A stretch of 64,000 nucleotides of DNA, taken from positions 2,294,001 to 2,358,000 of the forward strand of contig JBBELK010000068.1 in assembly GCA_037783545.1 (NCBI GenBank), given 5' to 3'. The stretch's first letter is position 1. Every line of letters starts with the position of its first letter. Source of the stretch: Henricia sp. BOLD:AAB3569 (lineage: Eukaryota; Echinodermata; Asteroidea; Spinulosida; Echinasteridae). The notes under the pieces were generated by a model, which was not told the DNA's origin, searched no databases, and was given only the letters and a program-made list of their open reading frames with translations. This document shows, piece by piece, positions 1 through 64,000 of this stretch. The translations under genes were made by a program, and so were the position numbers.

Positions 1-72
1 TCGTGCATGACGCGGCACTGTGACAATATGACTGCCCTCTATCATGGCCGCTACGCATAAGGTCTATAATAG
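1..72. repeat. Fragment of the GGCGGCCATGACAGGG element
   Basis: GACTGCCCTCTATCATGGCCG followed by AAGGTCTATAA matches the right half of the element at 6308-6462; the left part lies outside the window. Confidence 0.45.
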
Positions 73-639
73 TTTTAATAAACTGTATTGTAGAAATTTC
101 AGCAACATAGATGCAGTATTAATTCAAAAAAAACGAAAAATCCTGCATGATTTTTGTGTTGAATGAATGGTAAAACATCGTTTGCAAAGGATTTGTTTAT
201 TACCTTCACTAAGTTATGGCAATTTCTACAGTTTACACAGGGAACAATCATTATCATTTCTATCAACACTTTTAGTCCTTTTTTTCTTGTCAACTCGTGA
301 AGTATAGGCTAACATTTGGGTAGCTGCAAATGATGTACTTGGGCCTTAAATTAGAAGCGAGTTATATAAATCACGTCTGTAGCTTTACACCTTTGACTTC
401 TCCGTGATCGTTATTGCGTAAAAACACAAAATAAAGCATGGTTATTGTTAAACGCACCTTAATATGATAATAGAACTTTTCACGTGGAGTCTGGGTCAAC
501 TTTGGTATAAAACCTGCGATCACTGTGCCATATCGCATTGTGTAAAATCTGTCTGTGACTGGGAAAAATGGGTATACACATTAAACAGCATATCACCAAA
601 TTAAACCTTCTGAAAACAGTTTTAATATAGCACACTCGC

Positions 640-1085
640 CAATGCACAGTTCCGACCTGTCAATCAACCGAACCCGCCGACCAATCACAACATAGCTAGC
701 AGAGATCACCCACATAGGTCAAAGTGCAATGTTTGCAACAACATATCACGCGATGTTCTGCCCCATACAATTTGTACAGTGTTGTATGCGATGTTCCCGG
801 GTGAATTTTTGGTTTCAAGGCCGGTCGTTTCGTTGTTCAAAGGTACGAAAGCATGTATTTCATGATATGTCATCACTGTATTACTGGCCCTTTACTCGGT
901 GTGTTGTAAGATAACTGTCGACCCTGAAACATGAATACCTTTGAGTTTTCTATACAATGAATCTGTGCTATCCGTTGAAAGTCCCATTGCTTTGTGCGTA
1001 GTGTGTCGCCATTTTGAGGATAGCAACAATATCCAAGGGGCGGGGTTAACTGGGCAGTATCGGAACTATGCATTAGGCTTATGCA
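640..1085 (-). repeat. Dispersed repeat family G, copy 1 (inverted)
   Basis: Matches 4930-5410 in opposite orientation over about 450 bp, e.g. GACCTGTCAATCAA against TTGATTGACAGGTC and GGCGGGGTTAACTGGGC against GCCCAGTTAACCCCGCC. No coding potential. Confidence 0.7.
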
Positions 1086-1392
1086 TTTAACATTTGCATA
1101 GCGGCTGGTGTCCAAAATTCTTCACTTTCAAATGGAGGTGCAGTTTGGAAAGTCACACACTATGATATTGTTGCTACGTGTGCATGTACGCTATTGCTTA
1201 TAGCTATCAACAGTCTGATTATTTTATGCCATTCTGTACACGGTATTGATTCTGTACTTCACACCTGCCGCGTGCACCACATATTGAACAAAAAAATTAG
1301 TCTGGTCAAGTGGATACTATAAGTGTGCATGTGAAAGGAAGTACGTCAGTACACCAGATGCTATTCATGTAAACACGCAAAATGCTACACTG
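1078..1392 (+). repeat. Dispersed repeat family F, copy 1
   Basis: Contains CTTTCAAATGGAGGTGCAG, TGATTCTGTACTTCACACC, GCCGCGTGCACCAC and AGTCTGGTCAAGTGGATAC, shared with 22915-23228, 41445-41885, 53515-54110 and 63870-64000. Confidence 0.75.
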
Positions 1393-1542
1393 TAATAAAA
1401 ATGGCAGTTTCGACGCCAGTGCAATACCGTAAAAAAAACACCTGGAAACCACAAAAATCACAAAACTAGGTGTTGTAAAAAACAAACGGCAGCGTGCTGT
1501 GGTTTTATTTGGAAACACTGTAAAATTCTAGTAGCACCACTG

Positions 1543-2112
1543 TTAAAGGTACACACCGGCTTCGTTTGGCTATTTTGGACTCGAAATTGACCTATACAAG
1601 ATTCTGAATGCCCTTCCGAAATAAACTGAACATATCCTGAAAAGAAATCACGTAATTTTGCCGTTTTTGAGCAATTTTAAAAAAACAGAGGTCACGTGAC
1701 TTTTCGGAACCAGATTCTGGTTCCGAAAAGTCACATGGTCTTGCGAGTTAGTTTTGTGTCCAGTCGCATGGTAGTTTCTTACTGCAGAACTGCACCAAAT
1801 TCAACTCTAATTTTCCCCCGATATTTGTAAGTAATTGACAAAAGGATACTATTTATACAGGTATAAAACAAAGTTGAACATAAGTATGAAAATTCGAACA
1901 GAATTGTTTGTTTCGAGTGTCCGGAGAACGGGACTCAGCGAGCGCGTGCCACATGATGTACGGTGGAGTGTAGGATATTTGTTAATTTTGCACTTCTTTA
2001 GTAAATTACGGGATATTTTGATTTTTTTTCACAACGACCATCAACAAAGTGTTGTCAATGCTGCTACATCACTAAATCATGTAAACAGTAGGCCGGTGTG
2101 TATACCTTTTAA
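1543..2112. mobile_element. Palindromic TTAA element (TTAAAGGTACACACCGGC ends)
   Basis: The left end TTAAAGGTACACACCGGC is matched by an inverted right end GGCCGGTGTGTATACC at about 2092. A degraded relative of the right half appears near 58160-58230. It contains a perfect 39-bp hairpin at 1696-1734. Confidence 0.55.
1696..1734. repeat. Perfect 19-bp stem hairpin
   Basis: Both arms read GTGACTTTTCGGAACCAGA around a single T. Confidence 0.9.
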
Positions 2113-2179
2113 TTAAGTTCGTGAGTTTACCTCGTAAGAACAGTTACTGTAATTTCACCAAAATCCGTGCGTAAACTAA

Positions 2180-2312
2180 AGCCCACCTTTGCGATTTACC
2201 GGACCATCGGATCCGGAAAAAATCAAACAAGTTTGATTTCAGCGCATACCTTTCCGGTATGTGGTCCGATTATTCGGTAAATCGCAAAAGTGTGCGGGCG
2301 GGCTTAACAGAG
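2180..2312. mobile_element. Palindromic element with TTTGCGATTTACCGG ends, copy 1
   Basis: AGCCCACCTTTGCGATTTACC at the left, GGTAAATCGCAAAAGTGTGC plus GGCGGGCTT at the right. Related to 10409-10612. Confidence 0.75.
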
Positions 2313-2746
2313 GAGCATGTCTGATGTTTTTGTTACGTCATACCTGTGTATCAACTGGAATGTATTTGTAAAACTAGATTTGACAGGCCACAAGTCCAGA
2401 GGGCACGCTACACGCCGCGAATCACACACCAAACACCAAGTCAGACTTGGGCAAGTCTATATAGACAAGGCGCAAAAACCGCCGTACAAAGCGGCGTTTT
2501 TCACAAGGTTGCCAATGTCTAAAGTTCAAAGTATGTTTTGCTGAGAACCACGGACTGTATATCTTTAAATGGTACGCTTCTTTAATCTTTCAAGTTAAAT
2601 TTAAGCCTGTTTTACTTGATAGTTAAAGAGAGCAAGGAAGCTTTAAATAAAACATACTATACTATAGGATGATGTACACCAATTTTCGCGGCCTAACTTC
2701 CTTCCTACTAAGTGTGACGTTTCGAAACACTATACTTTCTTTCTAG

Positions 2747-2948
2747 GTGATCATCCGGGTCACGATGCACTTTGCCCCGATGAGAAATTGACGGCGGGTC
2801 CTCCCATAGCCGACAGCCTCGTAGACTCGTTCCAGTCGGTGGATGTCATGAATGGAGTCCAATGCGGCATGCAGTACAGGGTACCAGTTGACGCCACGGG
2901 GTACCAGGGAATGTTGGCCGCGCACCAACAGCACGGCAGTAATTTTGA
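2747..2948 (+). CDS. DUF4430 gene exon 1 (unit 1, domain A start)
   Basis: Acceptor TTTCTTTCTAG, donor GTGAGT; enters in phase 1 and leaves in phase 2. It encodes HDALCPDEK followed by the DSFQSVDV and CGMQYRVP strands and ends in QQHGSNF. Two Cys (LCP and QCGM) are conserved in the second unit and probably form a disulfide. The codon-1 phase means at least one exon precedes it. Confidence 0.8.
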
Positions 2949-5900
2949 GTGAGTGTTCGAAATGAAAGTTTGCCAGCTGCTGAAAGTAAACGCTTATTGT
3001 GACATAACGGACGTAGCTAGCTAAAGGAAATGACATACGGTTAAGATATTGCAACATAATGCATTGCAATATGTTGTTTTTCCTTGATCGACTGTACATT
3101 TATTAAATGTATTTAAAGGATTTCCAATGACATAAAACCTTAATGAACGAATTGACCGGGATAGTTAAGACAGATGTAGAAGCAACTGACATATTTGATT
3201 ACGCCCGAGGTATTATTTGTTTAATAAGAAAACAATAAATTTATATAATTGCGTGTGTTTTTACAAGGGCACCCTCATACGATTAAAATTAGGCACCTGA
3301 CTGTCAATGGCTTTACGCGCAGTACAGCCAGTGAAACCTGCCTACATCGCCCAAACTTTGGCACCTGTATTGAGTTCGTGAAACCCTGGCCACAAGATCT
3401 GTTCATAAAAAATACAATAAAAGCCAGTCATATACAGGGTGTATCAAAAAAAAGGAAACCCAACTTAAAATAGTCACTGTGGCAAAACTATACATTTTAC
3501 AGCAGAAACCATGGTATCATCTAAAAGTAGACGACAAATGCTTTCCGACGATACTTCATTCATGAATTTTCGGTTACGCATCGCTGAGCAGCAGTGTGTT
3601 GGAATTTAGGTCAATTATTCGACGTGGCTCACTTTCCAAGTCAATGAAATCAACGTGGCTCCTTTCATAATTGATTTGGGTGTAACTGGAAATGTCATTT
3701 GCTGATTATGCAACCACTTGTGGATAAGCCTAAGAGCTCTGACAGGCCTTCAGACAGTGTGTGTACCTGAAATCACAATGGTTCAGCTTACACCAGAACA
3801 GAGAATCTTTGTGATGAAGACTTGCCACGAAACCAGAAGTTTTCAGGCCACTCAGAATGCGTTCGCAGAAACGTTTCCTGAGACGTCGATGCCAACTGTG
3901 TCTTGAGAGAGGAGGGTGGCATGTGGAGGGCATTGGACAGTGAAACAAGTTAAATGTGTTTGGAAATTTCTTGAATAAAATTTCAGAGAAGAAAACACGA
4001 GTCAGTGTTAATTTTGTTGCATATCAGAGTGAGCCACCTCCAAAAAATGACCCAAATTCCAACACACTGCTGCTCAGCGACGCGTAACCGAAAATTCATG
4101 AATGAAGTATCGTCGGAAAGCATTTGTCGTCTACTTTTAGATGATACCATGGTTTCTGCTGTAAAATGTATAGTTTTGCCACAGTGACTATTTTAAGTTG
4201 GGTTTCCTTTTTTTTGATACACCCTGTATACTGTATTTAAAAGCAGTATACATCAGAAATGTTAACAGATTTACGCCTAACTTACACAATATAAACAGGA
4301 TGACCGTAGAAAACTTCGCCCCCAAACCACTTCGCCCGAGTGCCATTTCGCCCCAAATCACTTCGTCCAAACACTACATTGCCTAAATGCTACTTCGCCC
4401 CAAAACCACTTCGTGCACAGGCCGTGGTTTAGGGCGAACTGGTTTTGGGGCGAAATGACTGCAAACCCTTTTTGACTGTTTTCTCAAAAGTTAGACAAAG
4501 TACGGAGCTGGTTTTTGCTCAGGTTGGTTTTAATCATGCATATCTCCAATCACACAGCGGGATAAAACTATTTGTAACAGTTTACCGATCATGTATACTA
4601 TCTTTAATTGTCTTCTTAATATGCAGGTTTGAGTCCACGGTGCATCCAATGTGGGGACATTTCATCAGTGCCATCAACGGCATAGAACCAATGGGCGGCT
4701 TCTACTGGTTCATATTTGACAAATCCACGCTGCAACTCACTCCTGTAGGTAAGTGGTGACGTCAGTAGCTAATGGTGACGTCACAGGCCCGTGGTGACGT
4801 CACTGCCCTACATGGCAATTTAAAGTCAATTTGACTCCATCTTGTTTACTGAGCAATGCACAATTTGGAATCGGGACGCAAATATTTAAAAAAAGGAAAA
4901 GACACAACGGTTGCTATTCTATGGGATTAAATTTTGTTTTTGATAAAATGCATAGTTCCGAGATTGCCCAGTTAACCCCGCCCCTTAAATATTGTTGCTA
5001 TGTGCTCGCTCACAAGCCATCGCAAAAAAATGGCGATACTACGAACAAAGCAACGGGACTCGGCATGGAAAGCACAGATTCATTGGAGAAAACTCAAAGG
5101 TATTTATGTTTTGAGGTCGACAGTTACCGTAGCACACACTGAGCGAAGGGCTAGTAATGCAGGGATGACATATATTTCATAAAAATGCGCTTTCCTACCT
5201 TTGAACAGCGAATCGCCCGACATTGAAACCAAAATTCACCCGGTCACTGGCGCATACAACATACAAACTGTATGGGAAAACAATCGCGTGATTGTTTGTG
5301 ATGATTGCATCACTTTGACCTTTGTGGGCGCCGTCTGCTAGCTCTGTTGTGATTAGTCGCGGGTTCGGCTTGATTGACAGGTCGGAACGCTGTCTACGTC
5401 GGTATAGTGGCGACCCTTTGGAAACAAAATGGCGTCCTTGAACCTCTCATGTCGCAACTCTTCTACGAAGAGTTGCTACCCGTTGTGGGCTGCTTTCGAG
5501 CGTGGTACTAGGAATTTCCTGGTTTTCCTGGTGTGCACCTGAAGAATTTTGAACATAAATATTAATTAACAATTTTAAAAAATGCTTATTTACAAGAAAC
5601 AAATAGTTGGTTATAAGCTGCAACAAATCGTTTTCTTTTTTATATTTTAAGGTGTTGATTTCATCAAAATTGCTGAGTACAGCTCATACATCTGGCAATA
5701 TTTCAACAGCTCTGAGCATAATAGGAATTACACGGGTAAGATATATGTTTCGTTTTGGTGAAAATAACGGTAAGTGGAGTTGCACACCCTCGAAAGAGGG
5801 ACTCAAAAGTAATATCCTTTGTTCGAGGGACTCTGGTCGATTTTATACTCTTCCAAAAAAAGAAAGAAACACAATTGTCTTAAAAGGTAAATTCTTGATC

Positions 5901-8900
5901 AGAACAGAAGTGTGTTGAAAACAGTGAACTTGTGGATAACAAGGGACCGATCAACTAATCACTTCGCATTCAAAACTGTTCCGCCTTAGTGATTTCCTCC
6001 AGGTCCAAGAGGACCCATCTTCCTATCACAAGGTTGTTGCTCCTATACCGAGTTGTGTTGTGGACAACTCGGAGTAGGAGCAACAGCATTGGGACAGAAA
6101 GATGAAGAGGACCGTCTTGTAAAAGTCCTGTTTGAACAAAGTGATCCCCACAGCAGTAATGAAATGTGACATTTGCTGTTTACGGGAGGATCCAGAGGAA
6201 TTTGAAATTATCATCGAAAACCAGGGTCTCGGTGCTTTCTTTAATGATGGAATTTGCAAATGAAAAGATACGTGACATAATACAGTGGCTGATCAGCATC
6301 TGAAACTAGGGAGCTTTTGCATCGGCGGCCATGACAGGGGGCAGGTTTTCATATTTAAATGATGTGACAATAGATCCACAAAGTGCCTACTCGTGCTTGA
6401 CAAACAGTGACGATGGGACTGCCCCCTGTCATGGCCGCCGTGCAAAGGCTCTATAAGTCTCGGAAAACCTGTTGGGTTATCATCCTAGTTGAACTTGAAC
6501 CACGCATGCGTGGGAAAAGGTCTCCCAAGCAGCCCCAAGTGCAGGAGCTCAGCAGGGTGGCATTTCAGACAGAGTTAACTGTTGTGATTATAGTTAATAG
6601 TTATTTTGTGTTGGCGCCGGAGGACGTGTAAACATGTTCTGCCAATGTATAGTCACGGGGGCGGTTTACAAGATAAAACGTAAGCCCTGCCGCTGTCTTG
6701 CACAGTAGACGTGTAAACACTTCCGTTGTCCGCACACTGTGTTTTGAACTTGAACTGACGGCTGTGGGCGGGCCTGTCGTGTAGCAAATTTCGATCCGTG
6801 GCAGCCGTCTCTGAGTGTTGCAAAGTATGATCTTTTGTGGTGCTTGACCTGGGCCCTATTTCATAAAACTATTTAGGAACATTCCTAATTAATTGTTCCT
6901 AAGTCACTTAGGAACAATTATTTAGGAAGATCCCTAACTTAGGCATTATTAATTGACCTAAGTTAGGAACAATTCTAAGTTAGGAACAATGCATAAACTA
7001 TACAGACTACACATTGTATGACCGAGTTTGAACACTCTTTCTCTCCGTCTAGCGCGCCTATTTTCCCTGTCAAGTAGGCCTAGAGCCATAAACATAGCAA
7101 AATTGACATGTACACGGTTGACAAGCAAGCAAACTGAAGCAGTGTTTAATTTTCCCGCCAAATTGTCATGTGATACCTAACTTTAGGTCTGATTCATCCT
7201 GAGATCTCAGGGAATTTCCACTCTGCGAAGCGACGTAACAATACGCTAGGAGTGAGGGAGTGCGTTAAAGGGGCACTGTTGCAAGAGGATGGGTCTGATT
7301 ATGATCAGTCCTAAAGTTAGGAACTATTTCAACCAAGATAGGAACGATTTTGTACCTAAATTGCTTTATGAAATAGAACTTTAGGAATGTTCCTAAAGTT
7401 AGGAACAATTTGGATTTAGGAATGATAAATGTTCCTAAATCCTACTTAGGAATATTCCTAAAGTTTTATGCAATAGGGCCCAGCTGGTCTTAACTTTTGG
7501 CCAGTCATATTTGCCTTTTAAAAATATATTTATTTATTTATTTTTGGCGAAAATAATCCCGGCGTCAACTGGTTAAGATTCCACTTGTTCTGCCATTGTC
7601 ATTCGATTTTGTTATATTTCTGTGATCTGCGCGTTACGTTATACGGACGGTTCTGTCGTGTATATAAAATATTTGGAGGTCGATATGAAAGTGGCTTATA
7701 GGAAAGAACTGAGTAGTTGATCAAGGCTTTAAACTTTGTGTACAAAACATATGAGACGGGCTCAAAAAAATGTTTCCTTACAAAATCTTAAATGTTTTCT
7801 CACTCCTAAATCTGTTTTTTTCCCCATCAAATCTGCACTTACCGATGCATGTTGAGTCATTTTAAAAGAAAGAAATATGGTATCTTCTTCCGTGCATGGT
7901 TTAAATTTGGTCAAGAAACACACACAATCCAAACTATTTACAGGACCATGCATTGGACCATCTGTCATCCCGCCGCCGATGCCTCTGACGTACAAAGTGA
8001 CATACCTGAGCCTCGATTCCGCCAACACGGGATTGTTCACCGTCTGCAAGCAACTGGTGCTGATTCCGGGCGGTGGAACCACTGTCTACGGTCTACTGCA
8101 GTCGGCAAATGACCAAATCCCACTGTCTGTACAGTAAGGAGGAATATCAATTAGTTTGTTGAGATGTGGTGGATGCAATAGGATAGCTCGGAGTGGGTTC
8201 ACACTTGGCTTTTTGGCGCGTAATTTTGGCGCGTTTCGCTTTGAGAAAAAATGGTATGGGGGAATTTGAAGTGAAAATATGAAAAATCACAATCACAATA
8301 AAACGCTCTCCACCCAAGTTGATTATGTGATTTATACCCCGTCTTTTTACTGCAAATTCCTTCCACGTAGCTTTTTCTGAAAGCGACGCGCGTCGCATTT
8401 ACGCGAGCGAAAAGGCCCCACACTATCACGGAAAAATGGCTTTGCGCGCGCCTGTGCCATATATAGGTTTGTACAGAAACTGGTTTGCCGCTTGTGCGCG
8501 GCCCGGCCCGCGCGTCGCGTCGCGCAAAACGTTTTAGCTGGGTCAAAGTTCAAATCTGTTGAACTTTGACCGCGGTGCGTTGGCATTTCTATCGCACAGC
8601 CAATGAGGTATCAGAAAAACCCCAAGTTACCGGGGTTGAATTTTCCATTTTGGAAAGATCGACGATTGGGAGCTCATGCAATGCGGTTAGCGCAGCGTAT
8701 ACAGGCGTGGTTTTTCCGCGTGAAGGCGCGTTCACACTATCGCGGAAAAATCACACTGTTCCATTGGTTTGTACACAAACTGGTTTGCCGCTTGTGCGCG
8801 GCCTATCGCGATGCGCAAAACGTTTTCAGCTGGGTCAAAGTTCAAATTTGTTGAACTTTGACCGCGGTGCGCTGACCTTTCCAACGCGCAGCCAGTGAGG

Positions 8901-11900
8901 TATCAGAGAAGCCCCAAGTTACCAGAGTGGAATTTTCTATTTTGGAATAATCGGCGATTAGGAGCTCATGCAATGCGGTGAGCGCAGCGCGAAAGTGTGA
9001 ATTTTCCGCGATAGTGTGAACGCCCCTTTAATGTGACATACATTAGTACAGCGTATTTATAATGGAGTTCAATTGCGCGCGCAGGTGAAACCAATGTTGT
9101 ACCAGTAATGGCGGATGCTTAGATTAGTCCATGGTCTAAAAGGGTAATACATGTACAAATAATTCATGATGTTTCACCATCATTATCTACATGAATTTCG
9201 TGTCGCCATTTTACAAATCCATTTCTTTCTTTTTTTCTTTTGTTCCAAGGGCCACACTGGTGGCGAGTAACTACACGGTGACGTCATTAAATGGATTAGC
9301 CAACGACGAGCGGTACGTCTGGGCCGGGTACCCAGCCGGAAGTAACACGGAAATCCCATTCGGTAATGTATTGCTTCTAAAATAATAGACTCCAGATATA
9401 ATGACGTCACGATTTTTTTTATTGTGTGCATTTCAGGGGAGTCTTCAGAGAGAGGACAGAAATTAGGCAAACTGTGACTTCGTAGGCCTATTAAAACATA
9501 AATTTTATTTAACCGACGTGAAATAGCCGAAGTATAGGATACCAAAGAACAGTTAAATGAAGGGACAACACTTGTTTGACGTTATCGACGAAATTAATCA
9601 AAATATTACCGATGCATTGCCTGGTGAATAAACCTTCATAAGAATAAGAGAATCTTGTTTTCAACGTCGGCAACCCAATTAATTTTGATGATAAATTCTG
9701 CAACAATATGTGCTGCGCCATATTTGACATTTTGAAAGGGATGATTAATCGTCATCCATGTAACGATTGCATGGATGCCGTCGAGATTTATGCCTTGTTT
9801 CCCGACTCCCACACGCCATAAAGTATGTAAAAATCTGCACTTGAGCAAGGTTTCCCCGTAAACTAGTTCATTAAGACTTGTATCAACCTTCGCCGTTTGT
9901 TTCCTTCAAATTTAATCGGATTTTATTTTATTTTATTTTTTTCCCTGCGTAAAAAATATAGATTTATCGCAAACAACAGTAACTGACGGGGACCACATCG
10001 AATTCCGATACATTGAACGTCCTGGGATAACACTGCCACCAGGTATTACCTACATTCGCTTTTTTTAACCCTCGAACTAGGCACCTATTTCAAACTAACG
10101 GGAATGCGGGTGCGTGAACAATTTTGGGTCACAATGAAAATACACGGTTACATGCTGTTACTACACCGCTGCTTGAACACATTATGACAAGTAATCCACC
10201 CAGAGTCGTTAATAAATTCACCGGTTGAAGACGGATTTGCGCTCAGCCAGTTGAACTCGGAGGCCTGCTGGGCTGCGTTCCAAACACGCGAACATTGCAA
10301 ACGTTTGCATCGTTCGCCAACAACTGGCTTTCCATAGACGAGTGCACAAAAGCACTGAAACCAGTGGCGAACGTTGGCAACGTTTGCATAATGTGGAACG
10401 CAGCCCTGTTTTAAGCCCGCCGCACACCTTTGCGATTTACCGGATAATCGGATCATCGGACCACATACCGGAAAGGTGTGCGCTGAAACAATTCGGGCCG
10501 GTCTGACCGTACACCATAGACCGGAGCAAATCAAACTTGTTTGATTTTTCCGGATCCGATGGTCCGGTGTCCGATGTGCCGGTAAATCGCAAAGGTGTGC
10601 GGCGGGCTTTAATTGTGCTGCTGGGTATAGCATTTGTAGACAAACCAGATATTTTTCCCGCCAATTGCGAGGTAACAAAAAATGGTCATGATGAATAAAA
10701 CCCTTCTGAAAATAGTAGCAAGGGCCAACTTACAGCCCAGAAATTTAGAGGTTGGAGCCTATATAGTAATGGAGCCTATATAGTAATCCTATATTATTTC
10801 AACATGAAGACGAACAGAGCACGCTGTTCGAAACGTTGAGTTCACACTCACCGGTTCTTTTCAGAACACACATATACAAATGAGATTCACATGGTGCTAC
10901 CGTAAACCCATACACACGATGGCTAACATTGTTTGCGAATATTTCAATAATGGACAACATTAGATGCTTTATTATCCAGCAATGTTTGTGTCGACCTTTT
11001 CTTTATGAGCAAGTACGATTCACCACTAGAGTTGACCACTGGTCGAACGTCATTTTAACAAGACACATGCCCACTACCGTTCAAGTGCAAACGCCTTGGT
11101 TAGTCAACTTGTTCATTGTATAATATGCAGCATCAACTACCTGATGGGTACAAGTGACCAGCGCGACCGTGCCATGTGGGCTGGTTCCAAATGGTCGACA
11201 CGACTAACCATGGTTGACTACACTGCGTTCGGTTGGAAACAGTCGAAGTATAGTTAACTATGGTCGTGAATCGAACTCGCTCCAAGATGCGCAGCAAAAG
11301 CAGCCTTTCTGCGTCCAACTTTTGGCAGAGCCTGTATTGTAAATTTTTCTCTATTGGAGGATAGTTAGAAAGTTAGTGTTATCATTTTATTTATTCTAAT
11401 TTATATTTTGACTTTAAGCAAGCGACCTTTGCCCCGCGGCGGATATGACGTCAGGTCCACCAATAGCCGGTACCCTGGTTGATTCCTTCATGTCCGTGGA
11501 TGGTCATGAGATGGATATGTGCGGCATGCAGTACAGGGTGCCAGACAATGCCACGGTGTACCAGGGCATGTTGGCTGCCAGCCAACAACATGGGAGTAAC
11601 TTTGAGTAAGCACTAAAATATGAATGTGTACATGAGGGGCGCAGTGGCATGGTCTAGAGGACATTCGGGAGCTGGAGATAGGTCTATATGGTTCAAGGCC
11701 AATTTCATAAAGCTGTTTAGCAAATATTGTTGCAAACAAATTTTTGATTAAGCAAATTTTTCTGCTTAACTGCTTTATGAAATTGGGCCCAGGTCACTGC
11801 TATCGTGTTGTGTCCTTGGACAACTGACACTTTACTCCATACTGTCTCTCCCCACCCTGCAGGTGTACATGTAAATGGGTACACCGGCATACTGGTTGGG

Positions 11901-14900
11901 AAACCCAACTAATTGCTGGGGGTAAAACCTGCAATGAACTGACATCTTATCCGGGGAAGTTGCAATGCTCCTGGTCACTCCATGGCATAGAAACTAACAA
12001 CCTGTTGGGGAAACCCAACTAACTACTGGGGGATAAACATGCGATGAACTGACATCCCATCCGGGGGAGTAGCAATGCTCGCAGTCACTCCGCATATGCA
12101 GCACGATATGTGGCAGAGGGCATCCCCCATACCATTGTTCCCCCAATTGTGTTTCAAACATCAAAGGAATTCCTTTCAGGGTATATCACTCCGTGCCATG
12201 GAAACCAGGAATGTGTACCGGCCGTATGATTAAACTGAACAGTTGTATCTGTAACCCATGTTGGACGTCTTCTTCAACATGCGACAAGGAGTCTAACCTG
12301 AGCTAAACCCAGGCCTTAATATCGAGCTGACTAACTTTTGAAACTCTTGCACAGTATATCAATCCACGATTATGCCTCATACAGGTTTAAGTCTACGTTG
12401 TATTCTATGTTGGGTCACTTCATCACGTCGATCAATGACATCGGATCCTTGGACGGATTTTATTGGCTAATCTACGACAAGACCACCCTGAGGACCACCC
12501 CAAAAGGTGAGATAACTCCAAACTGATTTTAGATTTGTCAGTCTTTGCCCGTGTGGAGTAGTAGTTATATTGCGCTAATCAGGTGTAACTCGTACATAAT
12601 CGTTATATAAACGGAAAAAGAAAAAATAACCCGCTGAAAAATGGATATTAACTGCACAAACAATTGTAGTATGGGCGCCGCCATTTTGTCTGAAAACTAG
12701 CTTCATTTGCTGTTTTGTGGTATTTAATTTTTTTGCAAATCTTGTACACTAGGCTGTAAATATATTTTCCAGGTGTTGATGGCCTTATCATCGCTGACGG
12801 TAGCTCCTACATTTGGCACTACACCAATGAGAGCTCCCACGATATAATGTATGCAGGTAAGTCAAAATCCTTAAACCAACCGCACATTGAACAAAATCTT
12901 GAAGAAATCGTGGGCGTGCTTTTTACACTGCAAGTATATTCAACCTCGGAAATAAGTACATGTAGACGGTGCATCTCCATGTACTTTACGCACGTCGCAG
13001 TGTCGCTATATACCTTTGGACTATATGGCACTGCGCAACTCACACGAGCAACACGACAGAATAGACTCGTAAGAACTTACAAGTTGACGCATAATTTTGG
13101 CTAGTAATCCATTTTATAAAGCGAATAAATCCCGTGCTAAGCAAATTTGTTTTCTTAGCAGCGCCGTGAAATTAGCCCTGCAGGACTATTTTATTCACAT
13201 AACATAAATACATGCAAGCAAGGTTTTGTTTCGGAAACTGTTGCATCTAGCTGACATTTTTTGCATGCATGCTTACCAACATTAAACCTCCTTAGATGTA
13301 CAACACCATTGTTTCAGAAATTCCTGAAAAAAAGCTCCACATCTACAAATGATACCATTGTGCATTTCAACAGGGCCATGTGAAGGATCGGGCGTAATTC
13401 CACCCACCGCGCCGCTGACTTACAAAATCGCCTACGTGACTGTATCTGGTACCAACATACAGCGGGTAACCAGCGACGATTTCACACGTGTCTGCAAGCA
13501 TTTGGTATTGATACCATCTACTCCAGTCACAGTCTACCAGCTACTGGAGATAGCCAATAAGCAGATACCACTCTCTGTAACGTACGTGCCACTTTCTTTT
13601 CATTGGCTAAAAAACGTGTTGATAGTCCGATAAAATAGTCATTAGAAACGTATTCTTGCAGTCACTGGTGCACAAATTCACGTTTTTACCTTGTAAATTC
13701 TGTCATGTTTTAAACTCAGGACTTAAAGGCCCAGTGGATCATTTGCAATGACCCCAAAAGGTAATCGACGAGTTTACAGGGGAAAAGTTCTGAAAGTAAA
13801 GATTGAATTAATAGCAACTATCCATTGAAAGGTTTTCGCTCAAAATTATATAATTTTACCAGAAAATAATCCGTAAAGATGAAATTATTTAGATCGTTTG
13901 CAAACGATTTACTTATTTTTGGTTCGCATCTACGCGGTCAAAAATGCATGGGCGCTGTGTACTCCGTGTAGCTGTGTTCCAATGCGATGCATTTTTATGG
14001 ATCGCGCGCACACGCAGTTTGTGCGCCACAGAGTGCATGACGCAAGCCACATAGTACCCGATCAACTGAGAACGAATGTTTGAAACACCCCGCCAAGACC
14101 AGGAAAATGCATATGGATTTTCATGGTTTTTTTAAACGTGGTACATTTGACAAAGCTGAAATTTATTCGGATGAGTTTGTTGATGTCTTTCTTTTGATTT
14201 ATAATGGTTTTATTCGCAGAATCGCTCAAAAACAGATCATCTACAGGGCCTTTAAACTTAGTTATGATTCGCAACAAAGTAAACTTTACCTTGCCACGAA
14301 AGTCACATTTGTGGATTGTTGTTTTTGGTCTGTTCTAAGATTCCCTCAAAGTGACAAACAAGTGTTCAAAGCACTTAGTATTCACGTTCGCGTTTTACAC
14401 ATGCATCTCAACCTCCCAGTGGCGGATCCAGCCTCATAAAAATGCAGGAATACAATGGATTTCAGGGTGTCCGACCCCCTGAAGTCCATTGTATTCCTGT
14501 ATTTTAATAAGGCTGGTTCCGCCTCTGACCTCCATATTTCTGTTCACAGGGCCGTGTTAAATCAGACGGAGTTTACCGTGACGTCATTCAATGGCGTGGC
14601 GAACACAGACGCTTACCGCTGGACTGGTTTATTAGCGGGAAGCAATCAGCGAATTCCATATGGTAATTTGGTATTGCTTTGAAGTTCTCCAGGCCTTTTC
14701 CCCAACAAATTGATTGTAAACGTTTGTCGTTTGATTGGAATGAACAAGTTAAAAGTTCCTTTGTAAAAACATACAGCTTTTCAAAATATCTCATGTACCT
14801 CAAGATTTTCTGTTGTGCCTTTCAGAAAATACCCAGCAAAATGCAGCTCTGAGGCAGTCAATTAGTAGAAGTGACTTGATTTTACCAATTTAATACCTTT

Positions 14901-17900
14901 CTTTTACTTTTTGTTAGATATTTTCTGAGTCGTGTTTCATAGTAGTCAGATTCAGGGATTGTGGAAGAGTGGGATTACCGTAATTTTCGGAATATAAGCC
15001 GCGGCTTATACGTTCATTTTGCCGATTAAAACGTTAGTGCGGCTTATAAAACGAGCAGTTTATGCGCGAGAAAAAAAATGACATGCACATGTACAAAATT
15101 ATATAATGTACCGGTATAAAGAAATGTCTCAAAGTACTTTTTCATACTCTCGGGTGTCCTCCAATCAAATGGCAAAGATTTTATATGCCATTATTTAAAA
15201 AAAAACATTACGTGAAACCTGCATTAGAAAAAACCCTCGAATTCTTCTCACCAGTTTTGCGATTTTTTCCTAAAGGCTCTTAACCGCAGAGTAATTGGTC
15301 ACATAAACAACCACCCTATTATCCATCCCCTGAGGATACAGTGACCAAGAGCTGTGGTAATTGCCCTGTCAATGAGGCGCTTCTGGTAGCTGGGACTACT
15401 TGCAGCATGGGCATGCACAAAATTGTTGTGTGTGTGTGGTGGTGGGAGTCAGGGTGGCCTTGCGTGTCAGCGTATTGTGCATGCACTTGTTCCTTGTACA
15501 TACAAGGTATATGGTGGTATGGCTTACAAGCATTAGGAAAGTCAGTGTCGTGCATAGTGAAAGTTGGAAGTATCACTGTCACTATCATCAGTCCATTTTT
15601 TCCTCTAGGATCCTTTTGAAGTTTAATATTTAGTGTTAAAATCAACCACGAACACAATTTGCAACTCTTGTTTTCGCACGTTACTCGCGTGTGAAACAGA
15701 AGTACAGTATTTTATATAATCAACCATGTAATAAATAATTCAACCACCGTTACATCAAAGAGTAAAAAATAATACATTATATGTGCCTTTTCGATATCAA
15801 ATCACCATACATACTGCCCCATGACCATTCTTCAGTCCAACGATTTCCTTCTTATTGTTGTGTTTTTATTCAAAGTACAAAATTGTGACGGATACGTTTA
15901 GACAAAGAAAACGGTAACCTCCAAATTTAATATTTTGGCAACGTTTATTATGAAAGAGGCGATTGAGTGCCCTTGCGTTCCTGAGGTGCAAGACTCGCGC
16001 AATGAGTGTCCCCAGCTGGGCCCAGGCAGGATTGACAATTTTATCCGGGACTATGAAAATGCTAATAGTACATCGACGTGAGCCATGCCGAAACCGACAG
16101 TGTGAATTCACTTACAGCAGATCGGTAGTGGCTTTTCCACTGACGATTATCGCGCTGCAGTTGGGGTGCTGAGGTGGGTCCAAAACAGTCACATTCAAGC
16201 CTTTAGAGCGGACACTGTGGACAATTTTACTCTTTTAATTATGTTCGATTTAATATATCTTTTATAGAGATAGGAAAAATTAACTCTTATTATTCATATT
16301 TTCAAAGCGATTTTATTACTTAGGATAATATTGTGTCCACAATGCATATGATCCCTTAAATGTAGTCCCTGAATGACCTGGTTCATGCACCCCACTTCAA
16401 GGCTTGGGTGGTAGTTCCCATAGCAACCTCCCCTAATTCTACTGACCACACGCTCTCCTTGGGTAACATAATTGCTCCTGCAAGATCGCTGCTGAGTGCA
16501 TTTGGGCATAGTTTTTGCTCTGTTCCCATCATTCTGTTGCTAGTGTCAGAGATAACCACATGTATTTTTTACACATGTGTTTTTTGTTTGAAACACCCCC
16601 AGCGTACAAAACCTTTAAACTTACAACTTGCAACTTCCAACTTTTCATCCAACTTCAACCTTAATTATTTGTGAAAGGAAGTGGTGTAATTGTACAATAG
16701 GATTTAAATCATTATTCCTGTGTCTGTAGCTAAAGTGGGATACAGCTTTTTATGATTGTGCAAATAGAGCGTGTGCCACTTCTGCTTACGGAGCCCGTAA
16801 GTACGGAGCCAATTAACAAAACTTTTGTTTTTGTTCCCTCAAAATAATATTTCGGTACAATTATAGAATACAGGGCCCACGAGGACAATATCTGGAGATC
16901 CGGCTCTGTGGATCTCCAGTCACAGAGTTCACGGGATAATTGACCGCAGTGTTTACCCTTCTTCCACAGCACAACAAGCCGTTCGCACCTACCCAGACCT
17001 ATAGTAACCAGTAACAGCTCCCCGCTGTGAATTGCAAAGGATTAGCGACGGTTTATCATGATTGTTTATTACCACATGGCCGCCTCGATCGTATACTATT
17101 CCGGCTTTCGGAGATTGTTTTAATAAAGGAAAATAAAGCCCAAGTGCCATTCGGCTGCCGATAAACGCAGGGAAATAGAGCCCGAGTAGCAAAATTAAGT
17201 CCGAGTGCTTTTCGGTTGCCGACGGTCGCCTCGTATAGTATTCCGGCTTTCGGAGATCGTTTTAATAAAGGGAAATAAAGCCCGACTGCATGCCATTCGG
17301 CTAACACGATCTATCGGGCCCGAGTGACGTGTTTGACTGGAGATCCGCAGATCTGGAGATCCGCAGATCTGGAGATCCACTCCAAAAAATTGACTCGGCT
17401 TTGGTGAGGGGTGGGGACAGGGAAATAAAGCCCGAGTAGTATTCGGTTGGCGATGGCCGTCTCGTATACTGATCTGGCTTTCGGAGATTGTTTTAATAAA
17501 GGAAAATAAAGCCTGAGTAACATTCGGTTGCCGATGGCCGCTAGTATACTCTTCGAGATTGTTTTAATAAAGGGAAATATAGCCGGAGTGCCATTCGGTT
17601 GCGCTTGCAGAAGGCCGCCTCGGATACCTACTGTTTGTGCCTGCAATGATAGTATCACGCTACTTTGAAATAATTTAATTGGTAAAAACAAAAGATCTTG
17701 GCTGGTTGCATACAAAATGATGCTTGTGCAGGGTGGCCAAAATAATCTTGGGCATTCTCTGTCGTTCAATGAATATGCGCCCTTTAAAATCGATCTGTCA
17801 GGACACCTACATTAATATATCAAGGGTGAAATTACGTTCACCCTGCACATTGTCAAAAGAAGATAGCCTTGCTCATTAATTGCTGTCCATTTCTCCGTTA

Positions 17901-19968
17901 CATTCGAAAGGTTCGTTGCGACCGCGATGACTCCACGATTTTCAAAAAGGGTATAGTTCTGTTGGGCCCTGTATTTTAAAATTACTCCTGAAAACAAACC
18001 TTTTTTGAATTAAGTCCCTTACGAGCTTCGTACGTAAGCTAGGAGACTCAATTTAAAAAAAAGTTTTCTGTTTTCATTCCCTCAAAATAATACATACATT
18101 AATTCGTTCCCTCTAAATAGTATTTCGTTCCCTCGCAATGTTAACCAGTAAAAACACTGAAAAAATTGTAAAAGCATGTGACACTTTTGTACCCCTAATT
18201 TTGGGAATTGCCCACCATGCGTTCACCCCATGAACCTTTCTGGGGATAGTGCGTAATATTCCAAGCATGTCCCTGAAACCATATAGCACTGACCTCTGCC
18301 CTGCAAACTCTCTGCACTGGCTACGTGCGGTCAGCAGTTCTGGTCACATTCCTCTTATTCCCCAAGTTCCCCACCCTACTCTGCACTGCATGATTGTTTC
18401 AGACGGTCCCTAAGATCTAAAACTAAGAGTTGTGGAATTTATCATAACCTATTTTGCACAGTCCGTTTTGTCGTTGGAATATCTCTGTTCGTGCATGTGT
18501 GATTCTATAATAAAAAAAATACTTAAGCCTAGTTCCCACATTTACGGTTAGGGCGTACGGTTTGGGATCCGTACAGAGTCTTGAGATCAAAAACAGGTTT
18601 GTATATAAATACTCATTGTAATACATTTCTGATTATTGTAGTTGTGAAATATCTTACCATGTCAAAACATTGTCAAGTAATCATGACTTCTTTGAATTTC
18701 ATCATTCACTTTGAAATATTAATACGCATGGTCTGTGGCTGCCAGCAGGCACTGGGACATCTGTTGGGGTCAAATAACAGAACCTGTACGGCGATTCTGG
18801 GTGATAAGGCCGGACTGTCTTATTCAATATCTCCAGATATACTCGGCAGATTTTTATGATTCAAAGTTGCCCGCATAACAACGTTTGACACTTTTCCCAA
18901 TATTGTACAGTATAAACAGCAACCATGTCGGATTTTGCAGATATTTCCTATCAGTAAACTGTCAGGCAGAGACCCATTAACCACATGTTCACGGCTATTA
19001 AACTTGTGGTTAGCCTCAGGGAGATCTTGCGGTTAGATAGGAGAGATTGTGTTACAAAGCACTCTCCCCAAAACTGGTAAGTACCAACCCGAGTAGCGCA
19101 CGGGCCTACTCGGGTTGGATTCTAATGGGCGATACACGTAATGAAAAAGTTGAATTTATGCTTTTCCGGTTAGTCAATCGTAGTTATTATTTCCATTCCT
19201 TAGAAAATGAAGTGCTTCTATTTATCTCGGCTTCGCTTCGCAACATTCGGTCTTTCAACTCATGAAAATATTCGTACCATTCAAGTCATAGGCCTAAAGA
19301 TTCATTATTTGTATGCTAGACCTACGTGTATTCAAGCCATGGTAAAAGGGGAGACGGAATATCAGGCCAGGTAGAGCGACAGACGTTATACATAAACATG
19401 ATACAACAAAAGCTTGAGTCACGTATTGAATACAGTGCATGCTCAACAACCATGACAAGCTTTAATTGTATTCATGTTTATGTATAACGTCTGTCGCTCT
19501 ACCTGACCTGATATTCCGTCTCCCTGGTAAAAGCTCAATTTAAATCACACAATAGAAGAACTTTGAAACGCGTGATGGCAGCAAACAAACCGTTCCTTTT
19601 CCATTCTTTACGTCACGTTTGAACTAAAGTGCGCATGCTCAATATGACCTAGGCTATGGAAAATGACCTGTTTGTTTGCTGCCACCAAGCGTCTAAAATC
19701 TCTTCCATTGAAATTCTTAATTTCTTTGTCATCGCATAATCATTTTGATTTATGAAGATCTCAGAAAGACCTCGACTGCTCATTCCACGGTTCTTTAATT
19801 TCTCCCCCAGATCTGGTCATGACGGACGTGTCGGACGGAGATCACTTTGAGTTCAGACTGGAGAAGTCCAGCATCAAGACCGGACCAGGGGGTGGGGCGC
19901 CCTCTACCGGCCTTTCCATTTCCTTGAGCCTTTTCGGACTTTTTGTGACTGGATTGTTGCAGTTTTAA
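2747..19968 (+). CDS. Tandem DUF4430 (transcobalamin C-terminal-like) GPI-anchored protein, 5' incomplete
   Basis: Twelve exons: 2747-2948, 4627-4748, 5652-5735, 7944-8133, 9250-9362, 9962-10042, 11419-11605, 12385-12506, 12773-12856, 13374-13581, 14550-14662, 19811-19968. All have GT/AG borders and compatible phases; they give 554 visible residues ending at TAA 19966-19968. Exons 1-6 and 7-12 are two copies of one unit. Each unit has domain A (LCP...CGMQYRVP...FESTVHPMWGHF-ISAING...YW) and domain B (GPC...VC-LVLIP...YTVTSLNG...DGDHIEFRY). Both resemble the C-terminal domain of intrinsic factor and transcobalamin (DUF4430), whose hallmark is F-F-T-WG-Y-TSI-G-YW and a final DG-I-F. The last exon adds a Gly/Ser-rich hinge and a hydrophobic uncharged C-terminus, as in GPI-anchored proteins. 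No signal-peptide exon or alpha-barrel domain was found upstream, so the start lies outside the window or was missed. Whether it binds cobalamin is unknown. Exon 6 could instead read into a stop (see findings), making two genes. Confidence 0.8.
3431..4230. mobile_element. IS630/Tc1-like miniature element with about 200-bp inverted repeats and HTH remnant
   Basis: Long terminal inverted repeats start CAGGGTGTATCAAAA at both ends, flanked by TA/TATA, and extend inward about 200 bp (3431-3630 and 4010-4230). The centre (3778-3906, + strand) encodes VQLTPEQRIFVMKTCHETRS followed by FQATQNAFAETFP. This resembles the N-terminal helix-turn-helix of transposon proteins (T-E-R-V-Y--T-S---Q-F---FP). 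No catalytic domain remains. It lies in intron 1 of the DUF4430 gene. Confidence 0.8.
4268..4610. mobile_element. TTCGCCCC hairpin miniature element, copy 1
   Basis: Core made of inverted repeats TTCGCCCCAAAACCACTTCG / GTTTTGGGGCGAA; arm with AGTACGGAGCTGGTTTTTGC and ACAGTTTACCGATCATGT. It ends about 15 bp upstream of exon 2 of the DUF4430 gene. Confidence 0.75.
4627..4748 (+). CDS. DUF4430 gene exon 2 (unit 1, domain A core)
   Basis: 122 nt, acceptor ATATGCAG, donor GTAAGT. It encodes FESTVHPMWGHFISAING then GGFYWFIFD, the most diagnostic segment of the family: transcobalamin-type domains have F-F-T-WG-TSI-G-YW here. Exon 8 has exactly the same length and phases. Confidence 0.87.
4930..5410 (+). 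repeat. Dispersed repeat family G, copy 2
   Basis: Second copy of the repeat at 640-1085, in intron 2 of the DUF4430 gene. It is less decayed at the TTCGAGTGTGTGCTAC-type middle but has no open frame of note. Confidence 0.7.
5652..5735 (+). CDS. DUF4430 gene exon 3 (unit 1, domain A end)
   Basis: 84 nt, acceptor ATATTTTAAG, donor GTAAGA. It encodes GVDFIKIAEYSSYIWQYF, the terminal strand pair of the domain, followed by two N-glycosylation sequons (NSS and NYT). Exon 9 has the same length and phases. Confidence 0.82.
6030..6085. repeat. Imperfect hairpin
   Basis: GTTGCTCCTATACCGAGTTG pairs with CAACTCGGAGTAGGAGCAAC around a short loop. Intronic in the DUF4430 gene; followed at 6185-6315 by a short repeat also seen at 47800-47905. 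Confidence 0.7.
6308..6462. mobile_element. Palindromic element with GGCGGCCATGACAGGGGGCA ends, copy 1
   Basis: Inverted repeats around a core with GACAATAGATCCACAAAGTG. A second copy is at 56525-56690 and a fragment is at 1-70. Confidence 0.7.
6851..7485. mobile_element. Palindromic AGGAAC-rich element
   Basis: Begins GGGCCCTATTTCATAAAACT and ends with its reverse complement (AGTTTTATGCAATAGGGCCC). Both arms are built of TTAGGAACAATT-like repeats. An unrelated 95-bp repeat is nested at 7196-7290. Confidence 0.8.
7196..7290 (-). repeat. Internally deleted copy of repeat family J
   Basis: The two ends of the longer repeat at 21305-21872 and 48640-49202 are joined directly: CAACAGTGCCCCTTTAACGC next to GTATTGTTACGTCGCTTCGC (read on the minus strand). 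The middle of about 470 bp is missing. Confidence 0.7.
7690..7880 (+). repeat. Dispersed repeat family H, copy 1
   Basis: GAGTAGTTGATCAAGGCTTT, TGTGTACAAAACATATGAGAC and TCAAATCTGCACTTACCGATG are shared with 33835-34030, 24310-24370 and (reverse) 42195-42255. It precedes exon 4 of the DUF4430 gene. Confidence 0.65.
7944..8133 (+). CDS. DUF4430 gene exon 4 (unit 1, domain B start)
   Basis: Acceptor TATTTACAG, donor GTAAGG. It encodes GPCIGPSVIPP, then LTYKVTYLSL and VCKQLVLIPGG-TTVYGLLQSAN. The IP-G-TVY-LL segment matches the 'VP-G-S-L-VL' strand and helix of DUF4430 domains. The Cys of GPC and VCK recur in exon 10. Confidence 0.82.
8195..9030. mobile_element. Element with two tandem units of about 295 bp
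   Basis: TTTGCCGCTTGTGCGCGGCC at 8485 and 8785, and TCAAAGTTCAAATTTGTTGA-type segments at about 8543 and 8835, repeat in the same order. Both arms start from CACTATCGCGGAAAAA and the end carries the inverse (TTTTCCGCGATAGTGTG). Intron 4 of the DUF4430 gene. Confidence 0.75.
9250..9362 (+). CDS. DUF4430 gene exon 5 (unit 1, domain B core)
   Basis: 113 nt, acceptor TGTTCCAAG, donor GTAATG. It encodes SNYTVTSLNGLANDERYVW and a GY-AGS-EIPFG loop. SLNG followed by an aromatic W corresponds to the SI-G...YW core of domain A. Same length and phases as exon 11. Confidence 0.82.
9962..10042 (+). CDS. DUF4430 gene exon 6 (unit 1, domain B end)
   Basis: 81 nt, acceptor AAAATATAG, donor GTATTA (weak). 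It encodes DLSQTTVTDGDHIEFRYIE; the DGD-I-F-Y motif is the terminal strand of the family. It ends in phase 1, matching exon 7. If the weak donor is skipped the frame closes after eight more codons at TAA 10066-10068. Confidence 0.75.
10409..10612. mobile_element. Palindromic element with TTTGCGATTTACCGG ends, copy 2
   Basis: AAGCCCGCCGCACACCTTTG and its reverse complement at the right end; interior with CCGGATCCGATGGTCCGG. Intron 6 of the DUF4430 gene. Confidence 0.8.
11419..11605 (+). CDS. DUF4430 gene exon 7 (unit 2, domain A start)
   Basis: Acceptor TGACTTTAAG, donor GTAAGC. It encodes SDLCPAADMTSGPPIAGTLV and CGMQYRVPDNATVYQGMLA. It is clearly homologous to exon 1 with the same two Cys, and has a sequon at NAT. 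Confidence 0.82.
11698..11789. mobile_element. Palindromic CAATTTCATAAAGC element
   Basis: GGCCAATTTCATAAAGCTG at the left and GCTTTATGAAATTGGGCCC at the right. Motif fragments recur at 13125-13180 and 31595-31645. Confidence 0.7.
11790..12100 (+). repeat. SINE-like segment with tandem 105-bp duplication
   Basis: A GTGTCCTTGGACAACTGACAC / AAATGGGTACA segment, typical of animal SINE bodies, is followed by two tandem copies (about 11897-11990 and 12004-12095) of GGGAAACCCAACTAA...CAATGAACTGACATC...TGCTC--GTCACTCC. Confidence 0.55.
12091..12185. repeat. Half copy of GCACGATATGTGGCAG element
   Basis: Left arm only of the palindromic family at 22291-22471. Confidence 0.6.
12385..12506 (+). CDS. 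DUF4430 gene exon 8 (unit 2, domain A core)
   Basis: 122 nt, acceptor CATACAG, donor GTGAGA. It encodes FKSTLYSMLGHFITSIND and DGFYWLIYDKT. The W-G of exon 2 is L-G here and the G after SIN is D, so this copy has drifted at two positions that are usually conserved. Confidence 0.85.
12773..12856 (+). CDS. DUF4430 gene exon 9 (unit 2, domain A end)
   Basis: 84 nt, acceptor TATTTTCCAG, donor GTAAGT. It encodes GVDGLIIADGSSYIWHYTNE; ADGS-YIW is the terminal strand motif, closer to the family consensus than its copy in exon 3. Confidence 0.82.
13374..13581 (+). CDS. DUF4430 gene exon 10 (unit 2, domain B start)
   Basis: 208 nt, acceptor ATTTCAACAG, donor GTACGT. It encodes GPCEGSGVIPPTAPLTYKIA, a strand six residues longer than in exon 4, then VCKHLVLIPSTPVTVYQLLE. 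It is homologous to exon 4 along its whole length. Confidence 0.82.
14428..14516. repeat. 89-bp fold-back
   Basis: CCAGCCTCATAAAAATGCAG and AATACAATGGATTTCAGGG are matched by their reverse complements to GGCTGG. It ends about 33 bp upstream of exon 11 of the DUF4430 gene. Confidence 0.85.
14550..14662 (+). CDS. DUF4430 gene exon 11 (unit 2, domain B core)
   Basis: 113 nt, acceptor TTCACAG, donor GTAATT. It encodes NQTEFTVTSFNGVANTDAYR and a G-LAGSNQRIPYG loop, parallel to exon 5. An intron of about 5.1 kb follows. Confidence 0.82.
15000..16980. other. Intronic stretch without recognised gene
   Basis: Contains a CGGCTTATA-rich segment (14985-15065), a short TG-rich run (15424-15445) and otherwise anonymous sequence. 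Short frames on both strands lack homology I can recognise. Confidence 0.5.
16990..17620. repeat. Degenerate tandem repeat with CTTTCGGAGATTG units
   Basis: At least four spaced copies of GGCTTTCGGAGATTGTTTTA, followed by AATAAAGG-AAATA-AGCC-GAGT and ATTCGGTTGCCGA (about 17099, 17244, 17476, 17552). A smaller GGAGATCCGCAGATCT repeat lies at 17338-17385. Located in the 5.1-kb last intron of the DUF4430 gene. Confidence 0.75.
19084..19118. repeat. Hairpin, 13-bp stem
   Basis: CCAACCCGAGTAG and its exact reverse complement, separated by 9 nt. Confidence 0.85.
19350..19525. mobile_element. Fold-back with about 50-bp near-perfect arms
   Basis: GGAGACGGAATATCAGG and GTAGAGCGACAGACGTTATA are mirrored at 19472-19523. 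The spacer is about 70 bp. Intron 11 of the DUF4430 gene. Confidence 0.85.
19570..19695. mobile_element. Palindromic GGCAGCAAACAAA element
   Basis: ATGGCAGCAAACAAACCGTT and inverse GTTTGTTTGCTGCCACCAAG. Related arms occur at 27995-28090, 28495-28560 and 38335-38360. Confidence 0.75.
19811..19968 (+). CDS. DUF4430 gene exon 12 (domain B end and GPI signal)
   Basis: Acceptor CTCCCCCAG. It encodes DLVMTDVSDGDHFEFRLE (equivalent to exon 6), then a GPGGGAPSTG hinge and a C-terminal run LSISLSLFGLFVTGLLQF before TAA. A small-residue cluster followed by about 18 uncharged hydrophobic residues at the very C-terminus, with no charged residues after it, fits a GPI-attachment signal rather than a transmembrane anchor with a cytoplasmic tail. 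Confidence 0.8.
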
Positions 19969-20137
19969 GGTACATGTACATCAGCAATGCCCGATAGAAG
20001 ACCATGGAACTTTGAAGAAGCACAAGGTTATTGTAAAGTTTTCTAAAGCATTATTTTTTATAACTTAGCTATTATCGGATTTGTAGGACCCTAAAATGTG
20101 AATTGTCATGTTATATTCCATTCAGTATTTTTTCCTT

Positions 20138-20501
20138 ATACACTGAACAAAGATTTGAATGAAATTACCTCTTGGAATCAACAGATCATCCAATTTTAAG
20201 ATATACCTCCCACTTGCGCTTTTCTGAGATACATAGATGATAAAATTACTGCATAAAGTAATGCACAAAATTACGGCCCGAGCGGTCCGTGCATAAGCGC
20301 GACAAAAGAGGGCGCTGTGCGCCTGCGTGAATGGTTATCTTGTGCACTAAGTGAATGCAATTTTTAGGGAGAAAATGTGATTTTGTTTTCTACAGAAAAG
20401 CAACATTTGCGACAAAAGTGCAAGTGGGAAGTATATCCTCAAACTAGATTATCTGTTGATTCCAGGAGGTAATTTCCTTTAAATCTTTGTTCAATGTATA
20501 C
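20138..20501. mobile_element. Miniature element with ATACACTGAACAAAGATTT ends, copy 1
   Basis: About 60-bp inverted ends including ATTACCTC-TGGAATCAACA. It lies in the 3' UTR of the DUF4430 gene, 170 bp after the stop. Second copy at 55831-56211. Confidence 0.8.
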
Positions 20502-20699
20502 GGAAAAATATCTTTCATTCCATAGCTCTTTGAAATGTTTACGAGCAATTTTAACACAAACGTACATTTCATAGATTTAGAAGACATTTTGTAATACCAT
20601 TTAATTCTTATTGAATTGTGTTGGCCTATTTAAGCCAGAAGGTGTTATTTTTTAAAAAGTTGCACAATTTTATTGTTGTAGGGATATACATTGCACGTC

Positions 20700-20705
20700 A
20701 ATAAA
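20700..20705 (+). terminator. Candidate polyadenylation signal of DUF4430 gene
   Basis: AATAAA about 730 nt after the stop codon. It is the first canonical hexamer I noticed after 19968 and would give a 3' UTR that includes a whole miniature transposon (20138-20501). Confidence 0.45.
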
Positions 20706-20754
20706 GTAACTGAACATTTATTCACAATAATATATATACTTACTTTTTACAGCA

Positions 20755-21050
20755 TAGGACGACCGTTTTGGGCAGAGTGCTCCGGGGGACCACTAAAACG
20801 GCAAATTTGTCGGCAAAAATCTCTGCCGTCGACACCAATTTTCTCGACTTAAAGTTCTCATAAAAATGTTTTTCGACCTAGACCGAAATGGTTACAAACC
20901 TAATAAAAATGGTGAGAAACCTAATAAAAATGATTTTTGACCTAAAAATATGGTTTTAGAGCAAAATGTCGTTAAGACGACCGACGATCGGTCGTCCTAA
21001 CACGGCCGGTCGTCTTAATATCCCTTTTTAACCCCTAACCGGTCGTCCTA
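20755..21050. mobile_element. Element with TAGGACGACCG ends, copy 1
   Basis: Terminal TAGGACGACCG / CGGTCGTCCTA, inner repeats of GGTCGTC and three ACCTAATAAAAATG-like blocks. Second copy inverted at 59396-59705. Confidence 0.8.
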
Positions 21051-21304
21051 TGCTGGAAAATGTAAATATATAGCTACACAGAAATATATTGGAAAAGCTT
21101 TTTCGTTTAACATGTAATGTATCAAAAAGACTCGTATATATCAGAACGATACATGGTCCCCAGCATGATATGTGATAGAGGGACTGCCCACTTTCCCTAT
21201 ACCTCACCACACTCTTCCCTTTTGTTACCTTCCCCGAAACTCCGAAAATAATTTCTTTACAATTATTTGAGTTTAAGTCACGATCATGGGGAACAACATC
21301 CTTT

Positions 21305-21872
21305 TAAAACAGTGCCCCTTTAACGCACTCCCCGATCGTGCGTACCGAGGCCCTGTTGAAACCGGCCCCATTTCGCTGGGGAACAAGCGACAGAAATCTT
21401 GTTGCCTCCTCTGGACCAATCAGGAAACTTGGCAGTGCATTGCAGGCATTCAAATGTAACGCGCGCAGATTGTAAGTACCGTGCATGCAGTGTGCTACAT
21501 GTACTCGGTAATGCTGGCCGTTGTCCGCGTCAGCGATTGGCTGCTATTTAAAGCATACTGGGGAATCCGTTCTATTCAATTCACCATGCATCCCTGTTAT
21601 TAATTTGAAAACCTGCGGAGTAAATAAGATCGTCGCCGGGAATTTTGGTAGAAATGGGACAGTCGTAAGGAACAGAGCCAATACAATTTCTGAAAAGTAT
21701 AGCAATCGTTTGTTTTCGGCATAATATGACCAAATTGATTAAATTACATCAAAATGCCTCGGGCGTGTGTTTGCTAGACGCAACAGCCGTGTTGCTTCGC
21801 AGATTTGCGTGGATTTCCTCAGGGTATTGTAACGTCGCTTCGCAGAGTGGAAATTCCCTGAGATCTCGGGAT
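21305..21872 (+). repeat. Repeat family J, copy 1
   Basis: Starts AACAGTGCCCCTTTAACGCA and ends AGTGGAAATTCCCTGAGATC. It is about 85-90% similar by eye to 48640-49202. No long frame shared by both copies. Confidence 0.75.
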
Positions 21873-21879
21873 GGGGTAA

Positions 21880-22290
21880 CTTAGGGAAGGGGTAACTTAG
21901 GGGTACCCTCTGTCACATGTCAAGCACCAAAAGAACACCCCTGTGCTGTAAACGTGTGGAAAATGATTACATTTATGCATTGTATGTGTAGTATGTTTAC
22001 CAATGTCTTCGTTTTAATGGTTTTCTAAAACATTACTGTATCTATATGTAGTTGGAATTTCTACAGGCTAGTTTACCATTTGTTCTAGCTTCTTTAGGTA
22101 ATGTATAATGTAGCTGTTTCAGGAGTTCGTCCAAAAGTTCCATTTGCAAATGATGGGCCTTTACAAGAAGGGACCACCATCTTTAAGTTTTATACATTGG
22201 TTTATTGGTAATAAAGTATGGTACGTAGAACCTAATGAATTACGTCGCCTTTTGTCACTTTCAAAGGTGGCGGCTCGACACTAACATACA
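21880..22290. other. Gap between convergent genes
   Basis: Between the end of the DUF4430 transcript and the end of FReD gene 1. Beyond the repeats listed nearby I see only anonymous AT-rich sequence. Confidence 0.5.
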
Positions 22291-22471
22291 TATGCAGCAC
22301 GATATGTGGCAGAGGGTATCTCCCCTACCATTGTTCCCCCATTGTGTCTCAAACATCCAAGGAATTCCTTTCAGTTTTTAGGGGGTTGAGTTGGTGTGTT
22401 AACAAAAGGGAAGAGTGTTCACGTATAGGGGCGTTAGGGGAGTCCCTTTGCCAAATATCGTGCTGTGTATA
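22291..22471. mobile_element. Palindromic element with GCACGATATGTGGCAG ends, copy 1
   Basis: TATGCAGCACGATATGTGGC at the left and its inverse (ATATCGTGCTGTGTATA) at the right; centre rich in AAGGAATTCCTTTCAG. Confidence 0.75.
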
Positions 22472-22690
22472 CTAACATCACTCGACCACACTTCCCTGTA
22501 CTTTTGCAATGAACATTCAGCCCATTGTTCAATGTTTAAATCCATCAACATAGCAATATCCGCCATTTCGTGGGGCACCTTTTGTTACTTAAACCGTTTA
22601 ACAATGGAAGCATAATATGTGCAACCATGCATGTCCTCAAGGAACAAAGAAACCGACCCCACGAAATGGCGGCTATTTGATACGGTCTAT

Positions 22691-22872
22691 ACCCAGCACG
22701 ATATGTGACGGAGAAACTTCCCCCACTATGACTCAACACACTCTTCCCCTTTGTTAAGGCACCACCTCCTCCCTCTCAAAACTGAAAGAAATTGTTCGGA
22801 ATTCCTTTCAAATTCCTTGGATCTTTGAAACACAATGGGAGGGGTACCCTCTGCAACATATCGTGCCGCATA
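22691..22872. mobile_element. Palindromic element with GCACGATATGTGGCAG ends, copy 2
   Basis: ACCCAGCACGATATGTGACG to GCAACATATCGTGCCGCATA; same interior in reverse. Further copies at 54388-54590 and 55440-55605, with a half copy at 21165-21240. Confidence 0.75.
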
Positions 22873-22914
22873 TGATACAGCGGGTCTCCATTGCAGATAC
22901 GGTCGTGTCTGATT

Positions 22915-23228
22915 TAGCCTTTTGCGTGTAACATTTAAATGATGGCTCATTCAAATGGGTGCAGTTCAGAAAGTCACATACTACGCTGTTGTTGATAAGT
23001 GGTGCACGCCAATACCTAGCAACGAACAATCTGGTTGCTTTATTTAATTCTTTCCTACGGTAAACACAGTATTGATTCTGTACTTCACACCTGCCGCGTG
23101 CACCACATAACAACAAAATTAGTCTGGTCAAGTGGATACTAAGTATGCATGTGAAAGGAAGTATGCCAGTACACCAGACGCCACTCGTGTGAAACATACA
23201 AGGCTAATTCGGATGCAGACTACAATAC
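22915..23228 (+). repeat. Dispersed repeat family F, copy 2 (FReD gene 1 3' flank)
   Basis: Starts AGCCTTTTGCGTGTAACA and ends 24 bp from the stop codon of FReD gene 1, so that gene's 3' UTR is made of this repeat. Confidence 0.75.
23039..23044 (-). terminator. Candidate polyadenylation signal of FReD gene 1
   Basis: AATAAA on the minus strand about 210 nt after the stop. It lies inside a copy of a dispersed repeat (22915-23228), so the 3' UTR would be repeat-derived. Confidence 0.4.
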
Positions 23229-23251
23229 AAAAAAAGTGAGGCGTGGTGGAC

Positions 23252-23508
23252 TCATACCCTGGGTCGTATCATCATAACGGTGGTCTTGAGTGAGTAACCA
23301 TAGCCACGGAAAGGGAACCAGACAACACCCTTGGCGTTCTGCCCAGTACCCACAATGCCCCGCAGATACTGGCCGTTAAGGTTGGCGTTGTGGCAGGTGG
23401 AGTACCACCAGGCTCCCGTGTATTCCACGGCGCAGTTGCCGGCCCACCGGTCGTTATCTCGGTCAGAGGTCGAGAACTGGTTGCCATCATGGGCTGACAT
23501 ACCGTCAC
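23252..23508 (-). CDS. FReD gene 1 exon 4 (calcium site, stop)
   Basis: Acceptor TTGTCCTCAG. It encodes FSTSDRDNDRWAGNCA, GAWWYSTCHNANLNGQYL and a final YSLKTTVMMIRPRV before TGA at 23254-23252. The DxDND calcium loop and both C-terminal Cys are present. Confidence 0.9.
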
Positions 23509-26060
23509 CTGAGGACAAAAATGTTGGTACCTTGTTGAGTTGTTCTTTTAGATTGTACGCAAACATAGTGACCCGTAGTCCATCCTTACCAACCGTCCTA
23601 TAGTGGGCAACGTGTCCCAGTTGAGTTTTGCATGCAAAACTTTGCCGGGAAGAAATTGAAATCGTAGTACATGTGACTACTCAACCTAGCAGGACCATAC
23701 AATAGCCCCATGCAGTGGACATTATAGGGCCGCCGGCATAGTCGTAGTGGACCATAGGGGCCCCTAGTGCCGGCCTAGTCTCGTACCCCGACCTGCTGGG
23801 GATGCTCCCCCGCAGGTCGGAGTACGAGACTAAGTGCCGCCTTACGCAATCCTATTGGAGCCGAGCCGGCACGTTTTACTGCTGTTGCTTCTCGGGGACA
23901 TTGTTATTGCAAGATTAGAAATTCAACCCGGTTTGGACTTTGAAGCCAAGACCGTGGTCGACTGTAGCAGAGGGACACCGGGATGCAACAACGGGAATGT
24001 GTAGCAGGGCACCTTACCTCCGGGTCCACCAGTGAAACCAGCCACACGCAGCGTGTAGTTATTCGCCTCGCTCCCCACGTAGAAGTTGCGGTAGTGTGAC
24101 TCGACCATGGTGAACTGCCAATCTTCCAGCAGGACCAGGAGCTCATAGCGATTCTGTGCCGATATAGCGTGTATGATCTCGTTCCCCAGCCACACCTCGC
24201 CGGAGTTGTAGCCGAAACCGTCCCGGTAGGAATCCCAGTCGCGGTTGAAGTTGAGACGACCGTCAACACGCCGTTGGATTACCTGAAGACGATGGGAGGT
24301 AAGAAAAGAATGGAGTAGTTGATCATGGCTTTAGATCTTGTGTACAAAACATATGAGACAGGCTGAAGAAAAATTTAAATTGATTGGTAAACTGTTGAAA
24401 GGGGCATTGTTTCCACTCGTGATAAGAAGCCCATGTTGATAAGACGCACAGACTCAGTGAAGAAGACATAAGTTGTTTACGCGGCCACGTCATCCCGCCC
24501 CAACCAATTGCGTCAGAGACATGTTTGTGGTTAAGTTCACAAAACAGGCCCCATGTGATTGTGATACGTAATGCATGCGGTGCCGTAGTCTTACCGTCCA
24601 GCCGCCGCCTTGTTGGGACTGGTCGCAGTAGACACGGACTGGCCGACACATGTCAGAAAAGGCTGGGAAAATAGTATATACACCATCACGCCCACCTCCA
24701 AGCTCCCGGATGTCGTGGCAATTAGTTGGCATGTGAACAGGAGCTGTAGAAATTGACAATATTTAAGAAATGTAACTCTATAAATAGAACGCGCGTAAGT
24801 TGATGTTAAAAATCAGCGATACGAACCTTATAGGTGTGCGTTCGCTTATAGTTTTCCCAAGTCGCCCCGAGATAATGCCAAATAATGAGCCCTTCCTGAA
24901 GAAGAAAAGGTCAAAGTTCTGAATGTGATCATGACGAAGCGGATCCTTCCTCGCCTTCCACCAATGTGGCCCACTCTATCAATCCTGCATGGGCATGTAT
25001 GTAGGTTGGGTTTGCATGACCGCGTGGGATTTCCCTAGGAGATTTTTCTGGGGGAGTTCCTTCCCCCCTTTTAAAACTTCATCTCCTCCTTTGTCATTTA
25101 AAGTTTATAACTTTAAAATCCTAAATAACTTTATGCACAGTTTTTGCTGCATATGAAGGATTACTGGTCCGGAAAGGCATTACTATATATACTGTTCATT
25201 TTGATGCCCCATGACTAAAAGGTGGTAATTTTCAACAACATTTCTTAACAGAAACTCACAGAAAGAGGGCACTGTTTAGGGGCATGTCACTTTAGGAACA
25301 CACAGCAGAAAATCAAAGAAAAAACATAAGACTTCAAACTGGAATTGTGGAAAATTGCTGCAGTTTCCAGCCTCGGTTTTGACATGCCTTACAATCGGTA
25401 ACACGTTAAACAAACCCAAAACATCATGGGTCACAAAAGTTTCAGCAAGTTGGAGAAAATAGTGGAAACCTTTGTGCACAGTTGAATGAGATTTTCCTGT
25501 GTTTGCCTAATGTGACATCACAACCTTGCTCATGAATATGTAAATTTTCATTAGCATAAGAATCAAAAACCTTGATTCTAACCCATAAAATAACTTGAAA
25601 GTAGGGTTTTTATAATTGTAATTGAATGGAGTAGTTCCATAGCATAGATTTTATTAATAAAAATACCATTTCAGGGGCCCATTAAGCTACATGGGCTTAG
25701 TTGCCGAAGATGCCATAAACTGAACTACGACAGCTATAATCTGTGCTGTTACTCGTCGCTGCGGGCTGATATGATTTTATAAATCGACGACCATGCAAAC
25801 TCAACAACAAATTTAACAAAACCACTTTAAAAGGAAAATAGATTCCCTTTTCAAATTCATTCGATGTGATTTACGGAGCCAATTTCTAAAATCAATGTCG
25901 TACTATTTTTTCGATCAAAAACATTTGGCTACCTACCTCCACCGGCCGCGGCGTTGTAGATCCCTCCACAGCACGTCTTATCGGGGACGTTCGGGTCAAT
26001 CAGACCCGCCGTCTGAAACGCGCATAATAGTGCTACCAAAAGTCCCACAAATTGCTCCAT
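23252..26060 (-). CDS. Fibrinogen-related (ficolin-like) secreted protein, FReD gene 1
   Basis: Four exons on the minus strand: 26060-25937, 24743-24595, 24282-24018, 23508-23252 (124+149+265+257 nt; 264 residues). Residues 1-19 form a signal peptide (VGLLVALLCAFQTAG); residues 20-41 hold a short stalk with TCCGG. The rest is a complete fibrinogen C-terminal domain: NCHDI, VYCDQS-QGGGWT (to 91), IQRRVDG, YRDGFGYNSGEVWLGNE, and WWY-TC followed by NLNGQYL. The calcium loop SDRDNDRWAGNCA (residues 194-206) is intact. Animal FReD proteins are mostly secreted lectins binding acetylated sugars or pathogen surfaces, so pattern recognition is the likely role; ligand unknown. There is no collagen or coiled-coil region, unlike ficolins. 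Codons sum exactly and intron phases are 1-0-1. Confidence 0.88.
23776..23832. ncRNA. Strong 21-bp hairpin in FReD gene 1 intron 3
   Basis: Arms TAGTCTCGTACCCCGACCTGC and its reverse complement (one mismatch) enclose a 15-nt loop that itself can pair GGGG with CCCC. It is transcribed as part of the FReD gene 1 intron. It could be a small-RNA precursor or simply a tiny fold-back repeat; the sequence does not decide. Confidence 0.35.
24018..24282 (-). CDS. FReD gene 1 exon 3
   Basis: 265 nt, acceptor GTCTTCAG, donor GTAAGG. It encodes VIQRRVDGRLNFNRDWDSYR, GEVWLGNEIIHAIS and YVGSEANNYTLRVAGFTGG. The WLGN motif is retained, unlike in genes 2 and 3. Confidence 0.88.
24595..24743 (-). CDS. FReD gene 1 exon 2
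   Basis: 149 nt, acceptor TTTCTACAG, donor GTAAGA. It encodes TNCHDIRELGGGRDGVYTIF, DMCRPVRVYCDQ and GGGWT: the first subdomain of a fibrinogen domain. Same length as exon 2 of FReD genes 2 and 3. Confidence 0.88.
24925..25110 (+). mobile_element. Decayed SINE fragment
   Basis: CCTTCCTCGCCTTCCACCAATG and CCGCGTGGGATTTCCC-type tail match the tRNA-derived SINE at 61558-61830 and the tails near 49600 and 49890. Intron 1 of FReD gene 1. Confidence 0.55.
25937..26060 (-). CDS. FReD gene 1 exon 1 (signal peptide)
   Basis: ATG at 26060-26058; donor GTAGGT after a phase-1 G. It encodes MEQFVGLLVALLCAFQTAG then LIDPNVPDKTCCGGIYNA. The start is chosen because it opens directly into a signal peptide and sits where the other FReD genes have theirs. 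Confidence 0.8.
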
Positions 26061-26970
26061 TTTGCCTCAACTGTTTTTATTTGTATAAAAAAAACATAAA
26101 AAGAGTAAAATTTAGGGGTAGGAGTAGCCGTCCACGCCGATACAACGGGAGCAATGCGGTACAAAGCAACTTGGTCGTTACTGCGTTTGTAAAGTGTTAA
26201 AGTCAGCCAACCAACGTCACAGCTAATGAGTCATAACATACGTTAGTAGTAACAGGACTCGCTCATTCCAAACAAAGGGGAGCTGAAACTTTACAATAAG
26301 TTCTTAAAAACCTTATAAATCAAGTTTTATACGATCGTCTACATCCAAAGAAAAATACCATTAAGTTTTAACTAAATCGGGTGTATTTGGGATCGCGCGG
26401 AACTTCGTCGGCGAGGATTTTGTCGTCGCAAACACGCGAGCCGTTGCCTTGTGCGAAGTCCCTTTAATCTTATTTTAAACGCTAAGACGCTTATTTTTCT
26501 GCCAATAAACCGCCGGTAATTGACTATTAACGTCGAAGGAAACAGAATAATGACGCATCTTGTCATGTGATGTCTATTTATAACGTGCAGTACCGGTTTA
26601 CTTATAGCTTTTTGCCGGGTAAAATTGACCTTTCGTGTCGGCTTTTGTTCTGTCCCGAATTTTTCGCATCGTGGTAAACATAGACGAACAGATGACAGTA
26701 CGGTTTTGCGATTGCACGGATGCTTTTGCATTTAAATTAAAACCATTGTTTTCACGGAAATGTAAAAACAAAATTTAACTACGCCAATACACGGAAATGT
26801 AAAGTTAGAAAACGAAACTACCGGTATATAGCAAGATAAATTAGATAATTTGGGAGTCTAGAAGAGATACATTCACATGCATTTTGGGCATCACAGCGTC
26901 TTGGCCATTGGTTGATTTTGATACCTGATTTTGATTGTCTTCAAGCTATGTCCCGATTGTCGTTTTAAAG
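26061..26970. other. Upstream region of FReD gene 1
   Basis: No gene recognised. AT-rich with no clear TATA element; a short sequence between 26390 and 26460 is GC-richer. Confidence 0.4.
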
Positions 26971-26974
26971 GCAG

Positions 26975-27335
26975 AACACATGATTGGTAAACTGTTACAA
27001 ATAGTTGTATCTCCTTGTGTGATTGAAGATGTGCATGATTAAAACCAACCTGACTAAAAACCAGCTCCGTACTTCGTCAACGTTTGAGAAAACAGGAAAA
27101 AAAGGGTTTGCAGACACTACGCCCCAAGACCACTTCGCCCTGAACCACGGCCTGTGCACGAAGTGTTTTGGAAGCGAAGGTTCTTTTGGGCGAAGTGGTT
27201 TTGGGGCAAAGTGAATTTTTGTCTCATCGGACGAAAATTAATTGTCTTACTCATTTTTCAAAGACTATAGCACTCCCGATACAACCATTTTAGGGGAAAA
27301 GTTATGTGTAAATCTGTGAACATTTCTGATTTTCG
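26975..27335. mobile_element. TTCGCCCC hairpin miniature element, copy 2
   Basis: Same family in inverse orientation: GCAGAACACATGATTGGTAA at the left, AACCAGCTCCGTACTTCGTC, then the TTGGGGCAAAGTGAA core. Confidence 0.75.
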
Positions 27336-28544
27336 AGATTCCAAATAGTGAGCAGGGCTTTAATGCACGTATAAATATTTAAATATTTTTACAATATTTT
27401 TAACGGGGGGTGGGGGAGAGCCCCCAAAACATGCAAAACGAACGACACGGGGTTAGAATTCTGGGAACACAGGTCAAAGGTTGTTGCCGGGTTGGGCTTT
27501 ATAAACGCTGTTATCGCTTGACTAGAGATGAAAAATAAAGCCGGCTCCACGCAGAATTAGTTGCCCTAAAGGTGCCGTAACAAACTTTGTCAATGCCCAC
27601 AGACATCTACTGATTAAGCAAAATGTATTTACAACCCTATTCCCTCCTGTTTTGTGTCATAAATCTGAGTTTTTCTTCGCACTCGCGTCGCGATTCCAAA
27701 CTGTCCGCTATGTTTTACTTCTCGCGGTTACTTGGTCACGTCATTACACCGAGCCTTGCACCAGAGACTCTACCGCGGAGTTGGGTAGTGGTGGCTGCCA
27801 CCAGGGCAGACTTGTGTATCACGTGATGACTAAAAGAACGCTCCGGTGTAAGTTAGTGTTACACGGTGTAACCTTTAAAAAAAGGAATTTCTTAAAGGTT
27901 TCATTCGGGATTCGATTGCATAGACTGCATCACTGCTATTTTCGACCAAAGGTCACAAAAGTGTTGTGTTGTCTGCCATATGGAAGATCTTTGGGACGCT
28001 TGGTGGCAGCAAACAAATTTTCCATTTCTACGTCATATTGGGCATGCGCACTTTAGCGCAAACGTGACGTAAGATTGGGAAAGAACTAGTCTGGTTTCCG
28101 GACCACAAAATTCGACCACGAGACTGATATTAAGGTCCGGCAACCGCCAGTATATATAGATGTTTGTCCGCCATATTGAAACAGGAGGAATTCCTCCTTT
28201 TCCCGAAGGCTCGCGAAGTTAATACCCGAATGCACGTCCGGACGATATCGTTAATCGTCGGGTACGATTCGTCAGTGTTTCGCCAGTGTTTATTTACGAT
28301 GATGCAGACAGGGTTTGAATTTGATTTTTGATGTGTAATATTTAAAGGTTAATATATTAAATTTGTATTGGCCAAATATGGAATAACCCTTTTCAAATTG
28401 TTATAAACTCGTGGCGCGCTTTGTGCATGACGTAATGCTTAGTGGTATTGTAAACACCACAGTAGCCGGGCCTCATATTCAGTGGAGCGGGAACCAGTCT
28501 AGGGAAAGGACGGTTTGTTTGCTGCCACCAAGCGTCTCAAAAGT

Positions 28545-30440
28545 CTCGCCTTTGCTCGTTCCCACCGCCCATACTGGGCGCTGGGACGGGCTGATGTACT
28601 GTGAAGGAAACACGTGACACAAGTCACATATACAGACGCGCGGAGCATTGTGGGTTGATTTTTGATTGATTGAATGGTTTATTACATTAAAATAAGTATC
28701 GCAGCCAAAAGGCTGAATTGCACTTGATTTTGACAATTACATATTACGTATACATGTAGAACAATAATAAAAAGAAACGAATCAATAAAAAATAATCACA
28801 CATAAGTCTGTTTTCAATACTGGAGAGAATCCCCCACCAGGATCACATCCCTGCGCAATGCCAGTCATCACCTCCCAAAACAAAAGAAACATCTCTACAT
28901 CCGCCTCAAGATACCTCCCCCCTCTCGAGACAAGACGAACGACACCGCACAGAGATATAATACCGGAGGGAAAGGCCCCTTAAGCACCGAAAACAGACAC
29001 ATATCTTAACAAATACACGCACTAATACACAACTAAGACCTGGATGAGTTGTTATGAAAATGATTTCAGTGGTTCGGTGCATTTAACAAATCAACGAAAT
29101 ACGGTAAAGAGCTACATTTATATCTCTGTGTTCTGCATCTAATTGAGAGATATGGATTGACCCTTCTCAAAGATTCAGAGTAATGCATTTGTCTCGGTGC
29201 AGGAAGCCACTCCCTGAATTGTGGAGACCCTTGCAGTGTTTTAGCAAAGCGAATGCAGAGTTCTACCCTTCTTGCTTTCAGAGATTTCATCTGTGTGATT
29301 TTCAAGGCATTATCATAACACTGATATTGTGACCCCAAAATTAACCTGAGTGCACGTTTCTGCATACGCTCAATTTGGACAGTTTGTTGGTCTGTCAGGC
29401 CAGGATGCCAAACTGGGCTTGCGTACTCAAGCACGGGCCGTATGTACCCCACATATATAGTAACCAGATCTTTCTGCGGTAATTTAAAAGGTTTCAGAGA
29501 TCGCAGCATAAACATTCGCTTATTTGCTTTTGTGAGCAAGCTTTTGACATGTGAATCCCACTTGAGGTCTTGCTGCACAATGATACCCAAAATCCTAACA
29601 GCATCCACCTCACCAAGGATCTGATTACCAAGCCAAATACTCAAGGGGGGTAGTGGGGATTTACCGAAATCAACCCTCATCACGTGACATTTTGCTGTAT
29701 TCAATTTCATATTATTACCATCACACCACGAACTAAACTCATTAAGAGTAGTTTGAACCTCACTGGTCGCACCACGTGGTCTCGCCTCTACAATAGTCAT
29801 GTCATCTACATACTTCCAATGGCCCAAATTAGATGAAGGCAAAGCATCATTAATTAATGCAAGAAACAAAACAGGGCCAAGGCGTGTTCCTTGTGGGACT
29901 CCCGCAGTAACGGATACCCATCTAGACATGACATCATGGTAGCGAACAGACTGGGTGCGGCCACTGAGGAAATCACAAATCCAAGGGATGATTGATGGTT
30001 GGATTTCCATATCAATGAGCTTGGAAATTACAACAGAATGATCTACTCTATCAAATGCTGACGAAAAGTCAGTTGTGACAAGCGTAGAAGTAACACCCAA
30101 TTTATCAGAATGTTTAGCCACATAGTTTATTATGTCCACAAGGCAGTGAGTAGTTGATCTGCCCGGTCTACTCCCAAATTGCTTATTATCAAGTTGCTTA
30201 CTGCCAAGACGAAAAATTATAGTATGTTGACGCTTTTTTTATATCGAGTGCAAAAATCAAATTTACGAATAAAATTAGTGCACTGTGTGCGAGACTTGCC
30301 TTGTCTGCAGGAACAAAATGTTTTACGTCCCTTTACAAGAAAAAACGTGACCTCGTGGTCACGTGTCGTAAATAATGTTGGCCAATGAGGGCGCAAACAG
30401 ATTACCCGTCCCAGCGCTGAGTGTGGGCGGTGGGAAGAAG
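28545..30440. repeat. Older repeat split by the LINE
   Basis: 28545-28655 (CCCACCGCCCATACTGGGCG, GGAAACACGTGACAC) and 30193-30440 (TTTACGAATAAAA, AACGTGACC-CGTGGTCACG, CCCGTCCCAGCGCTGAG) match in order the two halves of the continuous repeat at 39455-39790, in inverse orientation. Confidence 0.75.
28656..30192 (-). mobile_element. 5'-truncated non-LTR retrotransposon (CR1/L2/jockey-like) with open RT frame
   Basis: On the minus strand an uninterrupted frame from about 30190 to 29066 encodes the reverse transcriptase C-terminal two thirds: KQFGSRPGRSTTHCL, then TDFSSAFDRVDHSVV, GVPQGTRLGPVLFLALIND, YVDDMTIV (the YxDD catalytic box) and a thumb region with RILGI and YASPVWHPGL. The endonuclease and N-terminal RT are absent. 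The 3' end is a short TTGATTGATTGA-type simple repeat at 28657-28672 (+ strand), as in CR1-like elements. No stop codons interrupt at least 357 codons, suggesting recent insertion. It splits an older repeat present unbroken at 39455-39790, which defines the borders. Confidence 0.85.
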
Positions 30441-30867
30441 CGATATAAGCGACCTTCTCACAAGGTCGGGTAACAAAGTCCATGAATCAGAGAAAGATGT
30501 TACAACGAGAACAAACGCTAAAGAACTGAATTCCACTTTATTCCAACGCACTGCACAAGTAACATTGCACTTAAAATTAACATATATATACCAAACTAAA
30601 TTTCTAGAGAATTTCTTTAACAATGTTTTCTATACATCTTTGCCTTAAAGTTGTTTGTGGTTCAAAACTTATTTTTAGGCTAATATCTTAACAGTGGTCG
30701 ACAGATCAACTAGGAGCGACCGACACAATTTTTAAAGATATTTTACAGAATTGGGAATGACTCAAAATCTTAACGAGTTGACTACAGAAATACTTGACTT
30801 GAGTGGAAGATATAAGTGGTACATGTGTATTAATCAACTGCCCTATGAAATTAAATATAATAACTTA

Positions 30868-31315
30868 AAGGCAGAACACATGATCGGTAAACCGTTGCAA
30901 ATAGTTTTATCTCTCTGTGTGATTGAAGATATGCACGATTAAAACCAACCTGAGTAAAAACCAGCTCCGTACTTCGTCTAACTTTTGAGAAAACAGTCAA
31001 AAAAGGCTTTACGGTCACTTCGCTCCCAAACCATTTCGCCCCGAACAACTTCGTCCCGAGTATTTTGAGTCGAAGTGGTGTAAGGACGAAGTGTTTTGGG
31101 GGCAAGGTGGCTTTTGGGGCGAAGTGGTGCAGGGCGAAATGGTTTTGGGGCGAAGTGAATTTTCGTCTCACCGTGACGAAAAATAATTGTTTTACTCATT
31201 TCTCAAAAACTATAGCACTTTAGACAAAACCATTTTAGGGGAAGTTTACTACCGTCATCATATTGTGTGAGTTATGTGTAAATCTGTGAACATTTCTTAT
31301 TTTCGAGATTACCAT
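30868..31315. mobile_element. TTCGCCCC hairpin miniature element, copy 3
   Basis: Left end TTAAAGGCAGAACACATGAT. The core at 31015-31155 has several alternating TTCGCCCC and GGGGCGAAGTGG blocks; the right arm is CCATTTTAGGGGAAG. Confidence 0.75.
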
Positions 31316-31852
31316 TGCAATGATGTGTTCTAACTTTAAGATGAATAAATTCATAAATGTACAGAAGTGCTTGATACACACAAGTTCAATGTCGAGATGA
31401 TGTTTTTAACACATACATGTATGTATACATGTAATTGAAATCAATTTTGGAGTATGCCAGTCTGGTAATAATAGGCCTATATGTAAATTTGTCTGCAACT
31501 TCCGTCGTCTCATGATATCACAATTCTTGATTTAATGTACACTTTTATGTTCATTTGTCGCTTCTGCCGAGTGCAGAGCTCATGTTCATGGAGCTGCTAA
31601 GCAGGAATTCTTGCTTAGCGGTTCCGTGAAAATGGGCAAGAGTCTCAGCACTTGAAGTGCGAAATCCGACTGTTACGTTATGTTAAACATCTGGCCTCTA
31701 CATAATCTTTTACAAAATGTTTGCCGTCTTTGTGATACCCTCACGTGAAATTGTGGACAGCTTTTTGCTTAATAGTTGCTCGTTACGTCGCAAATGGACG
31801 CCATTTTGTCGCAACTTTTGCTCTGATGTTCTTTTATAGAATCTGGTTGAAA

Positions 31853-31858
31853 TTTATT
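31853..31858 (-). terminator. Candidate polyadenylation signal of FReD gene 2
   Basis: AATAAA on the minus strand about 250 nt past the stop codon of gene 2. No stronger candidate was seen nearer. Confidence 0.4.
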
Positions 31859-32108
31859 GGCGTAGCCTACTGTTTGTCACATCACAACTTATTATGATAT
31901 AAACTGTGGTGAATTTTCAAATGATGTTACCAATCCTGTGAATACAGGATTGGCCTAATTAGGAATCAAAACTCTGAAAGTAAATTGCGATACTCCACAT
32001 GTTTGATATTATAATTCCCCCTTCGCAAATATTTGCTATATATACTTCGCATGTGGGCGCATGCGCGATGACCCCAACTTTCATCCACTGGTATTCGGAA
32101 GCCTATCG

Positions 32109-32362
32109 TTAAACCACAGGTCGTATCATCATCACCACAGTTTTCAAGGAGTATGTGTAGCCTGTCCATGGAGTCCAGACGATACCTTGGCCGTATTTGG
32201 AGGGTGTTCGCCCTCGTAAATACTGGCCGTTCAAGTTGGACTGAAGGCAAGCGTTGTACCACCAGGCCCCGGTATAGTCCACAGCACAGTTGCCGATGAA
32301 GCGGTCGTTGTCCCGGTCGAATGTGGTGAACTGCATGCCTTGGTGCTGCTGCAGAGCATCGG
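32109..32362 (-). CDS. FReD gene 2 exon 4 (calcium site, stop)
   Basis: Acceptor CAATTAAAG. It encodes MQFTTFDRDNDRFIGNCA, GAWWYNACLQSNLNGQYL and YSLKTVVMMIRPVV before TAA at 32111-32109. Calcium loop intact. Confidence 0.9.
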
Positions 32363-35300
32363 CTTTAATTGGAAAAAAATAGAGAGAAAGTGAAAAGGTG
32401 ATTTTTCTTTTATGCCTTTTGTATGGATTTTTTTCCAAGGATTCCCCAAACTGAAATTTTGGTGGCACGGGAGGACATTGTTTGAACTGACATCTTGCCT
32501 CTTAACAGTTTTCAAATTCACATATAGAAAACCAGTTTGTTAGAAGCGCATGCACATTATCACGCTGTTGCAACAGATCAACCTCGTCCCCCCACGGTTC
32601 CCAATGGTGCCCCCATGGTAGCCCCATGGTATTCCATGGTACCCCACAGTACCCCCACGGTAGCCCTATGGAACTTATAGGGTCCCCCACGGTACCTCCG
32701 TGCATGGTAGTCCTACTCCATGGTACCCCATGGTGTAAAAACCTATTTTCCGTAGGCCTAGGTCTATTCTGATTGGTGGACAAAATTAACATTAATTTTC
32801 AAAACATTATTCCAAGGCGCAGTTATTTTATGCGAAATTGCTGCTGCCTCTAATGAATATATTTTTTTTCTTCAAGAAAATCGGCATCTTTTCAGCCGTG
32901 CGTTTTAAAAATAAATTGGCGGTCTTGTATCTGTTTTGTACAGTACAGAACCCTCGTTATCGCTGCGTGCACCATACCAAGCAATCCATCTAATTATAAG
33001 ATGTTTGGATACGCAAATTTCCAACACCTTGGAGAGCTTTGAAAACGAACGTGTTCGAGCACTCTGGGGACGAGGTTGGCAATAGACTACATCCACGAAG
33101 ACCACATTTAAATCGTGCCACTTGTACCAGTTTTATGAAATGTAAACTGCAGACTGGGATGGTACCAGACTGCTTTGTAATGCATGATTGGAACACGTTG
33201 GCATATTGAAAGTAGAAACTTCGTCTTCGTGTTGTCAGAACCTGAACTTTTTAAACGTAGTTTCGATTGTCGACGTCAATGGAATATCGGAGCATTTCTT
33301 ACGAACATCACTGCCGGGATCATAATTCCTGATACTGAGTGTGTAGTTGCTGGCCTCGTCCCCGACCCAGAAGTTCCAGTACTGAACTCGCACGATGGTG
33401 TTGAGCCAATCCTCCATGTAGATGACCAACTCGGTAGTAGACTGTGCGCTTAGGTGGTTGATTAGGTCCAGACCTAGCCAGAACTCGCCCGTCAGGAAAC
33501 CGAAGCCGTTACGGTACTCGTCCCAGCCTCGTTGGAAGTCCACCCAGCCGTTTATACGGCGCTGGATAACCTGTGCAGGTGAGTTCACTGTGGTTACCAT
33601 GGTTAAAGGAGAGGTAGACAAACAAAATCCATTGGGGGAAAAGTCCAAACACGTTCACCAGGTGAGACTCCCTGCATTACGTTTATGGATTATTACATTA
33701 AAAAACTGTGTTTTCAAAGAAAAACTTGTTAAACACCGGTTCGCACTATCCGAGGCAGCATTATCATGTCATACACGTATTAAGAATTAGTCTGTTAGTC
33801 GCGAACGTGTATAGGCTAATAGTTATACTTCATCGGAAAAAAATTGAGAAGTTGATCATCGTTGTAGACCTTGTGCACAAAACATATGGCACTGGCTGAT
33901 AATGTTTAAGTATTTTCTACAAAACAAATCTTTAATTTTTCTCACGTTTAAATTAATTAGGTTTTTTTAAATCAAATCTGAACTTACTGATACATCATAT
34001 AAGTCATTTTATAGAGAAAAAAATAACTTTTCAATTTTACCGCATAATCTCTATTATTTTTGGGTAGACTTCTCCTTTACGCTTCTGTAAACAGTCTTAT
34101 TTGTGTAGACATGGTATTTATAAATTGTTAAAAATGCACGGTGAAGCGTTAGCAAATTATGAGCAAATTTATGCAAAGCATGATGCGTGCGCACATTGGT
34201 AGGAATAATTTCAATAGAGGGCGCTTTAGGTGTAAACAAATATCACATGATCTATAGTTTCAACAATATTTAATTCTTGTGACCTACCGTCCACCCACCA
34301 CCGTCCGTTCCTTGGTCGCAGTATACCCTGACTCCATCGCAGCTTTCGACATTGGTGGGATAAATGGTGTACAGACCATCCACTCCTCCACCCAGTTCCC
34401 TGATGTCTTGGCAGTTTTTAGGTAGGAACTCGGGAGCTTAATGGAACGAGGTGACGAAATTTGCATAGATGTTATCTTTATTGTGATTTTTGTTCAGTAT
34501 GCATTTATTTGAATAAACTAACCGATAATTTAGGCAATATCTTCCAAGAATAGACGTCATAGAAATAAGGCGTGGCTGTCATGCAGATGCAATTGCCTAT
34601 AGACTGCCGAAGTGAATACGTCACTGAACCGTGCCCCTGTGCTGTTGCAATGGTACTTCTGCCGACGGCCATGATAGTTTAGAGCCAATTGCCATGGCAA
34701 CGCACGTCACACTTCGGCTGTCTATAATCAAATACAAAATAATTCAAGCGGAATGCATTTGCTTCCTCCATGGTGCACCCAACAATATCCCTAACTTATT
34801 GTGAGTATTGAGCTCGTGCCAATGACGTCATTTTGGGAGTAAAACAATGCCGCGTCGTTGTGGAAGCAATGTGCGTGCGCGTTGTGTGCGCACGTTGTGT
34901 GTGTCCATAGCGCGCGTAACGCGCAATGATGAGGCTCCCATTGGTGAACTAAACCGCGTTACGCCCACCAGAGACACACACAACGCGCACGCACATTGCT
35001 TCCACAATGACTCAGCATTATTTGACTCCCAAAATGGCATATTCGCACGTGTTCGAAAGGGGTCAATAGTGTAAGATGTCACACCATTGGCCTCATGATC
35101 CAACCCTAACAGAGTATTTTGCTTCATTTATAGGTGGCTGTCTTTTCACATAGCGTAGATAGCTATGCAATAACTTACAATCGATTTCACGAAATTCTAC
35201 AGCTTACGCAACATTCAAATGTTCACATTAGCACTTTAAATTTTTAGGACGAGGATGATTTCGAGTTTCATCAACTCGACTATTTGAGGTTTACATTTGG

Positions 35301-35649
35301 ACATACATAAAACGTACGCCGTTGTTTTCTCCTCGTTATGCGCGGTATACATGTCGCACTAACTCATGTCGCAGATTTCACTGAATTTAAAAGCCGTTTT
35401 TTTTACTACCGTGGAATCAGCTGCTGTAAATGCGCACTCGTAAATCTAAAAAGACAAAATCATTAATTAAAATTGCTCACAACAAATCAATGAATATGAA
35501 CAAATACACTTACCATTTCCAGTAAGACCGCCAAAAAGTATACCATTACAACAAGCATCAGGACAGCATCTGTCCGTGGCGTTCTTGTTGAATAAAGCCG
35601 TGGCGTCCACCGCCATTAACAACAGCAAAACGATTCGGATGTCAACCAT
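32109..35649 (-). CDS. Fibrinogen-related secreted protein, FReD gene 2
   Basis: Four exons on the minus strand: 35649-35514, 34436-34288, 33570-33303, 32362-32109 (136+149+268+254 nt; 268 residues). Signal peptide at residues 1-18 (VDIRIVLLLLMAVDATA). Next comes a short stalk with a sequon (NAT) and RCCPDACCNGILFGGLTG, nearly identical in gene 3. The fibrinogen domain has NCQDI, ESCDGVRVYCDQG-DGGGWT, IQRRINGWVDF, FLTGEFWLGLD (WLGN changed to WLGL), the intact calcium loop FDRDNDRFIGNCA, and WWYNAC followed by SNLNGQYL, ending MIRPVV. Secreted lectin-like recognition is the expected role from the family; the Cys-rich stalk suggests disulfide-linked oligomers. The upstream Met at 35685 is in frame, but the Met at 35649 directly precedes the signal peptide. 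Confidence 0.88.
32580..32735. repeat. Degenerate minisatellite, CCCCATGGTA unit
   Basis: About 14 imperfect 10-12-bp units (CCCCATGGTA, CCCCACGGTA, CCCCACAGTA). Intron 3 of FReD gene 2, upstream of exon 4. Confidence 0.8.
33303..33570 (-). CDS. FReD gene 2 exon 3
   Basis: 268 nt, acceptor CTGCACAG, donor GTAAGA after phase-1 C. It encodes VIQRRINGWVDFQRGWDEYR, NGFGFLTGEFWLGLD and YWNFWVGDEASNYTLSI; one codon longer than in gene 1. Confidence 0.88.
33835..34030 (+). repeat. Dispersed repeat family H, copy 2
   Basis: Second long copy, in intron 2 of FReD gene 2; shorter pieces lie in introns of FReD genes 1 and 3. Confidence 0.6.
34288..34436 (-). CDS. FReD gene 2 exon 2
   Basis: 149 nt, acceptor TTCCATTAAG, donor GTAGGT. 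It encodes APEFLPKNCQDIRELGGG, DGLYTIYPTNVESCDGVR and VYCDQGTDGGGWT. Confidence 0.87.
34600..34725. mobile_element. Palindromic element with TAGACTGCCGAAGTG ends, copy 1
   Basis: TATAGACTGCCGAAGTGAAT at the left, CACACTTCGGCTGTCTATA at the right; interior CCATGATAGTTTAGAGCCAA. Copies at 38565-38735 and 54945-55108. Confidence 0.75.
34827..35042. mobile_element. Palindromic element with CATTTTGGGAGT ends
   Basis: CATTTTGGGAGTAAAACAATG / ACTCCCAAAATGG ends. Inner arms contain GTTGTGGAAGCAATGTGCG and its inverse and a GTAACGCG / CGCGTTAC pair. Intron 1 of FReD gene 2. Confidence 0.8.
35514..35649 (-). CDS. FReD gene 2 exon 1 (signal peptide, CC-CC stalk)
   Basis: ATG 35649-35647; donor GTAAGT after phase-1 G. 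It encodes MVDIRIVLLLLMAVDATA and then NKNATDRCCPDACCNGILF. The mature part is almost the same as in gene 3 while the signal peptide differs. Confidence 0.82.
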
Positions 35650-36233
35650 TTTGTGAATGTTATAGTCGAGATCACGGTGTACCAAACGATGTACCTCGAT
35701 TTCAGTTTGCCAACAAAGAAACTAGCGTTTTTACAAGGGCTAAAACAAAAAGAATACCCGACACCGTGCGTCGAGACAGATTGGCCCCACCATTGAAAGC
35801 GGCCAAGGGCCGGCAACGTCTCGTGACGTTTACCGTGCGTGAGTACGTCACACCTCTTGATCTATTATAGGGAGGAGGCAGGTCAGACTCAATGAAGTCC
35901 TGACTCATATCCGTCCTTGTCGGGACTCTTATCTTCTGATATAACTTACAACCCTTGGTATTTCGTATACGAGTTTCATAGTTTTATGATCCTTTGTAGG
36001 CTTCTCCAAAATTAGACTTCCGTCTCTGGGGAAACATCCTATTTAAAGCCTATTTAAATGTTTCGAGAAATGAAAATTATCCCCCACTTTGATTTATACA
36101 CGAATCAAAGGATGATACTACTGCAAACAAAGACGCATACTAAAGTTTTGTTATATTTTGCAGGGAAATCTTTGCCTTTTTTTCTGACATGTGGGGACGC
36201 TGTTTATAGCTACAGCTATGGAAGGAATCCACC

Positions 36234-36588
36234 GTTGAAAAACAAGGGGGAAATACATTTTATAAGCAACTGAACCCCATTTTAATTCAAACAAATTTGT
36301 TGATTGTTGCAAATGAGATACTAAACAAACTGAGCATAAACAAATTACACTACTCAAAATAAGTTAGGGATATTGTGGGGTGTACGCAGATATTTTATTG
36401 AGGGTATGCATTCCGCTTGAATGATTTTGAAAAACAAGGGGAAAATACATTTTATAAGCAACTGAACCCCATTTTAATTCAAACAAATTTGTTGATTGTT
36501 GCAAATTACACTACTCAAAATAAGTTAGGGATATTGTGGGGTGTACGCAGATATTTTATCGAGGGTATGCATTCCGCTTGAATGATTT
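36234..36588 (+). repeat. Tandem duplication, two units of about 160-195 bp
   Basis: AAAAACAAGGGGAAA...GTTGATTGTTGCAAA and ACACTACTCAAAATAAGTTA...TTCCGCTTGAATGATTTTG occur twice in a row, almost identical; the first unit has an extra 30 bp. Confidence 0.85.
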
Positions 36589-36721
36589 TGTATATGATTA
36601 GACAATTGTCTCTGCATGACAGACACACCTTGTCACAGAAACAGGTGAAAACAGTCATTTGAAAACAAAAAATTGCAAAATTGACAACATGTTAATATCC
36701 CTAACTTATTTGTAGTGTATT
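36510..36721. mobile_element. Miniature element with ACTCAAAATAAGTTAGGGATA ends
   Basis: Left end ACACTACTCAAAATAAGTTA, right end ATATCCCTAACTTATTTG-AGTGT. Its left half is part of the tandem duplication. A decayed relative is near 34785. Confidence 0.7.
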
Positions 36722-36849
36722 ATATGACATTAAGTAGCCACTGAAAATGACACCACGTTTTGTACACGGGTATTGATAAGTCCTCTGTTGTTGGCGAGAT
36801 GACATCACAGCTTTGCTCATGAATATGGAAATTCTCATTAGCATAATAA

Positions 36850-38560
36850 CAATTGGTGTAGCCAACCGCTACATTTTCTTAATTTGATTGGAACATGCGA
36901 AGCGTATCATTCAGCATGCCTTTTTATGTAATAAAAATCTTATTTCATGCCACCTTTAAAGGCTCCCTGTAATCATTTTAAAAATTCCAATGAGCCAAAA
37001 CCAAAAACGATGTCTTTCGTTTTCAAAATACCCATAGCTCAGTTTGTGACAAGTTTCAACTCGTTCTCCTAAAATTGAATGGTTTTTCCGTGGGTCCTAA
37101 CATTAATTTTGCTCAACGAAAATGGAAGCCCTTGGAGGGACAACGTAAACCGAGAAGATTTGCGCAACTATTCGAGATGTCGAGAATGTCGTCGCATATA
37201 GTTGTGCATATAAATACAATATTTGCAACATTTTAGTTTTTTTGCAACTGTGATGACAAAAATGTTTTTGATGTCATTAATTTTCGCGCAAGTATTAGCG
37301 CAACGTTTTACAGCATCATGATTAAATATTTGCAATTTATGATGTCCCTTCTGGGTTTTCCAAAAAGGAAATTGTTCAAAGCATTTAGTAATTACTTGGC
37401 CGCCTAAGAATCAAGACACCGTATTAACAAGCAAACGATCTAAGAGCCGTTTTTTTTTTTTTTTTTTTAAATCTTTATTTTCTTTAACGATTTTTTTTTT
37501 ATAGTCGTCATATATTTCCAAACTACTGCCTTTATCTGTTCTGGTTCATATTTAATTTATGAAAGATGAAAAACACATCCGCAGAATTATTTTCCGAGGA
37601 TCAAACAACCGGATCACATAATTAATATTTACGACAATGAACAGGTAAATACTTGGAAATATGATGGTTTATCGTGTATTTCAAATTGTGTACACACAAG
37701 CAAAACAGCGGTGAAATTTAAAAGAATTTAATAAACTCGTTCAGATTGGGAAAGCAAAAAACCTGCCTGAAACGAGTAGAGTTCTAACCCATATCTCTTC
37801 GTTAATTCTTAAAAAACAAATGAATACACTAAAAAGGCTTTCTGCATCCCCGGTCAGTTTAAAAATGTGTCCTAAATTGTCTTGTTTTATCATTTGCAAA
37901 ATTATGTACAATTTTGAAGTTTGTCAGCAACAGATATAAAAACAAAATCATGAGGAAAAATATTACATTTAAAACAATATTTTTCTTTTTCTAATATCGT
38001 TTTAAAAAAATTTCATTTAAACCTTAAGCATCACTATTATCTATCGCCCGCGCTAAGAAAAAATCATTTGGTTTGCTCGCAGTAAAAGCACAAAACATTC
38101 CCTGGACGGAAAACATTTACGACAAACTTTTGTGCACGGATCAATCGAAATACTACTGTATTGCAAGTCAAAAGTGAGACATCGCATTTTCCTCATGTAT
38201 ATATTAAAGCCCCAATCATTTGCAGTTACTTAAAAGTTTACTTTACGAAAAACCTGACTAAAAGTATTGATAGCATTGGTAACAAACACCACATGTGTAA
38301 AATCGTACCTTTTGGGAGACTGAAGGTGCCACTGTGTTTGCTGCCACCAAGAGTTTCCATCAACTCATGCTGCATGTATACAGATGGTTGCGACATGAGC
38401 GTTTTCACTGATGCCATTTTGTTTACAAAAAGTGTACACAACTGAATTCACGACTTCTTATTTTCAAACCCCAATTACAATTCCTATTATTAATAGTGTA
38501 CTTTTTAAATTATTATTGAACATGTACTTTGTCCCGGACGTGTGCACCACGTAACATGGA
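36850..38560. other. Intergenic stretch without recognised gene
   Basis: AT-rich; a long T-run at 37450-37468 and a short dispersed repeat at 38205-38300 (TAGCATTGGTAACAAACACC) also found near 52870, 59920 and 61840. No exon-like homology seen. Confidence 0.5.
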
Positions 38561-38564
38561 GAAA

Positions 38565-38735
38565 CTGCCGAAGTGAATATGTCATCTTTTGTTGGTTGCT
38601 TAGGCAATTGGTCCTAAACTTTAAAAAAATCATTGAACCGTGTCCCTGTGCTTTGCAATGGTATTTTTCCTGATGGCCATGATAGCTTAGAGCCAATTTC
38701 CACGGCAACCACGTCACACTTGGTCCTTAAGAGGA
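38565..38735. mobile_element. Palindromic element with TAGACTGCCGAAGTG ends, copy 2
   Basis: AACTGCCGAAGTGAATATGTC to CACGTCACACTTGG; adds GTTGGTTGCTTAGGCAATTGG as in copy 3. Confidence 0.7.
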
Positions 38736-38756
38736 CAATTAAGGGGTCATGACACT

Positions 38757-38843
38757 GTGCCACTTAGCTCAGCTGGTATAGAGTAGCTTACCTGTTTGCT
38801 TAACACACTGGTAAGCTACTTTACCAGCTGAGCTAAGAGGCAC
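38757..38843. repeat. Palindrome made of tRNA-like D-arm sequence
   Basis: CTTAGCTCAGCTGGTA at the left and TACCAGCTGAGCTAAG at the right, each followed inward by AGCTTACC / GGTAAGCT. TAGCTCAG-TGGTA is the usual internal A-box region of tRNA genes. Confidence 0.65.
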
Positions 38844-38889
38844 GGGTCCGAATGCCTTTTTCTTAGACCCCGCGGTATTAAGTACTAAA

Positions 38890-39040
38890 GTAAAAACGTC
38901 ACCCTTTGTGTGTTGCCAAGGTTACTGGGTCTACACTAAAAAACAATTAACTGTTTCACTACGCTTTAACAATGGTCTTTGAAGATAGCTGTGAATGTTT
39001 AGACCCAGTTACCCTGATAACTGACGTCACACTTTGGTAG
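38890..39040. repeat. Palindromic ACGTCACCCTTTGTG repeat, copy 1
   Basis: Shares ACGTCACCCTTTRTG, TTACTGGGTCTA and GAATGTTTAGACCCAGTTACC with 47620-47770. It directly abuts the polyadenylation signal of FReD gene 3. Confidence 0.7.
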
Positions 39041-39042
39041 TT

Positions 39043-39048
39043 TTTATT
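39043..39048 (-). terminator. Candidate polyadenylation signal of FReD gene 3
   Basis: AATAAA on the minus strand 90 nt after the stop, at the edge of a dispersed repeat copy (38890-39040). Confidence 0.5.
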
Positions 39049-39137
39049 GATGGTTGAGGAATACTAGTCAGGTCCTCCCCGTTGACCTAACGCAATGCAT
39101 AGCACTGTCGTCCTGGAATCAGACAGGGGTGCCATTT

Positions 39138-39397
39138 TCAAACCCTGGGTCTCATCATCATAACAACCGTTTTAAGGGAGTACGTGTTTCCAGTCCACGG
39201 CATCCAGACGATTCCTTTGCCGGCGTAACCCGGTCGGTTAACCCTACCCCGGAGGTAGTGGCCGTTCAGGTTAGACTGCATGCAGTTGTTGTACCACCAG
39301 GCCCCCGAGTGCTCCACGGAACAGCTGCCTGGGTTTCGGTCGTTGTCCCGGTCGAAGGTAGAGAACTTCATGCCGCCGTGATATGAAAGGCCGTCGC
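39138..39397 (-). CDS. FReD gene 3 exon 4 (calcium site, stop)
   Basis: Acceptor TTGTATCCAG. It encodes MKFSTFDRDNDRNPGSCS, GAWWYNNCMQSNLNGHYL, YAGKGIVWMPWTG and a final MMRPRV before TGA at 39140-39138. Confidence 0.9.
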
Positions 39398-42300
39398 CTG
39401 GATACAAAGAGAAAAGAAACGGTGTCCGCCATGAATCCTTGGGCCTTAATTCAAGTTCGCTCGTACCCACCGCCTTACAAGGCGCTGGGACGGGCTTATG
39501 TTCGGCGCCTCATTGGAAACAAATTTATTCGACACTTGACCACGAGGTCACGTCGTTTTCTTGTAAACGTCGTTTTTGTGTACACAGTACACTCATTTTA
39601 TTCGTAAATTCGATGTTTGCAATGGATTATACGCGATAACATACTATTTATTAATTATTCGTCTGGCAGCAACCGACCCACAAATCCGCGCGTCTGTATA
39701 TGTGACCTTTGTGTCACGTGTTTCCTTCACATATATCTGTATAAAAGCCTTCCTCCATGATAAAAGGCACATCAGCCCGTCCCAGCTAATAATTCAACCG
39801 CATCGCGCGATAAAATCATCACTCACCGACGTCACTCCCGCGGTCAAAGTTCTTGATGAAGAGAGTATAGTTGCTGGCCTCGTCCCCGACCCAGAAGCCC
39901 CAGTAGTGCACGCGCATGATGGTGTTGAGCCAGTCTTCCATGTAGATGGTCAGCTCCGTTGGTGTCTGGATGCTGAGATGGTTGATAGCATCCAGACCTA
40001 GCCAGAACTCGCCCGTCAGGAAACCGAAGCCGTTACGGTACTCGTCCCAGCCTCGATTGAAGTCCACCCAGCCGTTCATACGGCGCTGGATAACCTGTGA
40101 ATGTGCATGATTAATATCTCGAAAATAATTTTTTTTCACAGATTTACGCCTAACTTAAACAATATAAACATGATGACAGTAGAAAACTTCCCCTGAAATG
40201 GTTTTGTCTGAAGTGCTATAGTCTTTGAGAGATAAGTAAAACAATTAGTTTTCGTCTCATGAGACGAAAATTCAATTCGCCCCATAACCATTTCGCCCAA
40301 GTGCCATTTCGCCCCCAAACCATTTTGACCAAGTGCCATTTCGCCCCAAATCACTTCGTCCAAACACTACATCGCCCAAATGCTACTTCGCCCCAAAACC
40401 ACTTCGTGCACAGGCCGCGGTTCAGGGCGATATGGTTCAGGGCGAAGTGGTTTTGGGGCGAAATGACTGCAAACTCTTTTTTGACTGTTTTCTCAAAAGT
40501 TAGACGAAGTACGGAGCTGGTTTTTGCTCAGGTTGGTTTTAATCATGCATACCTTCAATCACACAGGGGGATAAAACTATTTCTAACAGTTTACCAATCA
40601 TGTATACTATCTTTAACAGTTTAGCGTGGGCTGAGCAAGCTGCATTGAGAACATGTTTTCGCGGCCATACCAATTCTAACGTATTGGCTTATCCAACCAA
40701 TAATCAACTTGGGTCGTCCGCAACAAATGTGATTTTGTGAGGAACATATTTCTGGCTATGGATGCAAAACAGGCCACATAATTCGCTGACAAAGTCATTT
40801 CGATGCCACAGGTATGGTAACTGCTCGTATCCTCGGAGAGACAAAATTAATAAAGCGTGTCCAGATCAGCCCACCCATTTTTTCCATGGGTGTTGAGATT
40901 TTGATACCATATCATTTGTCATATTTTTCTCATAAAAAAAACACGCCGATGTTTTGTAAACTACTTTACCCGGTTACATAAAGCAGTGCAGTGATTACGC
41001 CAACCCTTTTCCTTCCACATCCAAATTGGAGATTGCAAATTTCCTGTTTTCTTCCCATGGATATATTTTTGTGAGGTAATTCATATGATTGTTGGGTCAG
41101 AGTGAAATCCATTTCTGGAAAAATCTGGACATTGAACTCCTTTAACATGTGAAAGTTAAGGCAAGACATTGCTTTGCCTGGGGTTAGACAAAAAAAAACA
41201 AAATATCACGTGACTGTACCGTCCAACCGCCACCGTCCATTGACTGGTCGCAGTACACCCTGATTCCATCGCAGCTATCCACGTGGGAAGGATAGACAGT
41301 ATACAGACCATCCTTACCGCCACCCAGCTCTTTGATGTCATAGCAGTCCTTGGGTAGAAACTCGGGAGCTTTATTGGGGAAATTGACCAGACATTCATAG
41401 ATGAGAACAAAGGCTGCCACAGCCTGGGGTATGGATTTAGTTTTTTGCGTGCAATATTTTTTTGCAGAATGGCTGGCGCCCTGAATTCTTCACTATCAAA
41501 TGGAGGTGCAGTTTAGAAAGTCACATGCTGTTGTTGCTACGTGGTACTCGCCATTGCTTAGCAACCAACAGGTTGGTCGCTTTAAAGGCACAGGCTCGTC
41601 AGCAATGCGCGCCCGCCAAATGTGTGCCACGCAATACGCAGCTCCATAGCAAAGACATGGAGCTGCGTGTTTCGAGCACGAATTTGGCGTGCGCGCATTG
41701 CTGACGAGCCTGTGCCTTTAAGCCATTCTCTACAACGGTGAACACGGTGTTGATTTTGTACTTCAAACCTGCCGCGTGCACCACATATCAACAAAAATTT
41801 AGTCTGGTCAAGTGGATACTCAGTGTGCATGTGGAAGGAAGTACGTCAGTACACCAGACGCTATCATGTGAAACACGCAAAAGGCTATAATTGAGAAGGT
41901 GACCACAACAGTTCCCCCTAAAATGGCTTATCAAGCATCAGTATGAAGGGTCACATTCAATATCCGGCCACTAAGGATTTACCTCATTAGCTATAAGCCA
42001 TGTCAGAGTTAGATGATAAAACCACAAAATTTCTTTGGAAAAACCTAAAAAATTATTCTGACTTATCCCATGCACAGGTTTTGCACATGGAGTTACAGGT
42101 AGTGACTGAATGTGAAATTCCTCCTCGGTAAGTATACACATTTTGATTGAGAAACCCAAATTTAGAAGTGAAAAATAGAGGCTTTTCTAGGAAACAGTTA
42201 TGTTTCATCTGTTTTGTACACAAGGTCTAAAGCAATGGTCAACTACTCATTGTTTCCTAGCTTTGAAATGCATTTGTTTATCATGACTACCGCTGTATTT

Positions 42301-45008
42301 TGGGAAAGAATTCAAACGTTCGTTTTGTCCTTATATGTTTATTCTGTTAAACTTCCCGAAGTTCTAATTGGTTGAGTCTTCTGGTGTAGACTTGAAGGGA
42401 GTCTACTTGTTTGGTAGTTACCCTCCAAAATGTTTTTGAATTATCTCTGAGCTTACACTTGTTATCAAGATGGTATAATGGTAGTAATCATCCTGTGAAA
42501 TTATTTTGTCTGAATTGCCTCCATTCATGAGAAAAATGACAAAACTATTTAAATCTCCAAAGATCGCCTGTAGGCGATCTTTGGAGCCATTCATTCATGC
42601 ACAAAAACCGTGCTTGGATTTTTCAGATTTTCTGAAGTATTACTGCAGCTATGTGGCTGAAATTTCTACAAGGTAGTTTTCTCAACCTATATGCTTTCAA
42701 TTAACAGTGGAAATCGTGCCGTTTTTAACAGTTTACCAAACGAGTATACAGTGTTTCCTGTTTAAAAACGTGTGTATATATGCATATACACTCGGCAAAA
42801 GAAGTTCTTGGACACTTGTAAAAGTTCAAATAATTTTTTAAAATAATTCATAAAAAGCACATTATTGTATATCAATATGACCACACAATAGTTCTCTACC
42901 AGCATGATATGGAGTTAACGCGTGAGCAATCATGCATGGCTGGTTACACGCATTAAACAATAGCAAGTACAGTAACAGAAAATTGCAAGAAATGGAGCAT
43001 TCAAATGCTAATAATTATGTCCATCCTGCAGGCATACATTCACAGATGCATCTCATGATGCATCTGCACTGAAAACTTTATTTTGTCAATTGACACAAAA
43101 AAATTAGTCATACTCTGGGTCTTATTTGACTAATTTCCAATTAGTCATACGTGGTTTGAATTGACTAATTTTAATTAGTCATGAAAAAGGGTCTTATTTG
43201 CCTAATTTAAAAAATGATTAGTCATGCGGGAAAATTAATTAGTCTTACACACAAAATTATTAGTCCTGCAGAAAAATTATTAGTCTTGCAGGAAAATTAA
43301 TTAGTCCTGCAGTAAAATTAATTAGTAATGTCAGTTAGTCAGCCTGACAAACTTACTTTGTCACGTGCAATACACGGTGTGTTTCGTATAACGTACTGAA
43401 ATAGGCCTACGCAGAATACGTGCAATGACTGCACGGTGTGTTGTGTTAATGCAACAAAGACATCCGCAGTTTGATGACGATAATGGGGACAACAAACATG
43501 TAAGAGGCAACGATGTACCCAGGAAAACATCCAGTTACTATTCGTAGCTCATTTTATAAACTTACTTCTAACTGCAGCGAGAAAAGGAGTCTAACCTGGG
43601 CTGACCTAAAATTACGAATACGTACTGAGTTGTCCTTACAGATCATGACTATTTGTGTCAATACACGGACCCGAAGCACGGCCTCAACCATGTCTTTACT
43701 CCGACAGACGACATAGTTTGAAACATGCAAACCAATTATTGCCTTAGAAATCTCGGAGTCCCGCACAATTCTTTGGTGTCACACAAAATCCGTCATACGC
43801 TTACCTTACCAGAGTAACGTCGCAGAATGTTCAGTCCAGTCAAACACGACCTCATTTTACGGTGCGGTTCGCATGTAATGGCGTCGCACAGCTGCACGAA
43901 AACAAGAACTGAAGATTTATTTTCCCACGACTGATTTTATGACTAACCTTTTATTACATTATCAATGTGAAGAATAATCCCGCCAAAACTCATGACTAAT
44001 TAAATTAGTCATTAGTTTCGGCTGCATTATTCTTGCCATTAGTAATGCAATCAAAAGTTAGTCATGCAATTAGTCATGGGAAAATAAATCGTCAGTTGTT
44101 GTTTTACGTGACAATACAAATTAGTCAAAAGACGATCATCACATTTGTCAGTCGTTCAGATTAGTCTTCCGCTAATATTAATTTGTCCTGCAAAAGTTTT
44201 AATTTGTCATGCACCAACAAAGATTTGTCATGCACCAACAAAAAGTTGTCAACTGACAAATTGTATACATGACTAATCATTTTGCCCTTGTTTGACTAAT
44301 TTTCCACTGTGATTGACTAAATAAAGTTTTCAGTGTGTAAGCATTCAATTCCAATCATAAACACCTGTTGCAATTGTGGAATGTATGCCTGCAGGATGGA
44401 CATAATTATTAGCATTTGAATGCTCCATTTCTTGCAATTTTCTGTTACTGTACTTGCTATTGTTTAATGCGTGTAACCAGCCATGCATGATTGCTCACGC
44501 GTTAACTCCATATCATGCTCTGGTAGAGAACTATTGTGTGGTCATATTGATATACAATAATGTGCTTTTTATGAATTATTTTTAAAAATTATTTGAACTT
44601 TTACCAGTGTCCAAGAACTTCTTTTGCCGAGTGTACATTAATAAATAACTAAATAGAGGCACGGGCAGCTAAATATCCTTGATTTTTTTTCGACCACAAT
44701 CAGAAACATGTTTCTATCACTGATTCAACCAATGGGGATTGTTGGTCGTCGGCAACCATTGTTTTTCATCGGTTAAATCAATTAAAACGACAGAACGGTT
44801 TCGGGTTATGAAAGCAAAAACATACAGGGCAAAGATGAAAAAGTTAATGATGATCATGTTCTGACTTACCGTTCCCAGTTAATCCGCCAAAAAGTATCCC
44901 GTTGCAGCAGGAATCGGGACAACACCGACTTGTCACATTGGAAAACTTAGCCCATGTAGGAGCGCTCAAACACAGAAGCACGGAGAAAATCCAGAGTACT
45001 TTCTCCAT
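39138..45008 (-). CDS. Fibrinogen-related secreted protein, FReD gene 3
   Basis: Four exons on the minus strand: 45008-44870, 41368-41220, 40094-39827, 39397-39138 (139+149+268+260 nt; 271 residues). Signal peptide at residues 1-20 (EKVLWIFSVLLCLSAPTWA), then a sequon (NVT) and RCCPDSCCNGILFGGLTG as in gene 2. The fibrinogen domain contains DCYDIKELGGG, DSCDGIRVYCDQ-DGGGWT, IQRRMNGWVDF, FLTGEFWLGLD, calcium loop FDRDNDRNPGSCS (usual NCA is SCS), WWYNNC and SNLNGHYL, and ends MMRPRV. It is the closest paralogue of gene 2. Intron 1 is 3.5 kb because it carries a large fold-back transposon. Role inferred from family: secreted lectin-like recognition. Confidence 0.88.
39455..39790 (+). repeat. 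Unbroken copy of the LINE-split repeat
   Basis: Terminal CCCACCGCCTTACAAGGCGC and CGTCCCAGC; contains GACCACGAGGTCACG and CGCGCGTCTGTATATGTGAC. Intron 3 of FReD gene 3. Confidence 0.75.
39827..40094 (-). CDS. FReD gene 3 exon 3
   Basis: 268 nt, acceptor ATTCACAG, donor GTGAGT. It encodes VIQRRMNGWVDFNRGWDEYR, NGFGFLTGEFWLGLD and YWGFWVGDEASNYTLFIK; very close to gene 2 exon 3. Confidence 0.88.
40136..40622. mobile_element. TTCGCCCC hairpin miniature element, copy 4
   Basis: The longest copy, in intron 2 of FReD gene 3 just upstream of exon 3. The core is about 200 bp of TTCGCCC / GGGCGAA inverted blocks. Confidence 0.75.
40847..41145. mobile_element. TTAA-flanked miniature element, copy in FReD gene 3 intron 2
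   Basis: Same family as 51354-51721: left end AATAAAGCGTGTCCAGA, right end GAACTCCTTTAA, shared interior. It is inserted upstream of exon 3 in the direction of transcription. Confidence 0.7.
41220..41368 (-). CDS. FReD gene 3 exon 2
   Basis: 149 nt, acceptor CCAATAAAG, donor GTACAG. It encodes APEFLPKDCYDIKELGGG, DGLYTVYPSHVDSCDGIR and VYCDQSMDGGGWT. Confidence 0.87.
41445..41885 (+). repeat. Dispersed repeat family F, copy 3, interrupted
   Basis: Family F sequence split by the 140-bp palindromic element at 41582-41721. Located in intron 1 of FReD gene 3. Confidence 0.75.
41582..41721. mobile_element. 140-bp palindromic TTAA element, copy 1
   Basis: Nearly perfect palindrome beginning TTAAAGGCACAGGCTCGTC and ending in its complement; centre CATGGAGCTGCGT. 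It is inserted inside a larger dispersed repeat (41445-41885). Confidence 0.8.
42556..42587. repeat. Perfect 15-bp stem hairpin
   Basis: CTCCAAAGATCGCCT and its exact reverse complement with a 2-nt loop. Intron 1 of FReD gene 3. Confidence 0.9.
42789..44633. mobile_element. 1.85-kb fold-back transposon with about 270-bp inverted repeats
   Basis: It begins CACTCGGCAAAAGAAG and ends with its reverse complement, flanked by TA on both sides. The inverted repeats run 42789-43050 and 44357-44633 with few differences. The interior is a second palindromic element (43067-44335). No transposase frame is visible. It lies in intron 1 of FReD gene 3 and explains that intron's length. The TA flank suggests Tc1/mariner-type mobilisation. 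Confidence 0.85.
43067..44335. mobile_element. Inner fold-back element with TTAGTCATGCAG array
   Basis: Ends CACTGAAAACTTTATT and its reverse complement. Both flanks carry many variants of AATTAGTCATGCAGGAAAA in direct (43120-43340) and inverted (43990-44300) orientation, with a less repetitive middle. It is nested entirely inside the larger fold-back. Confidence 0.75.
44870..45008 (-). CDS. FReD gene 3 exon 1 (signal peptide, CC-CC stalk)
   Basis: ATG 45008-45006; donor GTAAGT after phase-1 G. It encodes MEKVLWIFSVLLCLSAPTWA and KFSNVTSRCCPDSCCNGI. Start chosen because the signal peptide begins immediately. Confidence 0.82.
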
Positions 45009-46539
45009 TTTTAAGGCTTCCTTTTCTAAGAAATAAAAGTGATTTTCTTGTTGTTTTTTTCAATTCCAGTTGTCCGTGGATTCGAGCGAGTGCGAGCCGG
45101 TAGATTGGCAACGTTACAACCAGGGCGCTGCTGCTGAGCGAGATGCTCTTGCGCTGTTCTACCGTAAAGAGCGACCTATAGTCCCATGAGTCACCGGACT
45201 GACGTCCGCTGGTTGGTTCGATTTTGTGGTAGGGGAATTCAACTTTCAACAAAAAGAAACTTCTCATCATCATATCAATGGTGCAATACTCATTACAATC
45301 TTGTATTATCAGAAAAAAAATCATTTACTAATTGGGAAAAAAGATATTATGATTTACTATAGAAGTTGGATACACCACTTTTTTCCTGTTTAATTTTGTC
45401 AAGTCTACCGATTTTGTGGGTAGCAGTACCCTTAAAGACGATGAGTTACGTACTTGGCGTGGGTACCTCCTGACACAGAAACACGGAAATGCGTCATTAA
45501 CGCTCTTTCATATTTAGAAAGCCCTCAGTTGGTCCGTAGTTTTCTCCTACGCAAAATTCTATATATACCCAGGAACAAAAGAAACGCAAAAAAAGTCAGT
45601 CTGAGAGTGAGAATTTTAAGCTCACAGAAGCTTTATGTAGTCATGCATATAATGAAATATGTAAATAATTCGATGTCAACATTATTAAAGAAACTTTTTT
45701 TTCTTTTGAATTAAACTGAAAATCTGCGCCTCTTCTGTTGCTCGGTATAATTTATTTGACGTCATGAAATTTACGCCAAACAAAAAATCGCAAAGAAGAT
45801 ACAAACAAATAAGGATAATAATAATTGTTGTATGAAATGTCCATGTTAAAATGTACATTATGCAGAAATTGGGCAATTTGGGGCGATTGTTCAACGATGA
45901 ACAAATGATTCGTCACGTTGAATCACTTGAACAATCACTCTGGAGTTTCATAATCTTAACATTTCTTTAAACCTGTGCATCGTGTTACAGCAAATCGAAA
46001 ATGATACAACACTTCCGCTGACACTGATAAACGATTTTTTAAAGCACCTTTAGTCACTACAGGAAGTCTTAGTTTAAATCTTATAGGAAGGCGTTACTTT
46101 ATTTTATTAGCTAGTTATTTATTCGGGCAATACATGAAAAACAAGCACACACAAATTACATGCAGTGAACGATCAACTCGTACCTAATTGCTATGCACTG
46201 AAAAGCGGAAACGAACTTCACAAAGAATGGCATTGGCAATGGGCGCCGCCATTTTGTCCGTACAACGTTTTCAGGTATTGCCATATAAATACACCAAGGC
46301 CGATGTGGCCCTTCTGATAATTATCGCTGAGTCCGACGTGCATGCTTGGAGTACTGAGACGGAAAAATCTTGACGATTTTTGTTGTTGAAGGAGCTTGTC
46401 CAGATTTTTCAAAAATATTTGATATAATGTTCTAACCCAAACAGTCATATAAAATACCTCCCCAATATTCATGGGAAGAAAACAGGAAATTCGCAAAATC
46501 TAATTTAGATGTGAAAGCAAAAAGGTTGGTGTAATCACT

Positions 46540-46644
46540 TGGGGGAGGGGGGAGGTGTGTGGGGGGAGGGAGGGGGGGGGGGGGGGGGGTGGGGTGGGAG
46601 GGCTGGGGCTTGGGGTGGGAGGGCTTGGGCTTGGGCTGGGGGGT
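46540..46644 (+). repeat. G-rich low-complexity tract
   Basis: About 100 bp of nearly pure G runs with T and A, including one run of at least 18 G, then repeated GGGCTTGGGCTTGGG. It has many G-triplets with short loops, so it can form G-quadruplexes on the + strand. It sits about 480-590 bp upstream of the FReD gene 4 start. Confidence 0.85.
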
Positions 46645-46845
46645 TATACATTTAAAAATGTAAGATGGCACATACATTTACATAAATTCATATTCAATTA
46701 TCCTTTTCTCATAAAAAGGTAATCGTCTGGAGTGGAATCATTGCATTGGACAGTTGGAACCACTTCTATCTTCCATTTGAGTAAGGTTTTTGTGGTCAAA
46801 ATGGTTTATTAAAATGTATAATACAGACTTTAACCCGGATTGTAC

Positions 46846-46880
46846 TTTTTTTTTTACACGTGTTTTTTTTACACGTGTGT
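46846..46880 (+). promoter_or_regulatory. Duplicated T-run plus CACGTG
   Basis: Two direct copies of a T-run followed by ACACGTGT. CACGTG occurs at 46857-46862 and 46872-46877, about 250 bp upstream of the FReD gene 4 ATG. CACGTG is the E-box core bound by several bHLH factors; its use here is inference. Confidence 0.3.
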
Positions 46881-47127
46881 CAAGAGTCAGTAGTCGTGTG
46901 AACTACACATTCAATTTTCGTGTGAAACGTGAGACGGCCAGCAGTAGACTGTGCACCGAGACCAAATTATGTGCAAGGCCCTTGGGGGAACAAGACGAAC
47001 CCATGGGGTACCAAGAACAAGTCTACTGCGTGACCCTTTCTACTGGGTCGGGGTCGCACGTTTTGGAGGTGCTAAACTGCTACATCAGCCAGCCAAATTA
47101 GACCAGCTTTGCGACGCTGGTTCCAAG

Positions 47128-47266
47128 ATGGATATGCCAGTCGGAATCATGAACGTTTCATTTAAGTTATGTCTTTTATTTGTTTCTCTCCTATATCATG
47201 TCCATATATCTCGGGCACAGTGTGAAACGCCATGTGAGGGAGTCGGTTCCTATAGTCTAAAACAAG
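47128..47266 (+). CDS. FReD gene 4 exon 1 (signal peptide)
   Basis: ATG 47128-47130, donor GTAAGT after phase-1 G. It encodes MDMPVGIMNVSFKLCLLFVS and on to HISRAQCETPCEGVGSYS. 139 nt, the same length as gene 3 exon 1. The frame is open upstream to 46951, so a longer N-terminus cannot be excluded, but the Met at 47128 or 47149 best fits a signal peptide. Confidence 0.75.
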
Positions 47267-50200
47267 GTAAGTTTGGTATAAAAACGATCTGTTTTTTTAA
47301 AGAAACCATCGTGAAGTTTGCCAACATGTCATTGACTGATGATGTGGCAGTATCGTGTTCGTGTTGTTGTCCACGTCGATTTAGGAACGCGTCAGTCGGG
47401 AGTTTTGTGATAAGTCAGATGTGGGTTTCTCACAGCGATTTTATTAGAAAGGTAGATAATAATTATGGTATGGTGTGGTGTAGTTTTGTATTGTGCCGTA
47501 ACTGGAAATCAAGTTTCAGCTGTCATGTCTATAGCAGAGCGTTGTCAAATAACTGTTTACTCGGTCATCTCTGTACGTGCTGTTCCAGCACCGTGTATAT
47601 TCACGAGCGCCCTCTCCCGCCAACGTCACCCTTTATGTTGCTAAGATTACTGGGTCTATACAGTAAAACAAAATGAACTGTTTCCCTGCGCTTCAGCAAT
47701 GGACGTTTCAGTTTACCAGCGAATGTTTAGACCCAGTTACCTTGGAAACTGACACAACACTTTAATAGTCTATCTTGGACAAATTTCCTTTGGCCCCAGT
47801 TTAGGAATTTCAAACTGTCATCGAAAACGAGGGTCCGGTGCTTTCTTTTGTGATAAAATTTGCAAACGAAAAGAAGCATGACGTAATACAATAGCTCAAC
47901 ATCTAAAACGAGGCTGCCAAATTTGAAATTTGTAAATAATCGGTCTGGTTCCCTGAGCTTCCAATAGAAATGCGCACATGTTAACAATGCATGACGTCAT
48001 TATGTCTTTAGCCTGTTTGCACTATTATATACTCTGTAACAAAACACTGTGCACACTGAAATTTCTGTATTTTTTTCTGCCATAGCAGAAAAGATACGGG
48101 ACTAAACCCAATTGGAACTCCAAGGTACCAATCAAGCGATAAACCAAAAGTGAAATGTTTAAAAAGTCTGCACAATGTTCTGAGAAATGGCTGAAAACAA
48201 ACCAATATCGAAGTCACAATAAATCAGTGTCTGGTGTGTCCACCTCGTGCATCAATGACTGCCGTGCATCTTCGTCTCATTGAAGCAATGATACACGCAT
48301 GGAAGTCTTGTGGGATGTCATTCTATACACTCGGATGAGGTCTCTGTCAAGCTCCTTTAGGTTTCGTGGTTGCTGAGGAAGATCATGCACTCGATGCTGC
48401 ATCTCATCCTAGACATGCTCAAGTTGGATTGAGATCTGGTGAGACTGCTGGCCAGGGCAGTATCAATGTCATTTTCGTTCAAAACCTAGTCGGACAACTC
48501 GTGTTGTCGTACCCCTTTTGTGAAATTAAAGTACATTGTGCCTACACCCTGCATTATGTATATGGAAGGTGCCCTATACACTTGTTATACAAAAATACAG
48601 CAATTTTGAGTATGCACAGTCTCTTGCATCCTCTTGCAACAGTGCCCCTTTAACGCACTCCCTAACTCCTGCGTACAGTGGCCCTGTTGAAACAGGCCCA
48701 ATTTGGCGGTGGGACTAGCGACAGAAATCTTGTCGCCTCTGCTGGACCAATCAGGACGCTTGGCAGTGCATTGCAGCATGATTGCAGGCATTCAAATGTA
48801 ACGCGCGCAGATTGTAAACACCGTGCATGCATGTGATACATGTACTCAGTAATGCTGGCTGTTGTCCGCGTCGGCGATTGGCTGCTTTTTAAAGCATACT
48901 GGGGAATCGTTCCATTACATTCGTCAGCATGCATCCCTGTTATTAATTTGAAAAACTGCGGAGTAAATTAAGTTTGGTAGGAATGGGACAGTCATAAGAA
49001 ACGGAACCCAATACAATTTCTGGAAAGTATAGAAATCGTTTCTTTTCGGCATAACATGACCAAATTGATTAAATTACATCAAAATGACTCGGGCGTGAGT
49101 TGGCTCAAGACAACAGCCAGCTCACTCCACAGATTTGCGTGTGTTTCCTCAGGGTATTGTTACGTCGCTTTGCAGAGTGGAAATTCCCTGATATCTCAGG
49201 ATGAGGCTCTTGTGTTGCAGAGAATAAATATTTATTCCGAACTATTTTACAGAGCCTCTGCCCAAGGACTGCAAGGACATTTATGACAGTGGCAAAACTA
49301 AGAGCGGGGTGTATACAATATTCCCGCAGGATGTGTACCTCTGCGTATCACTCCGCGTGTACTGCGATATGGAAACGGACGGTGGTGGATGGACGGTATG
49401 TAGAAAGTTGCAGTTTTTCAATATTAAAGGCACAGGCTCGTCAAATTTTGGCCAAATTCGCAGCTCCAAAATACGCAGCTCCATAGCAAAGGCATGGAGC
49501 TGCGTGTTTCGTGGCACCAATTTGGCCTCGGGCGCGCATTGATGAGCCTGTGCCTTTAATGTGCTCCTTATCAGACTGGTTTTGCAGTCCCTAGTATACA
49601 CGGCCGCGTGGGTTTTCTCCCACTTCTATAAAATTGCATCTCTTCCTTCGTCGTCTCAAGATGTCGTCCCGGGCTCGATACCTGGAAGTGGATTGAGTTT
49701 GCAGTCTACACGGCGGCGTCCGCGGTTCGCCAGACTTTTCAAAGTGGTGGCCGTGGCACAGCACATTGAAAGCGGGCACGCAAAGCAGCTTACACATAAT
49801 AGTTGTGCAAACATCAAATCTCATTTTTATTGTTTTATTTGGGGGGTAAGGGCGCGGAGTGGGCACGTGCACCCTCCCTCCACCTCCACCTTGTGGCCGC
49901 GTGGGTTTTCCCCAAGGTGATTTCCATGGGGGTTTTCCCTCCCACTTCTAAAACTACATATCCTTCTTCGTCATCTTGAGTTGATAAGAAAGTGAATCAA
50001 TTAAAGCTAATATAGCTAACAAAATCCTATACTTGTTATGGACCAAGAATAAGTAAGGCTGTCCACCGTCCGTGCGTTAAGCTACAAATGTATAAAATTG
50101 GTTCCAGGTTTTCCAGCGACGATACGACAATCGCTTTGACTTCTACCTTCGATGGAGCGACTACCGAGTTGGCTTCGGCAGCCTAGGCTCAGAGTTCTGG

Positions 50201-51367
50201 CTAGGCAACGAGCACATTTACCACATCACCACACAGGATGACTACCTGTTGCGGGTAGATTTAGAAGATTTTGACGGCTCCAAGGCCTCGGCCATGTACG
50301 CTGGGTTCCGGGTGGCAAATGAGGCACAGAACTACCGGCTGTATGTGGCCAATTTCACCGGGGGAGAAGCTGGTAAGTTGCGGCCTCATTTGTTAATATA
50401 ATTATGTGGTTTCGAACTGGTCCAATACCCACCCTACTCTCAAGACGTGGCAGCCTCTGATTAAATATTTACACGTAGAGCACTGTTGGCTGGTTCCAAA
50501 TGGTCGACCGGACATGACTAACCATCGTTGACCACAGTGTATTCGCCTGTTCGGTTGGAAATAGACGAACTATTGAGGAATTGCAAATTGTCATCGAAAA
50601 CGACCGTAATTCGAGACCACCAGTTGGCTTTAAAGCTCAATTGGTACGGCGTCTGCAAGGTAAGCAGAAGGTCCGCGGTTTGAATCCCGGTGGAGCCAAG
50701 TTGCTTTTCACTGCATCCAGATTTCCCAAACTCATATGGACATTTGTCCATATTTGTATCGAATTCATTTACTTATTCATACTTTCACTAAGACCGATAA
50801 AAAACCGATAGAAATACGACTTAAATTAGTCACATCACATTTTTGTGAAAGAAAATAAAATAGGCTCTTTCATTTGGTCTTTAAGGTGACTCTCTGAGTG
50901 CTCACAGCGGTAGCTCCTTCTCGACCAGCGACAGCGATCTATCAGGCGGCGCGTGCTCTTCCTACCGAGGCGGTGCCTGGTGGTACCCACGCCTCTGCGG
51001 CGACAGTAACCTCAACGGTCGCTACCTGCCCGGGGTCCATACGGAATACGGCGAGGGGGTCATGTGGCGATCCTGGCGCGGGCTGACGTATTCTCTGCGC
51101 CGTACCGAGCTCAAGTTTCGCCCCATGGTGGAGAGCGACTGGCCCACGGTAGCTCAGGGGGTGGGCGGTGATACGAGTGGTGAGGAGGGGGACGAGGGTG
51201 AGGACGCTGAGGAGGGGGACGAGGGGGAGGACGGTGAGGAGGGGAAGGAAGGTGAGGAGGGGGAGGAAGGTGGGTTGGAAGAAGGGGAGAGATCGTATTC
51301 GTCATCATCCTCGGTAACAGATAAGCCCGACGAGGCACCATTCAAGGGCACGGTTAAAGGAGCGTGA
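47128..51367 (+). CDS. Divergent fibrinogen-related protein with acidic C-terminal tail, FReD gene 4
   Basis: Four exons: 47128-47266, 49253-49395, 50108-50372, 50886-51367 (139+143+265+482 nt; 342 residues). Signal peptide at about residues 1-30 (CLLFVSLLYHVHISRA), then CETPCEGVG, not the CC-CC stalk of genes 2 and 3. The fibrinogen domain keeps DCKDI, VYCDMETDGGGWT, FQRRYDNRFDF, YRVGFGSLGSEFWLGNE and WWYPRLCGDSNLNGRYL. The calcium loop reads SDSDLSGGACSS (197-208), so the DxDND signature is lost. After FRPM (residue 263) comes a 79-residue tail very rich in Glu, Gly and Asp, then a Ser run. In the first three exons it is closer to generic animal FReDs than to genes 1-3. An in-frame Met exists at 47149 and upstream; 47128 keeps the usual exon length. 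The stop codon lies in a transposon end. Confidence 0.87.
47620..47770. repeat. Palindromic ACGTCACCCTTTGTG repeat, copy 2
   Basis: Partner of 38890-39040, in intron 1 of FReD gene 4. Confidence 0.7.
48224..48455 (-). pseudogene. Tc1/mariner-type transposase C-terminal remnant
   Basis: Minus-strand fragments in two or more frames read WPAVSPDLNP, then LEHV-DEMQHRVHDLPQQP-NLKELDRDLI, and finally IPQDFHACIIASMRRRCTAV followed by DARGGHTRH and a stop at 48226-48224. SPDLNPIEH-WD...RRRC-AVI-ARGGHTRY is the C-terminal signature of Tc1/mariner (IS630) transposases. Frameshifts and stops show it is dead. It lies in intron 1 of FReD gene 4. Confidence 0.85.
48640..49202 (+). repeat. Repeat family J, copy 2
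   Basis: Full-length partner of 21305-21872, in intron 1 of FReD gene 4. It ends 50 bp before exon 2. Confidence 0.75.
49253..49395 (+). CDS. FReD gene 4 exon 2
   Basis: 143 nt, acceptor CTATTTTACAG, donor GTATGT. It encodes EPLPKDCKDIYDSGKTKSG, VYTIFPQDVYLC and LRVYCDMETDGGGWT; two codons shorter than the equivalent exon of genes 1-3. Confidence 0.88.
49424..49559. mobile_element. 140-bp palindromic TTAA element, copy 2
   Basis: Same ends (TTAAAGGCACAGGCTCGTC) and centre as the copy at 41582. It sits 28 bp downstream of the donor site of FReD gene 4 exon 2. Confidence 0.8.
49575..50010. mobile_element. Two SINE tail fragments
   Basis: GGCCGCGTGGGTTTTC, TCCCACTTCTA and TC-TTCGTC-TC occur at 49601-49665 and 49890-49980. 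The same tail is in the SINEs at 24925 and 61558. Intron 2 of FReD gene 4. Confidence 0.6.
50108..50372 (+). CDS. FReD gene 4 exon 3
   Basis: 265 nt, acceptor TTGGTTCCAG, donor GTAAGT. It encodes VFQRRYDNRFDFYLRWSDYR, SEFWLGNEHIYHITTQDDY, LLRVDLEDFDGSKASAMYAG and FRVANEAQNYRLYVANF, a textbook central fibrinogen segment. Confidence 0.9.
50480..50580. repeat. Palindromic GGTTCCAAATGGTCGAC repeat
   Basis: GGCTGGTTCCAAATGGTCGAC and its loose inverse TTCGGTTGGAAATAGACGA; also present at 11170-11260. Confidence 0.6.
50626..50700 (+). tRNA. tRNA-like sequence (pseudo-tRNA or SINE head)
   Basis: 73-nt cloverleaf geometry by eye: acceptor GGCTTTA pairs with TGGAGCC (two G-U), D-stem GCTC against CGGC (one mismatch), anticodon stem TCTGC with GCAGA perfect, loop AAGGTAA (anticodon GGT, would be Thr), 5-nt variable loop, T-loop TTTGAAT but only 3 of 5 T-stem pairs. 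U33 is A and C56 is T. These faults argue against a working tRNA. Intron 3 of FReD gene 4. Confidence 0.45.
50886..51367 (+). CDS. FReD gene 4 exon 4 (degenerate calcium loop, acidic tail)
   Basis: Acceptor GTCTTTAAG. It encodes FSTSDSDLSGGACSSYRGG, AWWYPRLCGDSNLNGRYL and TYSLRRTELKFRPM, where other FReDs end. The frame stays open through GEEGDEGEDAEEGDEGED-type repeats, a short basic/Ser segment (ERSYSSSSSV) and stops at TGA 51365-51367. Confidence 0.87.
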
Positions 51368-51721
51368 CCAGATCATATTGAACCTCCTATTTTCCCAGTG
51401 GGTGTTGAGATTTTGATACCATATCATCTTTTCATATTTTTCTCATTACCAATCTGAAATTTCTCGCTCTCAATCCGTATACTTTCAAGGATATCGTCAA
51501 AAAACAGCACCGATGTTTTGTAAACTATAATTTATCCGGTTCCACAAAGCAGTGCAGTATAATTACACCACCTTTTTGCTTTCACATCCAAATTGGACAT
51601 TGCACATTTTCCGTTTTCTTGTAATGGATTGCATTTTACGTGTATTTTAGGGAGGTATTTTATATGATTGTTAGGTTAGAACGAAATATATTTTCTGGAA
51701 AAATCTGAACAACTCCTTTAA
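51354..51721. mobile_element. TTAA-flanked miniature element providing the FReD gene 4 stop codon
   Basis: It starts TTAAAGGAGCGTGACCAGA and ends AACTCCTTTAA. Two related copies at 40847-41145 and 60176-60542 share the ends and interior segments (TTTTGATACCATATCAT, GATGTTTTGTAAACTA). The stop TGA of FReD gene 4 (51365-51367) is inside the left terminal repeat. Confidence 0.8.
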
Positions 51722-51829
51722 GGGAAGCATCCAGGCTCGAAAGAACAATAAGAAAACAAGGATCTTTGACCTGTCGTTTTTGGTTGTGTCCGGAAATAGA
51801 CCTGAGGCACAATGACATCACGCTCAGGG

Positions 51830-52085
51830 ACGTAGATAGTGGGGCAGTTTTATACGGCCGTTTTTGCGCCTTGCCTAGACTTGCCCGAGTCTGACTTGGG
51901 CAAGTGTAGAGCATACAGCGCGCCTCTGACTAGTGGCCTGTCAAATCTCTTTTCTGTCTCGGAAGACTTTCTCAGAGAGAAGAAACAGAAGAAAAGAGTT
52001 TAGACATGCCACCAATCCAGAGGGCGTGCTGTACGCTGCGCATTACAGACCAAACACGGGAAGTCAGACTTGGTCAAGTGAATTG
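51830..52085. repeat. Palindromic GACTTGGGCAAGT repeat
   Basis: GTCTGACTTGGGCAAGTGTAG and CAGAGGCGTGCTG-type arms; a related copy is at about 2380-2510 (AAGTCAGACTTGGGCAAGTC). Lies in the possible 3' UTR of FReD gene 4. Confidence 0.6.
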
Positions 52086-52190
52086 AAATATTGACAGTAA
52101 TTGTTCGATAACTAAATGTTGGTCGATTTCTTTTCCGTTGATATCTCATTTGAAAGCGAGTAACGTTTATGTTTCTAGAAAAATATCAAT

Positions 52191-52196
52191 AATAAA
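52191..52196 (+). terminator. Possible polyadenylation signal of FReD gene 4
   Basis: AATAAA about 820 nt after the stop. It is weak because it is distant and in AT-rich sequence. Confidence 0.25.
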
Positions 52197-52259
52197 ACAA
52201 AACTGTTTATTTTTCGAGGTGTCACACACAAAACGCACTGACAATACATCTTTAAAGGT

Positions 52260-53500
52260 AAAATGGCATAGGCCCTACATGCATACGAAATTGTGTTTGA
52301 GTTAGAAAGAAATTGCTGGTGCGGTTATTTTGCATTTAGGCCTACTTCGAATTCATGCCCAAATCAAAGTGCGCCCTCCCACTGTGTCCGCCATGCTTCA
52401 AAAAAGCTCGTGACGACACTGATGATTCTGCTCATATTCCCGCCGATTTAATGTACCGAAGATAAAATGAGTATTTACCGACGTGCTTGGCGCGTGTTTT
52501 AATTGCGATGAAATAACTTAGCGATATATCAGATTCCCTGTATAGTAGGTCGTGTTAGTAAGATGATTTTCTGGTCTGTTCCAGAGGCGTCCATTTCCCG
52601 CCGTTGCTAGGCACGAAGTGGCCGCTTTTGGCGCCAATTTTAGTTCGGTATATGTTATTATTATCTTGTCGTTTCTTGGCACGTTTAGTGTTATCAAGAA
52701 AAATATCTGTTGCATATTAAGCTAGCTTTGGAAACTTAATTTGGACGGTCATCGTCATGTCAATCCTTCTGTCATTCTAGTTCATATTGGGCAATATAGG
52801 GCGATAAAACGTTCCTGAAACTAAGGCAAGATAATTTGCTCTAAAGTAGGGCTGGGACTTAAAGCCCCAATACATCATAATTATGCAGTGACCAAAAATT
52901 TTACTTCACGAGTTGAAAAAAAAAACTGAATAAAAGTGTCGATAGCAATGGTAAGAAACACCACATGATTTTTTCCGTGGTACGTGTACTTTTGTGGGGG
53001 AAATTGCCAACAGAATGTACTTTTTTAACCAAAACAAAATTTCTGCAGAAAAGTTTACGAAAGCAGAATTGATCCCAACAAAAGACAGCTATCACCTGAC
53101 AAGATATAAAGGTGCCGCACTTGCAGTAAACATTTGCCTTGTAGGCCCATAGTTTACTGCAGGGTCGTGTTAATTTTACAGGGCGAAACTGTTCCCATTG
53201 GACCTTTCGAGGGCCCTGTAAAACTCTGTAAAAGTTTCCGCCCTGTAAGTTTTACATTGTGATCGCGGTAACTTTACAGGGACGCTAATTCTCCGTGCGT
53301 CCCCATTGGACTAAATTTTGTTACTCTCCCGCAAAAACCACGGGAGTTTTACCAAAAATAGTCCAATGGGGGAACACCACTTTATACCTTTAAAACAGAT
53401 TTTACTCCATGTGCTCTTTTTATTTCTTGGAAAGGATGTGAGATGATTCCCCGTCTACATTGTCTGGAGGTAGACAGATTATATATTTCTTTTAAATAAA
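52260..53500. other. Stretch without recognised gene
   Basis: Holds a dispersed repeat at 52860-53040 and short inverted motifs with TTTACAGGG / CCCTGTAAA at 53180-53285. No coding exon recognised. Confidence 0.5.
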
Positions 53501-53514
53501 TGTTTAATGAATTA

Positions 53515-54110
53515 GCCTTTTACACGTTTCACGTGAATAGCGTCTGGTACACTGACGTACTTCATCTTATACATGCACACAATTGACCAGACTAATTTTG
53601 TTGTTGCTATGTGGTGCACGTGGCAGGTGTGAAGTACAGATACAATACCGTGTTCACCGTAGAATAGAAGGACAAAGCAACCAGACTGTTGATTTGTAGG
53701 CAATGGCATGCACCACGTGGCAATAATAGCATACACTCTAAAAACAACTTAGTCAAAAATAACTGATTTTCAGTTGCACCCAGCGGACCCTTATTGTATA
53801 GTCAGTTTGACTAGATTTTCTAATCAGAATGACTAAAATCTTTGTAACGTCAAACAGATATCTAGTTAAAACAACTACCAGGCGGAGTCAGATTCACTGG
53901 TGTAACTATATTTCTAGTCATTTGTCAGTAACTATACATGTAGGTTTTTAGGGTCCGCTGGGTGAATGTTTTGACCGATTTCTAGACAAATTTGACTAAG
54001 TGTTTTTACAGTGTAGTATGTGACTTTCTAAACTGCATTTCCATTTGAAAGTGAATAATTCTGGGTACCAGACATTATGCAAATGTTATACACGCAAAAG
54101 GCTAATGTGG
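53515..54110 (-). repeat. Dispersed repeat family F, copy 4, interrupted
   Basis: Reverse-orientation family F sequence (53515-53740 and 54016-54110) split by another miniature element at about 53742-54015. Confidence 0.7.
53742..54015. mobile_element. Miniature element with ACACT(G)TAAAAACA ends
   Basis: Left end ACACTCTAAAAACAACTTAGTC, right end its near reverse complement GACTAAGTGTTTTTACAGTGT. The interior has further inverted GACTA motifs and an inner inverted pair CACCCAGCGGACC / GGTCCGCTGGGTG. Inserted in family F copy 4. Confidence 0.75.
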
Positions 54111-54387
54111 GCTGGCTGCCATATCGAAGGACTCGGTGATTCATTTCCTCGTAAATTGTTAGATGTTGTTTGATCTGAAACGAGTATGCTATATAACCGA
54201 ACGAACGCGGCCAATATCACTAGAATAAGCTACACACGGCATGCCATGTTACGACCGTCCATAAAACTTGTGTCAACAACGTTACTGTCGCTTTTGGAAA
54301 ATTAATGGTTCTTTGCACGGAGGCCATCCTGAGAGCACCAGTGACATTGTCAATGTAGATCTATTGCGACGTGTCGTAACAATTGGT

Positions 54388-54590
54388 GAACGATATGTGG
54401 CAGAGGGACTCCCCCCTAACGCCCCTATACCTCAACACACTCTTCCCTTTTGTTAACGCACCAACTCCCCCTAAAAACTGAAAGGAATTCCTTGGAAATT
54501 CCTTGGATATTTGAGACACAATGGGGGAACAATGGTAGGGAAGGCGGGGGAGGGGGGATGCCCTCTGCCACATATCGTGCTGCATATGCC
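54388..54590. mobile_element. Palindromic element with GCACGATATGTGGCAG ends, copy 3
   Basis: CGATATGTGGCAGAGGGAC at the left and GCCACATATCGTGCTGCATA at the right. Confidence 0.75.
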
Positions 54591-54944
54591 TGCACGAAGG
54601 GAACAAAAGGCTGCTACTGGCCGCGGGGCATGAATGGGTTGTGGTTAAACACCCTTGTTCGGGCGGTAACGTGATAAACAGTGGCAGCCAGTCAGCCAGG
54701 AGTCACACAATGGCCCGTAATCCAATAAGCTCTTTATTGTTCAGCGAACGTGTTCAGTCTGACCAGACAAGTTGAATTGTTTGCATGTTCACTGAAAACC
54801 GTGCAACGGTGTATCGTTTATGTACCGTTTCCCGGTATACAGACCGTTTCTATTTTGACCTCGCGCCTTACGACTATCAACTTTGCATACTAACATGGTA
54901 ATATTTTATTGTTTTTATGAGTGTTTGCAGGGCCCTAATAGACA

Positions 54945-55108
54945 GCCGAAGTGTGACGTGCGTTGCCATGGCAATTGGCTCTAAACATCATGGCCGTCGG
55001 GAAAAGTACCATTGCAAAAGCACAGGGACACGGTTCAGTGATTTTTAGTGTTGAGCCAATTACCTAGGCAACCAACAACAGATGACGTATTCACTTCGGC
55101 AGTCTATT
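54945..55108. mobile_element. Palindromic element with TAGACTGCCGAAGTG ends, copy 3
   Basis: AATAGACAGCCGAAGTGTGAC at the left and TTCACTTCGGCAGTCTATT at the right. Confidence 0.75.
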
Positions 55109-55439
55109 GCAACCAGTTTTAGTTAACTGATTAGACACACCCTGAGTAAATAAATGGAATAAATAAATAAATAACATGACCGCCGGTGCGAAAAGTTTAT
55201 TTCAAAGTACAAGTACATATTGTTTCTACCCGAGACCGCGGTGTCGCCTTGAAGAACTAATTTTAATACAATTCTAGGAATTAACAAAACAAATCTCTCC
55301 AACTGATATATAGTGGTCTTGTGGGTTGACCATAATAGTGACATAACGTACATTCTTTACGCCAAGGGATAGTATAACTTTGCGCCAAAAGGACAATATG
55401 CAATGCCTTCAAACAACAATGACACCATGACAACATTTG

Positions 55440-55605
55440 CAACATTTGGCGCATGATATGTGACCGAGCGTAGCCTCTTCCATTGTTCCCATATTCCAAG
55501 GAATTTGAAAGGATTTCTTTTCAGGTTTTCGGAGGCGGGGTATTTAGTGTGTCGGCAAAATGGAAGAGTGTGTTGAGGTGTAGGGGCAGTCTCTGTGCCA
55601 CATAG
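55440..55605. mobile_element. Palindromic element with GCACGATATGTGGCAG ends, copy 4
   Basis: GCGCATGATATGTGACCGAG at the left; interior AGGAATTTGAAAGGATTTC; decayed right end GTGCCACATAGGC. Confidence 0.6.
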
Positions 55606-55830
55606 GCTAGGCTATACTCTCGGTCGAAGGACAATAACATTATCAAACTGATACACCGAAATCAGCAGTTGGACGAGGATGTTAAAAACAAACACAAAAC
55701 ATGGCGAGGCATTGGTTTTAGCGTTGGTACCATTTTTCGTGGAGTTCGCTGAGGACTGAATTTCAAGGATTTGCACCGATGATTCTGCAGAGAACACCTA
55801 GGTACGTACTAAAAAACCGGTATTTTTTTC

Positions 55831-56211
55831 GTATACATTGAACAAAGATTTAAAGGAAATTACCTCCTGGAATCAACACATAATGTAATTTTAAGATATA
55901 CTTCCAACTTGCACTTTTGTCGCAAATGTTGCTTTTCTGTAGAAAAATCACGTTTTCCTCTTCAAAAATTGCCTTCAGTTAGTGCACAAGATAACCATTC
56001 ACGCGCGCGCGCAGCGCCCTCTGTTGTCGCGCTTACGCACAGACCGCTCGCCGCGTCATTTTGTGCATTACTTTATGCAGTAATTTTATCATTTATTTAT
56101 CTCGGAAATGCAACATTTGCGACGGAAGTGTCAGTGGGAAGTATATCTTAGAATTGAATAAGCTATCGATTCCAATATATAAATTTACCCAAATCCGTGT
56201 TCAATGTATAT
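55831..56211. mobile_element. Miniature element with ATACACTGAACAAAGATTT ends, copy 2
   Basis: Same ends and same interior (CAACATTTGCGAC, GTGCATTACTTTATGCAGTA), in inverse orientation to 20138-20501. Confidence 0.8.
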
Positions 56212-56524
56212 GAAAGAAATACCAAAAAATCTTAGTGAATACATTTTTAGGATTGGGATTTCAAAATAGAATTTCGAACATTCGTCTTGGAAAGATTACT
56301 GCCCATGGACACCCACTGGGACCCCCCATGCACTAAACCTGTGGGGACAACTCTTGTAAAAAAAATAGAAGTAAAATCATTTTCCCCTTTGTGTTCTTAT
56401 CATCAAACTAGCATTGGTTTATATGTCATAACAAGCAAAATACTGGGTGTCCGTACATTATCTGGCTTGACCCATACGTTTTCCACATAGGGTCGCAGGC
56501 ACTTGTTTGAACTTAGTGGATTCT

Positions 56525-56690
56525 TTATTACACAATAGACCCTTTGCACGGGCGGCTATGACAGGGGGCAGTCACATTGTCACCGTGCGTCACACGACTA
56601 GGCACTTTGTGGATCTATTGTCACATTTAAATATAAAAATCTGTCCCCTGTCATGGCCGCCGGTGCACCGTGCAAAGGGTCTATATAGGA
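56525..56690. mobile_element. Palindromic element with GGCGGCCATGACAGGGGGCA ends, copy 2
   Basis: Ends ATAGACCCTTTGCAC and its complement; same core as the copy at 6308 in the opposite direction. Confidence 0.75.
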
Positions 56691-56720
56691 CACATCCTAA
56701 AAGAATCGTTCATATAAACA

Positions 56721-56756
56721 CAGATTTCCATCCTATTTTAATAGGATGGAAATCTG
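56721..56756. repeat. Perfect 17-bp stem hairpin
   Basis: CAGATTTCCATCCTATT and its exact reverse complement separated by TT. Confidence 0.9.
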
Positions 56757-57214
56757 TTAAAACAGTTGTTAATGAGCCGCATCCATTTCACTCACTCGAT
56801 GATTTCCATTCGATAGCTGCTCTTTTATACTTCGTACAAGCGTCTTTTCTATAGGCCACTGACCGTTAATGAGCCGTACTCTCACATTGATACGTGTCCA
56901 AACAGTGCTTGTGGACAAGATCTATTCGATGTTTTCGTCATTTTTGGGCGCCCGGCTTTTGGTGGCCGTAACGGTCAGTTAATAGCAGTGTAGGGTAGCT
57001 TAGGGGCACTGCCGTGCTCTTAGACCGCCCAGCCCTCTAAACGAAATCGAGTTGTTTTTTAAATTGTAAATATAATTCAAATTATATGGGTCATTCCACG
57101 AAGTTGAGACACAAAATGAAGGCGAGTCAGAATACAAAAACGCTGTTTTTGTTTTGTAACTTTATATCTCCTAAACTTGCCTATTTTTTTCTTTGACTAT
57201 GGAGCCATGTTGAT

Positions 57215-57610
57215 ATGGTTACATAGCATGTCTGGTGAATGAATCATTGATTTATGGTATTGCATAACAAAGATAGACACAATTCTTCCCTGGGTTCTGA
57301 AATAACTACAAACACATCTTGTGACTTTATTAAGAAAAGTGACATTGGCAACCATTACCAGGCTGTTCCGAATAGTAGGCCTACCCTTCAGAATATATAA
57401 GAAATCGCATAACTGCTGAAATCCACACATACTGATGGTAAAAAGAGCTGTGTTTGAGATGAGGTCAGGTTGAATGTCGAGCTGGAAGACGACATTGAGG
57501 CAAAACATTGTGTTGATATAGCTATTTCAGAACCCAGGGAATAATTGTCTATTTTTCTTATGCAATATCATAAGTCAATTATTCATTCACTGGACATGCT
57601 CAGTAAATTA
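57215..57610. mobile_element. Palindromic element with GCATGTC-GGTGAATGAAT ends
   Basis: About 85-bp inverted ends including CCCTGGGTTCTGAAATA and its complement at 57520-57605. Confidence 0.75.
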
Positions 57611-57619
57611 TCAACATGA

Positions 57620-59140
57620 TTGCATTGTCAAAGAACAAATATCTCGGTAAGTTTTAAAGATTTAATCTACAAAACAAAAACAGATTGTATACAATGATGT
57701 AGTGACTTGACTGTTTAGAGTAATAGTCTCGCGGTGAGTCACACTTCTGAAGATCAGTCAGGGTATGGCATTGGTATTTTAACGTTGTGACGATCTTCTT
57801 TGAATTATCACTTTACTGTACCGCGTTTGTAAACGCCCAGACGCCAATAAATGTAAAAGGCACCTTAAAATCTATCGATTCGATAAATAAAATGAAGAAA
57901 ATGTTGTCCGAGTTTGTCACAAACAAAATGTTTGACCTTTTGTTTCCGGTTTGCAAGTACATTTACGAATGGCAGGCTCACTGGCTTGGTCCATCTCAGA
58001 AATATTAGCGTTGCTAAATCAAATATCTAGTTTGAACGTCAACTTGAACGTTCATTTCTATACTGCTATAATGCAACGTATTCGCGCCAACTACACGGTG
58101 CCAAAATATTCGCGCCACTTGCGGACATTTTGGTGATCTTTTTTTTAAAAAGAACAAATTATTGTCGATGATGCTACATTACTAAATTAAGTAAACATTG
58201 AGCCGATGTGTTTCTTTAATGTTTGGACTCCGCATTAAACGTATTTGCATTGGTCAGTGTAAAGCTCCAGTCACGTGACTACGTTAATGCTTCAAGTAGA
58301 GGAACGAACTGGCACTCGTGAACTAGAGAATGCCGCCGAATTTACGCCAATTGAAACATTTTGGCATGGTGCCGCTTTTAATACGGCTACCGTGCATGTT
58401 TGTAACAAAATGTCTACCCACAAAATTTCATAAAATAATTTGCAATAGACGTGAAATACGGTGAAAATAAAACTGAGCATTTGGGTTGATAAAATCGCCC
58501 ATAAATATGTTAATGAAGGCTGAAAGGTGCTTGTATTGATTGCTTTCGATGACGTAGAACATCCGGGAATGTGTGGTGGTCAACAGTCACGGGCGTACAC
58601 GCGCGCGCCAATAGACGCACATGAACACGCGTAAAAAATACTCACCAGCGTATTTTCATTCGAAGGTGCCACACACGCGCGTTGCGATACGTTCAAAATA
58701 TTGAGCATGCAGTGAGCTTGTAAACACGAAAGTGCTTCTACTTGATCGCGATTTTTAGCCTGAAGAAATAGTACGTTTTTATCTTTATCGATACAACAGC
58801 CATGGCGCAACAACATAAAGCAAGGTTAAGCAACGGAGATAAGTGCAACCAATTCGCTTTTCTTGCTCTTTTTTGCCGGTTATCAATCGAGCCACGTGCG
58901 TTATGAAAAATGCCAACCAAAATGGTGGATGGAAGGCGTGACGTCACCGGAAAGCAATCAATAGTGGAGGGATGACTTTCAGCAATGGATGCCTTTGGGT
59001 TATTGTGCTTATTTTAAAGTTGAACTGTCCGATTTGAGGCCGATTTGAGCGCCAACATTTTTTTAGAGCTAAATTGCTATTTTTCTAGAATAGAAAAAGT
59101 TATTAGCTTTCATTTGGTGCCAAGAGTGTAAAAATCCATC
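57620..59140. other. Stretch without recognised gene
   Basis: Anonymous sequence; a decayed fragment of the element at 1543-2112 near 58140-58230. No exon homology seen. Confidence 0.5.
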
Positions 59141-59145
59141 ACGGA

Positions 59146-59286
59146 TTAAAAGCACAGGCTCGTCAGCAATGCGCGCGCCAAATTCGTGCCACGAAATACG
59201 CAGCTCCGTGTAGCAAAGGCATGGAGCTGCGTATCTCGTTGCACGAATTTGGCGCGCGCGCATTGCTGACGAGCCTGTGCCTTTAA
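59146..59286. mobile_element. 140-bp palindromic TTAA element, copy 3
   Basis: The most nearly perfect palindrome of the three, flanked by TTAA on both sides. Intergenic. Confidence 0.8.
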
Positions 59287-59395
59287 TGCCAGTCGATTAA
59301 AAACAAGAAATAATAAAAGACGGGTCCTGTCTTTTATTCGACAGGGTTATGACGTAATGAACATATGCGTGTACATTGTACACAAACTGCCTTTC

Positions 59396-59705
59396 CCGTA
59401 TTAGGGCGACCGGTTATGGGTAAAAAAGGCGTATTAGGACGACCGACCGCATTAGGGCGACCGATAGCCGGTCGTCCTAACGCCAAGTGCTTCAAAAACC
59501 ATCTTTATTAGGTCAAAAACCATTTTTATTAGGTTTCTCACCATTTTTATTAGGTTTGTAACCATTTTCGTCTAGGTTGAAAAACATTTTTATGAGAACT
59601 TTAAGTCGAAAAAATGGGTGTCAACGGCAGAGTTTCTTGCCGACAAATTTGCCGTTTTAGTGGTTCCCCAGAGCACTCTTCCCAAAAACGGTCGTCCTAA
59701 TACGG
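59396..59705. mobile_element. Element with TAGGACGACCG ends, copy 2
   Basis: Reverse-orientation partner of 20755-21050, with CATTTTTATTAGGT repeats and CCGGTCGTCCTAA termini. Confidence 0.8.
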
Positions 59706-60175
59706 GAAAAGTAGTTATTTAACATACTATATACATATGAGCGTACGCGCACATGTACAACATGTAAAGCTTCAAGAAAAAGGCTTGTTTCTCCAATTCC
59801 CGACGTCGGAAATTTAATTGTTTATATTTCTCGTTACAGAGACACGTAAGCTTTCCAAATTCGTTCGCTTGTGTGAATTAATTTTTTAATAATCCTTTCA
59901 CCCAAACACGGACAGTGCAACTTTGCAGTAACCCAAGTTTTTACTTCGTGAGTTGACAAGAAAAACCAGACTGATAAAAAATGATTTTCCCAGTTTAAAA
60001 TGGTACCTTTGTGGGAGAAATTGCCAACTGAAGGTGTTTTTTTAAACCATTTGCGAACGATTTTTCTACCGTTCATTCAACACACAAAAAAAACATGCAT
60101 AGATTTTTCAGGTTTTCTGAAGTATTACTGCATGCATCTATAGTGGCTGAATTTTTTTACAAGGCATGCAGTTTA

Positions 60176-60542
60176 TTAAAGGAGCGTGACCAGAGTTTCT
60201 GGAAAATAGTTTTCGATGTAACTTACCAATATTATCAAGTAACTCCCATACACACCTCCCATGTCCTAAAAACCCAAAAAACATTCGCAATTTCCAGTAA
60301 AAAATTGAACAAAACTATCGAGTCGGCTTTCAGCGGATAAACGTTGATACTGGAAAATTAGTTTACAAATAATCGGTGGATTTTCGACGATATCCTCGGA
60401 AATATGCGGCCTAGTAGCGCGGGAGTTTCAGTTTCGTAATCAAAAAAATATAACGGATGTTATGATATAAAAATCTCATGACCCATTAGGTAAGTCCCGG
60501 GGAGTTATGGGTAAAAAAAGTGATCTGGTCACACTCCTTTAA
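60176..60542. mobile_element. TTAA-flanked miniature element, intergenic copy
   Basis: Left end TTAAAGGAGCGTGACCAGA and right end TCTGGTCACACTCCTTTAA (near-perfect terminal repeats). The interior differs from the other two copies. Confidence 0.75.
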
Positions 60543-61557
60543 CATTACCCTTGGGTTATGTGATGCTGTTGTTCAAAAGTTTTCCAATCATGTATCTGTC
60601 TTAGACTGGTTCCCGTCCACATATTCCACATTCATAAATATGAGGACAGGTAAAGGGTGCTTCATCTTGATTTGTAATTGGTCGTCTTTGCGCGTGCGCA
60701 ATGTGTGCTTTATATTTTAAAAAATATAGGGAAGCACTTTGCTTTAGGCAATGTTGATTTAATTTGGCTAGGTTTGACACGATCAGCCGGGTTACAAAAG
60801 TCAATGCAAAATGTACGCACTTTACCGATCCTTATATTTTCGCAATAAGCGATAGGATCGGGAACCAATCTAGTATCTGTCCTTAACATTAGCCATCTTA
60901 CAATTCATTAAATTAATTTAATGTACAGAAATTCCATGGATGTCTGGGCACTGAATATACCTTTAAAGAAATACTTGTTATTATAGCAAGTTGATTGTGC
61001 CAATCGATGAAAATTAATAAGATAAAACAAACGTATAAAACTCAAAGTGCAGTAACAGCAACCGAGGACATTTCTAGGGAAACGGTGAACATTTTTCACT
61101 CCTGTCATTTCATTTCCGCCAAAATTCGCGCGGGAACGTGCGTTTTCGTTATGTACAATGTAGGCCTACTCCAAAACAGCCCCCTCGCCAAAGCGCGGGA
61201 AGGGAGAGATACTAATTTGAAGCGCAGGGCTGCAAAGGAATGTTAGATATGATTTCATGAACACGAATGGTCGCCTGCTTGCTCGCCCAGAGTCGAGATC
61301 GCCCGGCCAATTTATTTCCATCTGTGTCGGGGATGGCTCGGGGTCATTGTGTTTTGCCCGGCAATCGTGTGTATTGCAAACACCTTTGGTGTGCAAATGC
61401 GGAATTTCTTTAGTATTCTATGTCTCGGTGGATATTTTAAAGGTGCTACACGTACGTGCTTAGAGTCACTCACTCACTCATATTGGTCTTCTGATCATGT
61501 CGGACTTTTATTATTTCCGGAATGGGAAAAAGGTGTCATCATAGGACATGTATCTTA

Positions 61558-61830
61558 GGGGAATCAGGTTGGCGTAGCGGTTCTTTCCTCGCCTTCCATC
61601 AATGCGGCCCTGGTTCGAATCCCGTCGGGGTCAGTATATGTCGATTGGGTCCTCGGTCCCTGCTTGATTCCGTGGGTTTTTCCACACACGTTGGTGTGTG
61701 GGGTTTTCTTCCTGTTCTCTCGCACTTCGTGGCTGAGCTGAAGAACCTATAGGTAGCGACTGGGCAACGACTTAAGTCGGAAAATCCTTCAGCAACTAGA
61801 TCCCTTTAGGGATCATACGAAAAAAGAAGG
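61558..61830 (+). mobile_element. tRNA-derived SINE
   Basis: A-box-like TTGGCGTAGCGGTT at about 61569 and an exact B-box GGTTCGAATCC at 61612-61622, 43 nt apart as in tRNA promoters. Then a body with CCGTGGGTTTTTCCACAC and ATCCCTTTAGGGATCATACG at the end. The tail matches other fragments in the window. Confidence 0.8.
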
Positions 61831-62139
61831 CACTTATCTTAAAGTCCCAATACATCATTTGCAGTGACCCAAAATTTACTTCACGGGCTGACAAGAAAAA
61901 TTCGACTAAAAGTGTTGATAACAATCATGGTTAACAAACGCCATATGATTTATTTCCAAACCATGCATGGATTTTTCAGGTTTTCTGAAGTAGCCTATTA
62001 CTACATCTATTTCTACAACTAGATAGCACGGCAGTCATTAAATTACCTCCAGAAATATGATTACGTTAAAAACGAGAATCTATATTCATACGTCATAATT
62101 ATTTTATAGTCCTATGTCAGTATACACAAACAAGTTGTA

Positions 62140-62300
62140 CGCCCTTGGGCAAGGCACTTAAACACACTTGCTCCATCCTTCGGAAGGGATGTAAAGCCGT
62201 TGGTCCAGTGATTTAGGTAACGCACTTAGAGCAACCTTTCGTGAAGAGCAAGGGGATTCCCCGGTGTCTCTGGCCGTTTATAATTCATCGTCTTCCCCTC
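62140..62300 (+). repeat. SINE-body fragment
   Basis: CCTTGGGCAAGGCACTTAAAC and CGGAAGGGATGTAAAGCCGT are typical of animal SINE bodies; no tRNA-like head is visible here. Confidence 0.5.
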
Positions 62301-63865
62301 ATGGGTTTCCTCACGCTTGCGAACGACAGTGCAATGGGCACTTTTGAGGAATCCTTGGTTTCAGTACCAGAAAGAAGTAATAGTAATAGTAAAACCGTTA
62401 TTCTTTGCCCATTTTGCGGACAAAATGGCGTCGTCCATACTGCAGGCATCGATGCAGTTGACCTTCTTTGTGAAGTTCATATCCGCTTTCCAGTGCGTCA
62501 TATTTCTTCTTTCATAATAATAATAGTTGCATTTGTTTATAGCACATTGTCTTTTGTTCCTTGGGTATACCTCTCCCTTAATACCACGAGCTGTAGTAAA
62601 CTTTTGTCGTGCGGAAAGAAAAGTTCCCGTGAGCCTCACAACATCTGGAGTTTTAGCTTTAGACTTGTGACCTTTGAAAGTAATTATAGTGACTGGGCAT
62701 GCATATATCTCTAATACTAATTATTGAGGACATGACAAGGGCCACGTGTCTTAAATTGTTTTACCGACGAAATTTAATTTGGCGAAGACTAATGCAGACG
62801 GTTATATCATTTTTATGTCACTTTTATTAGGTTTGTGTTGAATAAATCTTGCATTTTTGACACTACCCCACAGCGTCTAAATTCCGTGCACTTTTCAATG
62901 CACCCGCAGAGGCATTTATTAAGTTACATAATTAAAATGATATTTCGTATGTCTCGATCAAATCCACAAAACAAGGTGCTCAGGGGGCTCCCATCATTAC
63001 CCCGGCCTGGTCACTGAGCTCGGGGTATTGTTGGGGCAATTCATGCATGGCAAAGTGCCTAAGACAGACAGACATTGCCTATTCGTGTCTCAAAGAAACC
63101 ACACATCAACCAAACGCTATCAGGCAATCATGTCAGACAATAATCAAACTTGTCTAGACTTTGAAAAGTCTAGATAGGTAGCAACCAATCGGCAAACACC
63201 TTGATCGCACGTGACTTTTGATAAATCAAAATGGCAGCTTCCAGTAAAAACCGCCAAAAAATGGAGTGTGGTAGAAAATGGTAGTTTCTGTCACTGGCGT
63301 AGCAAAAGGTCAATAATTAAAATTGACGCCACAAAACACACAAAGCTGTTGTGGTCATCCATGATGTGTATGCATGTACATCCCAGCCAAAATTGGTCCT
63401 CCAATAATGCTAAACATAATTATAACATCTCCTTAAATGTATGGTGACGTCTGATACATGTAGGCCTAATGTGGACAAAACCTTCAGATGGAACAATGGA
63501 TGGATAACCTTTTGCAAATGGCCTACTGCCTTCGGTTCATTACATCATGTTTAATCAGATCGCGTTTATTTACTTTCTTGTCAGGTACACATTCATGAGC
63601 AGTAACGTTAAAGCCAGTTGGTGTTAATTCCAAGACCCCAAAATCTTCCAATGTCTGTGGACTGCTGGTTCTTATCTGGAATAGTGTCCAGGAACTACAT
63701 TGAGAATAATTAAGGTATGTCCTTTTTCTTGAAAATTTCAGTGTTTTTATTGGTTTAGCTGATGCAAGCTGTAACCCACGAATTCATGCAAGTCTGCAAA
63801 TAATGGCAAAACCAATCTTATTCATTACTGTTAGTAAACAAAGAGCATATTCAGACTTACGTGGT
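62300..63865. other. Stretch without recognised gene
   Basis: Anonymous sequence. The 157-codon frame at 62241-62714 starts in repeat sequence and shows no recognisable domain. Confidence 0.5.
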
Positions 63866-63869
63866 CATT

Positions 63870-64000
63870 TAGCCTTTTGCATGTAACCTGTTCATAGTGG
63901 CTGGCGTCCCGAATTCTTCACTTTCAAATGGAGGTGCAGTTTACAAAGTCACATACTATGCTGTTATTGCTACGTGGTACACGCCTTTACCTAGCAACAC
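63870..64000 (+). repeat. Dispersed repeat family F, copy 5, cut by window end
   Basis: AGCCTTTTGCATGTAACC, then TTCACTTTCAAATGGAGGTG, the 5' part of family F. It continues beyond the window. Confidence 0.75.

Follow-up and report, generated by a model that had tools for sequence, protein, structure and literature searches.

What does a sea star do with the vitamin-clasping domain of a cobalamin carrier when this domain is repeated four times and stands without the barrel that normally accompanies it? The question is raised by positions 2747-19968 of the window, the 64,000-nucleotide stretch analysed here (contig C68, 2294001-2358000, of an assembly of 740.7 Mb in 2104 contigs), which an earlier note had read as a GPI-anchored protein built of four tandem DUF4430 domains, perhaps with the function of binding or scavenging a small ligand as a receptor at the surface. 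We take up in turn the structure of the gene, the identity and origin of its domains, the two ends of the protein and its probable role.

Gene structure

The region holds a single predicted gene of 12 exons on the forward strand, joined through introns which have GT-AG ends in all 11 cases. The spliced frame is free of stops over 553 codons plus the split first codon and ends in TAA at 19966-19968, in full agreement with the exon positions and the 554-residue model proposed earlier. The domains follow each other in the order A1-B1-A2-B2, with three exons per domain and a short hydrophobic tail at the end. In A1, exon a1 (2747-2948, entered in phase 1 and left in phase 2) encodes a cysteine-bearing linker and the N-terminal part of the domain, b1 (4627-4748, phase 2 in and 1 out) the core including the contact hairpin discussed below, and c1 (5652-5735, phase 1 in and 1 out), which was picked up by tblastn with c2 as query (E 2.2e-7), the final strands. 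B1 is divided between d1 (7944-8133, phase 1 in and 2 out; cysteine-bearing linker and N-terminal part), e1 (9250-9362, phase 2 in and 1 out; core) and f1 (9962-10042, phase 1 in and 1 out; final strands). The second unit repeats this arrangement, with the cysteine-bearing linker and N-terminal part of A2 in a2 (11419-11605, phase 1 in and 2 out), its core and contact hairpin in b2 (12385-12506, phase 2 in and 1 out) and its final strands in c2 (12773-12856, phase 1 in and 1 out), followed by d2 (13374-13581, phase 1 in and 2 out) with the cysteine-bearing linker and N-terminal part of B2 and e2 (14550-14662, phase 2 in and 1 out) with the B2 core. After a last intron of 5.1 kb (14663-19810), f2 (19811-19968) supplies the final B2 strands, a small-residue spacer, the hydrophobic tail and the stop codon. 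The intron phases 1-2, 2-1 and 1-1 are thus repeated in all four domains, so that each domain, and each two-domain unit, is a phase-1 module.

The reading of the gene as two six-exon units of two domains each is upheld by the exon boundaries, by the phases and by the identity between the units, which is 62% for A1/A2 and 52% for B1/B2. Between unit 1 and unit 2 we obtained dN 0.29 and dS 2.5 for the A domains and dN 0.45 and dS 1.8 for the B domains. Since dS is near saturation in both cases and dN is well below dS, the duplication of the units is old and has since been held under constraint. That the exons were joined by chance, or that the gene has decayed, can hardly be true in view of the 11 GT-AG introns, the agreement of phases, the open frame, the low dN relative to dS and a signal exon (see below) which joins in phase.

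Apart from the exons, tblastn of the domains returned just two chance-level matches in the window (E 0.22 and 0.86) and seven in the DNA upstream of it (E 0.065-0.75). A search of the whole assembly for a second copy, in which the best candidates were scored and distant paralogues may escape, matched the model to its own 12 exons alone at E<=1. The beta domain of the carrier described below, used as a genome query, likewise found its own exons only and missed the tandem gene, which shows that distant paralogues can be overlooked; at the sensitivity of these searches the tandem gene is single-copy. The intron between a1 and b1 contains, at about 3434-4236, an inverted repeat in which one peptide can be read on both the forward strand (ORF 3374-3565) and the reverse strand (ORF 4096-4236), an arrangement reminiscent of DNA transposon ends.

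Identity of the domains

The assignment to DUF4430 stood for the protein as a whole and failed for the domains taken singly. The complete protein scored 24.7 bits with PF14478 against a cut-off of 23.8, the best stretch lying in A2, while A2 scanned on its own fell short of the cut-off with 17.6 bits and each of the other three domains, scanned likewise, gave no match at E<=1. The same profile found no match in the genome of the animal itself, as expected because exons split the domain.

We therefore describe two further comparisons, the first with bacterial relatives. A bacterial DUF4430 sequence served as bait and matched 12 plasmid records, of which six were taken; all six of their domains pass Pfam, with 56.0-71.1 bits. 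A scan of bacterial genomes then supplied the best 80 of 394 relatives, and an HMM was built from the 128 domains that we located in 90 ORFs at 86 loci. It gave 17.2 bits for B1, 12.5 for A2, 8.9 for A1 and 7.2 for B2, scores that were reached by two of 1000 shuffles for A1 and by none of 1000 for each of the other three. On this HMM alone A1 and B2 are insecure, because the controls come close to them: reversed A1 scored 8.2 and one A1 shuffle 14.9, and the top score among 326 ORFs of the window was 6.8 (reversed A2 reached 7.6). The second comparison used as query the beta domain of the carrier encoded in the same genome and gave 34.7 bits for A2, 16.3 for A1, 11.6 for B2 and 9.1 for B1, with none of 1000 shuffles reaching the real score for any domain, narrowly so for B1, where the best shuffle had 8.3. 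Together with the introns shared with this carrier, the two sets of scores bear out the domain type and the four tandem copies proposed earlier, and support the view that all four are transcobalamin-type beta domains.

A direct profile comparison of A with B was not significant (hhalign score 14.3, where the top five among 100 column shuffles scored 16.5-19.4), and the kinship of the two types rests on comparisons with third sequences, on a common cysteine pair and on intron phases. Searches of the PDB with the tandem domains as queries returned no transcobalamin and nothing relevant; a profile of the six bacterial domains reached haptocorrin 4kki (E 0.0022) and 3u7z (E 0.0036). The NCBIfam search yielded nothing of use, the plasmids searched with domain A2 gave no match, and 27 pattern matches in viral contigs included no relatives.

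Two of the plasmid records can be described here for their gene order. On a Limosilactobacillus reuteri plasmid (1-1776) a small DUF4430 protein directly follows the adenosylcobalamin-dependent nrdJ, which fits a cobalamin link, and on a Latilactobacillus curvatus plasmid (1-3249) an LPXTG protein, a DUF4430 protein, an ECF transporter T component and an ABC ATPase stand in a row.

The carrier of the same genome and shared introns

The transcobalamin barrel (PF01122) has two matches in the genome, in two exons at one place on contig C147, one scoring 41.4 bits, which exceeds the cut-off, and the other 21.5. This locus, which we read over 20 kb, encodes a barrel-bearing cobalamin carrier at about 1085700-1090241, with the barrel exons first and then a beta domain in three exons; this beta domain alone passes DUF4430 with 25.7 bits, in a query with one residue wrong. 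Since its barrel exon has NNHYQ, closely similar to the TNYYQ/NNXXQ motif given in PMC4350170, the carrier looks like a working B12 binder. At or near the tandem gene the whole-genome search revealed no PF01122, and the signal exon joins a1 directly and in phase, so the description of the tandem protein as barrel-less has held up.

The introns of the carrier beta domain interrupt AG|G TTT GAA TCC in phase 2 and G|GT CCA GAT in phase 1. In the A domains the first intron lies in GA|G TTT GAG TCC (A1) and GA|G TTT AAG TCT (A2), again in phase 2, and the second in G|GT GTT GAT, again in phase 1, so that both are in the same columns and the same phases as in the carrier. For the B domains this agreement of columns extends to the second intron; the first has the same phase and is two columns off, beside a gap in the alignment. 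We take the shared introns, and the scores of the carrier query above those of the shuffles, as good grounds for deriving the tandem gene from the beta domain of an animal transcobalamin. We considered a separate bacterial origin and set it aside, as the introns in common with the animal carrier argue against it. The three-exon, phase-1 beta domain is also seen here acting as a duplicable module.

Signal exon and C-terminal tail

The first exon had been noted as missing from the window, and it does appear to lie outside. We added the 10 kb before the window and looked for an ATG with a hydrophobic stretch and a strong phase-1 donor. Only one donor site in 12.7 kb was found, MFNMSIVITISSFLVFTVCFTLTA followed by G|GTAAGT in phase 1, at C68:2293571-2293643. 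This candidate signal-peptide exon, called by hydropathy and splice rules, lies 430 to 358 bases upstream of window position 1 and splices directly to a1 in phase, the split codon being Gly, which brings the full predicted protein to 24 + 554 = 578 residues. As a control we scanned seven stretches likewise; three of them contained donor sites, four in total, each of which resembles, in our view, the signal exon of a neighbouring gene.

At the other end, f2 finishes with GPGGGAPSTG-LSISLSLFGLFVTGLLQF-stop, that is, small residues and then 18 mostly hydrophobic ones up to the final codon (tail and stop codon at 19912-19968), with the stop codon directly next and no charged residues after the hydrophobic stretch. 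The hydrophobic tail described before is thus confirmed by sequence and hydropathy. A signal peptide, a small-residue spacer and a terminal hydrophobic stretch are the usual look of GPI-signal proteins. The presence of a signal peptide and a terminal hydrophobic tail, with no residues beyond it, supports an outside-facing protein, which we infer from these sequence features to be GPI-anchored at the cell surface. It is unlikely, although the 5.1-kb last intron has room for another exon, that the tail is no GPI signal or is replaced through an alternative last exon, leaving the protein secreted or single-pass; the small-residue spacer, the 18 mostly hydrophobic residues running to the stop and the lack of charge after them speak against it.

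Genomic surroundings

Fibrinogen_C exons are found at three scanned places of the window, 23255-23680 (-), 41187-41489 (-) and 50885-51364 (+), the last of them ending in a Gly/Glu-rich repeat tail, and similar ORFs exist besides; judged by these matches, the region 23255-51364 is a cluster of fibrinogen-related genes on both strands. A tRNA-like sequence inside this cluster (50626-50698, +; Rfam 40.6 bits, none by ARAGORN) is perhaps a tRNA-derived repeat. An ORF of 390 residues at 29069-30238 (-) matches RVT_1 with 82.9 bits and then ALKBH8_N with 23.7 bits, and belongs to a LINE-type retroelement.

Contact hairpin, cysteines and the likely role

In haptocorrin, Arg357, Trp359 and Tyr362 of the beta domain are the bulky contacts to the corrinoid, and in teleosts Phe replaces Tyr at position 362 (both PMC4350170). 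We placed positions 357-362 on the printed haptocorrin stretch ourselves, by spacing. In the resulting alignment haptocorrin reads R-S-W-G-P-Y, the carrier of the same genome T-D-F-G-N-F, A1 P-M-W-G-H-F, A2 S-M-L-G-H-F, B1 V-A-S-N-Y-T and B2 N-Q-T-E-F-T. The pattern of a bulky residue, glycine, any residue and an aromatic is kept in A1 (W and F) and in A2 (L and F), A1 having the combination of W and F described for teleosts and A2 a milder form of it, and the YW pair is also kept in both. B1 and B2 have neither the hairpin glycine nor a bulky residue at 359, and their aromatic is one place off, which may be an effect of the alignment.

All four tandem domains have a pair of cysteines, the first preceding the domain and the second located in an early strand (residues 9/39, 138/170, 268/298 and 397/435 of 553), which is absent from the beta domain of the carrier. 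We infer one disulfide per domain, which would staple the linker to the domain and which was probably gained before A and B split. The protein also contains six N-glycosylation sequons.

What could such a protein do? The small-ligand receptor or scavenger suggested at first from the sequence is plausible, although for half of the molecule the missing contact pattern in B1 and B2 argues against such a role. The role that we find likeliest is that the A domains capture corrinoids at the cell surface, because A1 and A2 keep the hairpin pattern and tight cobalamin binding is reported for beta-only proteins of fish. We give about an even chance to an arrangement in which the array is anchored at the surface, its A domains bind corrinoids directly and the B domains are spacers or lids. 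In this arrangement the protein would sit on the outer leaflet of the membrane via its GPI anchor, with the linker of each domain stapled by the cysteine pair. The two A domains with the contact-hairpin pattern would bind cobalamin or related corrinoids directly, while the B domains would serve as spacers or as lids standing in for the missing barrel. Corrinoids caught by the array in this way could then be taken up, or be exchanged with the barrel-bearing carrier, which is secreted and comes from the same genome.

What is known of separated beta domains is instructive here. The isolated beta domain of human transcobalamin was crystallised with cyanocobalamin, the two domains made separately have a lower affinity for cobalamin, and the assembly of separately made alpha and beta domains depends on cobalamin, as PMC5599065 reports. 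For the barrel-less zebrafish Tcnba/Tcnbb a review reports high cobalamin affinity (PMC10778862). A direct, multivalent, tethered corrinoid catcher, with pairs of beta domains in the place of the barrel and no need for a soluble carrier or for a receptor of the CD320 or cubilin type, is a tentative proposal that is on balance somewhat improbable. The cobalamin-dependent assembly of alpha and beta domains (PMC5599065), and the fact that the genome encodes one barrel-bearing carrier, could also mean that the tethered beta domains act as a receptor which recognises the secreted carrier, or its cobalamin-loaded alpha domain, with no hold on the free vitamin. We consider such docking quite improbable, as neither CD320 nor cubilin, the known receptors of carriers, has any relation to the beta domain (PMC4947154; PMC10778862).

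The B domains lend most of the weight to a different possibility, that the fold has been repurposed and cobalamin binding lost, the protein now being a disulfide-stapled extracellular rod for some other ligand (a glycan, a peptide or a cell-surface protein), for example in adhesion or microbe recognition. Beyond the missing contact pattern of the B domains, it would be in line with the two cysteines per domain that the carrier's beta domain lacks, with the six sequons, with the other ligands reported or predicted for further members of the superfamily (PMC1796856) and with the Fibrinogen_C neighbours, though neighbourhood says little in animals. The W/L-G-x-F pattern and YW pair kept in A1 and A2, and the reports of beta-only fish relatives as tight cobalamin binders (PMC10778862), are against it, and we regard such a repurposing as possible but somewhat doubtful.

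Under the preferred reading, corrinoid capture by the A domains, the array would share its ancestry with the carrier and be built from the vitamin-clasping part of it. The difference between the two domain types at the contact hairpin makes ligand binding by A, with B in support, directly testable. How B12 enters the cells of non-mammalian animals is not settled; zebrafish is described as having no CD320 homologue, with another receptor or pathway being possible (PMC10778862), and the tethered array is a candidate entry point.

Comparison with known systems

The surface proteins of B12 uptake, CD320 and cubilin, resemble the tandem protein only if the role proposed here is right. Cubilin is built of domains other than the beta domain and binds loaded carriers, not the vitamin itself. 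CD320 is built of LDLR-A domains (PMC4947154) and likewise binds loaded carriers and not the vitamin.

The soluble carriers (transcobalamin, intrinsic factor, haptocorrin and the carrier of this genome) have a beta domain homologous to the tandem domains. The carrier of this genome and the tandem gene also have intron phases 2 and 1 in common, and for the A domains the intron positions coincide too. In contrast to the carriers, which have a PF01122 alpha barrel before one beta domain, the tandem gene has four beta domains, no barrel that we could find and a hydrophobic end.

Bacterial surface proteins with DUF4430/SLBB domains are described as secreted, several of them cell-wall-anchored, and as proposed scavengers of B12 or its precursors (PMC1796856). 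Some of the bacterial ORFs collected here, 19 of 90, have two to four DUF4430 domains. However, the bacterial proteins are attached in another way, to the cell wall, and come from single-exon genes, whereas the tandem gene has introns in common with the animal carrier.

The fish proteins Tcnba, Tcnbb and TCNL have, like the tandem protein, a transcobalamin beta domain without the alpha barrel (PMC10778862, PMC7918649, PMC4350170, PMC1796856). Solo fish domains were described already in 2007, together with the cell-wall-anchored bacterial relatives that were proposed as B12 scavengers (PMC1796856), and in an icefish the barrel-less TCNL is reported as the most abundant gill transcript (PMC7918649). 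Notothenioid TCNL and, according to PMC1796856, the solo zebrafish domain share a signal peptide with the tandem protein. As these sources present them, the fish proteins are short, contain only the beta domain and are thought to be secreted, while the tandem protein has four domains of two types, cysteine pairs and a GPI-type tail; the fish-type architecture of a single beta domain with no membrane anchor is thus different from the four domains and hydrophobic end seen here. Our searches of the open-licence literature listed no protein of A-B-A-B architecture with four copies, two types and a membrane end, and unannotated models of it may exist in databases. The parts themselves are known, and fish have barrel-less beta proteins of the transcobalamin type; what appears new is a single protein that unites four copies of two domain types with a membrane end.
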